DNA from: Planotetraspora mira
GTDB taxonomy: Bacteria > Actinomycetota > Actinomycetes > Streptosporangiales > Streptosporangiaceae
DNA length: 64,000 nt
Direction: 5' to 3'
NCBI RefSeq assembly: GCF_016863275.1
Contig: NZ_BOOO01000038.1
Coordinates: forward strand, 1 to 64,000
Under the pieces are notes generated by a model. That model was not told the DNA's origin. It made no database searches and saw only the letters and a list, made by a program, of their open reading frames with translations. Position numbers and translations under genes: made by a program. Shown here piece after piece: positions 1 to 64,000 of the stretch (the stretch's first letter is position 1; the number at the start of each line of letters is the position of its first letter).

Positions 1-552
1 GGCCACCAACCCCCACGACGACACCCCCGGCTCGGACACCGAGAAGCAAGGGTCGGAGACATCCGCTCCGCGGCCGGCCCCAGGCGGAGCATCGCCGTCG
101 CCCGGTGCATCCGACCCGGAGTCGACAGGGGAGGCGCAACCCGCGTCAAAAGGCGCATCGTCGCCGGAGAAGGCCTCACCGGACGCATCGGAGGAGGCCT
201 CACGTGACGACTGGCCGACCGCGGGCGAACTCTCAGCCCGGGTGGAAGGCAACACAGAGAACGGCAACCGGGAAAAGGCCCGCCGAGACGCCCCTGGCGC
301 GGAAGACGGCACCTCCGAAGAACCCGACGGCGCCGAATTCGAGCAAGTGGAATCCGAGCGCGGAGAATTCAGGGGAGAAAACGGCACGGGTCCGGTCAAT
401 AGTGAATCCGATGGAGAGCGCCGCAAAGAATCCGGCTGCCGGGAGTCCAGCCCCAACACGTCGAGGGCCGAGGCGCCGTCGGACGGCCAGGACCCAGCCC
501 GGGCCACCACCTCAGCCCACCAATCAGGGCCACAGGGCCTTTCCTCTGCCAC
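1..552 (-). CDS. Ser/Asp/Pro-rich hypothetical protein, cut by the left edge
   Basis: Only the 5' part is present; the frame is open from about 583 down to base 1 on the minus strand with no stop. The GTG at 552 is chosen because GAGGAG ends nine bases upstream; an ATG at 561 lies too close to that site. The visible 184 residues start with a short acidic, Trp-containing stretch (PDWWAEVVARAG) and then become low-complexity, rich in Ser, Asp, Pro and Gly, with no transmembrane segment. The AT-richer 553-893 interval upstream looks like a promoter region, which supports this strand over the equally open plus-strand frame. The two frames share the same third codon positions, so GC3 alone cannot separate them. 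I do not recognise a family; the missing part may hold the functional domain. Confidence 0.5.
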   Translation of the reverse strand, partial: MAEERPCGPDWWAEVVARAGSWPSDGASALDVLGLDSRQPDSLRRSPSDSLLTGPVPFSPLNSPRSDSTCSNSAPSGSSEVPSSAPGASRRAFSRLPFSVLPSTRAESSPAVGQSSREASSDASGEAFSGDDAPFDAGCASPVDSGSDAPGDGDAPPGAGRGADVSDPCFSVSEPGVSSWGLVA

Positions 553-893
553 GTTCACCATCTCCTCGAACAGATGTATGAATCATGGCATGGCCCTCAG
601 CGAATTCGCTATTGTTTTCGAATCAGATTTTCAAGAACTTGCATCGCGATATATCCGGACATTCGACTCGGCCTATTGGCGGTTTCACACAAAGACGCCT
701 TGCCCAACGGGCCCAATACAGGCCACTCGCGCAGACTCCGTGAATATGAATAGATCGACCATCGCCGCACATATGGCCAGCGCCGTCGACCCGACAAGAA
801 CGGGCACCCGCCAGAGCTCCGCGAGCCCCGACAGGTGCCAGTCCTCAACGCCCGCCCCCATCACCCCTACACGGGCTGCAGAGAGGCCGCTGC
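553..893. other. AT-richer intergenic region, probable promoter
   Basis: About 340 bases with clearly lower GC than the flanks, especially 595-790. It lies upstream of the minus-strand gene at 552 and downstream of the histidine kinase. I see no convincing hairpin terminator. Apart from the doubtful TTG-start ORF at 685-897, nothing in it looks coding. Confidence 0.5.
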
Positions 894-897
894 TCAA
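685..897 (-). CDS. possible 70-aa hydrophobic protein coupled to the histidine kinase
   Basis: A TTG codon at 897 overlaps the TGA of the histidine kinase gene as TTGA, an arrangement typical of translational coupling. The 70-aa product has one strongly hydrophobic stretch in its middle (VPVLVGSTALAICAAMVDLF). Third-position GC is lower than in neighbouring genes, and I see no strong ribosome site beyond the overlap. It could equally be a chance ORF in the intergenic region. Confidence 0.2.
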   Translation of the reverse strand: MSSGLSAARVGVMGAGVEDWHLSGLAELWRVPVLVGSTALAICAAMVDLFIFTESARVACIGPVGQGVFV

Positions 898-3800
898 TCA
901 ACGGTGCGCGGCACCCCTTCGGCGCAGGAGACGTTCGCCAGCGGTCGCTTGTCGAGCACGTCACGGGCCTTCTCCCTGGCCAGGTTCCACCCGTTCCAGG
1001 GATCCGGCCCAGTCAGGTCGTTGGCGGCCACCACATCGCGGAGCACGCAGCTACGGATGGGCTCCGGCAAACGATCCAGAGTCGGTACGGCTTCCGCCCC
1101 CAGATCTCCCAGATAGTCGTGATCGAGCCGGTAGACGCCCCGGACGGTCAACTGCGTCTCGGCGACCCGGACATCGGGGTTCCACACCGCGAACGCCAGC
1201 AGGCAGATCCCGGTCACCATGACGAGCGTGCGAGGCAACCATGCCGTTCCCCGGTTCGAGAGCCACACCGCTCCCGCGATCAGAACCAGCACGAACACAG
1301 CGGCGAGCCACCAGATCGTCGCCCCGACCGAGGCGCGCAGGCGGGTCCAGCCGTACGCGCCGGTGTAAAGACCGAGGCGATGCAGCGCGGAGGCGAGGAT
1401 GACCAGGGTGAACGCGCACAGCAAGCCCAGCAGTACGGCGAGCAGTCGCTGGTCCTTGCGGCCCTTCGGCCCGAACAGGCCCACCGCGACCACGACGATC
1501 CCGAGCACGAAGACACTGACCGTCACGAGCTCGAAGAATCCCGACCTGGCGTACTCCGCGTACGTCAGCCCGGCCGTGGACAACACCCTGCGGTTGCCGC
1601 CGAACAACACGGTGAGCTGCACGGCCACGAAGGACGCGAACAGCAGATCGAGCCCGACCAGGGGGATGACCCAGACCGCCCGGCTGACGGATATTCGCAG
1701 GTCGGGGCCCGTCGGCTCGGCCACCGGACGCAGGGCCACCAGCACGGCCGCCGCCGCACCCACCGCGAACACGAAGAACAGGAAGATCCGGACCGGCAGG
1801 CTCGACGCCCAGTCGGGCGCCTGGAGCACCTGGCTCGCGAACGCGGAGAAGACCGCGTCGGCGGACACGAACAGCACACCGAAGACGAGGAGCAGCACCA
1901 GGGTGATTCCGATGCTCACCAGGAGCGGGACCACCCGTCTGTGCTTGACCAGCCGCTTGGCGGGCGCCTCCAGGAACCAGGGCAGCGGAAAGACCGCGAG
2001 GACGACCGACAGCCCGCCTCGAAGCGCACTCAGCCACCCTGCCCCCGCACCGGAGATGCCGAGCGCCGCGATGCAGAACGCCGCCGACAACAACGGCCAT
2101 ACGAGCCAGTCCGCGTCGCGGAACAGGGCTACCGACACCAACGCGTACGCCATGATCCCGAACGCCACGGTCCACGGCGTGATGCGCCGGCGACCTGTGG
2201 CGATGAGCGCCGGGAAGACGCCCGCTCCCAACGCGACGGCCGTGATCACCAGCCCCAGCCCCGTCGCCGCGTACGGCAGGGCAAGCGCGGCGACGAGGCC
2301 TACGGCGCCGGCGGCCAGGAGCAGCCACCGCGGCGCGTCAGGCAGCTGCGGCCGTGGGAACAAGGGGGGCGGCACGTAGGCGGGCGGCGGCGCGTTACGC
2401 GCGCCTCCCTGTGGCGGCGGACCGTATCCGGGCGGTGGTGGCCCGTGGTGCACTCCCCCGTGAGCGGGCGATCCATATCGGGGCGGCGGGTACGGCGCTC
2501 CTCCGTACGGATATGGCCCATACCCAGGTGACAAGTGGCGCGCGTCCTGTGCCGCCGCGGCCAGATCCGCGGCCTTGTCACCCCTCGGCTCAGCGGCACT
2601 CGGCTCGGCGGCACTCGGCACAGCGGCACTCGGCTCGGCGCGACGCAAGGCGGCGTCATGCAGGTCGGCATCCGTCGGCGCGGCGCCCCCTGACGCGTCT
2701 CTCCGCTCGGTTCCTCCCGGCCCGGCATCCCCCGACTCGCCGCCGCTCAGCTTGGCGGCACTCAGCTTGGCGTCACCCGGTTCGGTCGGCGTGGGCTCGC
2801 GGGTCCCCGCGCCGATAATCTCCGCGGTCACGCCGGTTTCCGGCTCGCCCGCCCCGGCCGTGACCGTTTCACCAACCCGGCCGGCATGCGCGCCGGCCGC
2901 CACCCCGGCCACCTCGCCGCTCTCTACGGCGGTAGCCGCGGTGGGCGCGGTGGGCACAGCTCGGCCCGTAATCCCGGTCCCCGCCCCTATCCCCGTCCCC
3001 GTCCCCGTCCCCGTCCCCGTTCTTGTCTCCGTCCCGGACCCGGTACCCCTCCCCGCCCCGGCGCCGCCCGGTAACGCGTCAGAATCGACCGCGTCGCCGT
3101 TCTCCGCGTCCTTCCCCGCGTCCTTCTCCCCGTTCTTCTCCGTCCCTTTCTCGCCGCCCGTCATCCCGGTCTTGGCCCCGCTCTCGATCTCGCCTGTCGG
3201 TGCGTCCGGCATCTCGCCCTCCATGTCTCCCCCCGCCCGTGCCTCGCGACCGGTGGCACCGGTCGCATGCGGTTCCGCCGTCCCCGTCGCGGCCCTCGCC
3301 TGAAGCCCCTCTGTCGGCACTCTCGCCGTCACACCGGTCTGCGCGACGGCCGCCACCACACGACTCCCACCCGGTGCTTGTGCCGGCCCCTCTGTCGGCA
3401 CAAGCGTCGGCTCAGGCCCGGTCCCGAGCCCGGTCCCAGGTCCCGTCCCAGATCCGGGCTCAGATCTCGACTCAGATCTCGATTCGAAGCCCCACGTGGG
3501 CCTTCCCTTCGTCCCGTTCCCCCTGCCGTGGTCTCTGCCGGTGTCTCTACCGGGTTCCGGCGTCGCCGACGGCACGCCCACGAACCGGCCGGGAAGCACG
3601 ACGACCATGCGACAGCCGCGCCCCCGGCGCTGCGGATCGGAAACCTGCGGATCGGAAACCTGAGAATCCGCAACCTGCGGTTCAGAGACCTGTGGACCGG
3701 AAACCGGTGAACCGGAATTCTGCGCATCAGAAACCCGCGCATCGGAAGCCGGTGAATCGGACCGCTGAGAATCGGACACCGCCCCGGCATCGCGGCCGGA

Positions 3801-4763
3801 CTCCCCATCCGAATCCGGCTCGGCCGCGCGGATCGCGCCGCCATGAAGCTCGACGATCTCCTTGGTTATCGCGAGACCCAACCCCGCGCCTCCCGCGTCG
3901 GCCGCACGTCCGGCGTCCAGCCGGGAGAACCGCTCGAAGATCCGTGTGCGCTCCCCATCCGGGATGCCGGGCCCGCGGTCGATGACGCTGATCTCCAGAT
4001 CGCTCCCCGACGACCGCGCCTCGAGCCGCACCGTCTCGCCTGGCGGGCTGTGCCGTACGGCGTTGTCGAGCAGGTTGGCCAGCACCTGGGCGAGCAGCGC
4101 GGGGTCGGCGAGGACGGCCGTTCCGTGCGGCACGTCGCTCTCGACCGTCACCCCTTCGCGCGCGAGACCGACCTCGTCCGCGGCCTGCCGGCACAACGAC
4201 GCGAGGTCGAACACCTCCGCCTCCATCGGGCGGGCGCCCGAGTCGAGCCGGGAGAGATCGAGCAGTTGGGCGACCAGGCGCCCCAACCTCTGTGTCTGGG
4301 CGAGCGCCGTGCCGAGCGTGTCGATGTCAGGCTCGGACACCCCGTCGACGACGTTCTCCAGCACGGCCTGCAGCCCCGTGATCGGTGTCCGCAACTCGTG
4401 GCTGACGTTGGCCACCAGCTCACGCCGCTGCCTGTCCACCTCCCCGAGGTCGGCGGCCATCGCGTTGAACGCCCTGGCCAGCTCGCCCACCTCGTCCCGG
4501 GAGGTGGCCGACACCCGCATGCCGTACCTGCCCTTGGCGACCGTCTGCGCGGCGGCGGCCATCTCCCGCAGCGGCCTGGTCATCCCCATGGCGAGCAACT
4601 GCACCATGATCAGCGCGAGTACGGCGGCGATCGCGATGCGCACGCCGCGCGACAGCCCGGCGTTGATCCCGACCTCGTTGACGACGAAGGCCGTCACCAC
4701 GGCGAGCACGATCACGATGCCGAGCTTCACCTTGATCCGGCCGAGAAAATCGAGGGGCCGCAT
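894..4763 (-). CDS. sensor histidine kinase with long repeat-rich linker fused to a DUF4153/DUF4173-like membrane domain
   Basis: This is the sensor partner of the OmpR regulator just upstream. The ATG at 4763 is preceded by GGAGGTG at ideal spacing; an ATG at 4793 overlaps the regulator stop (ATGA) but lacks a ribosome site. Order of parts: two N-terminal TM segments, HAMP, then HisKA with NVSHELRTP (phosphoacceptor His122). HATPase_c follows, with its N-box, DRGPGIP and GAGLGLAITKEIVELHGG. The last ATPase strand (RGCRMVVVLPG) is displaced by a run of S-D-P-Q-type repeats encoded at about 3634-3783. A linker of roughly 400 residues follows, with TG, SAAEP and Pro/Gly/Tyr repeats. The C-terminal part, encoded at 894-about 2330, has about ten TM helices resembling DUF4153/DUF4173. 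At 1289 aa it is about three times a usual kinase. The reading frame stays open throughout. Confidence 0.85.
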   Translation of the reverse strand: MRPLDFLGRIKVKLGIVIVLAVVTAFVVNEVGINAGLSRGVRIAIAAVLALIMVQLLAMGMTRPLREMAAAAQTVAKGRYGMRVSATSRDEVGELARAFNAMAADLGEVDRQRRELVANVSHELRTPITGLQAVLENVVDGVSEPDIDTLGTALAQTQRLGRLVAQLLDLSRLDSGARPMEAEVFDLASLCRQAADEVGLAREGVTVESDVPHGTAVLADPALLAQVLANLLDNAVRHSPPGETVRLEARSSGSDLEISVIDRGPGIPDGERTRIFERFSRLDAGRAADAGGAGLGLAITKEIVELHGGAIRAAEPDSDGESGRDAGAVSDSQRSDSPASDARVSDAQNSGSPVSGPQVSEPQVADSQVSDPQVSDPQRRGRGCRMVVVLPGRFVGVPSATPEPGRDTGRDHGRGNGTKGRPTWGFESRSESRSEPGSGTGPGTGLGTGPEPTLVPTEGPAQAPGGSRVVAAVAQTGVTARVPTEGLQARAATGTAEPHATGATGREARAGGDMEGEMPDAPTGEIESGAKTGMTGGEKGTEKNGEKDAGKDAENGDAVDSDALPGGAGAGRGTGSGTETRTGTGTGTGTGIGAGTGITGRAVPTAPTAATAVESGEVAGVAAGAHAGRVGETVTAGAGEPETGVTAEIIGAGTREPTPTEPGDAKLSAAKLSGGESGDAGPGGTERRDASGGAAPTDADLHDAALRRAEPSAAVPSAAEPSAAEPRGDKAADLAAAAQDARHLSPGYGPYPYGGAPYPPPRYGSPAHGGVHHGPPPPGYGPPPQGGARNAPPPAYVPPPLFPRPQLPDAPRWLLLAAGAVGLVAALALPYAATGLGLVITAVALGAGVFPALIATGRRRITPWTVAFGIMAYALVSVALFRDADWLVWPLLSAAFCIAALGISGAGAGWLSALRGGLSVVLAVFPLPWFLEAPAKRLVKHRRVVPLLVSIGITLVLLLVFGVLFVSADAVFSAFASQVLQAPDWASSLPVRIFLFFVFAVGAAAAVLVALRPVAEPTGPDLRISVSRAVWVIPLVGLDLLFASFVAVQLTVLFGGNRRVLSTAGLTYAEYARSGFFELVTVSVFVLGIVVVAVGLFGPKGRKDQRLLAVLLGLLCAFTLVILASALHRLGLYTGAYGWTRLRASVGATIWWLAAVFVLVLIAGAVWLSNRGTAWLPRTLVMVTGICLLAFAVWNPDVRVAETQLTVRGVYRLDHDYLGDLGAEAVPTLDRLPEPIRSCVLRDVVAANDLTGPDPWNGWNLAREKARDVLDKRPLANVSCAEGVPRTVD
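2588..2640 (-). repeat. 15-bp tandem repeat inside the kinase linker
   Basis: Units GCTCAGCGGCACTCG (2588-2602), GCTCGGCGGCACTCG (2603-2617) and GCACAGCGGCACTCG (2618-2632), followed by a partial copy. On the minus strand they encode repeats of the type S-A-A-E/V-P. The frame is kept because the unit is a multiple of three. Confidence 0.85.
2991..3020 (-). repeat. hexanucleotide repeat (CCCCGT)x5 in the kinase linker
   Basis: Five perfect CCCCGT units with degenerate copies on both sides. They encode an alternating Thr-Gly tract. Repeats of this type are prone to slippage, but in multiples of six they do not change the frame. Confidence 0.9.
3634..3783 (-). repeat. 15-bp tandem repeat array interrupting the kinase ATPase domain
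   Basis: Ten consecutive 15-bp units start with two nearly identical copies (GGATCGGAAACCTGC at 3634 and 3649) and decay towards 3783. They encode pentapeptides of the form V/A-S-D-x-Q/S. The array lies between the last helix and the last beta strand of the HATPase_c fold. Confidence 0.85.
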
Positions 4764-4789
4764 GCCCCCACCTCCATCCCAGCGGGCGG

Positions 4790-5479
4790 TCATGGACGTA
4801 CGAGCGCGTAGCCGACCCCGTGGACGGTACGGACGACGTCGGGGCCGAGCTTCCTCCGGAGCGCCCGGACATGGCTGTCCACGGTCCGTGTCGCGGCCCC
4901 CTCGGAGAATCCCCAGATGTCGGACAGCAGGCGCTCGCGCTCGAAGACCTGGCCCGGACGCTCCGCGAGCCGTCTGAGCAGGTCGAACTCGGTCCTGGTC
5001 AGCTGCGCCTCGACCCCTCTGACGAAGACCCTCCGTTCGGCGCTGTCGATCTCGACCTCGCCGACCCGGATGACGGCGTCCTCATGGGCGAGCATGCTGG
5101 CCCGCTCGACCCGGCGCAGCAGGGCGTCGATCCTGGCCACCAGTTCCCGCATGCTGAACGGCTTGGTCATGTAGTCGTCCGCGCCCACGCCCAGGCCGAC
5201 GAGCACGTCGGTCTCCTCGCCAAGCGCGGTCAGCATGAGGACCGGCACCGGACGGGCCGCCTGCATCCGGCGGCAGACCTCCAGCCCGTTCAGCCCGGGC
5301 AGCAGCCGGTCGAGGACGACGACGTCGGGTTCCGCCTGCGCGTAGGCCGCGAGCGCCTCCTCCCCGTCGCTCGCGACGCGCACGTCGAAGCCTTCCGCGA
5401 CCAACCGGATCCGTACGGCTCTCGCGATCGTCTCGTCGTCCTCGACCACGAGGACGCGACGCTGCTGGGGGATGGTCAT
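4790..5479 (-). CDS. OmpR-family response regulator
   Basis: A DNA-binding response regulator of 229 aa. The receiver domain covers residues 7-120, with acidic pocket E13-D14-D15, phosphoacceptor Asp57 in VVVLDRLLPG and the conserved Lys in MTKPFSMREL. The winged-helix Trans_reg_C domain covers about residues 135-228 (LTRTEFDLLRRL, then TRTVDSHVRALRRKLG). The ATG at 5479 starts the canonical receiver; longer in-frame starts up to 5545 would add an atypical extension into the divergent promoter. Its TGA at 4790-4792 lies just before the kinase gene, so the two form an operon. It is divergent from the hemerythrin gene. No typical ribosome site is visible, so the message may be leaderless. Confidence 0.93.
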   Translation of the reverse strand: MTIPQQRRVLVVEDDETIARAVRIRLVAEGFDVRVASDGEEALAAYAQAEPDVVVLDRLLPGLNGLEVCRRMQAARPVPVLMLTALGEETDVLVGLGVGADDYMTKPFSMRELVARIDALLRRVERASMLAHEDAVIRVGEVEIDSAERRVFVRGVEAQLTRTEFDLLRRLAERPGQVFERERLLSDIWGFSEGAATRTVDSHVRALRRKLGPDVVRTVHGVGYALVRP

Positions 5480-5622
5480 GGCGAAAGCGTAGGACGCCAC
5501 TGTGCACGAACTCCCTGCTGAAATGTGAAGATCCTGTGCAATCACTTCAGCCGACCTCTGGCGAGCCGATGGTTTCGGTCCCTAGTTACGGGTAGTCCGA
5601 ATATGACCTGAAGGGGGCACGG
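5480..5622. promoter_or_regulatory. divergent promoter region between regulator and hemerythrin genes
   Basis: A 143-bp gap between divergently transcribed genes, AT-richer near 5515-5610. It must hold promoters for both sides. I cannot assign -35/-10 boxes or an operator with confidence. Confidence 0.5.
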
Positions 5623-6216
5623 ATGGACCGCCAGACCACACCCGAGTTGATGCACGAGAACGATGTCATCGACTTGCTGATCCACCAGCACGGGCTCATC
5701 AGGAATCTGTTCGACGAGGTCGGCAGGAGTCAGGGGAAGGAGCGCCAGGAGGCGTTCAGCCGACTTGTCCGGCTGCTGGCCGTACATGAGACGGCGGAGG
5801 AGGAGATCGTTCATCCTTATGCGCGGCGCAAACTGATCGGCGGGGACACGATCGTGGACAACCGCCTGCACGAGGAGGAAGAGGCGAAGGAGATGCTCAG
5901 CCGCCTCGACGACATGGACGTGACGAAGCCGGAGTTCGCAGAGGAGCTGGAACGGCTCCGCGCGGCCGTCTTCGCACACGCGGCGGCCGAGGAGCGTTAC
6001 GAGTTCTCCGAGCTCAAAGCCGCGACCACGGAGGCCGAGCGCCGGGCGATGGCCCTTGGCGTCAAGGCCGCCGAGGCCGTGGCCCCCACCCACCCGCACC
6101 CGGGCACCGAGTCGGCGATGAAGAACCTGATGCTCGGCGGGCCCGTCGCGATCATGGATCGTGTGCGAGACGTGATCCGTAAGGCGATGGGAAAGCCCGA
6201 GTCGGGCGAGAGCTGA
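5623..6216 (+). CDS. hemerythrin HHE domain-containing protein
   Basis: A soluble 197-aa protein. The HHE four-helix bundle spans about residues 10-150 and carries iron-ligand candidates in the usual order: HQHGLI, VHETAEEEIVHPYAR, LHEEEEAKE and FAHAAAEE. Such proteins bind a di-iron centre and act in oxygen or nitric oxide sensing, storage or detoxification; which applies here cannot be read from the sequence. The last 45 residues (after the bundle) form a short linker and a basic helix. The start has a purine-rich AAGGGGG upstream. Its 3' end overlaps the convergent HxlR gene by 65 bp. Confidence 0.9.
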   Translation: MDRQTTPELMHENDVIDLLIHQHGLIRNLFDEVGRSQGKERQEAFSRLVRLLAVHETAEEEIVHPYARRKLIGGDTIVDNRLHEEEEAKEMLSRLDDMDVTKPEFAEELERLRAAVFAHAAAEERYEFSELKAATTEAERRAMALGVKAAEAVAPTHPHPGTESAMKNLMLGGPVAIMDRVRDVIRKAMGKPESGES

Positions 6217-7168
6217 TCAGGACCGTCGGTGACCCGGCGGATACCAGGTCCGGCCCTGCGGAATCCGCAGGAACAGGTAGGAAGCGGACGTCGTGCCTGT
6301 GGAGCGGCCTGGTGCACACCGCACATGCGAGGACGGGCGCGAGCGCGGCGCCGCAGGGCCGGTGGGTGATCGTGAGCCCGGAGCCCGGCGGCGCCGTGAA
6401 CTCTCGCTGGGCCCAGTGGACCAGGAACGCGAAGACCTCGAAGAAGGCCAGCCCCTTCTCGGTCAGCCGGTAGTCCCCGTCCGCCTGGCGAAGGACGCCC
6501 CGATCCACGAAACGGCGGAGCCGGTCGGTGAGCACCGACGGCGCTATCCCCAGCTCCGACTGGAACTCGACGAAGCGCCGTGTGCCGAGGAGCGCCGCCG
6601 CCAGGATCGCCGTGCTCCAGCGGTCACCGAGGATCTCCATCGATTCGGGGCGGTAGCCGAGCGTGTCGGTGCCCGAGTCCGCCCGCGACGCCCTGCGGCG
6701 CCTGCGCGGCGGCCCGATGCCGGCGAAGGTGGCGTGCGGCCCCCGCACCGTCTCGGTGTCCCGGGCGCTCATCGGCTCGCCACACTGCCCGCACGCCAGG
6801 TACGGCCTGGCCTCCCCGCCACAGGACTCATGGATCAGTGAGGGACACATCCCGCCGGTCCAGTCGCGCTCCCAGGAGTGGATCGCCATGAGCAGCGACC
6901 ACGTACCGAGCCCCCGGGACGTGAGCCGGTATTCGTGCCGGGTCCGGCCCTCCCGATGGGCGACCGGCGTGAGCACGTCGTGACCGACCAGTTCCCTCAG
7001 CCGGGAGGCGAGGACGGAGTCGGCGATGGGCAGCATGTCGCGCCAGCCCGCGAACGTCCTGACACGGAGCATGAAGGCCCGCTGCAGGATCAGGAGCACC
7101 CACCGGTCGCCCAGGATCGCGAGAGCCTGCCCGATCGCGCTCCGCCCGCGCTCCGGGTCCTCTTCCAC
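6152..7168 (-). CDS. transcriptional regulator with two tandem HxlR domains
   Basis: A cytoplasmic regulator of 338 aa from the GTG at 7168, which has AAGAGGA eight bases upstream. A longer start at 7300 would translate a tandem-repeat region and is rejected. Two winged-helix HxlR modules are visible: residues ~10-105 (AILGDRWVLLILQRAF) and ~165-265 (EILGDRWSTAILAAAL). Each is followed by a short cysteine motif, HESCGGEARPYLACGQC in the first and HRPCGAALAPVLACAVC in the second, suggesting a duplicated DNA-binding plus metal-binding unit. HxlR proteins normally have one domain (110-150 aa) and dimerise, so this fused version could be a one-chain dimer. The 3' end runs under the hemerythrin gene. 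The target is unknown. Confidence 0.85.
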   Translation of the reverse strand: MEEDPERGRSAIGQALAILGDRWVLLILQRAFMLRVRTFAGWRDMLPIADSVLASRLRELVGHDVLTPVAHREGRTRHEYRLTSRGLGTWSLLMAIHSWERDWTGGMCPSLIHESCGGEARPYLACGQCGEPMSARDTETVRGPHATFAGIGPPRRRRRASRADSGTDTLGYRPESMEILGDRWSTAILAAALLGTRRFVEFQSELGIAPSVLTDRLRRFVDRGVLRQADGDYRLTEKGLAFFEVFAFLVHWAQREFTAPPGSGLTITHRPCGAALAPVLACAVCTRPLHRHDVRFLPVPADSAGPDLVSAGSPTVLISSRPTRAFPSPYGSRLAHDP

Positions 7169-7244
7169 GATTCGGGTCCTCTTTCGCTCAGCGTGCCGTC
7201 CGGCTTCGCGCGCGGATTCCGCCTGGCTTGACGCCCGGCTTGAT

Positions 7245-7300
7245 GCTCGGATTCCGTACGGCTCACGCTCGGATTCCGCGCGGCTCACGCTCGGATTCAC
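7245..7300. repeat. 22-bp tandem repeat upstream of the HxlR gene
   Basis: Two and a half copies of GCTCGGATTCCG[TC][AG]CGGCTCAC at 7245-7266, 7267-7288 and 7289-7300. They lie in the leader or promoter region of the HxlR gene and before the small membrane protein gene. Confidence 0.75.
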
Positions 7301-7487
7301 GCTCGACGGCGTACAAGCCCCAGCCTGCCCGAGAGTGGGGCTTTCCGCGCGGGCGCCGGCCCAGCAGGCCGCTTCCCCCGTGGGTCCGGCCGGCGGCTGG
7401 AACTCGGGCGCGCTCCCGGACGTTCACGTTGCGACGAACTCCGGCAGCGGGGGGCTGCTGGACGCTCCGATAACGAAAGGCCCCACG

Positions 7488-7682
7488 ATGTCGCCACTCG
7501 GCAAGTACTACGTTGGCGCGGGAATTGTGGCTGTGCTCGCCATCCTGCTTCCGCTGCCGTCTCTCCTGACCTGGCTGGTCGTCATCGTCGCCCTGGGCGC
7601 GCCGGTCGCGGGCTACTTCATGCTCGACGAGTCGCAGCGCGCCCGGCTGCGCAGGGTCCGCCGCCGCGGCATCGGCCGCTGA
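7488..7682 (+). CDS. small two-TM membrane protein
   Basis: A 64-aa protein starting at ATG 7488 (MSPLGKYYVGAG) with GAAAGG upstream. The longer in-frame ORF starting at 7026 runs antisense through the HxlR gene and is not credible. Residues ~8-24 and ~27-47 are hydrophobic and probably form a membrane hairpin; the tail is strongly basic (RARLRRVRRRGIGR). No function can be assigned. A strong hairpin terminator follows about 125 bp downstream. Confidence 0.7.
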   Translation: MSPLGKYYVGAGIVAVLAILLPLPSLLTWLVVIVALGAPVAGYFMLDESQRARLRRVRRRGIGR

Positions 7683-7709
7683 CCCGGCGAACGTCGCCGA
7701 GGCGTCACA

Positions 7710-7807
7710 GCAAGACCGGTCGAAGCAAGACCGGTCGAAGCAAGAACAGCCACAGTTAGACCGGTCGAAGCAGGAACAGCTACAGCAAGACCCGGTCAAC
7801 GCAAGAA
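7710..7807. repeat. 15-bp direct repeats downstream of the small membrane protein gene
   Basis: Six to seven consecutive units: GCAAGACCGGTCGAA at 7710 and 7725, GCAAGAACAGCCACA at 7740, GTTAGACCGGTCGAA at 7755, GCAGGAACAGCTACA at 7770, GCAAGACCCGGTCAAC at 7785, and a partial copy at 7801. Two unit types alternate from 7725 to 7784. The array sits in the 3' untranslated region just before a terminator hairpin. Confidence 0.85.
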
Positions 7808-7833
7808 CGCCCGCGGTCCGGTGACCGCGGGCG
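7808..7833. terminator. bidirectional hairpin terminator
   Basis: A perfect 11-bp stem, CGCCCGCGGTC (7808-7818) with GACCGCGGGCG (7823-7833), and a four-base loop. It lies between convergent genes ending at 7682 and 7882. Confidence 0.85.
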
Positions 7834-7881
7834 AACAGCCGTGCTCGAGGAGACTCGACGAGTACGGCCGCGCTCTCCGCG

Positions 7882-8199
7882 TCAGGCGGTGGCGGTGATC
7901 AGCTTGCGGACGCGCTCGGTGACGCTGCGCTCCAGGACGAACGACAGGAACGGGATCGTCCCCGCGAGCAACACGAGCAACAGGTAGCCGATGGGCCAGC
8001 GGACCTTGAGCGCCAGGTTGAGTGCGCCCACCAGATAGATCATGTAAAGAAAGCCGTGGATCGGGCCGACGACGGCCACCATGGCGTCGTCGTCGAAGCC
8101 GTACTTGACGACCATGCCGACACAGAGCACGAGCAGCATCACGCCGACGACGTACGCCATGACACGGTAGAACTTGAGCGCGGATTCCACGTCGATCAT
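7882..8199 (-). CDS. DUF3817 membrane protein
   Basis: A 105-aa membrane protein with three predicted TM helices, residues ~12-30 (VMAYVVGVMLLVLCVGMVV), ~42-63 (VGPIHGFLYMIYLVGALNLAL) and ~68-90. The spacing and the GPIHGFLYMIYL motif match the DUF3817 family of actinobacterial membrane proteins, whose role is unknown. The ATG at 8199 is preceded by AGAGGTA. It lies downstream of the SURF1 gene on the same strand. Confidence 0.9.
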   Translation of the reverse strand: MIDVESALKFYRVMAYVVGVMLLVLCVGMVVKYGFDDDAMVAVVGPIHGFLYMIYLVGALNLALKVRWPIGYLLLVLLAGTIPFLSFVLERSVTERVRKLITATA

Positions 8200-8300
8200 T
8201 ACCTCTGCTGGGAAACGGTCCTCACACGATATCCGTGCCCCCGGCCGGTCCGTCCGGCGGCGTGACCCGGAGCGGCCGGAAAGCCTCGGGCCTTGGTGGA

Positions 8301-8330
8301 ATCCCCGGCATCCCCGGCATCCCCGGCATC
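8301..8330. repeat. 9-bp tandem repeat (ATCCCCGGC)x3
   Basis: Three perfect ATCCCCGGC units plus a terminal ATC between the SURF1 stop and the DUF3817 start. No hairpin potential; role unknown. Confidence 0.7.
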
Positions 8331-8361
8331 ACAGCCTGACGCCGTCACGGCCGAAAGGGGC

Positions 8362-9150
8362 TTACGAGCCGTCGGCCACCGGAGCGGCGGACCTGTGCCC
8401 CTCCGGCCGTCCGCTCCGTACGGCGTCCCGCACGAAGTGGAACCACATGAAGACGGCGAAGAGCGCGAAGATCCACCACTGGGCCGCGTAGGCCAGGTTG
8501 CGCCACGAGAAGCCGACGCCCTCCGTCGGCGGCGGCACCACGACCGCGCTGACACCCGCGGGCGGGGCCGGAGCGGTCGCGACGACGAATCCGTCCCGCA
8601 GACGCGTATCGGGCCAGACGTTGACGAGCTCGGCCGTCGAGACGGTCGCCACCTGGCCGTCGGGGAGCGGGCCACTGCGCTCCACCGCGTCCGTCTGCTC
8701 CGAGGGACGCAGTCGTCCTGCCACGGTCACCGGGCCCGCCGGCACGGCCGCCGCCGGATCGCCCGCCGACGGCACCCAGCCGCGGATGATCGGGATGGTC
8801 GTGCCGTCCGCCAGCCTCAGCGGCGTCAGCAGCCAGTATCCGGCGCCGCGCGCGGCCCTGCCGCCGACGGCGTCTACGTCGGGATGACGATCGGCGACGA
8901 GAAGCTGGCCACCGGCGTCGAATGTCCCCGTGGCCGTCACCCGGTGGTTCGCGACCTCGCCGGTCACGTGCCTGCCCACCTCGGCGAGCTTCGTGACGGT
9001 CACCGGCGCGGGATCGGGGGCGAGCTTGGGCGCGCCGGACGACTCGAAGACGCCGAGCTGCCATCGCCCCAGGAAGGTGAAGGAGATCAGCACCCCGATC
9101 ACCAGCAGGTGCAGGGCCACCAGCCGGGGGGCGAACAGGGTACGGAGCAT
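8362..9150 (-). CDS. SURF1 family cytochrome oxidase assembly protein
   Basis: A 262-aa integral membrane protein for biogenesis of the aa3-type cytochrome c oxidase. The SURF1 topology is visible: a first TM helix at ~11-29 (VALHLLVIGVLISFTFLGRWQL), a large extracytoplasmic loop, and a second TM helix at ~222-241 (WWIFALFAVFMWFHFVRDAV). Family signatures include LGRWQL after the first helix and GYWLLTPLRLADGTTIPIIRGWVP in the loop. The basic, variable C-terminal tail is normal. ATG at 9150. It is divergent from the small protein gene at 9304 and is followed by the DUF3817 gene on the same strand. Confidence 0.93.
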   Translation of the reverse strand: MLRTLFAPRLVALHLLVIGVLISFTFLGRWQLGVFESSGAPKLAPDPAPVTVTKLAEVGRHVTGEVANHRVTATGTFDAGGQLLVADRHPDVDAVGGRAARGAGYWLLTPLRLADGTTIPIIRGWVPSAGDPAAAVPAGPVTVAGRLRPSEQTDAVERSGPLPDGQVATVSTAELVNVWPDTRLRDGFVVATAPAPPAGVSAVVVPPPTEGVGFSWRNLAYAAQWWIFALFAVFMWFHFVRDAVRSGRPEGHRSAAPVADGS

Positions 9151-9303
9151 GACTCACACGCTATCCGCCGATGCGGGCGCCCCCGCACGTGGAGGTCCGC
9201 CGATTCCCGGCTCTGCGCCTCGATGGTGCGCCTCACTCGCATGCGAACGCAAATCCGACAATTCAGCATCCCGGACGTCCCAAGTGTCGCTAGAGTTTTC
9301 GCC

Positions 9304-9474
9304 ATGTCAGAACCTCAGATGGACCCGGCGGGGAACACGCAGGCTTTCCGGGCCTTCGCGCAGAATCAGGACGCCGAGGCGACGCAGAAGCAGCCCTCAC
9401 GCCTGCCGATCTTCATCGCCGTCGGCGTTGCGGTCGTCGTGGTGCTCGCCGTGGTGATCTACCTGGCAAGCTGA
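9304..9474 (+). CDS. small C-terminally anchored membrane protein
   Basis: A 56-aa protein from ATG 9304. The first 33 residues are polar (MSEPQMDPAGNTQAF, Gln- and Ala-rich); residues ~34-54 form one TM helix (LPIFIAVGVAVVVVLAVVIYL) and the chain ends right after it, so it is probably a tail-anchored or single-pass protein. The longer in-frame ORF from 8293 lies antisense to SURF1 and is rejected. A good terminator follows at once (9489-9516). I do not recognise a family. Confidence 0.7.
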   Translation: MSEPQMDPAGNTQAFRAFAQNQDAEATQKQPSRLPIFIAVGVAVVVVLAVVIYLAS

Positions 9475-9488
9475 CATCCCTTTTACTC

Positions 9489-9516
9489 GCCGCCGACGAC
9501 CGCGCCCGTCGGCGGC
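9489..9516 (+). terminator. intrinsic terminator
   Basis: Stem GCCGCCGAC (9489-9497) pairs with GTCGGCGGC (9508-9516) across a ten-base loop, followed by TTGTTC. It closes the small membrane protein gene. Confidence 0.8.
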
Positions 9517-9632
9517 TTGTTCATGCCCGGCTCGTTCACTGATCAGGTCTGGACCCGCCGACCCTCGGTGACTACTTTGGTCGATGAGTTCGTCAACTGG
9601 ACTCAAAAGCCGCCCGTCGCCGGGGAGACCAC

Positions 9633-11105
9633 ATGCCACGTCCGGCCATCACGATCATCGGCTCGGGTTTCGCGGGCCTCTGCATGGCGATCAAGCTCAA
9701 AGAGGCCGGCTGGCACGACTTCGTGATTTTGGAGAAGGCGGACGACCTCGGCGGGACCTGGCGGGAGAACACCTATCCCGGATGCGCCTGCGACGTCCCC
9801 TCCCCCCTCTACTCCTTCTCCTTCGAACTCAACCCCGGCTGGTCGAGGCTGTTCTCCCCCCGCGAGGAGATCTGGGACTACCTCCGCACATGCGTCGACA
9901 GGTACGGCCTCGCCCCGCACATCCGGTACGGCAAGGCCGTCAGCATGCTGGAGTTCGACGACGAGCGGCAGAGGTGGCGGGTCTCGACGGCCGACGGAGA
10001 GTCCTTCGAGACCAACGCCGTCGTGTCGGGCATCGGCGCCCTGCACATCCCCTCGTTCCCCGAGATCCCCGGACGTGAGCGGTTCGCCGGTCCGGCCTTC
10101 CACTCGGCCGAGTGGGACCACTCCGTCGATCTGAACGGCAAGCGGGTGGCCGTCATCGGCACGGGCGCCTCGGCCGTCCAGTTCGTTCCGGTCGTCGCGG
10201 AGCAGGCCGCCCGGCTCCACGTCTTCCAGCGCACTCCCCCGTGGGTCCAGCCCAAGCCCGACCTCGCCGTGTCCGACCGCATGCGGCGGGCGCTGCGTGT
10301 TCCGGGGGCCGCGAGAGCCGTACGGAACTCGATCTACTGGCTGCTCGAGACCCGCGCCCTGGGCTTCACGGTGGATCCCGCCCTGATGAAGGTCCAGCAG
10401 CGGGTGGCCGAGCGGCATCTGGCCCGCCAGGTCGCCGACCCGGGGCTGCGCGCCAAGCTGACGCCCGACTACACGATCGGCTGCAAGCGCATCCTGCTGT
10501 CCAGCGACTACTATCCCGCCCTGACCAGGGACAACGTGGAGCTCGTCACCGACGGCATCAGGGAGATCAAAGAGCGGTCGGTCATCGACGCCACCGGAGC
10601 CGAGCACGAGGTGGACGTGATCGTCTACGGCACCGGGTTCAAGGTCGTCGACGCTCTCAACGACCAGCGGATCGTCGGCAGGAACGGCCTGAAGATCCAG
10701 GACGCCTGGCGGGACGGGGTCGAGGCCTACCTCGGCGTCAGCACCGCCGGTTTCCCCAACCTGTTCTTCCTCCTCGGGCCCAACACCGGTCTCGGCCACA
10801 CCTCGGTCGTTTTCATGATCGAAGCCCAGGTCCGGTACGTCATGGACTGCCTGCGCCTGCTCTCCCGGACCGGAGCGAGGGCTCTGGACGTCCGGGAGGA
10901 GGCGCAGCGGACCTACAACGAACGGCTCCAGCGACGGCTCGACCGCCTCGTCTGGCACAAAGGCGGCTGCACGAGCTGGTATCTCGACGAGCACGGCAGG
11001 AACCGGGCAACCTGGCCGGGCTTCACCTTCGAGTACTGGGCGAGGACCCGGAAGGTGAAGCCCGAGGTCTACGAGCTCATCGGTCCTTCCCGGGCGAGGG
11101 GCTGA
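9633..11105 (+). CDS. flavin-containing monooxygenase (Baeyer-Villiger type)
   Basis: A 490-aa FAD- and NADPH-dependent monooxygenase. The FAD Rossmann motif GSGFAGLC is at residues ~9-16, followed by LGGTWRENTYPGCACDVPS, typical of the family. A second dinucleotide fold (VAVIGTGASAVQF) lies at ~173-185. The Baeyer-Villiger fingerprint FxGxxxHxxxW is present as FAGPAFHSAEWD just before it. Substrates of this group are ketones, including cyclic and steroid ketones; the actual one is unknown. ATG 9633 begins the canonical N terminus. The 3' end overlaps the convergent gamma-glutamyltransferase gene by 29 bp. No operon partner on this strand. Confidence 0.92.
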   Translation: MPRPAITIIGSGFAGLCMAIKLKEAGWHDFVILEKADDLGGTWRENTYPGCACDVPSPLYSFSFELNPGWSRLFSPREEIWDYLRTCVDRYGLAPHIRYGKAVSMLEFDDERQRWRVSTADGESFETNAVVSGIGALHIPSFPEIPGRERFAGPAFHSAEWDHSVDLNGKRVAVIGTGASAVQFVPVVAEQAARLHVFQRTPPWVQPKPDLAVSDRMRRALRVPGAARAVRNSIYWLLETRALGFTVDPALMKVQQRVAERHLARQVADPGLRAKLTPDYTIGCKRILLSSDYYPALTRDNVELVTDGIREIKERSVIDATGAEHEVDVIVYGTGFKVVDALNDQRIVGRNGLKIQDAWRDGVEAYLGVSTAGFPNLFFLLGPNTGLGHTSVVFMIEAQVRYVMDCLRLLSRTGARALDVREEAQRTYNERLQRRLDRLVWHKGGCTSWYLDEHGRNRATWPGFTFEYWARTRKVKPEVYELIGPSRARG

Positions 11106-12897
11106 GCACCAGCGCGCTGCCCCCTCCCCGCCGCAGCGGCTCGGCCACCGCCTGGACCTTGCCGTGACCGAGGAACTCCAGACCGGTCGCCGCGCCGATC
11201 TCCCCCACCGGCGGACCGGGGACCAGGGAGAACGAGTGGCCGAGCGCGGTGAGCTGCGGGCCGTACCGGTCGATGAACGCCTGCTCGGCCTGCGTGGTCG
11301 GCGTGTTCCGCTGCGAGGCCCTGGGTGCGGCGATCGCCTGCGGCATGGTCATCCCGAAGTCGAACCGGTTGAGGAGGATCTGCAGCACGGTCGTGATGAT
11401 CGTCGCTCCGCCCGGTGAGCCCACGGCCAGCAGCGGCCTGCCGTCCTTCAGCACGATCGTGGGGGCCATCGACGAGCGCGGCCGCTTGCCGGGCGCCGGA
11501 AGGTTGGGGTCGCCCGGCGCGGGGCCGAAGGTGAAGTCGGTCATCTCGTTGTTCAGCAGGATCCCGCGGCCCGGCACCACGATCCCGGCGCCGCCGGTCT
11601 GCTCGATCGTGATGTTGTAGGCGGCCACGTTCCCCCAGCGGTCGGTCACGACGAGGTGGGTCGTCTCCGGGCCTTCGGCCTTGTCCGGAGCGGCGGCGGG
11701 GCCGGTGGGCCCGGCGCCGGAGCAGCGTGCGTATGCGCCGTCGGGCGAGCCGGGCAGGGCGGGGTTCGCCATGGCCGTGGCGCCGATCAGGCAGGCCCGC
11801 TCCTTGGCGAAGGCGTCGGACAGCAGGCCGTCGAGCGGCACGTCCACGTACGCCGGGTCTCCCACGTAGGCGTTGCGGTCGGCGAAGGACAGACGCGAGG
11901 CCTCCAGGTATTCGTGCAACCCCACGCGCCGGCCGAGGCTCGGCACCGCTTCGAGGATGTTGAGCGCCTCCGCCACCGTCGAGCCGCCGGACGAGGGGGG
12001 CGCCATGCCGTACACGTCGAGGCCTCTGTAGGAGACCTTGGTGGGCCGTCGTTCGAGCGCGCGGTAGGCCTTCAGGTCGGCCAGCTCCATCAGGCCCTGC
12101 CTGACGACGCGGGTCGAGCCGGGGGTGACGGGCGGTTTCTTGACCGTCGCGACGATCTCGGCGCCGAGGCCCCCGCCGTACACCCAGGACGGGCCGCGCT
12201 TGGCCAGCTCGGTGTAGGTCCTGGCGAGGTCGGGGTTGCGGAAGACGGACCCGACCGGCGGCGGCTGTCCCCCGGGCAGGTAGAGGGCGGACGTGGTGGT
12301 GAAGTCGGCGAAACGGGCCGCGTTCTGCACGGTCTGGTCGTAGAACGTCTGGTCCACGACGAAGCCGTCCCTGGCCGTCTCGATCGCCGGGCGCAGCGCC
12401 TGGCCGAGGGACAGCGTGCCGAACCGGCGCAGCGCGAGATCCCACTGCGCGACGCTTCCGGGAACACCGACGGAAAGGCCGCTGGTGACGGCGTCCGCGA
12501 AGGGGATGCCCTCGAAGACGGACGAGGTCATCGCCTTCGGCGCGGTCTCCCTGCCGTCGATCGTGGTGACCCTCTTCGTCTTGGCGTCGTAGTAGACGAT
12601 GAAGCCGCCGCCCGCGAGGCCGGCCGAGTACGGCTCGGTCACTCCGAGCGTGGCGGCCCCCGTGACGGCGGCGTCCATGGCGTTGCCGCCCTGTCTGAGC
12701 ACGCCGAGCGCGGCCTTGCTGGCGTCCAGGTCCACGGTGGCGACGGCACCGCCGTACCCCTCGGCGACCGGCTTCTTGACGTCCTGCCAGGAGGTGGTCG
12801 TCTTCGGGGAGTGACGATTCCCCTCGGCCTGGGCGGGCGGCGCCACCAGGCCGATCAGCATGACCAGCCCCAGCGGGGCGACGACTGCGCTCCTCAT
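11077..12897 (-). CDS. ggt: gamma-glutamyltransferase, secreted precursor
   Basis: A 606-aa N-terminal nucleophile hydrolase that transfers or hydrolyses gamma-glutamyl groups, for example from glutathione, outside the membrane. A signal peptide covers residues 1-~24 (VVAPLGLVMLIGLVAPPAQA). The autoprocessing site reads GPE-TTHLVV; Thr412 would become the N terminus of the small subunit and the nucleophile, matching TTHYSVVD of E. coli. SPGGATIITTVLQILLN corresponds to the oxyanion-loop region near the C terminus. Length is normal. It is divergent from the sensor kinase gene at 13056 and convergent with the monooxygenase gene, overlapping by 29 bp. Confidence 0.95.
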   Translation of the reverse strand: MRSAVVAPLGLVMLIGLVAPPAQAEGNRHSPKTTTSWQDVKKPVAEGYGGAVATVDLDASKAALGVLRQGGNAMDAAVTGAATLGVTEPYSAGLAGGGFIVYYDAKTKRVTTIDGRETAPKAMTSSVFEGIPFADAVTSGLSVGVPGSVAQWDLALRRFGTLSLGQALRPAIETARDGFVVDQTFYDQTVQNAARFADFTTTSALYLPGGQPPPVGSVFRNPDLARTYTELAKRGPSWVYGGGLGAEIVATVKKPPVTPGSTRVVRQGLMELADLKAYRALERRPTKVSYRGLDVYGMAPPSSGGSTVAEALNILEAVPSLGRRVGLHEYLEASRLSFADRNAYVGDPAYVDVPLDGLLSDAFAKERACLIGATAMANPALPGSPDGAYARCSGAGPTGPAAAPDKAEGPETTHLVVTDRWGNVAAYNITIEQTGGAGIVVPGRGILLNNEMTDFTFGPAPGDPNLPAPGKRPRSSMAPTIVLKDGRPLLAVGSPGGATIITTVLQILLNRFDFGMTMPQAIAAPRASQRNTPTTQAEQAFIDRYGPQLTALGHSFSLVPGPPVGEIGAATGLEFLGHGKVQAVAEPLRRGGGSALVLSPSPGKDR

Positions 12898-13055
12898 GTG
12901 CGACCTCCACGACGTGGGCGATCACTCCAGCATGACTGACGGCGTCAGATGCTGTACGGAAATGTCCGCATCCGGACGTGGGCCCCGGCTACTCCTCCCG
13001 TCGTACGAGCCGGTGCCGCACGGGGAGGATGTGCTGGTCAACCGGATGGCCTAGC

Positions 13056-14219
13056 GTGCGTGATGTGTGTTCCGAGTCTCCGTGGCCCCGAAGGGTCGAT
13101 CTCGCCCTGGCCGCCGTCGTCGGCGTGATCCAGGTCGGCGGGACGGCGGCCGCCCAGCACTGGCAGGTCTCGGTCGCCGATCTGGGCCGGGTCTCGCTGG
13201 ACTGGCGGGGATACGCGCTGCTGCTCGTCGGTCCCCTGGCGATCACCGTCCGCCGCCGCCTCGTGGTGCCGGCGATGGTGGTCACCCTCGTCGCGACCTG
13301 CGTCTACCTCCTCTTCGACTTCTCCTACGGGCCGGTCTTCCTCAGCCCGGTCATCACCTTGTTCTCCGCGGTCGTGTCCGGGCGCCGGCGGGCCGCCTGG
13401 CTGGGAGCGGCCGCCTTCTTCCTGTTCATTGTGGTGTACGCCGGCTGGCTCATCCCGAACCCCCGCGGCTGGTTCCACGACACCGCGTTCGCGGCGTTCC
13501 TGCTGCTCACGATGACGGTCTCGGAGTTCGTCCGGATCCGGAGGGAGCGCCTCGCCGAGCGTGAGCGCGTGGCGCGGGAGGAGTCGAGGCGCCAGGCCAG
13601 CGAGGAGCGGCTGACCATGGCGCAGGAACTCCACGACGTGCTCGCGCACAACATCTCGCTGATCCACGTGCAGGCGGCCACCGCCCTGCACCTGCTCGAC
13701 GAACATCCCGAGCAGGCACGCACGGCGCTCACCACGATCAAACAGGCGTCCAAGGACGTCCTCACCGAGATGCGCGGCGTCCTGAGCCTGCTCAGGGAGG
13801 GCGCGCCCCGCTCGCCGACGGCCGGGATGGATCGCCTGGACGAACTGGCCGAACGCAGCGGCCTCCCGGTCACGGTGGAGATCACCGGATCCGTCCGGCG
13901 GCTCCCCGCGGGGACCGACCGGGCCGGTTACCGGATCGTCCAGGAGTCACTGACGAACGTCTCCCGGCACGCCCCCGGCGCCAGCGTGACCGTCCGCGTC
14001 TCGTACGGTCCGGGCGAGTTCGGCATCGTCGTGGAGGACGACGGTGCTGGAGCGGCTCCCGCGATCTCCGGCCTCGGCAGCGGGAACGGCATCCCCGGCA
14101 TGCGTGAGCGGGCCGCGGCGCTCGGCGGGTCGCTGAACGCCGCGCCCCTGCCCGGTGGGGGTTTCCGCGTGGAGGCCGTCCTTCCCCTGCCCGACGACCC
14201 GGCGATGGAGTCCACGTGA
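13056..14219 (+). CDS. NarL/DesK-type sensor histidine kinase
   Basis: A 387-aa membrane kinase. The GTG at 13056 is chosen because residues encoded before it are poor in hydrophobic sequence and cover the promoter gap; an in-frame ATG at 12978 would add 26 residues. Four or five TM helices cover residues ~12-150, followed by a dimerisation helix and a HisKA_3 box with ELHDVLAHNISLIHVQA (phospho-His193). The compact HATPase_c domain has IVVEDDGAG and GNGIPGMRERAAALGG. The stop overlaps the regulator start as GTGA, so the pair is co-translated. The signal sensed is unknown. Confidence 0.92.
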   Translation: MRDVCSESPWPRRVDLALAAVVGVIQVGGTAAAQHWQVSVADLGRVSLDWRGYALLLVGPLAITVRRRLVVPAMVVTLVATCVYLLFDFSYGPVFLSPVITLFSAVVSGRRRAAWLGAAAFFLFIVVYAGWLIPNPRGWFHDTAFAAFLLLTMTVSEFVRIRRERLAERERVAREESRRQASEERLTMAQELHDVLAHNISLIHVQAATALHLLDEHPEQARTALTTIKQASKDVLTEMRGVLSLLREGAPRSPTAGMDRLDELAERSGLPVTVEITGSVRRLPAGTDRAGYRIVQESLTNVSRHAPGASVTVRVSYGPGEFGIVVEDDGAGAAPAISGLGSGNGIPGMRERAAALGGSLNAAPLPGGGFRVEAVLPLPDDPAMEST

Positions 14220-14878
14220 TCAAGGTGCTGCTGGCGGACGACCAGGCTCTCGTACGGGCCGGCTTCCGTGCCCTGCTGGACGCGCAGGAGGGCATGACCG
14301 TCGTCGGTGAGGCCCCCGACGGGGCGGAGGCCGTGCGGCTGGCCCGGGAACTGCGGCCGGACGTGGTGCTGATGGACATCCGCATGCCGGGCATGGACGG
14401 TCTCACGGCGACCCGCCGCATCGGCGAGGACGCCGAGCTCGACGCCACGAAGATCATCATGTTGACCACGTTCGAGCTGGACGAGTACGTCTTCGAGGCC
14501 CTCCGAGGCGGGGCCAGCGGCTTCCTGGTCAAGGACACCGAGCCCGCCGAGCTGATCCAGGCCGTCCGGGTGGTGGCGTCGGGCGACGCGCTGCTGTCCC
14601 CCGGTGTCACCCGCCGGCTCATCGCGGAGTACGCCTCCAGGGCGAAGGAGCCCGGAGTCGGCCGCCGCCTCGACGTGCTCACCGATCGGGAGCGGGAGGT
14701 CCTGTCGCTGGTCGGCACCGGTATGACCAACGACGAGGTCGCGGGCACGCTCTTCATGTCGCCCGCCACGGCCAAGACCCACGTCAGCCGGGCGATGACC
14801 AAGCTCCACGCCCGGGACAGGGCCCAACTGGTCGTCATCGCCTACGAGTCCGGCCTGGTCAAGCCCGGCTGGCTCTGA
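14216..14878 (+). CDS. LuxR/NarL-family response regulator
   Basis: A 220-aa regulator paired with the upstream kinase by a GTGA overlap. The receiver domain covers residues 3-~120: acidic pair in LLADDQALVRAGF, phosphoacceptor Asp54 in VVLMDIRMPGMDG, then the conserved Thr and Lys (MLTTFELDEYVFEAL, FLVKDTEP). The LuxR-type HTH at ~150-212 reads LTDREREVLSLVGTGMTNDEVA and ends in KTHVSRAMTKL. Length and order are standard. Its targets probably include its own operon or nearby genes, but no operator is recognisable. Confidence 0.95.
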   Translation: MIKVLLADDQALVRAGFRALLDAQEGMTVVGEAPDGAEAVRLARELRPDVVLMDIRMPGMDGLTATRRIGEDAELDATKIIMLTTFELDEYVFEALRGGASGFLVKDTEPAELIQAVRVVASGDALLSPGVTRRLIAEYASRAKEPGVGRRLDVLTDREREVLSLVGTGMTNDEVAGTLFMSPATAKTHVSRAMTKLHARDRAQLVVIAYESGLVKPGWL

Positions 14879-14968
14879 CTCGCGGGCGCCGGGGTGAGCG
14901 AAGTGTTACTGGTCGCCCTCGGACCGCCACGTTACGTTGCGGGAAAGCCCTGGTTCGAGGAGGACCGC

Positions 14969-15169
14969 GTGAAGTCCATCGCACGATTCTGCGGCAATTG
15001 CAGCTGTGGCTGCCCCGAGCTCTTCGTAGATCTATCGGCGCCGGCCGAGCGGCAGGTCGTGATCACCGACGACTTCGGGCAGCGGGTCGAGATGAGCCTC
15101 GACCAGTTCGGCTCGATCGTGGAGGCCGCGAAGTCAGGCACTCTCGACGACCTGGCCCTCGTCCACTGA
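14969..15169 (+). CDS. small Cys-rich protein with CGNCSCGCPE motif
   Basis: A 66-aa protein from GTG 14969, which has GAGGAGGA six bases upstream; the longer ATG start at 14894 lacks such a site. Near the N terminus is C-x-x-C-x-C-x-C (CGNCSCGC) at residues 8-15, able to bind a metal or iron-sulfur cluster. Then follow a predicted beta-rich part (RQVVITDDFGQRVEMSL) and a C-terminal helix. I recall similar small proteins in Streptosporangiales but no assigned function. It follows the LuxR regulator on the same strand by 90 bp and ends before a clear terminator. Confidence 0.75.
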   Translation: MKSIARFCGNCSCGCPELFVDLSAPAERQVVITDDFGQRVEMSLDQFGSIVEAAKSGTLDDLALVH

Positions 15170-15203
15170 GGGCCGTCCACGCCTGTCATCACAGGAGATG
15201 TCC

Positions 15204-15225
15204 AGCGGGCCCGCCGGGGCCCGTT
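15204..15225 (+). terminator. hairpin terminator
   Basis: Perfect stem CGGGCCC (15206-15212) with GGGCCCG (15217-15223), extendable by two weaker pairs, loop GCCG. It lies 35 bp after the Cys-rich protein gene. A TTGACA at 15224-15229 directly follows and may belong to the promoter of the next gene. Confidence 0.7.
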
Positions 15226-15284
15226 GACAAAGGACTTCTTAATTACGCTCCGTAGCCACAACATCACGTGCCACCCTGACTCCC

Positions 15285-16697
15285 ATGACAACACTGGGAG
15301 CTATGAAGGCAGCGGTCTCGTGGCCTGACGTCCCGGTCCCGCGCAGCCCGGAGCCCGCGGATCCCTTCGAGGCGAAGCTGCTCTCGACGGCCCGGGCGGG
15401 CGACCCGGATGCCGCGCACCGTCTCGGCCGCCTCTACGCCGAGCGCGGCGACCGGTCCGCCGCCCGGCACTGGTGGGAGCGGGCCGCCCGGATGGGCAAC
15501 GTCGACAGCACGTTCAACCTGGGCCTGTGGCACCAGCGGCACGGCACGACGGAAGAGGCCGTGGGCTGGTTCGAACTGGCCGCCACGACCGGCGACGCCG
15601 AGGCCGCGATCTACCTGGCCACGCTGCTCCTGGAGCGCCGCGGCGACGTCGCGGGCGCCCGGAGCTGGTTCGAGCGGGCCGCCGCGGACGGCTCGTGCGT
15701 GGCGGCCCGGCGGCTGGCACTGCTCTGCGAGGACATGGGAGACACCCTCGGCTCACGCGACTGGCACCGCAGGGCGGCGATCGAGGGCGAGCTGGAGTCG
15801 GCCTACGACCTGGGCTTCCTCGGCTACTCGGCGGGCGACGAGAGCGAGGCCCGCCACTGGTGGGAGTACGCGGGACGTGCGGGTCACGCCGACGCGGCCT
15901 ACCACCTCGGCCTGCTCCTGCACGCCGCCCGCGACCCCGAGGCCGCCGAGACGCTCTACCGGCTCGCCGCCTGGCAGAACCACCCCCGCGCGGCCTTCGC
16001 GCTCGGCGGCCTCTCGCTGGCCAAGCGCGATCTCCGTACGGCACGGGCCTGGTTCGAGCGGGCGGCGCACGCCGGTCGCGTCGACGGCCAGCGCATGGCG
16101 GGTTTCGTGTGCGTCGAGCTGGACGACCGTCCGGCGGCCGCCCACTGGTTCGCGCAGGCGGCGGCCGCGGGCGACGCGGAGGCGGCCTACAACTACGGCC
16201 TCCTGCTGGTCGCCGAGCACCAGGATCTGGACGGCGGCCGGCACTGGCTGGCCGAGGCCGCGACCGCCGGTCACCACAGGGCGGCCGCGGAGCTGCGCAC
16301 GCTCCAGACCGTGACCGGCGGGCCCGACAGGCCGGATGACCGGCCGTACGAGGCGCAGGCCGCGAGCTGGGACCACCCGACGGAGCCCGAGCTGACCGCC
16401 CGGGCCGAGCTCGCGGTGGCCGCGGGCCGCCGCAGAGGCGACGCGGTGGCCGACACCGCGGATCTGATCGAGATCCTCGGCACGTGGGATCTCATCACGC
16501 GCGGGCTGGCCGAGCGGCACGACCCGGTCATGTGGCTGACCGAGACGAGTGGCCTGCACGCTCCCGCCGTCGAGCACCTCTGCTCGGTCCGGGCGACCCT
16601 GCTGAAGCCGGGCACGGCTCCGTGGCCGGCTCCGACCGAGGTCGAGCACGTCCTGATGACGGCCCGCGACCTGCGCAGGCGCCTCGGCCTGCGCTAG
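15285..16697 (+). CDS. Sel1-like/TPR repeat protein
   Basis: A 470-aa soluble protein made of about nine or ten alpha-helical repeats of ~36 residues from residue ~28 to ~345, with the pattern A-A-x-x-L-G-x-L-x-x-x-x-G-D-x-x-x-A-R-x-W-x-x-x-A-A. Examples are DAAHRLGRLYAERGD and SARHWWE-type helices. Sel1-like solenoids bind peptides or proteins and act as scaffolds. The last ~120 residues are not repeats (DHPTEPELTARAELAVAAGR, then an Asp- and Leu-rich stretch) and may form a separate helical domain. The ATG at 15285 has no strong ribosome site; ATG 15303 is possible. No TM segment or signal peptide. Convergent with alanine dehydrogenase. Confidence 0.88.
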   Translation: MTTLGAMKAAVSWPDVPVPRSPEPADPFEAKLLSTARAGDPDAAHRLGRLYAERGDRSAARHWWERAARMGNVDSTFNLGLWHQRHGTTEEAVGWFELAATTGDAEAAIYLATLLLERRGDVAGARSWFERAAADGSCVAARRLALLCEDMGDTLGSRDWHRRAAIEGELESAYDLGFLGYSAGDESEARHWWEYAGRAGHADAAYHLGLLLHAARDPEAAETLYRLAAWQNHPRAAFALGGLSLAKRDLRTARAWFERAAHAGRVDGQRMAGFVCVELDDRPAAAHWFAQAAAAGDAEAAYNYGLLLVAEHQDLDGGRHWLAEAATAGHHRAAAELRTLQTVTGGPDRPDDRPYEAQAASWDHPTEPELTARAELAVAAGRRRGDAVADTADLIEILGTWDLITRGLAERHDPVMWLTETSGLHAPAVEHLCSVRATLLKPGTAPWPAPTEVEHVLMTARDLRRRLGLR

Positions 16698-16743
16698 GTC
16701 GTGTCTGCGGGTTCAGACGGGCTCCGGCGGGTGCCGGGGCGGT

Positions 16744-17859
16744 TCAGGCGGCGAGGACGTCGGCGACCGGGGTGAACCCGACGCCGTGCGCGACGGCCAC
16801 GGGCTCGTTCGTGAGCACACCCGCGTGGGTGTTGAGCCCGAGCTGGAGCGCGGCGTCGGCGCGCAGCGCCTCCCGCCACCCCCGGTCCGCCAGCTTGACG
16901 GCGTAGGGCAGCGTCGCGTTGGTCAGGGCGAAGGTGGAGGTGTTGGCCACCGAGCCCGGCATGTTGGCCACGCAGTAGAAGATCGAGTTGTGCACCGTGA
17001 AGGTGGGCTCGGCGTGCGTGGTCGGCCGCGAGTCCTCGAAGCAGCCGCCCTGGTCGATCGCGATGTCGACGAGCACCGAGCCCGGCTTCATGCGTGAAAC
17101 CAGCTCGTTGGAGACCAGGGTCGGCGCCTTCGCGCCCGGGATGAGGACCGCGCCGATGACCAGGTCGGCCGCGAGCACGGCCTGCTCGAGGGCGTAGGCG
17201 GTGGACACGAGCGTCTTCAGGCGGCCCTGGTAGATCGCGTCGATGAACCGCAGCCGGTCGATGTTGACATCGAGGATCGTCACGTCGGCGCCCATGCCGA
17301 CGGCGATCTGGGCCGCGTTGAGGCCGGAGACGCCGCCGCCGATGACGACGACCTTGGCCGGAGCCACTCCGGGGACGCCGCCCGGCAGGACACCGCGTCC
17401 GCCGTTGAAGCGCATCAGGTTGTACGCGCCGACCTGGGGCGCCAGACGGCCGGCGACCTCCGACATCGGGGCGAGGAGCGGCAGGGTGTTGCCCACCTGC
17501 ACGGTCTCGTAGGCGATCGCGGTGGTCCCGGCCGACAGCAGCGCGTCGGTGCAGGGCCGCGAGGCGGCCAGGTGGAGATAGGTGAACAGCACGAGGTCGT
17601 CACGGAGCCTGCCGTACTCCTCGGCGATGGGCTCCTTGACCTTGAGCACCATCTCGGACTCGCCCCAGACCGCGTCGGCCGTGTCGAGGATCTTGGCACC
17701 GACCGCGAGGTACTCCTCGTCCGTGATGTGCGACCCGAGACCCGCGCCACGCTGAACGTGGACGTCGTGTCCGTGACGGACGAGTTCGTGTACACCCGCG
17801 GGGGTGGCGGCGACACGGTACTCGTGGTTCTTGACCTCGGCAGGCACGCCGATCTTCAT
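16744..17859 (-). CDS. ald: alanine dehydrogenase
   Basis: A 371-aa NAD-dependent enzyme interconverting L-alanine and pyruvate plus ammonia in the cytoplasm. The N-terminal substrate domain starts [17 protein letters not shown] with Arg15, and Lys73 lies in VLKVKEPI; His95 is in LFTYLHLAA. The NAD-binding fold has [21 protein letters not shown] at ~170-190. The C-terminal end ([18 protein letters not shown]) is conserved. Length matches the hexameric family. It is downstream of the class III aminotransferase gene on the same strand, 72 bp away, with a hairpin between; together they could recycle alanine formed when pyruvate is the amino acceptor. Confidence 0.97.
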
Positions 17860-17891
17860 GGGATGAGTCCTTTCAGCATTCTCGGTACGAC

Positions 17892-17913
17892 CCGGCGCCG
17901 CCGGAGGCGCCGG
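17892..17913 (-). terminator. hairpin between aminotransferase and alanine dehydrogenase genes
   Basis: Stem CCGGCGCC (17892-17899) with GGCGCCGG (17906-17913), loop of six. There is no U tract, so it may be a partial terminator or RNA-processing structure within a two-gene operon. Confidence 0.6.
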
Positions 17914-17931
17914 CCCGTACCACGTGGATTG

Positions 17932-19314
17932 TCAGAGACGGGCCCAGGCCTCGGTGAGGACGGACCGGAGGATCGACTCGATTTCGTCGAACTCCTTGGG
18001 GCCGCAGATGAGCGGCGGCGCGAGCTGCACCACGGGGTCACCGCGGTCGTCGGCCCGGCAGTACAGACCGGCGTCGAACAGGGCCTTGGACAGGAACCCG
18101 CGGAGCAGCCGCTCACACTCCTCGTCGTTGAAGGTCTGCTTGGTCGACTTGTCCTTGACGAGCTCGATTCCGTAGAAGTAGCCCGCCCCCCGGACGTCGC
18201 CGACGATCGGCAGGTCGAGGAGCTTCTCAAGCGTGGCGCGGAACACCGGCTCGTTGGTCGTGACGTGGCCGAGCAGGTCCTCACGCTCGAAGATGTCGAG
18301 GTTGGCCAGGGCCACGGCGGAGGCCACGGGGTGGCCGCCGAAGGTGTAGCCGTGGGCGAACGTCTCGTCCCCGTGCCGGAACGGCTCGAACAGCCGCTCG
18401 GACGCGATCATCGCACCGATGGGCGCGTACCCGCTGGTCAGGCCCTTGGCGCAGGTGATGATGTCGGGAACGTAGTCGAACTTGTAACCGCCGAACATCG
18501 TGCCGAGGCGGCCGAAGGCGCAGATGACCTCGTCGGAGACGAGCAGCACGTCGTTCTCGTCGCAGATCTCACGCAGCCGCTGGAAGTATCCGGGCGGCGG
18601 GGGGAAACATCCTCCGGCGTTCTGCACCGGCTCGACGAAGACGGCGGCGACGGTGTTCGCGCCCTCCATCTCGATGGCCTTGCCGACCTGGTCGGCGGCC
18701 CAGCGGCCGAACGCCTCGGGGTCCTTGTCGAAGCCGGGGAAGCCCGAGATCTCGTCGGCGCGGTAGAGGTTGGTGTTGGGGACCTTCAACGCGCCGGGGA
18801 CCAGCGGCTCGAAGGCCTCCTTGAGGCTGGGGATGCCGGTCAGGGACAGGGCTCCGTGCGGGGTGCCGTGGTAGGCGATCGAACGGCTGATCACCTTGGT
18901 CTTGAGGGGCTTGCCCTGGGTCTTGAAGTACTGCTTGGCGAGCTTCCAGGCCGACTCGACGGCCTCGCCTCCGCCGGTCGTGAAGAAGACCCGGTTCAGG
19001 TCGCCTGGGGTGAGCTCCGCGATTCTGGCCGCCAACTCGGCGGCCTTGGGATGGGCGTACGACCAGAGCGGGAAGAAGGCCAGCTCCTTGGCCTGCTTGG
19101 CGGCCGCCTCCGCGATCTCCTCGCGGCCGTGGCCCACCTGGACGACGAACAGGCCGGCGAGACCGTCGAGGTACCGCTTGCCGTGGATGTCGTAGATGTA
19201 GGCGCCCTCGCCCTTCACGATCATCGGCACTTCCGTGCCTTCATGGGAACTGTGCCGGGTGAAATGCATCCACAGGTTGTCTTGTGCGGCTTTGAGAACG
19301 TCCGGGCGCGTCAT
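17932..19314 (-). CDS. class III aminotransferase (taurine/putrescine- or beta-alanine-pyruvate type)
   Basis: A 460-aa PLP enzyme of the omega-aminotransferase group. PLP contacts are visible: FFTTGGGEAVESAW at residues ~110-123, Tyr-His in SIAYHGTPHG at ~150, the DEV motif in VLLVSDEVICAFGR at ~255, and the Schiff-base Lys in DIITCAKGLTSGY at ~285. The N terminus (MTRPDVLKAAQDNLWMHF) resembles taurine-pyruvate and related aminotransferases, which make alanine from pyruvate. The downstream alanine dehydrogenase would then regenerate pyruvate and release ammonia. The exact amine donor cannot be fixed from sequence. ATG 19314. The 255-bp region upstream, shared with the M20 peptidase gene, contains imperfect GTGGTTGC/GTAACCAC inverted motifs. 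Confidence 0.9.
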   Translation of the reverse strand: MTRPDVLKAAQDNLWMHFTRHSSHEGTEVPMIVKGEGAYIYDIHGKRYLDGLAGLFVVQVGHGREEIAEAAAKQAKELAFFPLWSYAHPKAAELAARIAELTPGDLNRVFFTTGGGEAVESAWKLAKQYFKTQGKPLKTKVISRSIAYHGTPHGALSLTGIPSLKEAFEPLVPGALKVPNTNLYRADEISGFPGFDKDPEAFGRWAADQVGKAIEMEGANTVAAVFVEPVQNAGGCFPPPPGYFQRLREICDENDVLLVSDEVICAFGRLGTMFGGYKFDYVPDIITCAKGLTSGYAPIGAMIASERLFEPFRHGDETFAHGYTFGGHPVASAVALANLDIFEREDLLGHVTTNEPVFRATLEKLLDLPIVGDVRGAGYFYGIELVKDKSTKQTFNDEECERLLRGFLSKALFDAGLYCRADDRGDPVVQLAPPLICGPKEFDEIESILRSVLTEAWARL

Positions 19315-19569
19315 CGCAACCTTCCCTCAGGCGATAGGTGCTCTGCACAGTCTGCATGCCGTTTACGGAGTTTGCCAAGTGATTACGTGGTTGCAGTATC
19401 CAGGAAGTTCGGAATCCGCGATATCGACATGTAACCACAACGAAATCCGTGAGCCTCGATTTTCCCCGTCGCCCGGCCGCGCGGGCGGGGAGCGTCACGG
19501 GATGTGGTGCAATGGGCTCACCCAACGGCCCAGCGCGCCTCAAACCACCTACATTCGGGAGAAAACGCC

Positions 19570-20910
19570 GTGACACCTGCGGAGATCGAAAAGGCCGTCG
19601 AGGCGGGAATGCCGCAGGCGATCGAGGACCTCACGAAGCTCGTGTCGATCCCGTCCGTCGCGTTCCCCGGGCACCCGGAGGCCCCGGTCCACGAGGCGGC
19701 CGCGGCCGTCGCGGACCTGCTGCGCTCGGTCGGTCTCCCGCACGTCGAGTTGATCCCCGTCGAGGGCAGCTTCCCCGCCGTCTACGCCACCGCTCCCGCG
19801 CCTCCCGGCGCTCCGACCGTGCTGCTGTACGCGCACTACGACGTGCAGCCCTCCGGTGACCTCGCCCTGTGGCGGACCCCGCCGTTCGAGCCGACCCTGA
19901 TCGGCGACGCGATGTACGGCAGGGGCGCCGCCGACGACAAGGGCGGCCTCATCGCCCACATCGCGGCGCTGCGCGTCTTCCAGGGCAGCTTCCCCGTCGG
20001 CCTGAAGGTCATCATCGAGGGCCAGGAGGAGTACGCCGGCGAACGGCTCGAGGCGCTCGTCGAGTCCGACCCCGAACTCGTGCGCGCCGACGCGATGGTC
20101 ATCGGCGACGTCGGCAACCCGAAGGTGGGCGACCCCGCGCTGACGACCATGCTGCGCGGCATGGCCGCCTTCACGGTCGAGGTCCGGTCGCTCGGCGACG
20201 CCGTACACAGCGGATCGTTCGGCGGCGCGGCCCCGGACGCCCTGTCGGCGCTGATGCGCATGCTGACCTCGATGCACGACGACAACGGCGACGTCCGGGT
20301 ACCGGGCCTGGGCCGGGGGACCTTCCCCGGCGAGAGCTCCTCCGAGAAGGAGTTCCGCGCGACGGCCGGCGTTCTCGACGGCGTCTCCCTGGTCGGCTCC
20401 GGGTCGATCGCCGACCGGGTCTGGGCGTCCTACGCCATCACCGTGACGGGGCTCGACGTGCCCAGCGTGTCCGGTGCGATCAACGCGGTGCAGGCGGTGG
20501 CCCGGGCTCGCGTCACGATCCGGATCCCCCCGTCAGGTGACTCCGCGACGGCGCTGAAGGACGTGACCGCGTTCCTCGAGGAGGTCGCCCCCTGGGGCGT
20601 CCAGGTGTCGTTCGCCGACGTGGTCACCGGCTCGGGCTTCCGCGCCGCCGAGGGCGGACCCGCTCGGGCGGCGATCGAGAAGGCGATGGAACAGGCCTTC
20701 GGCCGCCCGCCGCGCGAGGTCGGCCAGGGCGGGTCGATCCCGCTGGTCGCGAAGCTGGCCACGCTCCACCCGCAGGCGGAGATCCTGCTCTACGGGGTCG
20801 AGGACGAGGACGCCTCCATCCACGCGCCGAACGAGCGCGTGGTCCTCGACGAACTCCGCCGGATCATCACCGCCGAAGCCCTCTTCCTCGCCACCTACAC
20901 CCACCCATAA
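19570..20910 (+). CDS. M20 family dipeptidase
   Basis: A 446-aa cytoplasmic zinc peptidase. GTG 19570 is chosen because GGGAG lies eight bases upstream; the ATG at 19504 has no ribosome site. Zinc site motifs are in order: VLLYAHYDVQPSGD (His and Asp), GRGAADDKGG (Asp bridging), then IIEGQEEYAGE (Glu pair), IGDVGN and a final His in EDASIHAPNE. A dimerisation domain lies between ~185 and ~310. Members cleave dipeptides, carnosine-like substrates or N-acyl amino acids. The stop at 20908-20910 is 16 bp before the first unit of repeat array A. Confidence 0.93.
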   Translation: MTPAEIEKAVEAGMPQAIEDLTKLVSIPSVAFPGHPEAPVHEAAAAVADLLRSVGLPHVELIPVEGSFPAVYATAPAPPGAPTVLLYAHYDVQPSGDLALWRTPPFEPTLIGDAMYGRGAADDKGGLIAHIAALRVFQGSFPVGLKVIIEGQEEYAGERLEALVESDPELVRADAMVIGDVGNPKVGDPALTTMLRGMAAFTVEVRSLGDAVHSGSFGGAAPDALSALMRMLTSMHDDNGDVRVPGLGRGTFPGESSSEKEFRATAGVLDGVSLVGSGSIADRVWASYAITVTGLDVPSVSGAINAVQAVARARVTIRIPPSGDSATALKDVTAFLEEVAPWGVQVSFADVVTGSGFRAAEGGPARAAIEKAMEQAFGRPPREVGQGGSIPLVAKLATLHPQAEILLYGVEDEDASIHAPNERVVLDELRRIITAEALFLATYTHP

Positions 20911-20926
20911 CCCCGCCACCCTCGGC

Positions 20927-21349
20927 CGTGATCATGCACAGGTTCGGCCAGAGGGTGCCCCACCTGCGCCACCTTCTGCCGTGATCATGCATGGATTCGG
21001 TAGAACAACCCCTGACCTGCGGCGACGCTTGTCGTGATCATGCACGGATTCCGGGAAACACACCCCCACCAGCGTGAACGCAGTTTGTGATCATGCACGG
21101 TTTCGTCAGGCATGCCGCTGACCAGGCGATTCACATCCCGTGATCATGCACGACTCCAGGGTCGCCGCACGCGACTCGCGCATGATCACGGCGGGCATTC
21201 GGGCCGGTGAGGGACGGCTTCCCCGAACTTGCGCATGATCACGGCTGAGGGTGCCGCAGGTGGGGCACCCTCCGGCCGAACCTGTGCATGATCACGGCGG
21301 GCGGATCAGCAGGTCGGCGGGCATCTTTCCGAACCTGTGCATGATCACG
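20927..21349. repeat. array A: nine 53-bp-spaced repeats, five forward then four inverted
   Basis: Consensus unit core CGTGATCATGCACAGGTTCG. The embedded TGATCA starts at 20929, 20982, 21035, 21088 and 21141 (forward), then at 21183, 21236, 21289 and 21342 (inverted). Every step within an arm is exactly 53 bp; the step across the centre is 42. A second weaker block (C-Y-G-A-C-C-W-G-C-G) recurs about 33 bp into most units. The units between 20927 and 20979 and between 21244 and 21297 are inverted near-copies of each other over about 53 bp. The array fills most of the 604-bp gap between two plus-strand genes. No protein-coding frame is plausible because 53 is not a multiple of three. Confidence 0.95.
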
Positions 21350-21514
21350 CGGAAGGGGGCGGCGCGGGTGGCGGGTCTCCGGCTCGGGTACGGCGCCGCC
21401 GAACGGATGATCGCGCGTTAGCCGGACGAGATGATCGGAAACTAACGTGGATCGCTATACGTCGGGAAAGATGCCGGCAATCTCGTTCTCCGATGCTCGT
21501 CCAGTGGAGGAAGC

Positions 21515-23362
21515 GTGTACCCCCCAGCGCAGAAGCGCCGCCGCGGCTTCGCTCCGTTCATCATCGCGATCATCATCGCGGGCGCCCTCATCGTCGGACT
21601 GCGCGTGCTCTTCGGAGGGACGGACGACGGCTCGGCGAGCACGCAGGGCTCATCGGGCTCGCAAGGATCGCAAGGTTCGTCGGGCGCCCAAGCGGCGGCC
21701 TGCGGCGACGACGGCGTCAAGCTGAACGTCGTGGCCTCGAGCGAGAAGGCGGAGGTCCTCCGTACGATCGCCGCTTCCTACAACGGCCGCGAGGTCGGCG
21801 GCCGCTGCGTCGACGTGGTCGTGACCTCCAAGGCGTCAGGCGACGCGATGCAGGCGCTCGCGCGCGGCTGGGACACCCGTAGGGACGGCCCGAAGCCGGA
21901 CGTGTGGACTCCCGCGAGCGCGGGCTGGGTCAGCCTCCTCCAGCAGCGGATGCCCGCCGCGGCGGACAGGACCGCTCCCGTCCCCGCACAGAACCCCACC
22001 ATCGCGACGTCACCCCTGGTCATCGCCATGCCAAAGCCGATGGCCCAGGCGATCGGCTGGCCGTCGAAGAAGGTCGGCTGGACGCAGATCCTCGATCTGG
22101 CCAACGACCCGAAGGGCTGGGCGAAGTACGGCCACCCCGAATGGGGTCCCTTCCGTCTCGGCAAGACGAACCCGAACTACTCCACCTCCGGGCTGAACGC
22201 CACGATCGGCGCCTATTTCGCCGCGACGGGGTTGTCGGGGGACCTGTCGAAGCAGGACGTGGCGAACGCGAAGACGCGGAAGTTCGTCAGCGGCGTGGAA
22301 CGGTCGATCGTCCACTACGGCGACATCTCGCTGACGTTCCTGTCGAACCTCCAGCACGCGGACGACTCCGGTACGGCCATGTCGTACATCTCGGCCGTGA
22401 CCATCGAGGAGAAGTCGGTCTGGGACTACAACCAGGGCAACCCGACGGGCGACCCGAAGACCCTCGGACGGCACGCCAAGCCCAAGGTCCCGCTCGTGGC
22501 GATCTATCCCTCGGAGGGCACGCTCTTCTCGGACCATCCGTACGCCGAACTGACCGGACTCGACCCGGCCAAGAAGGCCGCGGCGGACGACTTCCTCAAA
22601 TACCTTCGTTCGGACGGCCAGCGCGAGTTCGCGAAGTACGCCTTCCGCTCGTTCGACGGGAAGGCCGGCGGCCTCATCACCGCGGCGAACGGGCTCGACC
22701 CCAAGCAGCCCGCCACCACGCTGAGCGTGCCGGCTCCCGACGTGCTGGACGGGATCCTCAAGAGCTGGGGCGAGTTGCGCAAGCCGGCCAACGTCCTGGT
22801 GGTCATCGACACGTCCGGCTCCATGGGGGCGGAGGTCCCCGGCACCGGGAAGAGCAAGCTCGACCTGGCCAAGCAGGCCGCAATCAACGCCCTCTCCCAG
22901 TTCGGGCCGAACGACAAGGTCGGCCTGTGGATGTTCTCCCTCCGCCAGGACGGCAACAAGGACTACCGCCAACTGGTCCCGGTGAAGAAGATCGCCAAAG
23001 ACGAGCTGACAAGCCGTATCGGCGACCTCATCCCCAACGGCGGCACCGGCCTGTACGACACCGCGCTGGCGTCCTACCAGGACGTGATGAAGCGGCAGAG
23101 CGACGACACGATCAACGCCGTCGTCCTGCTCACCGACGGCAAGAACGAGGACAACGACTCGATCTCCCTCGACGACCTCCTCCCCGACCTGGGCACGGAG
23201 GCGGGGCAGGACACCGTCCGCCTGTTCACGATCGCGTACGGCGCGGACGCCGACCTGGACGTCCTCAAGCAGATCTCGCAGACCACCAACGCCGCGGCCT
23301 ACGACTCCCGTGAACCGGGGAGCATCGATCAGGTGTTCACCGCCGTGCTCTCCAACTTCTGA
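21515..23362 (+). CDS. substrate-binding and von Willebrand factor A domain protein
   Basis: A 615-aa membrane-anchored extracellular protein. GTG 21515 has GTGGAGGAAGC upstream. Residues ~12-32 form a TM anchor (FAPFIIAIIIAGALIVGL), followed by a Ser/Gly/Gln linker. Residues ~65-400 resemble an extracellular solute-binding protein (VASSEKAEVLRTIAASYN, PDVWTPASAGWVSLL). Residues ~425-612 form a VWA domain with the MIDAS motif D432-T-S-G-S-M and TDGKNEDNDS further on. Such two-domain proteins are common in actinomycetes, but their ligand is not known to me. The next gene starts 15 bp downstream and is probably co-transcribed. Confidence 0.9.
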   Translation: MYPPAQKRRRGFAPFIIAIIIAGALIVGLRVLFGGTDDGSASTQGSSGSQGSQGSSGAQAAACGDDGVKLNVVASSEKAEVLRTIAASYNGREVGGRCVDVVVTSKASGDAMQALARGWDTRRDGPKPDVWTPASAGWVSLLQQRMPAAADRTAPVPAQNPTIATSPLVIAMPKPMAQAIGWPSKKVGWTQILDLANDPKGWAKYGHPEWGPFRLGKTNPNYSTSGLNATIGAYFAATGLSGDLSKQDVANAKTRKFVSGVERSIVHYGDISLTFLSNLQHADDSGTAMSYISAVTIEEKSVWDYNQGNPTGDPKTLGRHAKPKVPLVAIYPSEGTLFSDHPYAELTGLDPAKKAAADDFLKYLRSDGQREFAKYAFRSFDGKAGGLITAANGLDPKQPATTLSVPAPDVLDGILKSWGELRKPANVLVVIDTSGSMGAEVPGTGKSKLDLAKQAAINALSQFGPNDKVGLWMFSLRQDGNKDYRQLVPVKKIAKDELTSRIGDLIPNGGTGLYDTALASYQDVMKRQSDDTINAVVLLTDGKNEDNDSISLDDLLPDLGTEAGQDTVRLFTIAYGADADLDVLKQISQTTNAAAYDSREPGSIDQVFTAVLSNF

Positions 23363-23377
23363 GCCAGGAGCCCTCCC

Positions 23378-24136
23378 TTGTCCCGCTTCACTGACGAACT
23401 GCGCGACCCCTGGGGACTGCTCATGGGCGCCACCGCGGGCGGTGTGGCCTGGGCCGTCAACGTGCCCCCCGTCGCCGCCGGCGGCGTCGGCGTGGTTGTT
23501 TGGCTGGCCAAGTCGTTCGCGTCGGCGTGGCAGGCCGCCGGAGGCGAGAGCCGTACCGAGCCGGTGCAGTTGCCGGTCACCAAGGGCAGTCCAGAGGAGG
23601 CGTGGTTGCGGCGCGCCGAGCGGGCGGCGAACGGCTTCGGCGACCTGACGGCCTCGATGCGGGGCCGGCTTCTCCTCGACCGGATCGCGGCCATGCGTCC
23701 CCAGGTGGACGACACGGTCGCGACGTTGCGGCGGCTGGCCGGGCAGGCGTCGGTGACCGGCTCGGCTCTCGCCCGTTTCGACCCCGGCTTCCTGCAGGCA
23801 GAGCGCGCACGGCTCGAGCGGGCGCGCGCGTCGGCGTCTGCCGACCTGGCGGGCGACCTGGACCGGTCGATCGCGTCACTGGAGTCGCAGCAGCAGGTCC
23901 ACGACCGGTTGTCGGCGACGCGGGCACAGGTGCTGGCCAGGCTCGAGTCCGGCGCGATCAACCTCGAGGGCCTGGTCGCCCGGGCGGTCGAGGTGTCGGC
24001 GATGACCGCGACGTCCTCGGCGGCCGACAGCGGAACCCGTGACCTGGACGACCTCGTCTCCGAACTGGAGCTCACCCGGCAGAGCCTGCACGAGGTCGAG
24101 CAGGCCACCCGCGAGGATCTCGGTCAGACCCCCTGA
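23378..24136 (+). CDS. membrane-associated coiled-coil protein
   Basis: A 252-aa protein from TTG 23378, with AGGAG seven bases upstream. An N-terminal membrane hairpin is likely at residues ~11-48 (WGLLMGATAGGVAWAVNV, VAAGGVGVVVWLAKSF). The rest is highly charged and helical, with Ala/Arg/Glu/Leu heptads from ~75 to ~250, so a coiled coil is likely. It is separated from the VWA gene by 15 bp and probably functions with it at the membrane. I do not recognise a named family. Confidence 0.75.
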   Translation: MSRFTDELRDPWGLLMGATAGGVAWAVNVPPVAAGGVGVVVWLAKSFASAWQAAGGESRTEPVQLPVTKGSPEEAWLRRAERAANGFGDLTASMRGRLLLDRIAAMRPQVDDTVATLRRLAGQASVTGSALARFDPGFLQAERARLERARASASADLAGDLDRSIASLESQQQVHDRLSATRAQVLARLESGAINLEGLVARAVEVSAMTATSSAADSGTRDLDDLVSELELTRQSLHEVEQATREDLGQTP

Positions 24137-24146
24137 CCTGGGCGTC

Positions 24147-25091
24147 TCAGGAGGCCAGCAGGCGGTCGAGCTCGGCGGGCCCGGCGTTGCCCCCCGTGCA
24201 GACGACGGCCACCTCGCGACCGGCGAACTCCTCGCGCACGAACAACAGGCCGGCGAGCGCGGCCGCGCCGGCCCCCTCCGCCAGCGTGTGGGCCTCGGTG
24301 AGGAGCATCCGCTGGGCGCGCCGGATGTCGTCGTCGCCGACCAGCAGGAAGTCGGCCAGTCCGTCCCGCATGACGGCCTGGGGCGTCGCGAAGGCGGAAC
24401 CGGTCGCCAGGCCGTCCACCACGGTCTCGCACGGCCGGGTCACGAGCTCTTTCGACGCCCAGGAGTCGTGGGCGGCCGGCGCCGAGGCCGACTGCACGGC
24501 GATCACCCGGCAGCGGGGCGCGAGCGCGGCGGCGACCAGGCAGGCGGCGGCCGCTCCCGTGCCGCTGCCGACGGGCACGAAGACGGCGTCGAGGCGGGGC
24601 CGTGCGGACAGGACCTCGAGGTAGAGCGTGGCGACTCCCGCGATGATGTCCGGCTCGTCGGCCGGGCTGATCAGGCGTCTTCCCTGGTCATCGGCCAGCG
24701 CGCGGGCGTGGTCCGCCGCCTCGACCATGGTGGCGCCCGCGACGGTGACCGTGGCGCCGAGTGCCTGGACGGCGGCGACCTTGGCCGGGTTGGGGTTCTC
24801 CGGCATCACGATCGAGCAGGCGACGCCGTACAGCCGGGCGGCGTAGGCCACCGACTGCGCGTGGTTGCCGGTGGAGTACGCGACGACTCCCCGCGACCGG
24901 TCGGGCATCCGGGCCAGCAGGTTGATCCCTCCGCGCACCTTGAAGGCGCCGGTGGGCTGAACGTTCTCATGCTTGACGTGGACCCGTGCCCCCACGGTCG
25001 AGTCGAGGACGGGATAGGACCACATGGGCGTCTCTGGCAGGTGCCCGGCGATCAGCCGCCGGGCTTCCAGCACGTCGCGGAACTCTGTCAC
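24147..25091 (-). CDS. PLP-dependent threonine/serine ammonia-lyase family protein
   Basis: A 314-aa fold-type II PLP enzyme from GTG 25091; longer in-frame ATGs exist at 25121 and 25148 but would consume the LysR control region. The PLP-Lys lies in VQPTGAFKVRGG, the substrate/PLP Asn in AYSTGNHAQSVAYAA, and the phosphate-binding Gly-rich loop in VPVGSGTGAAAA. There is no C-terminal ACT regulatory domain, so it is of the catabolic or racemase-like type acting on hydroxy amino acids; the exact substrate is uncertain. It is divergent from a LysR regulator at 25178, which probably controls it. It converges closely with the coiled-coil gene (10-bp gap). Confidence 0.82.
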   Translation of the reverse strand: MTEFRDVLEARRLIAGHLPETPMWSYPVLDSTVGARVHVKHENVQPTGAFKVRGGINLLARMPDRSRGVVAYSTGNHAQSVAYAARLYGVACSIVMPENPNPAKVAAVQALGATVTVAGATMVEAADHARALADDQGRRLISPADEPDIIAGVATLYLEVLSARPRLDAVFVPVGSGTGAAAACLVAAALAPRCRVIAVQSASAPAAHDSWASKELVTRPCETVVDGLATGSAFATPQAVMRDGLADFLLVGDDDIRRAQRMLLTEAHTLAEGAGAAALAGLLFVREEFAGREVAVVCTGGNAGPAELDRLLAS

Positions 25092-25177
25092 GTACCCCAG
25101 GGTGGCGGTCGATCGTGGCATAGGTCCAACTGAAGTCATCTCGTCCATCGATAGATGGCATTGATAGGTTTCGCGGC
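25092..25177. promoter_or_regulatory. divergent control region with a candidate LysR site
   Basis: An 86-bp gap between the PLP enzyme and LysR genes. It contains T-N11-A type sequence with GATAG half-sites (GATAGATGGCATTGATAG at about 25150-25167), as expected for a LysR box, although the dyad symmetry is weak. Confidence 0.4.
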
Positions 25178-26041
25178 ATGCTCGACGTCGTACGGCTACG
25201 GGTGCTGCTCGCCGTGTCGAGGACCGGTTCTGTGACCGCAGCGGCCAGGGAACTCCACTACGCCCAGCCCTCGGTCAGCCACCACCTCGCCCGGTTGGAG
25301 GCGGAGACCGGGGCGAAGCTCGTCCAGCGAGTGGGCCGCGGCATCCGGCTGACCGAGGCCGGCCGCCTGCTTGCGGAACGGGCCGCCGAGATCCTCGGAC
25401 GGCTCGACTCCGCCTCGGCCGAACTCGCGGCCCATGTCGGGCTGCGCGCCGGCCGGGTGCGGCTGGCCGCCTTCCCTTCGGCACTCGGCACCTTCGTCCC
25501 CGAGGCGGCCGTACGGCTCGCCCGCGATCACCCGGGCCTGGACCTGCGGCTGGCCGAGGCCGAACCGCCTGAGGCGTTGCGCATGTTGCGGGCCGGCGAC
25601 GTGGACGTGGCGGTGGTCTTCCAGTACGGCCCTGCCGGCGGGGCCGAGGGGGCCGGGCTTCGGATGACGCCCCTTCTCGACGAGCCGAGCCTGCTCGTGG
25701 CGCCCGGCTCCGGGCCGCTCGCGACGGCGCTGCGGGACCACGCGGAGTCGCGGTGGATCGCGGGCTGCGATCGGTGCCGTGCTCACCTGCTCGATCTGTG
25801 CGCCCTCGCCGGATTCGAGCCCCGCATCTCGTTCACCACGGACGACTACGTCGCGGTCCAGGCCATGGTGGCCGCAGGCCTGGGTGTGGCCGTCCTGCCG
25901 AGGCTGGCGTTGTCGGCGCACCGTCATCCAGGCGTCCAGGTGACCGAACTGCCCGGGTCGACGCGGCGGGTGTTCGCGGCGACGTACGGGGAGCCGCCCG
26001 ATCCTCCCGCCGTCGCCGCTCTGCTGGCCGCCCTCACGTGA
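25178..26041 (+). CDS. LysR-family transcriptional regulator
   Basis: A 287-aa regulator. The winged HTH at residues 1-~60 reads VVRLRVLLAVSRTGSVTAAARELHYAQPSVSHHLARLEAETGAKLVQRVGRG, as pieces of the standard LTTR signature. The effector domain (type 2 periplasmic-binding fold) covers ~88-285. It is divergent from the PLP lyase gene, the classical arrangement for a LysR protein and its target. The next plus-strand gene is a LysE exporter 45 bp downstream, so the regulator may also control amino-acid export. Effector unknown. Confidence 0.92.
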   Translation: MLDVVRLRVLLAVSRTGSVTAAARELHYAQPSVSHHLARLEAETGAKLVQRVGRGIRLTEAGRLLAERAAEILGRLDSASAELAAHVGLRAGRVRLAAFPSALGTFVPEAAVRLARDHPGLDLRLAEAEPPEALRMLRAGDVDVAVVFQYGPAGGAEGAGLRMTPLLDEPSLLVAPGSGPLATALRDHAESRWIAGCDRCRAHLLDLCALAGFEPRISFTTDDYVAVQAMVAAGLGVAVLPRLALSAHRHPGVQVTELPGSTRRVFAATYGEPPDPPAVAALLAALT

Positions 26042-26086
26042 AAATCGGGATGCCGGGACCGGCGGTCACTTCGTACCATCGCGACC

Positions 26087-26719
26087 ATGCCACCGATTAC
26101 GACGCTCGCCCTGTTCGCGGCCGCGACCCTCGCTCTGCTCCTGGTACCGGGACCCGCAGTGGTCTACATCGTGACCCGCAGCGTCGCCCAAGGCCGGGCG
26201 GCAGGGCTCGTCTCGGTGCTCGGGGTCCACGCCGGCTCGGTGGTGCACGTGACCGCCGCGGCGCTCGGCATCAGCGCGCTGCTCGCCGCGTCGGCGACGG
26301 CGTTCGCGATCGTGAAATACCTGGGTGCGGCCTATCTGGTCTACCTCGGCATCCGCAAGCTGATCAAACGCTCCGCTGCGGAGGAGCCCTTCGAGATGCG
26401 GCGGGCGTCCCGGTCTCGGCTGTTCGGGGAGGGGTTCGTCGTCAACGTGCTCAACCCCAAGACGGCGATCTTCTTTCTGGCCTTCCTGCCGCAGTTCGCC
26501 GACCCGTCGCGAGGACCTCTGGCGCCGCAGATCGTGCTGCTCGGGCTCATCTGGATCGTGCTCGGGATGGCGAGCGACGGCAGTTACGCCCTCCTGTCGT
26601 CGGCTCTGGCGGGGCGGCTGCGCCGGTCGGCCCGGGCCCGGCGGCGCCTGGACGTGGGCAGCGGCGTGGTCTACCTGGGTCTGGGAGCCGTCGCCGCCCT
26701 CACCTCCGAATCCGCGTGA
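26087..26719 (+). CDS. LysE family translocator (amino acid exporter)
   Basis: A 210-aa inner membrane exporter of the LysE/RhtB family with about six TM helices: residues ~4-25, ~40-62 (AGLVSVLGVHAGSVVHVTAAAL), ~66-90, ~110-135, ~148-170 and ~185-205. Family motifs GPAVVYIVTRSVAQGRAAGL, YLGAAYLVYLGIRKL and NVLNPKTAIFFLAFLPQF are present. Family members export lysine, threonine, homoserine or similar amino acids. It follows the LysR gene on the same strand. Its TGA stop is the first three bases of the TGATCA of the first unit of repeat array B. Confidence 0.93.
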   Translation: MPPITTLALFAAATLALLLVPGPAVVYIVTRSVAQGRAAGLVSVLGVHAGSVVHVTAAALGISALLAASATAFAIVKYLGAAYLVYLGIRKLIKRSAAEEPFEMRRASRSRLFGEGFVVNVLNPKTAIFFLAFLPQFADPSRGPLAPQIVLLGLIWIVLGMASDGSYALLSSALAGRLRRSARARRRLDVGSGVVYLGLGAVAALTSESA

Positions 26720-27118
26720 TCATGCACAGGTTCGGCGAGACACCCTCTGACCTGCCCCTCCCTCGGGCGTGATCATGCACAGGTTCGGAGATTGCCGGCC
26801 TGACCAGCGTGAACACCGGGCGTGATCATGCATACATTCGCCGATCGGCTGGATGAGCTGGGCCGATTCGGTTCGTGATCACGCACAGGCTCGCTCAAAC
26901 CCGCGCCCAACTGGCCGTACGCACTTCGTGATCATGCAATTCGGCACTGCATGATCACGAGCGGCAAAACCCCTGGTCGGCCCGCGTTTCCACGAATCCG
27001 CGCATGATCACGAACTGAGAACCCGCTGGCCAGAGACCATGCCACCGAACCCGTGCATGATCACGGCCGGTGGTCGCGCTGGCCAGCGGGCATGCGCACG
27101 AACCTGTGCATGATCACG
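26715..27118. repeat. array B: nine 53-bp-spaced repeats, five forward then four inverted
   Basis: Same design as array A. TGATCA starts at 26717, 26770, 26823, 26876 and 26929 (forward), then at 26952, 27005, 27058 and 27111 (inverted). All steps within an arm are exactly 53 bp; the central step is 23. The centre is a perfect hairpin, GTGATCATGCA (26928-26938) with TGCATGATCAC (26948-26958). The outermost units keep the full core CGTGATCATGCACAGGTTCG, while inner ones diverge. The array spans the whole gap between convergent genes, and the stop codons of both genes lie inside its first and last units. Confidence 0.95.
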
Positions 27119-28718
27119 CCGGGGTGGGGGGTGGGGTGGCGGCGGATTGGGCGATCTGCTTGGCCCATCGGTAGTCGGCCTTGCCGGCCGGCGACCGGAG
27201 CACTTCCTCCACGAACGCATACGTACGCGGCACCTTGTACCCCGACAACCTCTCCCGGCAGTGAGTGTCCAGTTCCTCCCATGCGGGAGCGGTCCCCTCG
27301 TACGGCTGGACCACGGCCGCCACACGGGAGCCCCAACGATCGTCCGGGATCCCGGTGACGACGGCGTCGAACACCGACGGATGCCCCTTCAGGACCGCCT
27401 CCACCTCCTCGGGGAAGACCTTCTCCCCGCCGGTGTTGATGCACTGCGAGCCCCGGCCGAAGATCTGGATCGTCCCGTCTTCCTCCACCATGGCCATGTC
27501 GCCCGACAGCAGCCATTTGATGCCCTCGCCGTCCGTCACGAACGTCCGCTCGGTCTTGTCCGGGTCGTTGTAGTACCCGAAGGCGATGCGCCCCGACCTC
27601 GCGACCATTCCCATGACTCCCGAGCCCGGCTCGACGGGCCTGAGCTTCTCGTCCAGTACGGCGATGCCCGCATCGGCCTTGGGCTGGTACTTCAGACCGG
27701 CCTCCGGAGTCGACCCCGCGACTCCCGACGCGGTGTAACCGGACTCCGTCGACCCGAAGCTGTCCATGATCATCGACTGCGGCAGCAACTCCTGCAGCCG
27801 CGCACGGACCGTGCCGCTGAGGATCGCCCCCGTCGAGCTCACGGCGGCGAGAGAGGACAGGTCGTACGCCCCGGTGGCGATCTCCTCGGCCAGCGGACGG
27901 GCCATCGCGTCGCCGGTGATGTTGATGCTGACGACCTTCTCGCGCTCGATCGCCCGCAACACGGCGACCGGGTCGAACTTGCGGACGTAGACCATGGTGG
28001 AGCCCATGCACCAGCACAGGAACGTCCCCATCTGCGCCGCGCCGTGCATCAGCGGCGGCGCGGCCATCATGACGATCGGGTTGGCGTTGCGCGCCTGCTC
28101 GATGACCGACTCCGGCGTCTCCAGCGGCGCGCCGTACGGGTTGCCCCCGCCGAACGCCATGAACAGGTCCTCGACCCGCCACATCACGCCCTTGGGCATG
28201 CCGGTGGTCCCGCCGGTGTAGATGATGTAAACGTCCTCGCCGGTCCGCGGCTCGAATCCTCTCGTCGCCGGCTGGCCTGCCAGCGCCTCGCCGTACGGCA
28301 CGGCCTCCGAGATGGCGGAGTCGCCGCCGACGGCGATGAGGTGACGCAGCGCGGGGGCTTCGGGAGCGGCGGCGGCGACCCGGCCGTCGAACTCGACGTC
28401 GAACAGCAACGCCACGATGTCGGAGTCGCGGTAGAGGTAGACCAGTTCCGCCTCGACATAGCGGTAGTTCACGTTCACGGGCACGGCCCGGATCTTCAGC
28501 GCCGCGAGCAGCGCGGTGATGTACTCCAGCCCGTTGTAGAGCTGGATCCCGACGTGTTGCCCGCGCCGTACACCCTTGGCGGCCAGGTGATGGGCGAGGC
28601 GGTTGGCCTGTGCGTCGAGTTCGGCGTACGTCATACGGGTGTCGCCGCAGACGACGGCCACCCGGTCCCCGATCGCGTCCGCGAACCCTTCGAAAAGGTC
28701 GGCGTGATTGAACTCCAT
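27114..28718 (-). CDS. acyl-CoA synthetase (AMP-forming)
   Basis: A 534-aa adenylate-forming enzyme activating a carboxylic acid to its CoA thioester. ATG 28718 (MEFNHADLFEG) is preceded by AGAGAGG; the ATG at 28850 is inside the thiolase gene. The P-loop is YIIYTGGTTGMPKG, followed by FGSTESG-type A5 and SGDMAMVEEDGTIQIFGRG A7-A8 motifs; the C-terminal Lys is in SPAGKADYRWAKQ. It resembles FadD-type acyl- or sterol-side-chain-CoA ligases. It is last in the minus-strand operon that starts at 33542. Its TGA lies inside the final unit of array B. Confidence 0.92.
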   Translation of the reverse strand: MEFNHADLFEGFADAIGDRVAVVCGDTRMTYAELDAQANRLAHHLAAKGVRRGQHVGIQLYNGLEYITALLAALKIRAVPVNVNYRYVEAELVYLYRDSDIVALLFDVEFDGRVAAAAPEAPALRHLIAVGGDSAISEAVPYGEALAGQPATRGFEPRTGEDVYIIYTGGTTGMPKGVMWRVEDLFMAFGGGNPYGAPLETPESVIEQARNANPIVMMAAPPLMHGAAQMGTFLCWCMGSTMVYVRKFDPVAVLRAIEREKVVSINITGDAMARPLAEEIATGAYDLSSLAAVSSTGAILSGTVRARLQELLPQSMIMDSFGSTESGYTASGVAGSTPEAGLKYQPKADAGIAVLDEKLRPVEPGSGVMGMVARSGRIAFGYYNDPDKTERTFVTDGEGIKWLLSGDMAMVEEDGTIQIFGRGSQCINTGGEKVFPEEVEAVLKGHPSVFDAVVTGIPDDRWGSRVAAVVQPYEGTAPAWEELDTHCRERLSGYKVPRTYAFVEEVLRSPAGKADYRWAKQIAQSAATPPPTPA

Positions 28719-28749
28719 ACGAGGGACCTCTCTCCCGGGGCCTGGCCGA

Positions 28750-29898
28750 TCAGGGTTTTTGCGCTCCGACGATCCACATGGCGAAGAATTGCGCCCCTCC
28801 GCCGTAGGCGTGGCCGAGGGCCGTACGGGCGCCGTCGACCTGATGCTCACCAGCCATGCCTCTGACCTGCTGCGCCGCCTCCGCGAACCGGATCAGGCCG
28901 GAGGCGCCGATGGGGTTGGAGGACAGCACGCCGCCTGAGGCGTTCCACGGGATGTCGCCGTCGAGGGCCGTGCTGCCGGACTCGGTGAGCTTCCATCCCT
29001 CGCCTTCGGGGGCGAAGCCGAGGTTCTCCAGCCACATCGGCTCGTACCACGAGAAGGGCACGTAGACCTCGGCGACGTCGATCTCCCTGCGCGGATCGGT
29101 GATGCCGGCCTGGCGGTAGACGTCGGCCGCGCAGTCCTTGCCGGCCTGGGGGCTCACCGTGTCGCGATCGGCCCGGGCCATCGGCTCGGACCGCATGGCG
29201 GTGCCGTGCACCCAGGCGGGCGTCCCGGTCACCTTGTCCTCGGAGGCGAGCACCATCGCGCAGGCGCCGTCCGACGACGGGCAGGTCTCCAGATAGCGGA
29301 TCGGCTCCCACAACATCGGGGTCGACTCGACCATCTGCCGGTTGATGCCGGGGATCCGCAGGTGGGCGTAGGGATTCTTCAGGGCGTTCTGCCGGTCCTT
29401 GACCGCGACCAGTGTGCCGATGTGGTCGGGCGCGGCCGATCTGCGCATGTACTCGCGGATGTGCGGCGCGAAGTACCCGCCCGCGCCGACGACCAGCGAG
29501 GCGTTGAACGGCAGGTGCGTGGACAGGGCCCAGGTCGCGTTCGACTCCGACTGCTTCTCGAAGGCGACGACGAGCACCCGGTCGTGCACGCCGCCCTGGA
29601 TGAGCGAGGCCCCGACCAGCGCCGTCGACCCGCCGACCGATCCCGCGGTGTGCACGCGCGTCATCGGCTTGCCCGCCGCGCCCAGGGCGTCCGCGAGGTA
29701 CGCCTCGGGCATCATCACGCCCTCGAACAGGTCGGGGGCCTTGCCGATCACGACGGCGTCGATGTCCTTGAACGTGAGGCCCGCGTCCTCCAGCGCGCGG
29801 AGGGCGGCCTCTCTGACCAGACCGGCGATGGAGACGTCACGCCGCTTGGTCTGGTATCGCGTCTGGCCGACGCCGATGACGGCACAGCGGTTACCCAC
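28750..29898 (-). CDS. thiolase-fold lipid-transfer/acetyl-CoA acetyltransferase-like protein
   Basis: A 382-aa thiolase-superfamily protein of the SCP2/Ltp group. The N-terminal half starts CAVIGVGQTRYQTKRRDVS. The segment that normally holds the nucleophilic Cys (consensus NCATGSTAL) reads HTAGSVGGSTAL, with Ser87 at that position. The C-terminal half keeps NASGGVLSSNPIGASG and GHAYGGGAQFFAMW. Without the Cys it is unlikely to be a normal thiolase; Ltp2-type retro-aldolases partnered by DUF35 proteins are a good model, and a DUF35 gene is in this operon. ATG 29898 lies only 14 bp from the first unit of array C. Confidence 0.85.
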   Translation of the reverse strand: MGNRCAVIGVGQTRYQTKRRDVSIAGLVREAALRALEDAGLTFKDIDAVVIGKAPDLFEGVMMPEAYLADALGAAGKPMTRVHTAGSVGGSTALVGASLIQGGVHDRVLVVAFEKQSESNATWALSTHLPFNASLVVGAGGYFAPHIREYMRRSAAPDHIGTLVAVKDRQNALKNPYAHLRIPGINRQMVESTPMLWEPIRYLETCPSSDGACAMVLASEDKVTGTPAWVHGTAMRSEPMARADRDTVSPQAGKDCAADVYRQAGITDPRREIDVAEVYVPFSWYEPMWLENLGFAPEGEGWKLTESGSTALDGDIPWNASGGVLSSNPIGASGLIRFAEAAQQVRGMAGEHQVDGARTALGHAYGGGAQFFAMWIVGAQKP

Positions 29899-29912
29899 GA
29901 CAGCACCTCGAT

Positions 29913-30030
29913 TGCATGATCACGATCGACGACTTCCCAGCTCAGGGCGTGAATTCACGAACTTGCGCATGATCACGCCAGGGGTTTTCGCAGGTGGGAC
30001 GGCCTGATCACGAACCTGTGCATGATCACG
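29913..30030. repeat. array C: three inverted 53-bp-spaced repeats
   Basis: TGATCA at 29917, 29970 and 30023, each step 53 bp, all in the orientation of the right arms of arrays A and B. The unit furthest from the missing left arm carries the full inverted core CGAACCTGTGCATGATCACG, and the one nearest resembles the central unit of array B. It therefore looks like a half-element. It lies in the 174-bp gap between two minus-strand operon genes. Confidence 0.92.
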
Positions 30031-30072
30031 GCGGAGGGTGGGGGGCTTGGGGGGCTTGGGAGGCATGGGGGG

Positions 30073-31092
30073 TCAGGCCTCCAGGACGGTGACGAGGTTG
30101 TGCTGGAGGCAGGGGCCCGACGTGGCGTGGGCGACGGTACGGCCCGCGCCGCCGTCGAGGATCCGCGACGCGGCCTCGCCGATGCGGATCAGACCCGTCG
30201 CCATGACGGGGTTGGCCGCCAGCGGCCCGCCCGAGGGGTTGACCACGGTCTCCGCCGGCAACTCGAGCGCCTCGCGGAGGATGAGCTCCTCGTGGCTGAA
30301 CTGTGCGTGCAACTCCGCGACGTCGACCGGCCCCTTGCCGACCCCCGCCGCCCGGCCGGCGGCCTCCGCGGACGGCGACCGCGTGAGGTCACGCATGCCG
30401 AGGTAGTGGGGCTCGATCCGGTGGGCGATGCCCGTGATCCAGGCGGGGCGCTCCGCCAGTTCTCGCGCGAGGTCGCCCGCGGCCAGCACGATCGCGGCGG
30501 CGCCGTCGGTGATCGGCGCCACGTCGTACGGCCTGAGCGGCTCGACCTCGAACTCCTCCCCGGAGGGGTCGTCGAGGTCGAGGGCGCGGGGATTGTTCCG
30601 GCCGTCCGCGCGGCTGCGCCGTACGATCTCGTCGAGCTCGGCTCGGCCCGCGCCGTACGCGTTCGCCTGCAGGGCGGCGAAGGAGACCTGGTCCAGACCG
30701 AGCGGCGCCAGATAGTACGGGTCGAGCTGCAGGGTCATGATCGCCCGGAGGTCGCCCATGGACGACTTGCCGAAGCCGTAGACCAGCGCCGTGTCCACGT
30801 CCCCATGCTGGAGCCGCACCCAGGCCTCGTACAGGGCCCACGCCGCGTCCATCTCGACGTGGCTCTCCGAGATCGGCGGCCAGGCGCCGAGGGCGTCCAG
30901 CGCGGAGACGAAGGAGAACGGCGCGCCGGCCAGGTAGTCGCAGCTTCCCGAGCAGGTGAACCCGAACCTCGACAGGCCGGACCGTTCCTTGACCTCCTGG
31001 ATCACCGGGTGGATCAGCTCGAAGTCGGTCAGTCCCTCGTCGTGGTCGGTGTGCTCGGTCTGGGCGAAGGCGATGACCGCCACCTCACGCAT
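30073..31092 (-). CDS. thiolase-fold lipid-transfer protein, second subunit
   Basis: A 339-aa thiolase-superfamily protein, shorter than a full thiolase (about 390). The start ATG 31092 has GGAGG six bases upstream. The N terminus reads MREVAVIAFAQTEHTDHDE; the segment expected to carry the nucleophilic Cys reads SHVEMDAAWALYEA and has none. C-terminal motifs NPSGGPLAANPVMATGL and VAHATSGPCLQHNLV are present. In actinobacteria such proteins occur with a second thiolase-like subunit and a DUF35 protein, as here. Its start is 13 bp after the DUF35 gene stop. A role in side-chain or beta-oxidation chemistry is inferred. Confidence 0.85.
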   Translation of the reverse strand: MREVAVIAFAQTEHTDHDEGLTDFELIHPVIQEVKERSGLSRFGFTCSGSCDYLAGAPFSFVSALDALGAWPPISESHVEMDAAWALYEAWVRLQHGDVDTALVYGFGKSSMGDLRAIMTLQLDPYYLAPLGLDQVSFAALQANAYGAGRAELDEIVRRSRADGRNNPRALDLDDPSGEEFEVEPLRPYDVAPITDGAAAIVLAAGDLARELAERPAWITGIAHRIEPHYLGMRDLTRSPSAEAAGRAAGVGKGPVDVAELHAQFSHEELILREALELPAETVVNPSGGPLAANPVMATGLIRIGEAASRILDGGAGRTVAHATSGPCLQHNLVTVLEA

Positions 31093-31105
31093 ACGGCTCC
31101 TCCCC

Positions 31106-32014
31106 TCACAGCTCGACGTCCGGCTCGCCCGTGGGGGCGAACCAGCGGATGTTGGCCATCGACAACGTGCGTTCCTCCGGCGGCGCCCAGACGGCCTTGA
31201 CGCGCATGCCCTGGCGCACCTCGTGTGCGGGCACGTCGCCCACGAGTGCGATCATCGGGACGTCCGCCCCGTCGAGCAGGATGTACGCCGACACGAACGG
31301 CACCTGGGGCGCCCGCGGGTCGGGCAGGTTGTTGATCGCGAAGGTGGTCACGGTGCCGGTGTCGGGCAGCTCGACCTCTTCGGAGATCGCCGAGCCGCAC
31401 TCGGGGCACGATGTCCGGAAGGGCACGTAGACCTTGTCGCAGTGCGTGCAGCGCCCGGCCAGGAAGACGCCGTCGCGGACACCTTCCAGGAATCGGCTGA
31501 GCGACCGGCCGGGCCGGACGCGGTACTCCATGCGGATGTGCGCGACCATCGCGGTCACTTCAGGAACAAAGCACGAAATATCGGTTATGTGGCCGACGCG
31601 GTCCGCCTCCGGCTTCCAGCGGGGACGGACGCGCAACCCCGGGCGCATCGCCTTGGCGGCGTCGGCGCCGACCGCGTGGACCAGCGCCGTGTCCGCGCCG
31701 TCCAGCTTGATCAGCGCCCAGGCGAACGGCCGGTCCAGCGGATGGCCCTTCCTCGGCGACTCGACCCAGGCCCAGCTCATCACGGTTCCGGCCGGGCCGA
31801 CCTCGACATAGTCGCCGGTCACCGGCTCCCCCGTCTCCGGTTCGTATTCCAGCGGCGGCACGAGCACCCGGCCCTCGGCGGTGCGCACGCCGACGATGCG
31901 GCCGTCGCGCAGCTCCGTCAGGAAGCGCCCGATCACCGGCCCCGTCGTCCGCGTGTATCCACCCGGGAACTCGAGTGCGTGCTCGGCGACCAGCGGTTCA
32001 GATGGCACGGTCAC
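31106..32014 (-). CDS. Zn-ribbon OB-fold (DUF35) protein with two OB halves
   Basis: A 302-aa acyl-CoA-associated protein. The GTG at 32014 or 32008 is favoured because GGGAGGG lies just upstream within the preceding gene; the gene overlaps the ligase stop by about 17 bp. Two DUF35-like halves are visible. In the first (residues ~25-150) the rubredoxin-like Cys positions are lost (RTAEGRVLVPPLEYEPETGE). The second (~165-300) keeps the zinc knuckle CTHCDKVYVPFRTSCPECG and an OB fold ending in VKAVWAPPEERTLS. DUF35 proteins bind thiolase-like partners and present acyl-CoA, as ChsH2 does with Ltp2. The neighbours fit this. Confidence 0.88.
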   Translation of the reverse strand: MTVPSEPLVAEHALEFPGGYTRTTGPVIGRFLTELRDGRIVGVRTAEGRVLVPPLEYEPETGEPVTGDYVEVGPAGTVMSWAWVESPRKGHPLDRPFAWALIKLDGADTALVHAVGADAAKAMRPGLRVRPRWKPEADRVGHITDISCFVPEVTAMVAHIRMEYRVRPGRSLSRFLEGVRDGVFLAGRCTHCDKVYVPFRTSCPECGSAISEEVELPDTGTVTTFAINNLPDPRAPQVPFVSAYILLDGADVPMIALVGDVPAHEVRQGMRVKAVWAPPEERTLSMANIRWFAPTGEPDVEL

Positions 32015-33542
32015 GGCCCTCCCAGTACGGGTCACGGAGTTTGCGCTTGAGGAGCTTGCCGTTCGGCTCGCGCGGCATGTCCTCGATGAAGTCGACGGTC
32101 TTGGGCCACTTCATCCGCGACAGCCGGCCTTCGAGCGTCGCGAGGATCTCCGCGGCGAGCTCGGGTCCGGGGTCGTTGCCGGGCATGGGCTCGATGACCG
32201 CCTTGATCTGCTCACCCCACTCGTCGTCGGGGATGCCGAAGACGGCGACGTCGGCGACCTTGGGATGGACCATCAGCTCGTTCTCGATCTCGGCCGGGTA
32301 GATGTTGGTGCCGCCCGAGATGATCATGTCGGCCTTGCGGTCGCACAGGAACAGGTAGCCCTCGTCGTTGAGATAGCCGATGTCCCCGACGGTGAAGTAG
32401 TCCCTGAGCCTGTTCGCGGCGGTCTTCTCGGGATCGCCCTTGTACTCGAAGCGGCCGGCGCCCATCTTCATGTAGATCGTGCCGGGGGTCCCCACGGGAA
32501 CGGCCTCGTGGTCGTCGTCCACGATGAGCAGTTCACTGATCGGCCAGGACGTGCCGACCGTGCCCGGGTGCTTCTTCCAGCCGTCCGGAGTGGCGAGGGT
32601 GCCGCCGCCTTCGGTGGCCGCGTAGTACTCGTAGACGCAGTCGCCCCACCACTCGAACATCGCCCACTTGACCGGGACGGGGCAGGGCGCCGCCGCGTGG
32701 ATCATCCAGCGCAACGTGGACAGGTCGTACTTCGACTTGACCTCGTCGGGCAGCGCGAGCAGTCGCTTGAAGTGGGTGGGGACCATGTGCGAGTTGGTCA
32801 CGCCGTACCTGGCGCACAGCCGCAGCGTCTCCTCCGGATCCCACTTGTCCATGTAGACCAGCGTGTGGCCCATGTGCAGGGCCGATCCGCCGAACTGCGT
32901 CACGGCGGTGTGGTAGTTCGGCGAGGTGACCAGGTGCGCGTTGGGCGGACCGGGGGTGATGCCGAACAACGCCAGCAGCCCCGTCATGAGCTCCGCCGAG
33001 TCGTCCGGATCCAGCCCGGTCAGGGCCCGTCTGACCCCCTTGGGCCGGCCCGTCGTGCCCGACGTGTAGTGCATCGTGGCGCCGGCCGTGCGGTCCTCGG
33101 GGGCGGAGTCCGGCTGCCCCTCGGTGAGGTCCGCGACCGGCCTGAAGCCGTCGATCGCCCCGAAGGAGAACCGGCGCTCGGGCTCGACCTCCTCCGCGGC
33201 CCTGACGGCCTCCACGGCGTACCGCTCGTGGGCGAAGAAGGCCTTCGCCTCGCTGTCGGCCAGGATGTAGGCGATCTCCGGCCCCGTCAGGTGCCAGTTG
33301 ATCGGCGTGTAGTACCAGCCCGCCTGCAACGCCGCCAGATAGAGCGTGAGCCCGTCCACACCGTTGGGCATCAGACCGCAGATCCCGTCTCCGGCCTTCA
33401 GGCCGAGCGCACGGAGGCCGTGGACGAGCCGGTTGGCCCGGGAGAGCAACTCCCCGCCCGTGTACTCGACGCCGTCGGGATCTATCGCGGCGATCCAACC
33501 AGGATCCGCCTGCGCAAGCCTCCAGAAACCCAGCGAGCCCAT
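31998..33542 (-). CDS. acyl-CoA synthetase (AMP-forming), first gene of the operon
   Basis: A 514-aa adenylate-forming ligase. ATG 33542 (MGSLGFWRLAQ) has AAGGGAG five bases upstream; earlier starts are unsupported. Motifs: MHYTSGTTGRPKG (P-loop), YYAATEGGG (A5), DYFTVGDIGYLNDEGYLFLCDRK (A7-A8) and the C-terminal Lys in REPNGKLLKRKLRDPY. It is the first gene of a minus-strand operon (ligase, DUF35, two thiolase-fold proteins, second ligase) and is divergent from an enoyl-CoA hydratase gene. Together they look like a catabolic acyl-CoA set for a fatty acid, steroid or similar side chain; the substrate is not determinable here. Confidence 0.92.
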   Translation of the reverse strand: MGSLGFWRLAQADPGWIAAIDPDGVEYTGGELLSRANRLVHGLRALGLKAGDGICGLMPNGVDGLTLYLAALQAGWYYTPINWHLTGPEIAYILADSEAKAFFAHERYAVEAVRAAEEVEPERRFSFGAIDGFRPVADLTEGQPDSAPEDRTAGATMHYTSGTTGRPKGVRRALTGLDPDDSAELMTGLLALFGITPGPPNAHLVTSPNYHTAVTQFGGSALHMGHTLVYMDKWDPEETLRLCARYGVTNSHMVPTHFKRLLALPDEVKSKYDLSTLRWMIHAAAPCPVPVKWAMFEWWGDCVYEYYAATEGGGTLATPDGWKKHPGTVGTSWPISELLIVDDDHEAVPVGTPGTIYMKMGAGRFEYKGDPEKTAANRLRDYFTVGDIGYLNDEGYLFLCDRKADMIISGGTNIYPAEIENELMVHPKVADVAVFGIPDDEWGEQIKAVIEPMPGNDPGPELAAEILATLEGRLSRMKWPKTVDFIEDMPREPNGKLLKRKLRDPYWEGRDRAI

Positions 33543-33641
33543 CGGAACTCCCTTGCCCGGTGTCGTCTGACTTCCCCCGGATCGCCGCAGTGAAGCACGT
33601 TCTTGTTCTATCGACAAGCCCTGGCATTACTGGGGGGTTAC

Positions 33642-33657
33642 GAACAAGAATCTGTTC
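33642..33657. promoter_or_regulatory. inverted repeat in the divergent ligase/hydratase promoter
   Basis: GAACA-AGAATC-TGTTC, a perfect 5-bp dyad, with a related TTCTTGTTCTA at about 33600-33610. It lies in the 187-bp gap between divergent catabolic genes and is a good candidate operator for a TetR-type acyl-CoA repressor. It approximates the KstR2 consensus with two mismatches, which is too weak for assignment. Confidence 0.4.
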
Positions 33658-33729
33658 TAGTTCGTAGTTCGCAGACTAACCCGGCCCGACCCTGCCGAGC
33701 AATCGCTTGATCAATTTTGGAGAGTCTCC

Positions 33730-34545
33730 ATGGAGCTCCTGTCAATCAGTACGCCGCACTGCCGCGTCGAGCGCGACGGCCACGTCGTCGTCGTCACGAT
33801 GGACCGCCCGGAGGCCAGGAACGCCCTCTCCATGGACATGCTGGTCGGGCTCGCCGACGCGTGGGCCTACATCTCCGCCGAGCCGGATGTGCGCGTGGGC
33901 ATCCTGACGGGTGCGAACGGGACGTTCTGCGCGGGAGCCGACCTCAAGGCCATGGGCACCCCGTCCGGTGACCCCCGGGTTCTCCAGCGCGCCCAGGAGA
34001 TCCCCGACGTCCACTGGAAGGGCCTGCTGCGCGACAGCGGCGCCCTGCCCACCAAACCGATCATCTGCGCGGTGGAGGGCTATGCGGTGGCGGGCGGCAC
34101 GGAGTTGCTCGTCGGCACCGACCTGCGGATCGTGGCCGAGTCGGCGACCCTCGGCCTGTTCGAGGCCCGGCGGGCGCTGTTCCCGATGGGAGGCAGCGCC
34201 GTACGGCTGCCGCGTCAGATCCCCTACGCGTTCGCGATGGACGTCCTGCTGACCGGCCGGGCCATCAGCGCGCAGGAGGCGCTGTCGATGGGGATGGTCA
34301 ACCGGGTCGTGCCGGACGGCCAGGCGCTCGCGGCCGCCCGCGAGATGGCCGACCAGGTCGCGGCCTGCGGCCCGCTCGCCGTGCAGGCGATCCTCCGGAC
34401 CTACCGCGAGACCCTCGGCATGGCGGAGGAGGAGGCTCTCAAGGTGTCGGACACCATCGGCTGGCCGGTCATCGGCTCGCAGGACGCCAAGGAGGGATCG
34501 CTCGCGTTCCGCGAGAAGCGCCCCGCCGTCTACCGCGGCGAGTAG
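33730..34545 (+). CDS. enoyl-CoA hydratase/isomerase (crotonase) family protein
   Basis: A 271-aa cytoplasmic crotonase-fold enzyme. ATG 33730 follows TTTGGAGAG. The first oxyanion-hole segment reads ANGTFCAGADLKAMG (residues ~58-72) and the second VEGYAVAGGTELLVGTDLRI (~114-133), where a Glu occurs in the position often used for catalysis. The C-terminal helical part (YRETLGMAEEEALKVSD) is standard. It would hydrate or isomerise an enoyl-CoA made from the acids activated by the divergent ligase operon. A short direct duplication of its 3' end (CCGCGGCGAGTAGGGC) recurs at about 34590, just downstream. Confidence 0.93.
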   Translation: MELLSISTPHCRVERDGHVVVVTMDRPEARNALSMDMLVGLADAWAYISAEPDVRVGILTGANGTFCAGADLKAMGTPSGDPRVLQRAQEIPDVHWKGLLRDSGALPTKPIICAVEGYAVAGGTELLVGTDLRIVAESATLGLFEARRALFPMGGSAVRLPRQIPYAFAMDVLLTGRAISAQEALSMGMVNRVVPDGQALAAAREMADQVAACGPLAVQAILRTYRETLGMAEEEALKVSDTIGWPVIGSQDAKEGSLAFREKRPAVYRGE

Positions 34546-34609
34546 GGCCGCACGGCCCGCGCCGGGTCCGCCGCCCTACCCCCGGTCCACGGCCGCGGCG
34601 AGTAGGGCG

Positions 34610-35824
34610 TCACGCCCTGCCCTGGATCAGCGCCCGCGTGCCCGTCGTGCGCCAGCGCTCTCCCGTCGCGTCCAGGCCGGCCGACACCTCCTGGGCGACG
34701 CCCACGAGGACGTCGGACTTGAGGGTGCGCAGGGCGACCACCGGCCCGGGAAAGTACGCGGTGACCCCCTCGAACGGGGTGTCCGACGGCCACACCCTGT
34801 CGCCGACCAGCCTGCGGTAGTTGAGGTCGCCCTTGGTGATGGTCAGCGACGCGGCGGCGAAGTCGTCCCGCAGGCTGTCCGGCATGTCGCTGTAGGGCAG
34901 CGGAGCACACGCGAAGGGGTGGGTGCGCAGAACGAGACGCCCCGACCTCAGGGCCTGCCGGAGACGCACCCCGGCCTTGCCCGCCTCGCCCGGCGCTCCG
35001 GACAGGCGCCGCAGACCGGCGAGGACGTCCGCGGGCGTGGCGTCGGACACGAAGTACGGCTGCGGCTTGACGTGCAGGACGACCTCGGTGGCCAGTCTCC
35101 GGGCGAGAAGATGGTCGATCAGGGCCAGGTCGGGCAGCAACTCGCGGCCGGCGTTGTCCGCGACGACGCAGATCGTGCCGGGAGGACCGTCGTGGACCAG
35201 CGACCACAACAACTCGCCGTCGTCCACGACGAGGTCGGCCGCCTTGTCCTCTCCGAGTTCCCCGGTGATCTGGAAGGTGAGGTCGGCGCGGTTCCCCCAC
35301 AGGGACGCCAGGAGCAGCGCCGTCTCCTTCTCCCGCTGGGGCAGCGCGGCGACCCGGTCCATGCTCGCGAGTTCCTCGTCGACGATCGACCCCGTGAGCT
35401 CGGCCTGCTTGAACGGCTCGAAGGGGTCGACGCCCCGCCACGGTCCTTCCGCGAAGTAACCCGTGGCCTCGAGCAGCCTGCGGTAGAAGAAACTCTCCGC
35501 CCAGAGGAACGGCGCGTCCGTCCACCGCCCGCGAAGGTAGGCGCGCCCCCACGTCAGCCAGGTCGCGAAGTCGTGGGCCGAGGCGTCGAGGGGCTGCATC
35601 TTGTCGGCGATGGCCTCCTCGAGCAGCCGGTCGAGCGCCTCGAGCCGATCCGGTGAGTACGGCAGGGCATCCCTGACCTGCCGGACGAGAGCCGGATGCC
35701 GGTCGCGGAAGACGCCCAGTGCGTACGCCCCTGGCACGTTGCCCAGGATCGGCGGCGCGTTCACGGCCGCCCCCTGCCGGGTCCGCTCCGCGTCACCGGA
35801 CGGCGCCGGTGTCCTGTCGTCCAT
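34610..35824 (-). CDS. DUF89/ARMT1-like damage-control phosphatase family protein
   Basis: A 404-aa protein from ATG 35824 (GGGGAG upstream); a GTG at 35764 (VNAPPILGNVPG) with GGGGG upstream is a fair alternative and closer to family N termini. DUF89 motifs are clear: WGNRADLTF at mid-chain, DNAGRELLPDLALIDHLL (metal-binding Asp and Asn), KGDLNYRRLVGD, and RTLKSDVLVG near the end. Family enzymes are metal-dependent phosphatases acting on phosphosugars or damaged phosphometabolites, or methyltransferase-like by older annotation. It is downstream of two large membrane protein genes on the same strand, about 100 bp after the last one. Confidence 0.85.
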   Translation of the reverse strand: MDDRTPAPSGDAERTRQGAAVNAPPILGNVPGAYALGVFRDRHPALVRQVRDALPYSPDRLEALDRLLEEAIADKMQPLDASAHDFATWLTWGRAYLRGRWTDAPFLWAESFFYRRLLEATGYFAEGPWRGVDPFEPFKQAELTGSIVDEELASMDRVAALPQREKETALLLASLWGNRADLTFQITGELGEDKAADLVVDDGELLWSLVHDGPPGTICVVADNAGRELLPDLALIDHLLARRLATEVVLHVKPQPYFVSDATPADVLAGLRRLSGAPGEAGKAGVRLRQALRSGRLVLRTHPFACAPLPYSDMPDSLRDDFAAASLTITKGDLNYRRLVGDRVWPSDTPFEGVTAYFPGPVVALRTLKSDVLVGVAQEVSAGLDATGERWRTTGTRALIQGRA

Positions 35825-35925
35825 CTCCACAGCTCCCCAGTCCGGCGCCCAACGGTCCGCCTGCATTCCATCATCACGGGAGCCGCGGGACCGGCACCGC
35901 CCTCACCGGGGGCGGCAAGCGGAGA

Positions 35926-37761
35926 TCACGACGGCTCCACGGGGGCCGGTTCTCCTACGGCGATGGCCTTCACGCAGGTTCCTCCGGTCACCGTGAGCGG
36001 CAGTGACCGGACGGCGGAGCGCACGGGGAAGTACACGACGCCGTCCCCCCGCTTCAACGGCAGGGTCAGCCGCCGCCCGTCCACCGTCGCGCTCGCCGTC
36101 GTGTCGGCGAATGCCGCGTACCCCAGGCCGGCGACCGTCAGCGGCCCGCCGTCCGTGCTCAGCGGCAGGTCGACCACGTCGCCGATCGTGGGGAAGCACG
36201 GCAGACCGGCGGGAGGGCCGAGCAGACCACCACCCTTGATCGTCATCTTGACCAGATCGCCCTTGTCGTCGAAGACACGGGGCTCTGTGGCCGGCTTGGG
36301 GGCGCGCATGCTGTCGACGGCCCACTGCGGGGCCACGGGCGCGAGCACGCGCGAGGTGAGGTCGGTGAGGCCGGTCGCCGGGATCGGCATCTCCATCGGC
36401 ACGTCCGTCGGGTAGACGGCCGTGCCGGCGGGCGCGGCCGCGAGGGCACGGGCCGCGTTGCCGATGTACGCCCGCTGTTCCGTGGTGTCGATCAGCTTGC
36501 CGAACGAGCCGGCCGACAGGATCGACAGGGCGGCCATCGCCCCCGCGAGCACGCCGGCCGTCGCCTTGACGGCGGGCCCGGACGGCGGCCTGATCAGATA
36601 GGTCCTGTTCCCGTTCCCGGGAAGGTCCCGTACGGGCAGGAACGCGAGGGCGAGACACACGGCGAGCACGGGGGCCGCGTCCGCGACGTACCGCAGCTCC
36701 CACCCGGACCACGCGGTGGCCCGGCCCAGCCAGGTGAACAGCGCGTCGGCGACCAGCAACCAGGTCAGCAGGACGAGCCAGGCCCGCCACGCCCCCCGGC
36801 GGAAGACCAGGCTCGCGGCGACCGCCAGTGCCCACACGAGCCAGGCGAAGCCGAGGAGCAGGGCCGGCGGCGCGGCGTTCGCGAAGTGGCCCGCGCCCGG
36901 CTGCCAGCCGGCGGGGCCGCCGACCGCCCCGGTGAGGAACGTCTCGCCGATCACCCGCCCGATGTACGGCAGCAGCCCGATGCCGCGCTCGACGCCCACC
37001 GGCACGTACGAGCTGGCCGTGGCGCCCGTGACGAGGTAGAACGCGCCGTATCCCGCGAGCAGGAGGCCGTGCAGGACGAGCAGGAGGCGCTGCCGCAGGA
37101 GCAGCCGGAGCGCGTCGCGGAGGCCGCGGACCCCGGGGACCACAAGAGGCGCCGCGAACAACGTCACCACGACGAGCAGCAGCGGGATGACGGCCGCCTT
37201 GATGAAGAAGAGCAGGCCGAAGGCCGTCCAGGCCACGGTCCGCAGGCCCGACCTGAGTGTCCCCTCGCGCAGGTGACGGACGTGGGCGTACAGCGCGGCG
37301 GCCACGGCGAGCTGGAGGGTGACGCTGAGCATGGCCGCCGAGTACCAGGCGACCGAGGGCACCGTCAGCGGCGAGAACAGGTAGAACGCCAGCGGCACCA
37401 GGATGGCCGGCCTGTCACCGAACAGCAGGCGCAACGTGCGCAGGACGTACACGTAGGCGCCGACCTGCATGAGGAGCACGACGGACCAGGTCAGGACCCA
37501 GTTGTATCCGGCCGCCCAGGTGAGGATCCACGTCAGGAACAGCCCTCCCGGCATGAGCTGGCCGTACACCGGCTGGGTCAGGTAGGACCAGCCGGGCGGC
37601 CCCTCCGTGGCGAGGGCGACGAAGCGGAAGTCGTCGACGCTGTACCAGGTGGCCCGCAACGCGACCACCTGGCAGACGACGGACAGGGCGATCATCGCCC
37701 AGGCCGCGCCCGCGACCTTCTTCCCGTGCCGCCACGTCGGCGGCGAGATTCTCGGTGACAC
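35926..37761 (-). CDS. large polytopic membrane protein, GT-C-like (paralogue 1)
   Basis: A 611-aa membrane protein with about 11-12 TM helices up to residue ~430 and an extracytoplasmic beta-rich C-terminal domain (~440-611). Near the first helix is a conserved acidic pair, WYSVDDFRFV (Asp43-Asp44), then WSYLTQPVYGQLMPGG. This loop resembles the catalytic D/E-D motif of GT-C glycosyltransferases and the corresponding stretch of the AftD-like protein in this window. The C-terminal domain has CFPTIGDVVDLPLS and ends with a CVKAIAVGEP strand. Glycosyltransfer from a polyprenyl-phosphate sugar is inferred. The GTG start at 37761 is 6 bp after the stop of paralogue 2. Confidence 0.78.
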   Translation of the reverse strand: MSPRISPPTWRHGKKVAGAAWAMIALSVVCQVVALRATWYSVDDFRFVALATEGPPGWSYLTQPVYGQLMPGGLFLTWILTWAAGYNWVLTWSVVLLMQVGAYVYVLRTLRLLFGDRPAILVPLAFYLFSPLTVPSVAWYSAAMLSVTLQLAVAAALYAHVRHLREGTLRSGLRTVAWTAFGLLFFIKAAVIPLLLVVVTLFAAPLVVPGVRGLRDALRLLLRQRLLLVLHGLLLAGYGAFYLVTGATASSYVPVGVERGIGLLPYIGRVIGETFLTGAVGGPAGWQPGAGHFANAAPPALLLGFAWLVWALAVAASLVFRRGAWRAWLVLLTWLLVADALFTWLGRATAWSGWELRYVADAAPVLAVCLALAFLPVRDLPGNGNRTYLIRPPSGPAVKATAGVLAGAMAALSILSAGSFGKLIDTTEQRAYIGNAARALAAAPAGTAVYPTDVPMEMPIPATGLTDLTSRVLAPVAPQWAVDSMRAPKPATEPRVFDDKGDLVKMTIKGGGLLGPPAGLPCFPTIGDVVDLPLSTDGGPLTVAGLGYAAFADTTASATVDGRRLTLPLKRGDGVVYFPVRSAVRSLPLTVTGGTCVKAIAVGEPAPVEPS

Positions 37762-37767
37762 CGTGCC

Positions 37768-39594
37768 TCAGCCTTCCGTGGCCGGCAGGGCGACGCCGAC
37801 GAACCCACTCGTGACGCAGAGATCCTGCGTCGTGGTGATGCGCATCTCGGTGTCCTTCGCGCGCGTCATGAAGTACATGTTGTGGTGGCCGGGTGGAAGG
37901 GTCACCGCGACCCTCGTCGCCCCCACCAGAACGGTCGCCGGTCCGCCCGCCGCGCGGAGATAGGAGAAACCGGCGAGGGCGTAGTCGCCCTTGGTCTCGA
38001 TCGGGAGCGTGAGGGTACTGCCCATCCGCGGGAAGCATTCGCCGCCGCTCGGCTGCACCTGCCCGCCGTAGGGCCTCAGCTCGGTCAGGTTCCCGTCGCG
38101 GTCCAGCACCCTGGGGTCGGCCGACGGTTGCGGGTCACGCATCATCGCGCGGACGGCGGGCGGTGCGAGGGGGCCGAGCACGTGCGAGCTGAGGTTGGCC
38201 TCCCCGAATCCGTAGAACACCACGTCGTCGGGCAGCGCCTGCGGATACAGCTGAGTGCCCGGCGGCAGGGTCGCGAGAGTCCGCTCGGCCGTCGCCAGGT
38301 AGTTCCGGTCACGATCCGCCCTCGCCTCGAAGCCCGTCGTGTAGCGCTCGACGGAGATGAACGACAGGAGCAGGCAGGCGCCCACGAACACGCCGCCGGC
38401 GGCCGCGGCCCTGCCCGCGGGGAACACCCTCCTGTACGGCTCCCGCTCACCCTGCACCGGAAGCGTGGCGAGGGCGAGACACAACGCGAGCGCGAGCGCG
38501 GCGTCGGCCAGATAACGCGGTTCGAGGGCCTGCGAGGCGTACTGCCCACGCCCCAGCACGACCGGCACGAAGTCGACGACGACCAGATAGACGATCAGCC
38601 CGGCCCACGCCCACCATGCGGACCTGCGGCACCGCAGGGTCACCACGAACAGCGCGGCGAAGGCCAGCCACGACGACAGCAGCAGCAACTCCGAGGGAGC
38701 GGCCCAGCCGCCGAACCAGTCGATCGGGCCGCCCAGGGCGAGCGTGGGGAAGACCTTGCCCAGCAGCGTCCCGGCGAAGGCCGCGGTGTCCGCGAAGGAG
38801 GGCAGCCCGACGGGCTGATCCGACGTGTCGAGTCCGAGCGCGAAGAAGACGGCGCAGGCCGCGAGGACGACGGCGTAGACCAGCCAGGCCCGCAGATGGC
38901 GGACCAGGGCCGTCCGCACGCCGCCGAAGTATCCCGCCGTCACCACGAAGGCCAGCAGGGGGAAGGCGCCGGCGGCCTTGAGGAAGAACGACCCCAGGGC
39001 CACGAGGAACCAGCAGGCGGCGGCCACGACGTGACGCGTGCGCCCGCTGCGCAGGTAGAGGACGTGCGAGGTGAGCGCGAGCGCGAGGGCGAGTTGGAGG
39101 GGGACGGCCTCGAGCCCGGCCGCCCACCACAGCAGCGCGGGCACCGTGAGCGGCGTGAAGAGGTACAGCCCGAACGGGACCAGGATCGCCGGACGCGGTC
39201 CGAACAGGACCCGGAGCAGGCGGTAGACCGCGAAGGACGCGGCGACCTGCAGGACGAGCAGCGCCGAGGCGGCGAGGACCCAGTTGTACACGTCGGCGCG
39301 GGAGACGGCCCAGACGACGGCGAACCCGACGGGAAGCAGCTTCGGGCCGTACAGCGACGTGAGGTAGTCCCAGCCGAAGGGGTGCTCCATCGCCCTGACG
39401 ACGTAGGCGTAGTCGTCGCCCCAGAAGTAGCTCCGGCCGAGCAGCACGCCCTTCCACACCAGTTGGATCGCGACGAGTGTGAAAGCGACGACGCTCAGCG
39501 CGTGACGCCGGAGGAAGCCCGCGCCCATCCATGAGGGGAGCGCGAGCTCCACGACGACGTCTCCCCCGCTCGCGGCCTGCTTCGAGGTCGCCAC
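37768..39594 (-). CDS. large polytopic membrane protein, GT-C-like (paralogue 2)
   Basis: A 608-aa protein with the same plan as its downstream neighbour. TM1 is at ~35-55, and the acidic pair lies at Asp60-Asp61 in YFWGDDYAYV, followed by WDYLTSLYGPKLLPVGFAVVW. Ten or more TM helices follow, then a C-terminal extracytoplasmic domain with CFPRMGSTLTLPIE and a final Cys (LCVTSGFVGV). GTG 39594 has GGGAG upstream. It is co-transcribed with paralogue 1 (6-bp gap). The two genes are clearly related but far from identical, so the duplication is old. Envelope glycan assembly is inferred from the paralogues in the arabinan locus. Confidence 0.78.
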   Translation of the reverse strand: MATSKQAASGGDVVVELALPSWMGAGFLRRHALSVVAFTLVAIQLVWKGVLLGRSYFWGDDYAYVVRAMEHPFGWDYLTSLYGPKLLPVGFAVVWAVSRADVYNWVLAASALLVLQVAASFAVYRLLRVLFGPRPAILVPFGLYLFTPLTVPALLWWAAGLEAVPLQLALALALTSHVLYLRSGRTRHVVAAACWFLVALGSFFLKAAGAFPLLAFVVTAGYFGGVRTALVRHLRAWLVYAVVLAACAVFFALGLDTSDQPVGLPSFADTAAFAGTLLGKVFPTLALGGPIDWFGGWAAPSELLLLSSWLAFAALFVVTLRCRRSAWWAWAGLIVYLVVVDFVPVVLGRGQYASQALEPRYLADAALALALCLALATLPVQGEREPYRRVFPAGRAAAAGGVFVGACLLLSFISVERYTTGFEARADRDRNYLATAERTLATLPPGTQLYPQALPDDVVFYGFGEANLSSHVLGPLAPPAVRAMMRDPQPSADPRVLDRDGNLTELRPYGGQVQPSGGECFPRMGSTLTLPIETKGDYALAGFSYLRAAGGPATVLVGATRVAVTLPPGHHNMYFMTRAKDTEMRITTTQDLCVTSGFVGVALPATEG

Positions 39595-39716
39595 GTGTCT
39601 CCCGCCCGTTTCACCGAATAATCGTCCAAAGACGATTTAGTCGACTTCGGCACTCGCGGGCGAGCACACGGGGATAACGTTTGGCCTCGCACGCCTCAGG
39701 GGGTGAGCCGGAGCCT

Positions 39717-40829
39717 TCAGTCCGTCGTCATGCGGTCGAGTCGCTCCATCGCCTCGATGTACTCCTCGACCATCTCGAAGACGACCTGCCTGGCCGGCTT
39801 GACCTGGTTCATCGCGCCGATGATCTGCCCCGCGGGGAAGGTGGCGAGCTCGGCCGCGGTGGAGTTGCCGATCCGGCGCAGCGCGGGCGACACCAGCATG
39901 TACTGCAGCGGCATCGGCAGCGTCCCCGGCGACTCGGCGGACTCCCAGGCGTCGGTCCACTCGTTCTTGAGCAGCCGTGCGGGCTTGCCCGTCCAGCTCC
40001 GCGACCGGACCGTGTCACGCGAGGTGGCCTCCAGGATGCGCTGCTTGGCCATCTCCGGAGTGTCCGCCTCCTCGACGGTGAGCCAGATGGACCCGGTCCA
40101 CACGCCCTCTGCCCCGAGCGCCATCCCCGCGGCCATCTGGCGGCCGCCGCCGATGCCGCCCGCGGCCAGGACGGGCACGTCGACCGCGTCGACGACCTGG
40201 GGGATCAGCACCATCGTGGAGATCTCCCCGGTGTGGCCGCCCGCCTCGGTGCCCTGCGCCACGATGACGTCCACGCCGACCTCGACCTGCTTGATCGCGT
40301 GACGCGGAGTGGAGGCGAGCGCGGCCACCTTGACGCCCTTCGCGTGCGCGAGTTCGACCACGTCGGCCGGCGGCGGGCCGAGGGCGTTGGCCAGCAGCGC
40401 GATGGGGTGTTTCAGGGCCACCTCGACCTGCGGCCGCGCGGTCGCGTCCGTCCAGCCGAGCAGCACCTTCCCCGGGTCGCCCCCGGCCAGTTGCGGCACG
40501 TCGTGCTTGGCGAGCAGGTCCTCGACGAAGGCCCGGTGCTCCGGCGTGATCATTCCCTGCAATCGGGCGACCAGGTCGGCCGGAGAGTCGAGGCCGAGGT
40601 CGGATCCGGCGTAGGAGGCCGGCATGACCACGTCCACGCCGTACGGCCGGCCGCCGACGTGCTCGTCGATCCAGGCGAGCTCAACCTCGAGCTCTTCCGG
40701 CGTGTAGGCGAGGGCGCCGAGGACTCCCATGCCGCCGGCGCGGCTGACCGCGGCGACGACGTCCCGGCAATGACTGAAAGCGAAGATCGGTAACTCGATG
40801 CCGAACATGTCGGTGACGCGGGTCCGCAT
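39717..40829 (-). CDS. nitronate monooxygenase
   Basis: A 370-aa FMN-dependent TIM-barrel enzyme oxidising nitronates. ATG 40829 begins the canonical sequence (MRTRVTDMFGIELPIFAFSH); the ATG at 40865 would lie inside a putative operator. FMN-phosphate and flavin contacts are seen in GTEAGGHTG and LAAGGIGGGRQMAAGMALGAEGVWTGSIWL. Related actinobacterial genes occur with steroid or fatty-acid catabolism. It is a single minus-strand gene, 122 bp from the next. A perfect TnnAACnnGTTnnA box lies 32 bp upstream of its start. Confidence 0.9.
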   Translation of the reverse strand: MRTRVTDMFGIELPIFAFSHCRDVVAAVSRAGGMGVLGALAYTPEELEVELAWIDEHVGGRPYGVDVVMPASYAGSDLGLDSPADLVARLQGMITPEHRAFVEDLLAKHDVPQLAGGDPGKVLLGWTDATARPQVEVALKHPIALLANALGPPPADVVELAHAKGVKVAALASTPRHAIKQVEVGVDVIVAQGTEAGGHTGEISTMVLIPQVVDAVDVPVLAAGGIGGGRQMAAGMALGAEGVWTGSIWLTVEEADTPEMAKQRILEATSRDTVRSRSWTGKPARLLKNEWTDAWESAESPGTLPMPLQYMLVSPALRRIGNSTAAELATFPAGQIIGAMNQVKPARQVVFEMVEEYIEAMERLDRMTTD

Positions 40830-40860
40830 GCCTCGACTGTACGACCGGACACCACGAAAC

Positions 40861-40874
40861 TGCAACGTGTTCTA
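40861..40874. promoter_or_regulatory. KstR-like box TGCAACGTGTTCTA
   Basis: Matches the mycobacterial KstR consensus TnnAACnnGTTnnA at every fixed position. It lies in the promoter of the nitronate monooxygenase gene. An identical 14-mer occurs at 53756. No kstR gene is in this window, so assignment is by motif only. Confidence 0.45.
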
Positions 40875-41089
40875 CAACGGTGATTCCTCAGAGTCCTACC
40901 ACCCGGTAACCACGGGGCGAGAGCATGATGATCAGATAACAGGAACACGTTTCAAACAATGCCCCGGACCTGCGGCTCATCTCTACGCACAACCGCCTCG
41001 GCACAATGGGTAAATCCTCGACGAATATGAGTCAGATTTCGTGACATAACAGGATTGCGGCCATACCACCGGGGTCGTAGTTTCCCGGT

Positions 41090-42049
41090 ATGGATCTGGA
41101 GCTGCGCCACCTCAAGATCGTGCGAGCGGTCGCCGAGTCCGGCAGCGTCACCAAGGCCGCCACGCGGCTCGGACTGGCCCAGCCGTCCCTGACCGCGCAA
41201 CTCAAACGGATCGAGCGCACGCTCGGAGGCCCCCTGTTCGAGCGTGACCGCAACGGCGCCAGACCGACGCCGCTCGGCGAGATGGTGTTGTCGCGTGCGC
41301 GGGTCCTGCTGCCCGCCGTCCGCGAACTCCAGGAGGACGCGGTGCGGTTCGCCAACAAGTCCGAGGACATCCCCGGATATCGCATCGGGGCCACCCACGG
41401 GCCGATACTCGGCGGGCTCGTCGAGCGCCTCACCACCGCCCATCCCGCCACCCCCGTGACCACCCGCACGTCGTGGTCGGCGCAGGAGCTGACCTCGCTC
41501 GTGAGCTCGGGCAGGCTCGACTTCGCACTGGTCGGGACCTGCGGCGACAGCCCGCCGCCGCAGGCCGAGGCGATGAGCTGGAGCACGGTGGCCGCCGACC
41601 CCGTCTTCGTCCTGCTGCCCGAGGACCATCCGCTCGCGGAAGAAAAGGAACTGGAGTTGTCGCGGCTCGCCGGCGAGTGCTGGGCGGTCGCGCCGGGCGA
41701 CGGGTGTTTCGCCGACTGCTTCGCCGGCGCCTGCGCGCGGGCGGGCTTCGTCCCCCTGTCCATCTACGAGACCGACGTCGCCACCTGCCTGCACCTGGTG
41801 GGCGTGGGAAAGGCCGTCGCACTGTGCCAGGCGACCTTCCAGCTGACGGCTGGTCTCGTGATGATGCCGCTGGTCGGGACACCGTTGCGCTGGCGTCATC
41901 TGCTCGGCTGGCACGACGACTCCATCGCGGCGCGAGTGTCGTCGTCCGTCGTCCACCACGCGCGGGCCGCGCACGCCGACACCGTACGGCGAAGCCACCG
42001 ATACGCCGACTGGCTCGTCGCCCATCCCCAGTTCAGGGCCATTCCATAA
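41090..42049 (+). CDS. LysR-family transcriptional regulator
   Basis: A 319-aa regulator. The N-terminal HTH reads LRHLKIVRAVAESGSVTKAATRLGLAQPSLTAQLKRIE and is complete. The effector domain (~92-300) has several Cys residues (ECWAVAPGDGCFADCFAGACARAGF), unusual for the family and possibly redox or metal responsive. ATG 41090 has no strong ribosome site. The gene is divergent from the nitronate monooxygenase gene across 260 bp, and the secreted protease genes start 87 bp downstream on the same strand; either could be its target. Confidence 0.9.
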   Translation: MDLELRHLKIVRAVAESGSVTKAATRLGLAQPSLTAQLKRIERTLGGPLFERDRNGARPTPLGEMVLSRARVLLPAVRELQEDAVRFANKSEDIPGYRIGATHGPILGGLVERLTTAHPATPVTTRTSWSAQELTSLVSSGRLDFALVGTCGDSPPPQAEAMSWSTVAADPVFVLLPEDHPLAEEKELELSRLAGECWAVAPGDGCFADCFAGACARAGFVPLSIYETDVATCLHLVGVGKAVALCQATFQLTAGLVMMPLVGTPLRWRHLLGWHDDSIAARVSSSVVHHARAAHADTVRRSHRYADWLVAHPQFRAIP

Positions 42050-42136
42050 TTCGGCGGTAGGGGTCATCTGATAGATCCACACACGGCATCGGCTCGGTTA
42101 CTTTGGCGGCACCCCCCAACCACCCAAGGAGAGCCA

Positions 42137-43636
42137 ATGCTCCGCAGACGCACGGTCATCGCCGGATGCGCTCTGGTCATCGGCGCCATCACCGCGATGG
42201 CGTCACCCGCGGCCGCCGCACCTGCCCCTGGCGCCGCCCCCGGAACGTCCGCTACCGCCGTCAAACCGCCGCCCGGCATGCTCGACGCCATGAAGCGCGA
42301 CCTCAACCTCAGCTCCGAGCAGGCCGAGTCCCGGCTGCTCAACGAGGCCCACGCCGGTGCGGTCGAGCCCCGGATCCGCAAGAATCTCAAGGACACGTTC
42401 GCCGGCTCGTGGGTGGCGGGAGACACCGCCTCGACGCTCGTGGTCGCCACGACGGACGCCTCCGGCGCCGCGGCCGTCACCGCGTCGGGCGCCCAGGTCA
42501 GGGTGGTCGACCACAGCCTCGACGCGCTCAACGCCGCCAAGGAGACCCTGGACCGGAACGCCGCCGCCGCGCCCAGGACCGCGCCCGTCTGGTACGTCGA
42601 CGTCCGGAGCAACCGCGTCGTCGTCCTGTCCTCCCAGCCCGCGCAGGCCGACGCCTTCGTCGCCGCCAGCGGCGTGGACAAGTCGCTCGTCCGGATCGAG
42701 ATGTCCAACGAGCAGCCCCGCACGTACTACAACGTGCGCGGCGGCGACGCGTACTACATCAACAGTTCCTCCCGCTGCTCCGTCGGCTTCGCCATCACCC
42801 GCGGCACCACCAACGGTTTCGTGAGCGCCGGTCACTGCGGACGCGCGGGGAACACCACGACCGGTTACAACCAGGTCGCCCAGGGCACCTTCCAGGGCTC
42901 GTCCTTCCCGGGCAACGACTACTCCTGGGTCGCCGTCAACAGCAACTGGACGCCCGTCCCCTACGTCAACAACGGCAGCGGCGGCAACGTCACGGTCAGC
43001 GGCTCCACCGTCGCCGTCGTGGGCGCCTCCATCTGCCGCTCCGGTTCCACCACCGGCTGGCACTGCGGCACCGTCCAGCAACTCAACACCAGCGTGACCT
43101 ACTCCCAGGGCACCGTCTCCGGCGTCACCCGCACCAACGTCTGCGCCGAGCCCGGCGACTCCGGCGGCTCCTTCATCTCCGGCAGCCAGGCCCAAGGCGT
43201 CACCTCCGGCGGCTCGGGCAACTGCACCTCCGGCGGCACGACCTACTTCCAGCCCGTCAACGAGATCCTCTCGACCTACGGCCTGACCCTCGTGACGTCC
43301 GGCGGCGGCACCCCGCCCACAGGCGCCTGCACCGGTTACCAGTCGACCTACACCGGCAGCCTGACCAGCGGCGCCAGCGCCTACCAGCCGAACAACTCCT
43401 ACTACACGACGACCGTGACCGGCGTCCATCGCGGCTGCCTCGACGGTCCCAGCGGCGTCGACTTCGACCTCTACCTGCAGAAGTGGAGCGGCACCGCATG
43501 GGTCAACGTCGCCCAGGGCACCTCGTCAGGCCCTGACGAGACCGTCACCTACACCGGCACCGCCGGCCAGTACCGCTACCGCGTCCACGCCTACAGCGGC
43601 TCCGGCACCTACTCCCTGGGTGTCACCAGGCCGTAA
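42137..43636 (+). CDS. secreted S1 (streptogrisin/alpha-lytic type) protease with C-terminal extension
   Basis: A 499-aa secreted serine protease precursor. Signal peptide at residues 1-~28 (VIAGCALVIGAITAMASPAAAA), pro-domain of the alpha-lytic protease type to ~200 (NLSSEQAESRLLNE at the start), then the mature S1 domain. The catalytic triad is His233 (SAGHCG), Asp261 (GNDYSWV) and Ser342 (PGDSGGS). A Gly/Pro linker at ~395 leads to a ~105-residue beta domain (CTGYQSTYTGSLTSGASAYQ to the end), like pre-peptidase C-terminal or carbohydrate-binding modules. GGAGAG precedes ATG 42137. The tandem paralogue at 43823 lacks the extension. Confidence 0.95.
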   Translation: MLRRRTVIAGCALVIGAITAMASPAAAAPAPGAAPGTSATAVKPPPGMLDAMKRDLNLSSEQAESRLLNEAHAGAVEPRIRKNLKDTFAGSWVAGDTASTLVVATTDASGAAAVTASGAQVRVVDHSLDALNAAKETLDRNAAAAPRTAPVWYVDVRSNRVVVLSSQPAQADAFVAASGVDKSLVRIEMSNEQPRTYYNVRGGDAYYINSSSRCSVGFAITRGTTNGFVSAGHCGRAGNTTTGYNQVAQGTFQGSSFPGNDYSWVAVNSNWTPVPYVNNGSGGNVTVSGSTVAVVGASICRSGSTTGWHCGTVQQLNTSVTYSQGTVSGVTRTNVCAEPGDSGGSFISGSQAQGVTSGGSGNCTSGGTTYFQPVNEILSTYGLTLVTSGGGTPPTGACTGYQSTYTGSLTSGASAYQPNNSYYTTTVTGVHRGCLDGPSGVDFDLYLQKWSGTAWVNVAQGTSSGPDETVTYTGTAGQYRYRVHAYSGSGTYSLGVTRP

Positions 43637-43710
43637 CAGCAGGGCCGTGAACAGCAGGCCGTGAACACCGGGCCGTAACCGCCTGGTGGTGACGACTCGC
43701 GATGCACGAC

Positions 43711-43742
43711 AGGCGCCGCCGTACATGTGTACGGCGGCGCCT
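43711..43742. terminator. perfect hairpin terminator between the two proteases
   Basis: A 15-bp stem AGGCGCCGCCGTACA (43711-43725) and TGTACGGCGGCGCCT (43728-43742). Upstream at 43635-43680 are three imperfect copies of a CAGGCCGTGAACA-type direct repeat. Confidence 0.85.
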
Positions 43743-43822
43743 CCGTGTTCCGGAGATCATCGGCAGGTAGATTCGGCACCGCTCCCCCTGACCCGTGAAA
43801 CGGCGACAGACGAGGAGAGCCC

Positions 43823-44977
43823 ATGCTCCGCAGGCGTACGGCGGCCAGAGGATCCACTCTGGCGATCGGTGTCCTGGCCATCGGCGTCCTGATCATCGCA
43901 CCCGCCGTCGCGGACCCCGCGCCGGAGACGGCGGACGCCCTCCCCTCCCAGGCGATGCTCGACGCGATCCAGCACGACCTCGGCCTCAGCGCGGAGCAGG
44001 CCAGGACCCGCCTGCTCAACGAGTCGCGCGCGAGCGCGTCCGAGGTGGTCCTGCGCGGCAGGCTCGGCGACAGCTACGCCGGCTCGTGGGTCACCGGACC
44101 GGCGTCCGAGACGTTCGTCGTGGCCACGACGGACGCCTCAAAGAGCGAGACCATCACCGCGTCGGGCGCGCGGCCCGAAGTCGTCCGTCACAGCCTCGCC
44201 GAACTGACCGCGTCCGAGGAGGCTCTGAACCGGCACTCCTCGACCGCTCCCGGGAGCACTCCCATCTGGTACGTCGACGTCCGGAACAACCAGGTCGTCG
44301 TCCTGTCCTCCGAGCCCTCGGAGGCCGACGCCTTCGTCGCCAGAAGCGGCGCCGACACCTCGCTCGTCCACGTGGAACGTTCGGACGAACGACCGAGGAC
44401 CTACCTGGACCTGCGCGGGGGCGACGCCTACTACATCGGCGGCTCGGCGCGCTGCTCGGTCGGCTTCTCCGTGGTCCGCGGCGGCACCAACGGTTTCGTG
44501 AGCGCCGGCCACTGCGCCGACGCGGGGAACTCGACGACCGGCTACAACCAGGCCGCCCAGGGCACCTTCCAAGGGTCGTCGTTCCCCGGTGACGACTACT
44601 CCTGGGTCGCCGTCAACGGCGACTGGACGCCACGGCCCTGGGTCCGCGACGGCGGCGGCGACATCATCGTCAAAGGGGCCGCCGCCTCCGTCGTCGGCGC
44701 CTCTGTGTGCCGTTCCGGCTCCACCACCGGCTGGCACTGCGGCACCATCGAGCAGCGCGACGCCAGCGTGACCTACTCCCAGGGCACCGTCTCCGGCGTC
44801 ACCCGCACCAACGTCTGCGCCGAGCCCGGCGACTCCGGCGGCTCCTTCATCTCCGGCAGCCAGGCCCAAGGCGTCACCTCCGGCGGCTCCGGCGACTGCA
44901 CCTCCGGCGGCACGACCTACTTCCAGCCCGTCAACGAGATCCTCTCGGCCTACGGCCTCTCGCTCATGACCGGCTAG
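43823..44977 (+). CDS. secreted S1 (streptogrisin type) protease, second copy
   Basis: A 384-aa precursor homologous to the protease just upstream. The signal peptide covers residues ~12-34 (LAIGVLAIGVLIIAPAVADP), the alpha-lytic pro-domain reaches ~195, and the triad is His230 (SAGHCAD), Asp258 (GDDYSWV) and Ser338 (PGDSGGS). The protein ends at the S1 domain. The stretch 44763-44889 is identical to 43089-43215 of the first gene, while 5' parts are clearly diverged; this points to recent gene conversion. GGAGAG precedes ATG 43823. Probably transcribed separately, because a strong terminator precedes it. Confidence 0.94.
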   Translation: MLRRRTAARGSTLAIGVLAIGVLIIAPAVADPAPETADALPSQAMLDAIQHDLGLSAEQARTRLLNESRASASEVVLRGRLGDSYAGSWVTGPASETFVVATTDASKSETITASGARPEVVRHSLAELTASEEALNRHSSTAPGSTPIWYVDVRNNQVVVLSSEPSEADAFVARSGADTSLVHVERSDERPRTYLDLRGGDAYYIGGSARCSVGFSVVRGGTNGFVSAGHCADAGNSTTGYNQAAQGTFQGSSFPGDDYSWVAVNGDWTPRPWVRDGGGDIIVKGAAASVVGASVCRSGSTTGWHCGTIEQRDASVTYSQGTVSGVTRTNVCAEPGDSGGSFISGSQAQGVTSGGSGDCTSGGTTYFQPVNEILSAYGLSLMTG

Positions 44978-45011
44978 CTGCATTGACCCGCGGGGGCGTC
45001 GACGCGGATGG

Positions 45012-45761
45012 TCAGCGCGGCAGGCGGCGCCACACCGCCTGAGGCAGCACGCGCATGACGGCGAACACCGGCCGCAGCCTTCCGGGCACCCACACCGTCC
45101 GCCGGCCGGACCTGAGCCCCTCGATCACCGCGTCCGCCACGGTGTCCACCGTCACGGACATCGGGGCCGGACTCATGCCCTCGGTCATGCGCCCGATGAC
45201 GAACCCGGGCCGGACGACGACCACCCGGGCGCCGGATCCGTGGAGCGAGTCGGCGAGACCCTGGGCGAAACCGTCCAGCCCGGCCTTGGCCGAGCCGTAC
45301 ACGAAGTTGGCCTTGCGGACGCGCACGCCGGCGACGGACGACAAGACCACGAGCGTTCCATGCCCCTGCTCGCGTAGCCGCCGCGCGGCGGCGAGGCCGA
45401 TCGAGACGTGCCCGCCGAAGTTGACCGCGACGTCCCGCGCCGCCGCCACGGGGTCGGCGTCGTACACCGCCTGGCGGCCGAGCACGCCGAAGGCGGGGAT
45501 CACGACGTCGAGGTCCCCCAGTCGCGCGGCGGCGTCCTCAATCAGCGCGGCGTGCGTCTCGGGACGCGCGGCGTCGAAGTCGGCCAGGTGAACCTCGGCA
45601 CCCATCTTCCGCAGCCGATCCACTGGCGCGGTGCCGCCGCGCGCGGCCAGCATGACGCGCCGCGCACCATCTCTGACCAGACGCTCGACGATCGCGAGGC
45701 CGATCTCGCTGCGTCCGCCGAGAAGCAGGACGGTGTCCACGGAACCCAGGGCGTTCTTCAT
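45012..45761 (-). CDS. dprE2: decaprenylphosphoryl-2-keto-ribose reductase (DprE2-like SDR)
   Basis: A 249-aa NAD(P)H-dependent short-chain dehydrogenase. With DprE1 it epimerises decaprenylphosphoryl-ribose to decaprenylphosphoryl-arabinose, the donor for arabinan. The cofactor motif is LLLGGRSEIGLAI at residues ~12-24; catalytic Ser-Tyr-Lys lies in SSVAGVRVRKANFVYGSAKAG (S~142, Y~155, K~159). The C-terminal tail with WVPGRLRPVFAVMRVLPQAVWRRL, likely membrane-associating, is typical of DprE2. It starts 10 bp after the dprE1 stop, so the two genes are co-transcribed. Confidence 0.9.
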   Translation of the reverse strand: MKNALGSVDTVLLLGGRSEIGLAIVERLVRDGARRVMLAARGGTAPVDRLRKMGAEVHLADFDAARPETHAALIEDAAARLGDLDVVIPAFGVLGRQAVYDADPVAAARDVAVNFGGHVSIGLAAARRLREQGHGTLVVLSSVAGVRVRKANFVYGSAKAGLDGFAQGLADSLHGSGARVVVVRPGFVIGRMTEGMSPAPMSVTVDTVADAVIEGLRSGRRTVWVPGRLRPVFAVMRVLPQAVWRRLPR

Positions 45762-45771
45762 GGTCTCCCCC

Positions 45772-47124
45772 TCACAGGCACAACCTTCTCGCGAGGTCGG
45801 AGCGGAACACGCCCTCCGGGTCGGCCCGGTCGCGGATCGCCCGCCACTCCTCCAGGCGGGGATAGGTCCCGGCCATCATGGACGCCGGCATCCGGGAGTC
45901 CTTGGCCAGGTACAGCCTGCCCCCGGCGGCGGCCACCCACTCGTCGAACACGGTGAGCATCCCGGCCAGCCCGCGCTGTCCCACCGGGATGTCGAGTGCG
46001 AGCGTCCAGCCCGGCATGGGGAAGGACAACATCCCCGGCGTCCCCGGCCCGAATCTCTTGAGCACGGTCAGGAAGGACACCACACCCGCGTTGGAGAGGC
46101 GCTCCACCACACGGCGCAGCGTTTCCTCGGCTCCGAACGGCACGACGAACTGGTACTGGACGAACCCGCGGGAGCCGTACATGCGGTTCCAGTGCGCGAC
46201 CCCGTCCAGCGGGTGGAAGAACGGCGCGATCCCCTGGACGAGCCCGCGCCTGGCGGCGGGCGCCTTGCCGTACCAGGTGGCGTTGAACGCGCCCACCGTC
46301 GCCCGGTTGAGCAGGCCGCCCGGCACCCACGGCGGCGCGGCGAGCCGGGGCCGCGGCGCGAACGCGAGCGGGTCGCGCCGCATGCGGACGGGGAGTTCGT
46401 CCCTGCGAGCGTGGTCGCCCCGCGTGAGCACACTGCGGCCCATGCGGCCGCCGCGGGCGAGCAGGTCGATCCAGGCGACCGTGTAGCGGTACCGGTCGTC
46501 GGTCGCGGCCATCACCTCGAGCGTCTCGTCGAGGTCGCGGGTGCGCTCGACGTCGACCCGCATGCGTGAGGTCTCCACGGGAACGCATGCGAACGTCGCC
46601 TCGACGACGACTCCGGTCAGCCCCATGCCGCCGACCGTGGCCCAGAAGAGCTCGTCGTCCGGGGTCAGCACCCGCAGTGTCCCGTCAGCGGTGAGCAGGG
46701 TGAGCGAGCGCACGTGGGCGCCGAAGGAGGAGTCCACGTGGTGGTTCTTGCCGTGGACGTCGGCCGCGACGGCTCCGCCCACGGTGACGTGGCGCGTGCC
46801 CGGTGTCACCGGGACGAACCAGCCGCGCGGGACGAGTTCCGTCATCAGATCGTGCAGGCTCATGCCCGCCGACGCCGTCACCAGCCCGGTCGCCGGGTCG
46901 TGGTCCCACGACGGGGCGAGGGCCGTGCAGTCGAGCACCACCCCTCCCGAGTTCTGGGCGGCGTCGCCGTACGACCGGCCGAGCCCGCGCGCGACGACGC
47001 CGCGCCCGGTCGCCGCACGCACGAGAGCGGCGACCTCCTCCACCGACTGGGGGCGCGACAGGCGGGCGGGTGTGGGAGCCGTGCGCCCCCACCCCGTCAG
47101 GAGCGTCATGTCAGGAGAGTTCAC
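45772..47124 (-). CDS. dprE1: decaprenylphosphoryl-ribose 2-oxidase (DprE1-like)
   Basis: A 450-aa FAD enzyme oxidising the 2'-hydroxyl of decaprenylphosphoryl-ribose, the first half of the epimerisation completed by DprE2. The FAD-binding (VAO-type) domain has RGLGRSYGDAAQNSGG at ~46-61, VTPGTRHVTVGGAVAADVHGKNHH at ~105-130 and GGMGLTGVV. The substrate domain carries the family AKDSR at ~406-410. The Cys targeted by benzothiazinones in M. tuberculosis (Cys387, GWNICVDFP) corresponds to Ala376 here (GWTLALDIP). GTG 47124 lies 10 bp after the UbiA gene stop; ATG 47109 is possible. Context (ubiA, dprE2) is decisive. Confidence 0.93.
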   Translation of the reverse strand: MNSPDMTLLTGWGRTAPTPARLSRPQSVEEVAALVRAATGRGVVARGLGRSYGDAAQNSGGVVLDCTALAPSWDHDPATGLVTASAGMSLHDLMTELVPRGWFVPVTPGTRHVTVGGAVAADVHGKNHHVDSSFGAHVRSLTLLTADGTLRVLTPDDELFWATVGGMGLTGVVVEATFACVPVETSRMRVDVERTRDLDETLEVMAATDDRYRYTVAWIDLLARGGRMGRSVLTRGDHARRDELPVRMRRDPLAFAPRPRLAAPPWVPGGLLNRATVGAFNATWYGKAPAARRGLVQGIAPFFHPLDGVAHWNRMYGSRGFVQYQFVVPFGAEETLRRVVERLSNAGVVSFLTVLKRFGPGTPGMLSFPMPGWTLALDIPVGQRGLAGMLTVFDEWVAAAGGRLYLAKDSRMPASMMAGTYPRLEEWRAIRDRADPEGVFRSDLARRLCL

Positions 47125-47134
47125 GTCAGGATGG

Positions 47135-48067
47135 TCACGTCAGGTAGACGCCGACGGCGAGAGACAGCAGCAACAGCCCGATGAAGACCTGCAGCGGACG
47201 ATCCCGCAGGGCCAGCTCCTCTGGTTCCTCACCCACTCCGCGGTCCACGAGCAGGGCGTGCCGCAGCACGACGAGGACGAACGGGACGATGCTCACGGCA
47301 TAGGGCGCGCGGGCGGCGCCCTCATGCTCCTGCAAGGCCCACAGGCAGTAGGTGACGATCATCGCGCCCGACGCCATGACCCGGACGTGCCCGAGGTAGG
47401 CGACCGTGTACGTCACCAGAGTCGCCCGGGTGCCGTTCCCACCCTGGGCGCGCAGCTCGGCCTCCCTCTTGCCTGCCACGAGCAGGAGCGACCCCAGGGA
47501 GATGACGACGAGGAACCAGCTCGTCACGGGCACGGCCACCGCGACCGCGCCCGCGTAGGCCCGGATCACGTGGCAGCCGGCGACGGCGACGAGGTCGACC
47601 ACCGGCTGCCGCTTGAGCCAGAGCGTGTAGGAGAACGTCAGCGCGATGTAGGCGGCGACCACGGCGGCGAGCCGCCAGCCGTCGGCCCAGCCGGCCAGGA
47701 GGCCGAGGACGATCAGGACCGTGCCGGTGACGCGCGCGAGCCGTACGGACACGGCGCCGGAGGCGATCGGCCGCAGCCGCTTGCGCGGGTGACGCCGGTC
47801 GGCGTCCGCGTCGGCGGCGTCGTTGAACATGTACGTGCCGCTCGCCGTCATGCAGAACGCGGCGAAGGCGATGAGCGAGCCGCGCAGCCCCTCACCCGTC
47901 GTGAGCACCCCCGCGGCCGCCGGGGCGGCGAAGACGAGCGCGTTCTTGAGCCACTGGCGGGGACGGCAGGCGCGGAACAGCGCGGCCGCCACCGAGTGGG
48001 TGGCGGGTCCGCTCGCCGGTGGTACGTCGTCCACCGGCGAGCGGAGTGCCGGGCCTTCCGTGCTCAT
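47135..48067 (-). CDS. ubiA: decaprenyl-phosphate phosphoribosyltransferase (UbiA superfamily)
   Basis: A 310-aa membrane enzyme that adds phosphoribose from PRPP to decaprenyl phosphate, the first committed step of arabinose donor synthesis. The UbiA motif NDAADADADRRHPRK lies at residues ~82-96 and the second Asp-rich loop is replaced by KREAELRAQGG at ~202, as in the mycobacterial enzyme Rv3806c. RPRQWLKNALVFAAP near the N terminus and seven to nine TM helices fit this family. It is followed at 10-bp spacings by dprE1 and dprE2, so this is a complete decaprenylphosphoryl-arabinose operon. Confidence 0.93.
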   Translation of the reverse strand: MSTEGPALRSPVDDVPPASGPATHSVAAALFRACRPRQWLKNALVFAAPAAAGVLTTGEGLRGSLIAFAAFCMTASGTYMFNDAADADADRRHPRKRLRPIASGAVSVRLARVTGTVLIVLGLLAGWADGWRLAAVVAAYIALTFSYTLWLKRQPVVDLVAVAGCHVIRAYAGAVAVAVPVTSWFLVVISLGSLLLVAGKREAELRAQGGNGTRATLVTYTVAYLGHVRVMASGAMIVTYCLWALQEHEGAARAPYAVSIVPFVLVVLRHALLVDRGVGEEPEELALRDRPLQVFIGLLLLSLAVGVYLT

Positions 48068-48118
48068 GGCTGCCGTCCCGCTCGGGTCACGGCCCGTCTC
48101 AGTCCGCGCGTCCGTGTC

Positions 48119-49078
48119 TCACTCCGCGTCGGCCGCGGACGCCGTCGCCGGCTCGTCCTTGGAGGCCGCGGCGGAGGGAGCGCGCAGGAGCACGAATCCC
48201 GCCACGGCGAGGATGAGCCCGATGATGAGCGACAGCAACGGCGCGGTCGTCTTGATGAGCGTGATCTGGTCCATGCTGTCTCTGGCGGTGCGGACCAGTT
48301 CGCCGATGGTCTGCGGCGTGAACTGCGCGGTGGCGATCAGGGCGGGCATCCGCTCGACCCCGTCGGCCGTCTTGAGCACCTCGTGACGCTGCTGCTCCTG
48401 CTTGACCGGCGCGCCCGTCGTGGGCTCCACCCAGAACGTCACGACGCCGTCGTAGACGCGGTTGACCTGGACGTCGCCCGGGTCGGTCATGCCCAGCACC
48501 GACGCGGGCGCGGTGAGCGTCTGGGTGACCGTGGGCGGGATCTTCTGCTGGAACTTGTAGACCTTGAGCCCGTCGACGGTGTCCTCGCCGACGAACGCCG
48601 CGTCCCAGGCCTTGCGGGTGGAGGTGTCGAACACCTTGTAGGTCTTCTTCTCCACACCGAAGGGGAACAGGAAGATCTGGCCGTCCAACTGGACCGGCTG
48701 CTTGTCCACGCTCACGCCGCAGCAGTTGACCCCGGCGCCGTTGTACTTGTTGAACGCGCTGCGGAACTCCGACAGCGAGATCGACGGCCTGCTGTTGGTC
48801 ACGTCGTTGACGGCGGTGAACTGGTCCCAGACGACGTGGTCGTCCTTGGACTCCGCCACGTCGCCCCGAGTCGTGACGGTGATGTCGAGGGTGCCGGTGA
48901 GGACCTTCAGATCCTGCTGGCTGAAGTACTGGGCGTTGTCCGCGGAGAGCTTCGAGACGGAGTACTGGTCGGACGGAGCCTCGATGAGCTTGCCCGCCAC
49001 CTGGAATCTCAACAGCGGAGCCAGAACGACAAGGAACGCCCCGACGGCTAGCAGAACAACTCCGGTGGCGCGGCGCAT
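48119..49078 (-). CDS. DUF3068 (PorA-like) membrane protein, copy 1
   Basis: A 319-aa envelope protein. ATG 49078 has GGAGGAG just upstream; the start at 49096 is not supported. TM helices at ~7-26 (GVVLLAVGAFLVVLAPLL) and ~270-295 (LLSLIIGLILAVAGFVLL) flank a large extracytoplasmic domain. That domain has a Cys-Cys-Gly motif (GVNCCGVSVD at ~130) and WVEPTTGAPVKQEQ near its end, as in DUF3068. In mycobacteria DUF3068 genes lie near aftD and arabinan genes; their function is not established. A paralogue occurs at 54474. It is followed by ubiA on the same strand (51-bp gap). Confidence 0.88.
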   Translation of the reverse strand: MRRATGVVLLAVGAFLVVLAPLLRFQVAGKLIEAPSDQYSVSKLSADNAQYFSQQDLKVLTGTLDITVTTRGDVAESKDDHVVWDQFTAVNDVTNSRPSISLSEFRSAFNKYNGAGVNCCGVSVDKQPVQLDGQIFLFPFGVEKKTYKVFDTSTRKAWDAAFVGEDTVDGLKVYKFQQKIPPTVTQTLTAPASVLGMTDPGDVQVNRVYDGVVTFWVEPTTGAPVKQEQQRHEVLKTADGVERMPALIATAQFTPQTIGELVRTARDSMDQITLIKTTAPLLSLIIGLILAVAGFVLLRAPSAAASKDEPATASAADAE

Positions 49079-49142
49079 TCGCTCCTCCTGGGGCATCCCG
49101 CAAAGGGGGGTGAGAGACTTTGAAATTGTGAGGTTTTGTACT

Positions 49143-49154
49143 GAAACATGTTTC
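49143..49154. promoter_or_regulatory. palindrome GAAACATGTTTC upstream of DUF3068 copy 1
   Basis: A perfect 12-bp palindrome in the 131-bp divergent promoter region. It matches TnnAACnnGTTnn of the KstR-type box except for the last base. A related GAAACAGGTTCTA occurs at about 49216-49228, at the start of the acyltransferase gene. Confidence 0.4.
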
Positions 49155-49209
49155 TATTCCGCGTTATGTTAGTCGCGCACGTGACCCACGTCACCAGGGA
49201 TGCGGAAAA

Positions 49210-50493
49210 GTGACCGAAACAGGTTCTAGCGAGATACCGGCGAGTTCCCCGCGAGCGGAGAACCCCCGCCCCGTCTCCCCCGACCTGCCGGCCACCGGTG
49301 GGCGTCAGGCGTCCCTCGACGGACTGCGCGCCATCGCCGCCTTCGGAGTGCTCCTCTTCCACGTGTCGATCGAGACCGGGACCGCGCTCCGCGAGGGTTT
49401 CCTCGGCGGCGTCCTCGCCCGCGGCGAGGTGGGAGTGCCGATCTTCTTCACCCTGTCCGGCCTGCTGCTGTACCGGCCGTGGGCGCGGGCGGTGCTGGAG
49501 GACTCCCCCGAGCCCGACACCAGGGTCTACCTCTGGAAGCGCCTGCTCCGGATCATGCCGGCGTACTGGCTGGTCGTCGTCGTGGCCCTGCTGTTGTGGG
49601 GGGGCGCCCACCGCGGCGACCTGTGGACGTGGACCGAGATGTTGTTCCTGCTGCACAACTACGACATCGACCACTGGTGGTACGGACTGGGACCGCAGGG
49701 CCTCGGCCAGATGTGGAGCCTGTCGGTCGAGGTCGCGTTCTACCTCACCCTGCCGATCATGGCCGCGGCCCTGCGCGCCTTCGCGACACGGGGCGGCGCG
49801 TCGGTCGCCACCCGCGCCAGGCGACTGCTCATCGGCCTCGCCGTGTTCGGCGGCCTGTCCTACATCTACACGATCTTCGAGTTCCACCCCGACTACCGGC
49901 CCTGGATGAACATCTGGCTGCCTCGATCGTGGACGTTCTTCGTCCCCGGCATGATGCTCGCGGTCGTCTCCGTCTGGGCGCGGACCGGAGCCGAGGCGCC
50001 ACGACGCTTCGGCCGGGCCGTCCACGCCTCCACGGGCTCGTTGTGGCTGATCGCGGCCTTGGCGTACGTGATCGCGGCCACGCCGGTGACCGGCGCCCGG
50101 TTCGTCGGCATCGACGGGATGTGGACCGGCCTGTTCGAGCAGATCCTCTACACGACCGTGGCGTTCTGCCTCGTGGCCCCCGCCGCCCTCGGGCCGGAGC
50201 GGGGCGGCCTCAGCGCGTCGGTGCTGGGCGGCCGCACGATGAGCTACCTGGGCCGGGTGTCCTACAGCGTCTTCCTGTGGCAGTTCGTGGTGCTCTACCT
50301 GTGGCGGGACTTCACGGGTCAGGCGACGTGGACGGGCGACCTGATCCTCAACTTCGTGCCGGTGGCCGGGCTCACCCTCCTGATGGCCCACCTGACCTAC
50401 CGGTACGTCGAGGAGCCCGCACGCCGTCTGATCCGCTACGTGGCCCCCCGGCCGCATCCGGCGAAGGAGGCCGCCCTCCAGCCGGCTCCCTAG
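49210..50493 (+). CDS. acyltransferase 3 family membrane protein
   Basis: A 427-aa integral membrane O-acyltransferase (OafA/YrhL type). After a Pro-rich polar N terminus, the first TM carries the family motif SLDGLRAIAAFGVLLFHVS with Arg and His; a second motif GVPIFFTLSGLLLYRPW with the LYRPW arginine follows. About ten TM helices end near residue 405 (LMAHLTYRYVEEPARRLIR). It probably adds acetyl, succinyl or another acyl group to an envelope glycan. It is divergent from DUF3068 and arabinan genes. Its TAG stop shares the CTAG palindrome (50490-50493) with the stop of the convergent SDR gene. Confidence 0.92.
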   Translation: MTETGSSEIPASSPRAENPRPVSPDLPATGGRQASLDGLRAIAAFGVLLFHVSIETGTALREGFLGGVLARGEVGVPIFFTLSGLLLYRPWARAVLEDSPEPDTRVYLWKRLLRIMPAYWLVVVVALLLWGGAHRGDLWTWTEMLFLLHNYDIDHWWYGLGPQGLGQMWSLSVEVAFYLTLPIMAAALRAFATRGGASVATRARRLLIGLAVFGGLSYIYTIFEFHPDYRPWMNIWLPRSWTFFVPGMMLAVVSVWARTGAEAPRRFGRAVHASTGSLWLIAALAYVIAATPVTGARFVGIDGMWTGLFEQILYTTVAFCLVAPAALGPERGGLSASVLGGRTMSYLGRVSYSVFLWQFVVLYLWRDFTGQATWTGDLILNFVPVAGLTLLMAHLTYRYVEEPARRLIRYVAPRPHPAKEAALQPAP

Positions 50494-51194
50494 CCGATCG
50501 GCGTCGGCCGGCGCCCCTCCAGCGGGGCGGACAGCGCGGCCCTGACCGAGCGGGTCACCTCGTCGGCCAGCACCTCCTCACGGTCATCGAGCAGCGCCCG
50601 CATGGTCTGCTCCGCGACGTCCTCCGGAGCGATCTTCGGGGCCGTCGTCCACGCACTGAGGTCGGTGTCGACGTAGCCGGAATGCACGCCGACCACCAGC
50701 GTCCCCTGCTCGGTCAGCGCGAGACGCAGCGCGTTGGTCAGCGACCACTGCGCCGACTTCGACGCCGCGTATCCGGGCGCGCCGGGCATCGCCATCCACG
50801 AGGCGACGGAGAGCATGTTGACCAGTGCTCCGCCCCCGTTGCGGGCGAGCACCGGGGCGAACGCCCGGGAGACCGCCCAGGTGCCGAGGTAGTTGACCTC
50901 CATCTCGTGCCGCGCGCCGTCGAACGATCCGTCGAGCAGTCCCGTGTCGGCGGCGACGCCCGCGTTGTTGATCACGATCCGGGCGTCGCCTGCGATCTCC
51001 GCCGCGGCCGCGACCTGGGCCGGGTCGGTGACGTCGAGCCGCATCGGGGTCAGACCCTCGTCCTTCACGGCGCCCGGGTCCCGGGATCCGGCGTAGACCT
51101 TCGCCGCACCGTGCTCGAGCAGGGCCCGGGCGAAGGCCCGGCCGATCCCGCGGTTCGCACCGGTGACCAGGGCGACTGTTCCCTCGATCTGCAT
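50490..51194 (-). CDS. short-chain dehydrogenase/reductase
   Basis: A 234-aa soluble oxidoreductase. ATG 51194 (MQIEGTVALVTG) has GGAG seven bases upstream; the ORF beyond it to 51323 crosses the promoter. The cofactor loop is GANRGIGRAFA, followed by VINNAG, and the catalytic Ser and Tyr-x-x-x-Lys are in LSVASWMAMPGAPGYAASKSA. Substrate unknown. It is divergent from a TetR regulator with an operator palindrome between them, so it is very probably repressed by that regulator. Confidence 0.93.
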   Translation of the reverse strand: MQIEGTVALVTGANRGIGRAFARALLEHGAAKVYAGSRDPGAVKDEGLTPMRLDVTDPAQVAAAAEIAGDARIVINNAGVAADTGLLDGSFDGARHEMEVNYLGTWAVSRAFAPVLARNGGGALVNMLSVASWMAMPGAPGYAASKSAQWSLTNALRLALTEQGTLVVGVHSGYVDTDLSAWTTAPKIAPEDVAEQTMRALLDDREEVLADEVTRSVRAALSAPLEGRRPTPIG

Positions 51195-51250
51195 GGTCGT
51201 TCTCCGTTCGTGGATTCTCAGCAGTAGACCGATCGTTCGATTCACTATAG

Positions 51251-51268
51251 ATAGACCGAGTGGTCTAT
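51251..51268. promoter_or_regulatory. probable TetR operator ATAGACC-N4-GGTCTAT
   Basis: A perfect 7-bp inverted repeat around GAGT in the divergent promoter between the SDR and TetR genes. A related half-site (TAGACCGATCG) lies at about 51224-51234 nearer the SDR gene. The position, 10 bp before the TetR start, fits autorepression. Confidence 0.7.
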
Positions 51269-51277
51269 AGTCAAATC

Positions 51278-51874
51278 GTGGACACGACGAACACCACGAA
51301 GGCCCCCCGGAGCGAAGGCCCACGCGAGCGGCTGCTGCGCGCGGCCGACGAGCTGACCTACCGCGAGGGGATGCATGTCGGCGTCGACGCCATCCTCACC
51401 GCGGCCGACGTCGCCCGCCGCTCGCTCTACCAGCATTTCGGCGGCAAGGATGGCCTCGTCACGGAGATGCTCGCGAAGACCTCCGAACGCACCGAGCAGC
51501 TCTACGCCGACGCCCTGGCCGCCGGCGGAGACGATCCGCGCGAGCGGCTGCGGTCTCTCTTCGCCGTCCTCGAGAAGATCCCGGACGCGCCCGGATACCG
51601 AGGTTGCCCCTTCGTCAACGCCGATCTCACGCTCGCCGACCCGGCACACCCGGCACACGACGTGATCCGCGCTCACAAGCGCCGCCTGCGCGCGCTGCTG
51701 GAAGGGGAACTGCGCGCCGCCGGGCACCCCGACCCGGCCATGGCGGGCGTCCAGCTGCAATTGCTGATCGACGGCGCCGCCGCCGTCGCGGCCTCCCGTC
51801 CCGATGAACGGCCCGCCGCGGCCGCGCGGCCGCTCGTCGAACTCGTGATCTCCCAGGCGACCCCGGCGGGCTAG
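51278..51874 (+). CDS. TetR/AcrR-family transcriptional regulator
   Basis: A 198-aa repressor from GTG 51278 (VDTTNTTK); a GTG at 51260 would lie inside the operator. The N-terminal TetR HTH at residues ~14-60 reads RLLRAADELTYREGMHVGVDAILTAADVARRSLYQHFGGKDGLV. The C-terminal ligand-binding part (LFAVLEKIPDAPGYRGCPFVNADLTLAD) is like regulators of SDR and related genes. No ribosome site is visible, so the mRNA may be leaderless. The likely target is the divergent SDR gene. Confidence 0.9.
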   Translation: MDTTNTTKAPRSEGPRERLLRAADELTYREGMHVGVDAILTAADVARRSLYQHFGGKDGLVTEMLAKTSERTEQLYADALAAGGDDPRERLRSLFAVLEKIPDAPGYRGCPFVNADLTLADPAHPAHDVIRAHKRRLRALLEGELRAAGHPDPAMAGVQLQLLIDGAAAVAASRPDERPAAAARPLVELVISQATPAG

Positions 51875-51888
51875 AACCCCGGGCTTCG

Positions 51889-53730
51889 TCAGGGGCCGGG
51901 GACGACCGCGCCGAACGCGACGGCCTTCAGGCACAGGCCGTCGGGCGCGGTCACCCGCATCCCCCGCCCCACGCCGGGATGGGGGAAGTACACCAGCCGG
52001 TTCTGCGCACTCGCGGGCAGGTCGACGCGCCGGGAGACGGCGCCGAGCGACACCTCGACCGTGACGGGCCGCTCGCTGGTGTACGAGAGCGCCCCTACCG
52101 CCTCGGGGCCGCCCTGCGACTCGACGGGGAACGTGACGGCCCCGTCCTTCGGCGGATAACACCCCTCCTTGAGGAAGTCGAAGTAGCCGAAGAGCTTCGC
52201 CACTCCCACGAGCCTGCCGCTGTCGTCGATGACGTACGGCTTGTCCGTCGGCCTCGGGTCGCGCATGCTCGCCCGCAGTACGTCGCCGGCGAGTGGCGCG
52301 AGCACATGCGAGGTGAGCCTCCGTTCGCCGTTCCACGGCAACACCGCGTAGTCCGGCACCGGCCGCGGATAGATCTGCGCTCCCGCGGGGGCCGACGCGA
52401 GCGAGGCCCGAGCGGTGTCCAGGTAGGCGCGGATCCGGTCGCCTACCACGAGCGTCCTGCCGTACGACGTGATGGACGCGATCGACATGCCGACGACGAC
52501 GAACGTCGCGAGCGCCGCGGCCAGCGGCATGATCTCGGGGTACGGCCGGCGCAACGCGCGCTCCTCGCCCCGGAGCGGCAGGAAGGCCAGCGCGAGGCAG
52601 ATCGCCACGATGAGGGCCGCGTCGGCGACGTAGCGGGTCTCCGTGCCCACCAGCGCGGTGTACCTGCCGCGTGCGAGCACGGTCGGGGCGGCGTCGGCCA
52701 CGACGACGAAGGCCGCCGCGATCAGCCAGGCCCGCCAGGCGTGCCTGCGGTAGAGGCACGTGAGCGCGACCACGACGGCGATCGTGAGCCACGCCGAGAC
52801 GACCATCGGCGAGGACGGGTCGGCGAGCCCGCCGGTCCCGGCCAGACCTCCCCAGTTGAGCGGCCCCCCGACGACGCCGGTGGGGAACGTCTTGCCGAGC
52901 ATCCATCCCAGCAGCCCGGCCGTGACGTCCGTCTTGGGCACCCCCGCCCCCTCGTCGCCGGCCGTCCCCTGCTGTGCGAGATAGACCACGGCGTAGGCCG
53001 CCAGGAGTCCCGCGTAGGCCAGCCAGATCCGTGGGCGCGCCCGCAGTTCCCGCACCATCGACCTCACCCACCCGCCGCCGGGGCCGAGGTAGGCGGTGGT
53101 GACGGCGAACGTCACGAACGGCAGGAAGACGCCCTTGGTCGAGAAGGCCATGCCCAACACGGCCCAGGCCAGCCCCCGCCAGGCGAAGCGCATGTCCCCG
53201 GTCTGGACGTACCTCACATGGGCGGCCAGCGAGAAGACGATCGCCACCTGCAGCGGGACGGCGTTGAGCGCCGCCGACCACCAGCTCAGCGCCGGCACGG
53301 TGAGCGGAGCGAAGACGTAGACGGCCAGCGGGATCAAGATCCCCGTCCGCCCGCCGAAGAGCCGGCGCAGCAGCACCAGCATCCCGACCGACGCCGCGGC
53401 CTGCAGCGCCAACATGACCGAGCAGACCAGGAACCAGTTATAGGCCGCCGCCCGCGACACCACCCAGACCAGCAGGAGGGCGCCCGGCATGAGGTGCCCC
53501 TTGTGCACCCGCATGAGGTAGTCCCAGGTGAGGCCGTGCTCGTGGGCGTCTCCGACGAAGAGGAAGTCGTCCTCGATGAAGTAGGACCGGGACAGGACGT
53601 GGGCCTTGAAGACCAGCGACACGATGATCAGCGCGAGGGCCGCCAGCGTCGCCGGGCCGAGCCGCGGTGCGGCGAGGCGGATCCGGATCGTTCCCGGCTG
53701 ACGCGCGTCCTCGATCTCGGTTTCCGTCAC
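51889..53730 (-). CDS. large polytopic membrane protein, GT-C-like (paralogue 3)
   Basis: A 613-aa protein. GTG 53730 (VTETEIEDAR) has GGAGGG six bases upstream. It has the same architecture as the proteins at 35926 and 37768: TM1 at ~25-45, acidic loop SYFIEDDFLFV (Asp54-Asp55), WDYLMRVHKGHLMPGALLLVW, about 11 TM helices, and a C-terminal extracytoplasmic beta domain with CYPPKDGAVTFPVE and a final Cys (LCLKAVAFGA). It is divergent from a methyltransferase gene. Its place inside the arabinan locus supports a role in envelope polysaccharide assembly. Confidence 0.8.
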   Translation of the reverse strand: MTETEIEDARQPGTIRIRLAAPRLGPATLAALALIIVSLVFKAHVLSRSYFIEDDFLFVGDAHEHGLTWDYLMRVHKGHLMPGALLLVWVVSRAAAYNWFLVCSVMLALQAAASVGMLVLLRRLFGGRTGILIPLAVYVFAPLTVPALSWWSAALNAVPLQVAIVFSLAAHVRYVQTGDMRFAWRGLAWAVLGMAFSTKGVFLPFVTFAVTTAYLGPGGGWVRSMVRELRARPRIWLAYAGLLAAYAVVYLAQQGTAGDEGAGVPKTDVTAGLLGWMLGKTFPTGVVGGPLNWGGLAGTGGLADPSSPMVVSAWLTIAVVVALTCLYRRHAWRAWLIAAAFVVVADAAPTVLARGRYTALVGTETRYVADAALIVAICLALAFLPLRGEERALRRPYPEIMPLAAALATFVVVGMSIASITSYGRTLVVGDRIRAYLDTARASLASAPAGAQIYPRPVPDYAVLPWNGERRLTSHVLAPLAGDVLRASMRDPRPTDKPYVIDDSGRLVGVAKLFGYFDFLKEGCYPPKDGAVTFPVESQGGPEAVGALSYTSERPVTVEVSLGAVSRRVDLPASAQNRLVYFPHPGVGRGMRVTAPDGLCLKAVAFGAVVPGP

Positions 53731-53755
53731 GGTCGTCCCTCCACCGCTTCGCGGG

Positions 53756-53769
53756 TGCAACGTGTTCTA
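53756..53769. promoter_or_regulatory. KstR-like box TGCAACGTGTTCTA in a divergent promoter
   Basis: The same 14-mer as at 40861, fully matching TnnAACnnGTTnnA. It lies in the 62-bp gap between GT-C-like paralogue 3 (start 53730) and the methyltransferase (start 53793), so it could control both. Confidence 0.45.
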
Positions 53770-53792
53770 TATACCGTGTTAGGCTCCGCCGG

Positions 53793-54533
53793 ATGGAGAC
53801 CCACGAGGCGTTCCGCGCGGACCTCGCGCGGTCGGTCCGGCTGCTCGGCGCCTTCCGCCTGGAGCAGAGCGATCCGAGCTTCTTCTACGGCCTGCTGGCC
53901 AGGGACACGGTGGCCCAGCTGTCCACCTACACCGACCTGGACGGCGCCCTGGTGGCCGATATCGGCGGCGGGCCCGGGTATTTCGCGGAGGCGCTGCGCG
54001 CCGCCGGAGCCCGCACGGTCTGCGTGGACTGCGACGCCGGCGAGATGCGCGCGCGTGACGGCGCCATGCCGGAAGGCGCCGTCCTGGGCAGCGCGCTGGA
54101 GATCCCGCTGCGGACCGGCTCCGTCGACGTGTGCTTCTCCTCCAACGTGCTGGAGCACGTGCCCGACCCTCTGGCCATGGCCGACGAGATCGTCAGGGTG
54201 ACCCGCCCCGGCGGGCTCGTCTACCTGTCGTACACGTCGTGGTTGTCGCCCTGGGGCGGCCACGAGACCTCGCCGTGGCACTACTTCGGCGGCCACCGCG
54301 CGGCCCGCCGCTACGAACGCCGGTACGGCAAGCCGCCCAAGAACGTCTACGGCGAGAGCATGTACGCCGTGTCGGTGTCGCGGATGCTGGGATGGGCCCG
54401 ACGCCAGCCGAGGGCCGAGGTGCTCGACGCGATCCCTCGCTACCATCCTCGCTGGGCGCGGCATGTGCTGCTCCTACCGGGGATTCGCGAGGTCGCGACG
54501 TGGAACCTGCTGCTCGTCCTGCGCAGGCGCTGA
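53793..54533 (+). CDS. class I SAM-dependent methyltransferase
   Basis: A 246-aa soluble methyltransferase. ATG 53793 (METHEAFRADLARS) follows the divergent promoter; the longer ORF from 53667 is antisense to paralogue 3. The SAM motif is VADIGGGPGYFAEAL, then an acidic motif II (VCVDCDAGEM), motif III-like VDVCFSSNVLEHVPDP and VTRPGGLVYLSY. The C-terminal part contains SPWGGHETSPWHYFGG. It resembles mycobacterial Rv0224c, which lies in the same kind of arabinan neighbourhood. Substrate unknown, possibly a cell-wall sugar. Its 3' end overlaps the convergent DUF3068 gene by 60 bp. Confidence 0.9.
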   Translation: METHEAFRADLARSVRLLGAFRLEQSDPSFFYGLLARDTVAQLSTYTDLDGALVADIGGGPGYFAEALRAAGARTVCVDCDAGEMRARDGAMPEGAVLGSALEIPLRTGSVDVCFSSNVLEHVPDPLAMADEIVRVTRPGGLVYLSYTSWLSPWGGHETSPWHYFGGHRAARRYERRYGKPPKNVYGESMYAVSVSRMLGWARRQPRAEVLDAIPRYHPRWARHVLLLPGIREVATWNLLLVLRRR

Positions 54534-55505
54534 GCCGCGGCGAGACCGACGCCGCGGCCTCGAGGCCCAGATCCCCCCGGCGATCAGCAGCACCCCGGCG
54601 CCGGCCGCGCCGATCGGCGCGATGGTGCGGAGCCACCTGCTCCACGAGGCGTACGCCGCGGCCTCGGCCTCGTTGACGGCGATCTCGTCGTCGGGGGTTC
54701 GCAGGTCGGCCGCCAGCGCGACCAGCCGCTCCACCCCGTCGGCCGTGCGGAGGGTCTCCCGCCGCTTCTCCTCGAACTTGACGGGCACACCGCTCACCGG
54801 CTCCACCCAGACCGTCCGCTCGGTCTGGGCCCACCTGGTCACGGTGAAGCTTTTGTCGCCCGGCAGTCCGAGAGACTTGCCGGGGATGCGGGTCGCGACG
54901 TCCTCGATCTTCGTCGCCGGCACGCTCTGCCTGTACCGGTAGGTGGTGACCCCCTCCACCGTCTCCTGTCCGTCGAACACCATCGGCAGGGTCCGCTTCA
55001 CCTGGGGGTCGAAATACTCGTAGTCCCGCTTCTGCGCGCCGAACGGCCAGCGGAACGCGAGGCCCGCCTGGCGGACCGCGGGATCGTCGTCGACGTACTC
55101 TCCGCAGCAGTTCACGATCGCGCCCGTACGCCGGTCGAAGGCGACCCGGCGCTCGTGGTAGTCGAGGCGGTCGCCGTCCGCGGTGTCGAGAGAGCTCGAC
55201 TCGAGCCAGACGGCGCGCTGGTCGTCACCCGCGCCCGTGTCCCCGTTCAACGCCCGCGTGAGGACGACGTCCCCGACGCGCGACCGCATGGCGGCGGTGT
55301 CGAAGTAGGTGGCCGCCTCGGCGTACATGTGGCTGAGCGACGAGTGCTCGAGCGGCACCCGGATGACCTTGTCGTACACGAAGCCGTGCAGCAGCGGGAC
55401 GAGCGTGAGCAGGAACGCGCCCGCGCCGGCGAGGGCGAGCCCGGCGGCGCGACGCAGGGACATGCGATCCCGTGGAGAGGCCGCCTGGCCCGTGGCGGCG
55501 TTCAT
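54474..55505 (-). CDS. DUF3068 (PorA-like) membrane protein, copy 2
   Basis: A 343-aa envelope protein paralogous to the one at 48119. TM helices at ~19-40 (AAGLALAGAGAFLLTLVPLL) and ~295-315 enclose an extracytoplasmic domain with NCCGEYVDD and WVEPVSGVPVKFEE. The C terminus is longer and basic. The ATG at 55505 overlaps the stop of GT-C-like paralogue 4 (ATGA), so the two are co-translated; a start at 55463 (MSLRRAAGL) is possible. A strand-opposite overlap of 60 bp with the methyltransferase is notable. Confidence 0.88.
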   Translation of the reverse strand: MNAATGQAASPRDRMSLRRAAGLALAGAGAFLLTLVPLLHGFVYDKVIRVPLEHSSLSHMYAEAATYFDTAAMRSRVGDVVLTRALNGDTGAGDDQRAVWLESSSLDTADGDRLDYHERRVAFDRRTGAIVNCCGEYVDDDPAVRQAGLAFRWPFGAQKRDYEYFDPQVKRTLPMVFDGQETVEGVTTYRYRQSVPATKIEDVATRIPGKSLGLPGDKSFTVTRWAQTERTVWVEPVSGVPVKFEEKRRETLRTADGVERLVALAADLRTPDDEIAVNEAEAAAYASWSRWLRTIAPIGAAGAGVLLIAGGIWASRPRRRSRRGSAPAQDEQQVPRRDLANPR

Positions 55506-57370
55506 GACGCCGCCACGGCGTCGCCGACGGCCACGTCCCCGAAACAGATCTGCACGCTCGGGGACATGCCGGACACCAGCACCTTCGACAGGTTCGCGGG
55601 GGCGGTGAACAGCACCCGGCCCAGTCCCGGCCCGATCGACACGTCGTATCCCTTGTCACCGATGTAGAGGACGACGTGGGCGCTCACGGCCGAGGCGTAG
55701 CCGAGGCGGACTATCGAGCCCTCCCGCGTGACCGTGGGCAGCGGGATCTCCACTGCGGCTCCGGCCACCGGATGGCAGCCACCGGGTGCGAGGGCCCGCT
55801 CCCCCGAGCCCTCGGCCGGGCGAAGCCGTCCCTGATCGTCGAAGACCAGAGCGCTGGTGGACGGCGCCGGATGACGCATGCGCTCGCGTTGTGCGGGGGT
55901 CGCCAGCGGGCCGAGCACGTGGGAGGTCATGGCGTAGGCGCCGTACGACGCCGAGACCACGTCGGCCGGGGCGCGGCGGTCGAGGATGACGGCGTCGGGA
56001 GGGGCCGACCGCAGCGCGGCCGCGGCGGTGGTGAGGTAGGCGTGCGTCCTGTCGTTGCCCAGATAGCCGGAGAAGACGCTCACCGACGCGAGCGAGCCGA
56101 CGAGGAAGCCGCCGACGAGCAGCCCGCCCGCGCCGGCCACCAGGTCTCTCGGCGGCCTCGCGCGATAGGGCGAGTCCTCCCCCACGAGCGGCAGGAAGGC
56201 CAACGCGGCGGCGAGCGCCAGCACGGGGGCCGCGTCGACGACGTACCGCGTCTCCATGCCCTGGAACGCGCCGAGGATGTGGACGCGCCCGTAGTACGTC
56301 GGCACCACGTCGGCGACGACCAGGTATCCGAGCAGCAGCCCCCAGGCGCGCAGGGCGCGCCGCCGGTAGACGGCGGTGACCACCAGGATGGCCGCGGCGA
56401 CGAGCGCCGAGAGGGCGACGAGCAGGCCGGGAGGGCTGGCGACCGCACGGTCCGGGCCGGAGAACCACCGCCAGGGACCACCCAGCGTGGTGCCGAGGAA
56501 GGTGTCGAGCAGCAGCCTCCTGATGAACCCGAGCCCCTCGGTCAACGTCGGCCATCCGCTCAGGCCGGGCGTGTTCCGCGCCGCCACGAGATAACCGGCG
56601 ACGTACGTCACGACGACGACGGCGTAGGCCGCCCACAGGCCCGCGTGCCTGCGGAGCACGCCCCGCATGCCCGTGCCGCCTGAGAAGTAGGCGAGCGTCA
56701 GCGCGAACAGCAGCACCGGCAGCGCCGCCGCCTTCAGGAACGAGCACAGCGCGACGACGATCCACGCCGTCGCGGCCACCGCGTGCACGAAGCGGCCGTC
56801 GCGCAGGTAGAGGACGTGAGCGGTGACCGCCATGGGGATCGCGAGCAGCAGCGGCGCGAGGTTGAGCGCTGCCGACCACCACGTGAGGGCGGGCACCGTG
56901 AAGGGCGCGAACAGATAGACCACGAGCGGGACCAGGATCGCCCGCCTGCGCCCGAACAGCACGACCAGCATCCGGAACACGGCGAGGCCTGAGAGCGTGA
57001 ACAGGACCAGCGTGCTCCCCGCCGCCAGGCCCCAGCCGTACGGCGCGACCCGGGTGACGAACCAGGCCAGCGCGAATCCCACCGGCATGAACTGCCCGTA
57101 GTGCACGCGGGTGAGGTAGTCCCACGAAAGGGGGTTCTCCGCCGCCCGCGCGATGTACTCGAAGTCGTCCTCCTTGAAGGAGGCCAGGCTCACGACTTCG
57201 GCCCGCCACCACAACTGGAGCACGAGCAGGAGGACGGCGGCCAGAGTGACGCCGTTGCGCCGGGCGAACGCGCCCCAGGCCGAGAGTTGCGCCACCGTCT
57301 CCGAGGGGAGCGTGATGCGGATCCGCGGTGGCCCTGGCCGCGGTGTGACATCCGAGATCACCTTGGTCAC
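55502..57370 (-). CDS. large polytopic membrane protein, GT-C-like (paralogue 4)
   Basis: A 622-aa protein. GTG 57370 overlaps the AftD-like stop (GTGA). The open frame continues upstream to 58381 but only as the antiphase reading of the AftD-like gene. TM1 is at ~43-58, then the acidic loop SFKEDDFEYI (Asp68-Asp69) and WDYLTRVHYGQFMPVGFALAW. About 11 TM helices follow, then a C-terminal extracytoplasmic domain with CHPVAGAAVEIPLP and a final Cys (ICFGDVAVGDAV). It is directly coupled to the AftD-like and DUF3068 genes. It and paralogue 3 are the clearest members of an arabinan-linked membrane glycosyltransferase group. Confidence 0.82.
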   Translation of the reverse strand: MTKVISDVTPRPGPPRIRITLPSETVAQLSAWGAFARRNGVTLAAVLLLVLQLWWRAEVVSLASFKEDDFEYIARAAENPLSWDYLTRVHYGQFMPVGFALAWFVTRVAPYGWGLAAGSTLVLFTLSGLAVFRMLVVLFGRRRAILVPLVVYLFAPFTVPALTWWSAALNLAPLLLAIPMAVTAHVLYLRDGRFVHAVAATAWIVVALCSFLKAAALPVLLFALTLAYFSGGTGMRGVLRRHAGLWAAYAVVVVTYVAGYLVAARNTPGLSGWPTLTEGLGFIRRLLLDTFLGTTLGGPWRWFSGPDRAVASPPGLLVALSALVAAAILVVTAVYRRRALRAWGLLLGYLVVADVVPTYYGRVHILGAFQGMETRYVVDAAPVLALAAALAFLPLVGEDSPYRARPPRDLVAGAGGLLVGGFLVGSLASVSVFSGYLGNDRTHAYLTTAAAALRSAPPDAVILDRRAPADVVSASYGAYAMTSHVLGPLATPAQRERMRHPAPSTSALVFDDQGRLRPAEGSGERALAPGGCHPVAGAAVEIPLPTVTREGSIVRLGYASAVSAHVVLYIGDKGYDVSIGPGLGRVLFTAPANLSKVLVSGMSPSVQICFGDVAVGDAVAAS

Positions 57371-60300
57371 GTCACTCCAGAGAGGTGGGCGTCCCTGCCT
57401 GCCGGAGGCGACGCCTGCGGTGCCTCGCCGTCCGGACCGGCGATCCGGGGCGCCGGAGCCCTGGACGGGTCGTCGGGCACGTTGGCGAACAGCCGGGCGA
57501 GGAGCGGGAGGCAGAGCAGTTGCGGCACAAGGTCGCTCAGCGGCTGTCCCCAGGCCGTGTTCTCCGCGGAGAGCAGAGCGGTCCCGGCCGCCAGACTCAG
57601 CCCGGCGAGGGCGAGCGACGCCAGCGCGGCGGGCGCGGACGAGAGCGCGCGCGACACCGCCACGACGGCGGTCCCCCGCCGGGCGTGCTCGCCCGCCGAG
57701 ACCCGCCGGAACAACACGGTCGCGGCGAACAGCGCGGTCAGCACGGCGAGGCCCGTCAGGCCGCCGATCCAGAACCCGTAGACCGGCACGAACGGCCACA
57801 GCCACTTGACCCGCATCCCGCGGGGGCCGATCACGGGGTGGACGGCACGGCGCCGCGCGGGAACCACGGCGGCGGCCACCACGAGCAGCACGAGCACCAC
57901 CCCGACCGCCAGGCCGGCGCGGTAGACGCCGTCCGGCCGATAGCTCATGGTCACGGTCCCGTTCGTGCCCGCGGGCAGGATCCACGCCTGACGCCAGCCG
58001 TCGAGCCGCGCCGGCGTCAGTTCGCGCCCGGCGACGGAGGCCTGCCATCCGTCGTTGAAGTTCTCGTTGACGACCAGGTAGCTGGCCGCGGTCGCGTCGA
58101 CCTCGACCCGGCGCTCCCAGCCCGTCCACTCCTGGACGTCCACCGAGCGGGTCACCGTCGGCGGCGCCGCCTCGGCCCCAGGCCGGCGGATGACGGCCGT
58201 CCTGATCCGGTACGGGTCCTGCGGCGACGCGGACAGGCGCGTCTCCCCGGCCAGCACGTTGAAGGGCTCGCATGCCTCGTAGGTGAGTGGCCTTCCGGCG
58301 AGGACGTCGGCGAGCGTCCCGCCGACGATCTTGGTGTGCACCGGCGCGCCGTCGACCGACAGCGTGGGACCGAACCCGCACGGCAGCCGGAGCGGGTACC
58401 CGCTGAGCGCTCCCAGGGGCCGCACGCCGGGGATAGTGACGTCGTTCACCTCGATCGGCCGCGAACTGGACGCGGTGAACGCGATCGAGAGCTTCCCGGT
58501 CTTCATCGGCGGGAACTCGATCCAGCCGTCGCGGCCGACCCAGCCCTCACGCGTGCCGCCGTCGCCCCGCAGCGTCAGCCGTACCGGAGGGGGGCCGATG
58601 GAGGAGTCGGGGAACACGACCTTGATCCGGGAAAGGGTGACCGGACGGGCCAGCTTGACGTCGAGGGTCGGCGTCCGGTCGAGCGGGTCGGCGTACCAGA
58701 CCGTCTTGGGATTCGCGTCGAAGGCGGATCTGGCGATCGTCGCCGGGTCGCCGGTGTACGTCGAGGACGAGGTGACGATCAGGGGCTCACCCGGCAGCGA
58801 GGTGACCCGCTCGATCTCGGAGCGGTCGGTGAGCACGGCCTGCCCGCTGAGGGTCCGCTCACCCGAGCCCTGGGAGATGTAGGCCCGGTTGAAGCCGTAG
58901 GCGTCCTCGCCCTGGACGGCGAGCCCGGTGGAACAGGCCCAGACGTACGAGCCGCGCATGCAGGCGGGCACGTCCCCGTTCCTGCTGAAGGAGACGACCG
59001 CCTCGCCGCGGGGATCGCCGGGCGCCTGCGGAACGACGATGGTCCGGCCGGGCGTCACTCCGGGGATCGTGAGCTCGGTGATCCCGACCCGGCTGCCCAG
59101 CTTCATCTTGGGCTCGTAGGCCAGCTTCGTGATCCGGATGCGCACGCGCGTGGTCGGCCCCGGCGGCACGGCGAGGCGTTGCGGCTCGGCGGTCGCCGTG
59201 ACGGCCTGACGCCGGGTTCCCGCGTCGGTCTCGACCTCGACCTCCGAGGGCGGCGGCCCGATGTACGACTGGTCCAGGGCGAGCGTCACATAGGGGACGT
59301 CCGTGGCCTTGGTGAGCGTGACCTCGAGCCACTCGCCCAGCGGGCCGTTCCACCCGGCCGACCGCCAGCCGGTCCGCCTGTCTCCGTCGAGGGCCGCGAA
59401 GGGCTGGCGTCCGGGATCGCGCGAGCCCGGTATGGCGGTGGCGTCGGCCTCCGACGAGGACGCCCGAACACCGGCTATCTCCAGGAACCGCGCGGTCGAC
59501 TGGAAGGGTTCCCAGGCGGGATCGGTGAGATCGGGTCCCGACGTGGTCTCGCCGGGTGTCAGGGTGGCGCCCGAGACCTCTCTCAGGTCGCTCAGCTGGA
59601 CGTCGGTCTTCCTGAGCGTGTCGGTGACGACCGTGTCGTACGCGGGGATCGCCGAGGCGCCGGGATCGTCGCCGAGCACGACGGGCCGGTCATCGGGCAG
59701 GAGGCCCTGCTCCGCCAGGTCGAGCACGGCCTCGGGGGCTCCTCCCACGCGGAGCGCCCCCTTCACGGGCACCGTGCCGACCAGGGGGGCCGGGTCGCCG
59801 ACCCGGTAGATCTCCAGGGCGCTGTAGGGCTGGTCGAGCCAGCCCGAGGCGACGCTGCCGTGCGCGTCGCCCACGCCCGGGCCGAACTGCTTGACCAGAG
59901 TGATCCCGGGTGAGTCCTCGATCGCCTGGTGGACGCGCGCGGGCCAGGCCGTGCCTATGGTGCGGCGGTCGAGGTCGTTGCGCACGACCAGATAGCCGAC
60001 CCCGATCCGGCGCAGCGTGTCGGTGAGCCCGGCCGAGCCCTGCCCCGACGCGAAGCGGTCGTCTATGGCCGCCAGCAGCCGGCTGGAGCCCGCGGACCCC
60101 CAGGGGACGATGGTGTGCGTCGCCCAGCGTGCCGTGAGCAGCGGCTGCATGGGTTCGTCCAGCGGGCGCCCCCACTGGTACTCGCCGCGCTTGGAGCCGG
60201 GAACGGCCAGGACCATCTGGTCACCGGCGTTCTCGTCCAGCCACGTGGTCGCCTGCTTCCAGTAGGCGGGGATCTCCGTGAAGGATCCCGAGGGCGCGAG

Positions 60301-61572
60301 CCCCTCCGCGACGATCGGCACGCAGGTCGCGGCGACCATCGCGACACCCGCCGCCGCCAGCGGCAGGCGGGCGGGCGGCTTCACCAGGGCGAGCAGCCCG
60401 GCGAGCCCGAGCACCACGGGCAGCCGGATCAGCGCGTCGAACTTGTGGAGGTTGCGGAACACCGCGAGAGGCCCGTCGAGCGTCTGCACGACGGCGTCGT
60501 TCAGCGGGCCCGCGATGGCGCTCGCGTGACCGGCCGCCACGATCGCCACCCCCACGAGCAGGGTGATGACCAGGAATGCGCGCTCCGGCAGGCTCCGGAG
60601 GGCGAGACCGGCCAGCCCCAGTCCCGCGAGCAGGACGGTGACCACGATCAGCCACGGGCTGAAGGCCTGCTGGTAGGCCCCCGCCATCCACGGCTGGCCG
60701 TCCACGGACAGGAAGGCCAGCCAGCTGGAGGTGCCGCGCAGGACGTTGGTCAGCGACGTGACCCCGGTCGTCGCGGTGGCGTTCTCGATGAACGGGAGGA
60801 AGGAGAAGACGTAGCGGCCGAGGACGAGCAGCGGAACCGCCCACCAGAACGACACCGCCGCGATCAGGACGCACCACCAGGCCGTCAGGCGGCGGCGCAG
60901 CGGCCCGCGGGCCCGGGTCAGCAGATAGACGGCGGGGGCGATGAGCACGGCGATCTCCGCCGTGGCGTTGACGCCGCCGCAGAGCAGGAACGCGAGCGCC
61001 GACAACGCGGCGGCCCTGCGCGGGCCCGTCACTCCTTGCGTGCCCCGGACCAGCGGAAGCATGATCCACGGCATCATCGCGCTGGGCAGGAACTCGGAGG
61101 AGTTGATGCCGATCAGCGCCTGCGCGTGCGGAGCCAGCGCGTACGCGAGACCGGCGAGGATGCGTGTGTTCGGCGTGCCGACGCGCAGGGCACGGGCGAG
61201 TTGCACCACTCCGAGGAAGGCGGCACAGAGCACGAACGACATCCACAGCCGCTGGACGTTCCACGCGGGCATGTCGAGCTTGAGCCACAACGCGTAGAAG
61301 GGCCCCATGGGGAACAGGTAGCCGTAGGCCTGGTTCTGCAGGTGGCCGAAGTAGTCGTTGTCCCACAGGTGCAGTGCCCGGCCGAGGAAGCGCAGCGGAT
61401 CGACCGCCATGTCGAGCTTGGTCTCGGCGATGATCTTCTCGGTGGCCGTGTTGAACGCGATCGCACCGAGGAGCAGGCATCCGGCGACAAGCCGCAGCCT
61501 GTGCCTGAACCGTTCGCCGTAGGAATCGGCCTCTGCGGGAGCCAGCTGGCCGATCCAGTTGGCAACCGTCAC
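57367..61572 (-). CDS. aftD: AftD-like alpha-(1->3)-arabinofuranosyltransferase family protein (DUF3367)
   Basis: A 1401-aa membrane protein. A GT-C membrane domain covers residues ~1-430 with about eleven TM helices; the catalytic loop has an Asp pair in LHLWDNDYFGHL (Asp71, Asp73), then GYLFPMG. After that comes a large extracytoplasmic region with two discoidin-like (F5/8) carbohydrate-binding modules, at about residues 700-800 (DGDRRTGWRSAGW) and about 900-1010 (NPKTVWYADPLD), and a beta domain ending in NENFNDGWQASVAG. The last part carries more TM helices (~1185-1360). This is the AftD layout: it transfers arabinofuranose from decaprenylphosphoryl-arabinose. GTG 61572 overlaps the GT4 stop (GTGA). 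Confidence 0.9.
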   Translation of the reverse strand: MTVANWIGQLAPAEADSYGERFRHRLRLVAGCLLLGAIAFNTATEKIIAETKLDMAVDPLRFLGRALHLWDNDYFGHLQNQAYGYLFPMGPFYALWLKLDMPAWNVQRLWMSFVLCAAFLGVVQLARALRVGTPNTRILAGLAYALAPHAQALIGINSSEFLPSAMMPWIMLPLVRGTQGVTGPRRAAALSALAFLLCGGVNATAEIAVLIAPAVYLLTRARGPLRRRLTAWWCVLIAAVSFWWAVPLLVLGRYVFSFLPFIENATATTGVTSLTNVLRGTSSWLAFLSVDGQPWMAGAYQQAFSPWLIVVTVLLAGLGLAGLALRSLPERAFLVITLLVGVAIVAAGHASAIAGPLNDAVVQTLDGPLAVFRNLHKFDALIRLPVVLGLAGLLALVKPPARLPLAAAGVAMVAATCVPIVAEGLAPSGSFTEIPAYWKQATTWLDENAGDQMVLAVPGSKRGEYQWGRPLDEPMQPLLTARWATHTIVPWGSAGSSRLLAAIDDRFASGQGSAGLTDTLRRIGVGYLVVRNDLDRRTIGTAWPARVHQAIEDSPGITLVKQFGPGVGDAHGSVASGWLDQPYSALEIYRVGDPAPLVGTVPVKGALRVGGAPEAVLDLAEQGLLPDDRPVVLGDDPGASAIPAYDTVVTDTLRKTDVQLSDLREVSGATLTPGETTSGPDLTDPAWEPFQSTARFLEIAGVRASSSEADATAIPGSRDPGRQPFAALDGDRRTGWRSAGWNGPLGEWLEVTLTKATDVPYVTLALDQSYIGPPPSEVEVETDAGTRRQAVTATAEPQRLAVPPGPTTRVRIRITKLAYEPKMKLGSRVGITELTIPGVTPGRTIVVPQAPGDPRGEAVVSFSRNGDVPACMRGSYVWACSTGLAVQGEDAYGFNRAYISQGSGERTLSGQAVLTDRSEIERVTSLPGEPLIVTSSSTYTGDPATIARSAFDANPKTVWYADPLDRTPTLDVKLARPVTLSRIKVVFPDSSIGPPPVRLTLRGDGGTREGWVGRDGWIEFPPMKTGKLSIAFTASSSRPIEVNDVTIPGVRPLGALSGYPLRLPCGFGPTLSVDGAPVHTKIVGGTLADVLAGRPLTYEACEPFNVLAGETRLSASPQDPYRIRTAVIRRPGAEAAPPTVTRSVDVQEWTGWERRVEVDATAASYLVVNENFNDGWQASVAGRELTPARLDGWRQAWILPAGTNGTVTMSYRPDGVYRAGLAVGVVLVLLVVAAAVVPARRRAVHPVIGPRGMRVKWLWPFVPVYGFWIGGLTGLAVLTALFAATVLFRRVSAGEHARRGTAVVAVSRALSSAPAALASLALAGLSLAAGTALLSAENTAWGQPLSDLVPQLLCLPLLARLFANVPDDPSRAPAPRIAGPDGEAPQASPPAGRDAHLSGVT

Positions 61573-62828
61573 TGAGCCACTCCGCGGGAGGGGGGACCAG
61601 AGCCGCTTTTCTCTAGCTCTGTGGCAATTAGTTCCGTCATGCTAGCGCCGGTCTTCCCCCACGTGAACTCACGCGCCCACATCCGGCATGCGACCCCCAT
61701 CCGCGCGCGCGTACGGGGGTCGCCGAGCTCCTTCAGCGCGAGCCGGACGACGTCGGCGAGGCTCTCCCCGTCACGGACCAGCCAGCCGGTGACGCCGTGC
61801 CGTACCGAGTCGCGCAGGCCCGCGACGTCGTAGGCCACGGTGGGCACGCCGAGCGCCGCCGCTTCGATGACCGTCAGCCCCCAGCCCTCGAACTCGGACG
61901 CGGTGACGTTGAGGCGGGCCCCGCTGAGCACGGCGTTCTTGTCCGCCTCGGAGAGGAAGCCGCGCAGGTGCACCCGTCCGGCCACGTCGGGCTCGTTCGC
62001 ACGGGCCGCGAGCGGGCCGAACTCGGGACCCCGCCCGACGACGTGGACGTGCAAGCCCGGCCAGTCCCCCGCCAGGTCGGCGGCGAGCGCGACCACCCGT
62101 TCCACGCGTTTGTGCCCGACCAGCCGGCCGAGGTAGACGACGGCCGGGTCCCCCGGCACCGCGTCACGCGCGATCGGCCGGGCCACCGGGCTGCCGTTCG
62201 GGACGATCTCGATCGGCGCGAGCCAGCGCAGCCGCTCGCGCAACTCGGTGGCCGACGACTCCGACACCGTGACGGTGAGGCAGCGCCGATAGATCAGCCG
62301 GGCGACCGGCCCCTCGACGAAGCATCCGATCCGCGCGATCCGCCGGGAGAAGAACGCGTAGAACTGACGGTCGTGCACATGGTGGATGAGGGAGATGACC
62401 CGCGTCCTGCGCGACACCACTACGGGGGCGAAGAACGGGATGCCGTTCATGCAGTCGACCACCAGGTCGAACCGCCTGCGCCGCAGCAGCAGCCACAGCG
62501 GGACGAGCAGGTGGACGAGGTAGCGGTTGCCCATCCTCCGCAACTCGACGCCGTCGCGGCGCTCGGCGCGCGGCTGTCCGGGCTCCCTGCTCGTCACGAA
62601 ATGCACTCGGGCGCCCTGCCCGACCAGGTGGACCGAAACCTGCCAGGCGTACTCCTCGGCGCCGCCGGCGACCGACTGGCCCGGCTCCCGGAAGTTCAGC
62701 AGGGCCACGCGCACGCCGCGCAGAGCCGGTGCGGACGCGGGTTGCCCGGCGGTCAGCTGCGGCCTGTCGCGGTCCGTGAGAGACGAGACGCGCCCGGCGG
62801 GGTTGGTGTTCGCCCTCTGTGCGACCAC
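61569..62828 (-). CDS. GT4 family glycosyltransferase
   Basis: A 419-aa cytoplasmic GT-B enzyme. GTG 62828 has GAAGGAG five bases upstream; the start at 62897 is less likely. The N-terminal domain has EPGQSVAGGAEEYAWQVS and DLVVDCMNGIPFFAPV; the C-terminal donor domain has VVYLGRLVGHKRVERV at ~215-230 and the E-x7-E motif in SEFEGWGLTVIEAAALGVPTVAYD at ~325-348. It is probably the homologue of Rv0225 of M. tuberculosis, near aftD there too. The sugar donor is unknown. The stop overlaps the AftD-like start, so it is the first gene of that operon (GT4, aftD, GT-C-like, DUF3068). Confidence 0.9.
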   Translation of the reverse strand: MVAQRANTNPAGRVSSLTDRDRPQLTAGQPASAPALRGVRVALLNFREPGQSVAGGAEEYAWQVSVHLVGQGARVHFVTSREPGQPRAERRDGVELRRMGNRYLVHLLVPLWLLLRRRRFDLVVDCMNGIPFFAPVVVSRRTRVISLIHHVHDRQFYAFFSRRIARIGCFVEGPVARLIYRRCLTVTVSESSATELRERLRWLAPIEIVPNGSPVARPIARDAVPGDPAVVYLGRLVGHKRVERVVALAADLAGDWPGLHVHVVGRGPEFGPLAARANEPDVAGRVHLRGFLSEADKNAVLSGARLNVTASEFEGWGLTVIEAAALGVPTVAYDVAGLRDSVRHGVTGWLVRDGESLADVVRLALKELGDPRTRARMGVACRMWAREFTWGKTGASMTELIATELEKSGSGPPSRGVAQ

Positions 62829-63104
62829 GACCACTCCTTCGGGTGACACCGCGCGGGGCGAGCCAGTCGCGGTCGCGGGCTGAAAGGACGCTGACAAAGG
62901 ACGGGGGACCGGGACAGGACAGAGACGGGCCCGGATCCGGGCATGGCGGGATGGGGACCCGGCGTGGCCGGGCCGCCCATCGGAAATCCATCGGCCGTCC
63001 GCGCCGCTCCCGCGGCTGCGACGTCCGGTACGGCGGGCCGCCGCGCGTCAAGGAAGGCCGCTCCTCGATGAAGGAGGGCCCTCAGAGAAGGAAGGCCCGA
63101 CGCC

Positions 63105-63236
63105 TCACCTGTCGCCGTAGTTGTAGAGAGGCTTGTTCGGCGGCGCCGGGGCAGGTGAAGCCACGTTGACCACCGCCACCGAGGCGAGGCCGGCGAGCAC
63201 GGCTCCGACCACCAAAGCGGCTAGTACTTTCAACAC
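63105..63236 (-). CDS. DUF2613-like small membrane protein
   Basis: A 43-aa protein that short-ORF filters miss. GTG 63236 is eight bases after GGAGGGAG. The sequence begins VLKVLAALVVGAVLAG and has one TM helix at ~4-24, then a Pro/Ala stretch and the conserved end NKPLYNYGDR. Actinobacterial DUF2613 proteins have this plan, and M. tuberculosis has one (Rv0236A) beside aftD, as I recall. It may be exported or membrane anchored. It lies between the GT4 gene and the membrane protein cut by the right edge, all on the same strand. Confidence 0.8.
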   Translation of the reverse strand: MLKVLAALVVGAVLAGLASVAVVNVASPAPAPPNKPLYNYGDR

Positions 63237-63375
63237 GAGTGCTTCTCCCTCCACGTGCGGAATCCGCAGTGGGCCGAGACTAGAACGTGATCCAGGTCAT
63301 AATCCATAGCATTCGTCAAACCGTGATAAAAAACGTTACTCACGGGTATAGCGCGAAAAAGCAGTGGGAAGCGGC

Positions 63376-64000
63376 TCACAGTCGTATCAGCAGCAGTTCA
63401 GCGTCCCGCCAGACGGGAATCGCTCCAGGTAGCCGGGACAGGAACGCGTTCTGATTTCGGCTTTCCACCAGGACATAACGCACTCCCTCATCGGCGAACG
63501 CCGCGGTGAGCGGACCGCTCCCGGAGACCAGGGCCCCGACTCTGCGGTTCAGCGGATCCTCCGAGGCCACCCGGATGCGTCCTCCGCCGGGGACGCCCAC
63601 CACCAACGCGTCGTCCCACACGACCCGTCGCGCGAACGACTTGGTCGCCGGGTCGAGCACCACCCGGCCCTCGTTCCAGCCGAACGCCCGGTAGGCCCCC
63701 CAGGGCAGCGACACCAGCGCGCCCGGAGCAGGGTCGTGGTTCACGATGGCCTGGACGGCCCGCCACCCGTCCGGGTACTCGGCCGATCCGAGCCTCCCGA
63801 AGGCCCCCAGGGCGAAGGTCGGCAGGGCGAGCACGGGCACGGCGGCCGCCGCGAACGCGATCCGGCCGAAGGCGGCCCGGTCCAGCCACGTCACCGCGGC
63901 GGCGAACCCGACGGCGAGCGCCAGGGCCAGCGGGGCGATGTACAACTGGCCGTCGCGGAACGGCCCGAAACCGGCCCACACGCCCATCAGACTCTGGAGG
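63376..64000 (-). CDS. polytopic membrane protein, 5' part cut by the right edge
   Basis: Only the C-terminal part (about 208 residues) is visible; the frame stays open past an internal ATG at 63987 to the window end with no ribosome site, so the gene starts outside. Two TM helices are visible (~15-35 and ~40-62 of this fragment: LALALAVGFAAAVTWL, IAFAAAAVPVLALPTFALGAF), then an extracytoplasmic domain with SLPWGAYRAFGWNEGRVVLDPATKSF, typical of the C terminus of GT-C or related integral membrane glycosyltransferases. It may correspond to Rv0226c in the mycobacterial locus. Upstream of the DUF2613-like gene, same strand. Confidence 0.7.
   Translation of the reverse strand, partial: LQSLMGVWAGFGPFRDGQLYIAPLALALAVGFAAAVTWLDRAAFGRIAFAAAAVPVLALPTFALGAFGRLGSAEYPDGWRAVQAIVNHDPAPGALVSLPWGAYRAFGWNEGRVVLDPATKSFARRVVWDDALVVGVPGGGRIRVASEDPLNRRVGALVSGSGPLTAAFADEGVRYVLVESRNQNAFLSRLPGAIPVWRDAELLLIRL

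Follow-up and report, generated by a model that had tools for sequence, protein, structure and literature searches.

A two-armed array of 20-bp cores set at exact 53-bp steps lies directly behind an M20 peptidase gene of Planotetraspora mira, and related arrays stand behind other genes of this and several other actinobacterial genomes. Judged from its sequence, this array (array A) may be a directional array of binding sites that would end or insulate transcription through a candidate cooperative DNA-binding factor, a reading to which we give a little less than an even chance. The DNA shows directly the arrays, their spacing, orientation and place, the constraint on them and their lineage dialects, and also that strong hairpins seldom occur at the gene ends they occupy. 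The arrays have a 53-bp step and mostly lie directly behind genes, at positions where other genes often carry an RNA hairpin, which suggests that some actinobacteria stop transcription by a mechanism not described so far.

Anatomy of array A and its family

The window, the whole 64,000-nt stretch of DNA analysed here, comes from contig 38 of the source genome (G000, 9.03 Mb). The M20 peptidase gene (19570..20910, + strand; own gene call; Pfam PF01546, E 7.2e-25) ends on a TAA stop codon at 20908-20910, 16 bases ahead of the first core of array A, and a C-rich leader (20911..20926, + strand), visible in the sequence, fills this distance. The + arm opens on its outermost core, CGTGATCATGCACAGGTTCG, an exact match to the consensus at 20927..20946, continues with cores 2 to 4 at 20980..20999, 21033..21052 and 21086..21105, and closes on an innermost core (21139..21158) that is degraded past CGTGATCATGCAC. 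The - arm faces it. Its innermost core (21171..21190) is degraded past CGTGATCATGC; counted from outside, core 3 lies at 21224..21243, and core 2 (21277..21296) and the outermost core (21330..21349) both match the consensus exactly. A conserved second element of the unit, box 2 (GACCTGCG), occupies 21014..21021 on the + strand in the spacer of unit 2 and is recognized by its sequence, the unit profile and its substitution rate. The next gene (21515..23362, + strand; own gene call), with a solute-binding domain and a VWA domain (Pfam PF13531, PF00092), starts after a gap of 166 bp. A preliminary description of this stretch had reported nine TGATCATGC cores, five forward and four reverse, at steps of exactly 53 bp inside each arm. 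All nine are exact and the step holds, with + cores at 20929, 20982, 21035, 21088 and 21141 and the 5' T of the - cores at 21188, 21241, 21294 and 21347, the right-hand ends of the TGATCA boxes given there. In G003 (L335) and G001 (L337), a short GGGGTGAACAGAACC-like repeat, absent from the window, stands between the M20 stop codon and the array.

Two further arrays are found in the window. Array B (26715..27118, both strands) has five + cores and four - cores, with the palindrome CGTGATCATGCA..TGCATGATCACG at its centre. The TGA stop codon of a LysE-type translocator gene (26087..26719, + strand; Pfam PF01810) lies within its first core (distance -4), and that of an AMP-binding enzyme gene (27114..28718, - strand; Pfam PF00501) within its outermost - core (distance -4). 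Array C (29905..30030, - strand) is a single arm of two cores and an inner half-core, flanked by two genes on the - strand. At up to one mismatch the window holds 49 core matches, a number never reached in 100 dinucleotide shuffles, which gave 8.0 on average. Its longest chain of exact cores at 53 bp counts five, where chains in 200 mononucleotide shuffles had a length of 0 or 1. Tandem repeats of 12-45 bp also occur at 2584-3761 and 7201-7808, in or beside long reading frames.

The 18-bp core has 743 matches in G000 at up to three mismatches, compared with four in a reversed control, and is found in all five Planotetraspora genomes examined, 194 to 638 times at up to two mismatches. Among the matches listed by a scan of a public collection are Planotetraspora silvatica, kaengkrachanensis and phitsanulokensis. 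A profile of 396 distinct 53-bp units consists of box 1 (CGTGATCATGCACAGGTTCG), box 2 (YGACCTGCR) about 32 bp further on, and a weak AC.C. Spacing is not free in the genome at large, the outcome that the preliminary description had named as one against it: 397 of 515 consecutive same-strand cores less than 140 bp apart stand at exactly 53 bp, 17 at 52 bp and three at 54 bp. Pairs of distances such as 18+35 or 27+26 could be extra cores within a unit that keep the 53-bp frame. On contig 1 of G000, around 22284-22330 (L010), a normal arm is led by two additional cores in steps of 21 bp. Distances of 53, 32 and 21 bp correspond to about 5, 3 and 2 helical turns, so the cores may, as first proposed, lie on one face of the helix.

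With repeats left out, arrays are laid out as '+-' in 64 cases, '+' in 33, '-' in 32 and '+++-' in one, two being unassigned; four of the 65 single arms lie less than 400 bp from the end of a stretch and are possibly cut. No '-+' array was found against the 64 '+-' arrays. Among 197 arms, 80 have four cores, 55 have three, 33 have five and 29 another number. The 5+4 layout, whose recurrence was an early question, is nothing special: it occurs in 4 of 65 dyads, 4+4 being the commonest (18 of 65). Mean core scores of four-core arms run 34.1, 33.1, 32.2 and 20.2 from outside to inside, and the consensus of the last core retains little past CGTGATCATGCA (scores and consensus computed from arms with repeats left out). 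The divergence of cores described earlier does not fall at random: cores on average degrade from outside in, and most arms have only a half-core at their inner end. Seven single arms of G000 were inspected with their inner flanks; six close on a half-core and one on a fuller core. In one single arm (G000 contig 1, 270245-270423; L022) the half-core reaches into the following gene at its predicted start, and the array thus takes up the entire gap from stop to start.

Constraint, dialects and shared gene ends

Twelve of 31 G000 arrays could be compared within 400 kb of genome G003, the other 19 being without a match there. Both flanks of these 12 match G003 at 93-98% identity, and the array is present in all 12. 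Substitutions affect 23 of 852 sites of the core CGTGATCATGCA (2.7%), 14 of the 23 at the last base, and 27 of 420 box 2 sites (0.064), compared with 116 of 688 and 106 of 624 sites in the variable spacer stretches (together 222 of 1312, 17%). On these counts the core is under purifying selection, and so is box 2. Arm spacing is altered in 2 of 52 orthologous intervals, by one base each, and centre gaps in 3 of 6 (p 0.006). That so few arm intervals changed while the variable spacer stretches diverged by about 17% upholds the initial suggestion that spacing is under selection. Unit number differs between the two genomes in several arrays. At variable positions, facing outer units are more alike within an array than between arrays (0.55 vs 0.50), and units 1 and 2 of one arm reach 0.54, against 0.48 for other arrays; the greater likeness of spacers inside one array points to duplication or conversion that happened locally and long ago.

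A sequence-only model of the unit matches 20 of 200 family genomes at E <= 0.001. A pattern for the architecture, two CGTGATCWTGNA cores about 53 bp apart, matches 14 of the 200 and none of the controls: at least 23 times each in five Planotetraspora genomes, G062, G086, G037, G186, G120 and G193, and once or twice in G053, G054 and G199. A class-wide sample yielded 4 of 296 genomes, namely G000, G120 and, from other families, G265 and G324. Ten sampled genomes of genus g65 comprise three with 26-169 matches, one with two and six with none.

The bases that follow the core differ between lineages. The commonest seven after CGTGATCATGCA are CAGGTTC in G000 (47/153), GAAGTTC in G004 (24/39, at loci picked for holding arrays) and CGTCCTG in G324 (11/30), and ATCCCGC follows all 14 copies in 200 kb of G265; after CGTGATCWTGYA, the core form of G186, GTTTGTC is commonest (16/34). 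G062 has no dominant 7-mer after CGTGATCATGCA (6/92) and carries a fixed TTC followed by C, not G. The 53-bp step is kept in 31 of 36 cases in G004, 58 of 84 at g65/g34/g51 loci and 43 of 74 in G062, where 15 more stand at 52 bp. Many CGTGATCATGCA cores with an extension of their own are also present in G265 (L271-L280), without a fixed 53-bp step, and in G324 (L281-L290), where 53-54-bp steps occur beside steps near 33. The most over-represented intergenic 10-mers in G062, G186, G265 and G324 are core or extension sequence. No core-derived 10-mer is over-represented in 200 kb of G139, from the genus of G186, where a single core match was found.

Arrays recur at the same gene ends in different genera. 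The relA comparison is post hoc, relA having first been noticed behind two unrelated arrays and then tested. All 13 relA ends read in motif-bearing genomes have a core within 63 bp of the stop codon, mostly as part of arrays in the genome's own dialect (16 genomes, 14 with a relA match, 13 readable; G053 and G092 have no relA match). In G054 the end consists only of a small palindrome plus one core. None of 27 relA ends read in further genomes (30 given, G265 for the second time) has an intact array; for 26 of them no core occurs in the first 130 nt and no array was visible by eye in 400 nt. Over both sets, the relA sequences of G265, G238 and G325 were not parsed. At the relA end of G177 (L309), one of these 26, two altered half-cores, GTGACCTTGTAGAA..TTCTGCAAGATCAC, make up a single small palindrome, which may be a minimal version of the array, its ancestor or a product of its decay.

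The M20 gene ahead of array A was picked in advance as a control; of 24 genomes given, 22 had a match and 21 could be read (G036 was not parsed, and G265 and G324 lack a match). Its end bears an array in all five Planotetraspora genomes and in G062, a genome of a second genus, and no array was found there in the other 15 genomes, six of which bear the motif elsewhere. These results establish that the position of array A is common to two genera, and no more. They also dispose of a very recent tandem duplication as the origin of array A, an alternative raised at the outset and refuted likewise by the orthologous arrays in G003. Among unselected reciprocal best gene pairs of G000 and G062, both genes end in an array in 3 pairs, one only in 2 and neither in 35 (p 0.0016); the corresponding numbers for G000 and G186 are 1, 5 and 72 (not significant, p 0.15), and the remaining genome pairs gave ten gene pairs or fewer. 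Occurrence of the 53-bp architecture with different extensions (G004, G062, G186 and others) and of arrays at the same gene ends implies a factor acting in trans.

G199 is a close relative of the array carriers G193 and G120, sharing 97% identity with G193 over the relA stretch. It has two pattern matches genome-wide, and its relA end (L306) holds a relic array with altered cores, the arm spacing of which is broken by a 6-bp gap. In this array the cores of G199 have diverged from those of G193 to the same degree as the spacers (13/72 vs 31/181 sites); between G199 and G120, cores differ less than spacers (11/72 vs 37/183), and G120 and G193 differ at 4 of 72 core and 19 of 199 spacer sites. 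G199 may perhaps represent a natural loss of the array system, as judged from small counts at one locus.

Some of these features would also fit remains of a mobile or self-copying repeat that inserted at stop codons and is uniform through copying rather than selection. Presence within genus g65 is patchy, arrays overlap stop codons, spacers resemble each other within an array, and the seven bases after CGTGATCATGCA are identical in every G265 copy. We consider such an origin improbable, and it comes last among the possible alternatives: arrays stand in place in G003 wherever their surroundings could be compared, relA ends are shared by several genera, constraint is confined to core and box 2, and 8 of 11 carriers gave no match to the transposase family PF01797 (see below).

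Placement behind genes and rarity of hairpins

Placement was analysed in 864 kb of G000 with our own codon-usage gene predictions, leaving out clusters without two flanking genes. Of 52 arms, 33 face a 3' end and 19 a 5' end. Median distances of 3'-facing arms behind the stop codon are 17, 11 and 16 bp in G000, G003 and G062, and those of 5'-facing arms 91, 117 and 91 bp; in 8 of the 33 3'-facing arms of G000 the TGA of the core is itself the stop codon. Clusters are rare in divergent gaps in all six genomes except G265: 3/33 in G000 (divergent share of gaps 0.29), 0/14 in G003 (0.27), 1/33 in G062 (0.22), 0/8 in G186 (0.25), 2/8 in G265 (0.25) and 0/8 in G324 (0.18). Single-direction clusters lie in sense in 10/14, 5/8, 10/15, 2/2, 2/5 and 3/3 cases, in the same order of genomes. 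Thus G003, G062 and G186 show the same pattern as G000; the 3'-facing arms of G324, with just eight clusters, are farther away (median 41), and in G265, also with eight clusters, the pattern is not clear. About 4% of called G000 genes (32/757) end in an array, so arrays are not the general terminator.

Strong hairpins are rare at these ends. In the 100 nt after the stop codon of G000 genes, the best hairpin has a median of -15.1 at array ends (n 33) and -21.2 at other ends with a gap of at least 60 bp (n 360); a dG of -25 or lower is reached at 1 of 33 and 123 of 360 ends, respectively. Hairpins at array ends are also weaker than those at 81 GC-matched ends (medians, p 0.006). Counts at relA and M20 ends have the same sign without reaching significance: perfect stems of at least 8 bp occur at 1 of 19 ends with an array, the G199 relic included, and at 9 of 41 ends without (p 0.15), the array-free ends with such stems being 5 of 15 for M20 and 4 of 26 for relA, and relA hairpins with z of -2.3 or lower occur at 1 of 12 array ends and 6 of 27 others. 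The relA end of G000, with only 84 nt after the stop codon, was left out of both comparisons. An array and a strong hairpin stand together at the relA end of G037. Weak hairpins at array ends are consistent with replacement of hairpins, with the limit that the array itself occupies the space where a hairpin would lie. On average, 52% C and 20% G make up the 20 nt ahead of an arm, and the C-over-G skew in the 100 nt after the stop codon is +0.12 at array ends and 0.00 at others; both would also suit Rho loading.

Like intrinsic terminators, the arrays sit directly behind the stop codon, where some relatives have a GC-rich hairpin; the M20 gene of some g65 genomes, such as G120 and G099, ends in a plain one. 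Unlike intrinsic terminators, array ends rarely carry strong hairpins and many arrays are single-armed, so we reject this identity.

A topological or architectural role, in which BIME-like elements would bind gyrase or a nucleoid protein and absorb supercoils or anchor the chromosome, affecting transcription only indirectly, is unlikely in our estimation and ranks first among the possible alternatives. It would account for hundreds of core copies, spacing near whole helical turns and a position at gene 3' ends, and for convergent placement being commoner among arrays (10/32) than among gaps >100 bp (46/346). However, from general knowledge of gyrase, a long, strictly kept, lineage-specific sequence with polarity is not expected, and the rarity of hairpins at array-ended genes points to termination.

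Facing arms could instead act as RNA, folding into a long hairpin of paired cores at the transcript 3' end that would serve as an intrinsic terminator or stabilizer. The + and - consensus cores in dyads are exactly complementary, some arrays have a central palindrome, the likeness of facing outer units at variable positions is beyond chance, and 20 of 65 centre gaps, which range from 31 to 223 bp, equal 32 modulo 53 (the 43 gaps outside this class are without helical phase at 10.6 bp, with R 0.154 and p 0.36). Yet half of the arrays are single-armed, none of the seven inspected G000 single arms has a facing arm, neighbours in one arm are about as alike as facing units, and a hairpin would not need an exact 53-bp step. 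Nor do the bases co-vary. RNAalifold on 60 units paired only one TGATCA region with the next, with double-sided change in 0 of 9 pairs, and in 396 units mutual information peaks at neighbouring bases (43-44, 13-14), with no strong long-range signal and no distant complementary pair standing out. A hairpin inside the unit is rejected on these grounds, and the variable core bases of the outer units of two arms show no co-variation either (z -0.5). No Rfam match was found in the window at 19400-31200 up to E 1. We rate an RNA role as quite unlikely, second in order among the possible alternatives.

Known systems and a model of array function

In gross form the arrays recall BIMEs and eukaryotic terminator-site arrays. 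REP/BIME elements lie between genes in hundreds of copies, frequently behind a gene's 3' end, and in inverted arrangement. The arrays resemble them in copy number and differ in their fixed spacing and in having no covarying hairpin in the unit. The REP-associated transposase Y1_Tnp (RAYT, PF01797), searched for in 16 genomes, is present in the carriers G004, G120 and G086 and in three genomes without arrays, and was not found in G000, G001, G002, G003, G062, G186, G265 and G324. With PF01797 missing from 8 of 11 carriers and units lacking a covarying hairpin, we reject a REP/RAYT identity. The main text of a paper on REP superfamilies (PMC3733652) contains neither 'actinobact' nor any of four actinobacterial genus names nor TGATC.

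The outside-in gradient of the cores resembles CRISPR-like growth at the leader end; a CRISPR array is rejected, judged on the spacers alone, which have box 2 in common and are constrained there. Mycobacterial interspersed repetitive units are direct repeats of roughly the size of the array unit at stop/start junctions. We know of no facing arms or phasing of the array kind among them, and we set them apart from the arrays by this general description, not by sequence.

Roadblock terminators are a further comparison. These sequence-specific sites stop polymerase; yeast Reb1 and Rap1 and LacI in E. coli are examples, and TTF-I acts at tandem arrays of Sal boxes after rDNA. Roadblock termination, orientation-dependent blocking by Rap1 and blocking by Reb1 are treated in a review (PMC10310618). 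The arrays likewise offer conserved, directional, sequence-specific sites behind genes, though the 19 of 52 G000 arms that face a 5' end depart from this. Unlike known roadblocks, they are bacterial, comprise hundreds of cores, are known from sequence alone, and have exact 53-bp phasing, facing arms, half-core ends and genus dialects.

No description of these arrays was found in the open-access literature searched, which falls short of a full survey. A table of ArgR sites in Streptomyces coelicolor (PMC5839063) includes a site near SCO5864 that contains CCGTGATCATGCAC. This is possibly chance or a hint to the binding factor, and we treat it as a lead only. ArgR is widespread and the arrays are patchy, which makes ArgR a doubtful candidate.

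For array function we infer a factor protein, cooperative binding and termination. In this model, binding would be nucleated at the outermost site, the 20-bp core plus box 2; further copies of the factor would bind inward every 53 bp, about five helical turns, needing ever less sequence, until the arm closes on a half-core. The bound array would then most likely block or release RNA polymerase leaving the gene, since a large number of arms begin at a stop codon and run in the direction of transcription. A facing second arm would act likewise on polymerase coming from the opposite direction, and the dyad would then terminate or insulate both ways.

More broadly, we find it conceivable, though on balance short of probable, that several actinobacterial lineages end some genes by polar, cooperative protein arrays behind the stop codon instead of hairpins, that factor and sites drift together into dialects (CACAGGTTCG, CAGAAGTTCG, TAGTTTGTCGCA and others), and that the sites decay once the factor is lost. 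In the textbook picture, bacterial transcripts end through hairpins or through Rho. If the proposal is true, a third, DNA-protein mode of termination with its own sequence dialects would operate at many gene ends, part of termination in high-GC actinomycetes would be explained, and two-way insulators would become available for engineering antibiotic-producer strains. Together with the apparent loss in G199, the dialects offer a natural test of co-evolution between a DNA-binding factor and hundreds of sites. Whatever their function, phased arrays that different genera keep at matching gene ends need explaining.
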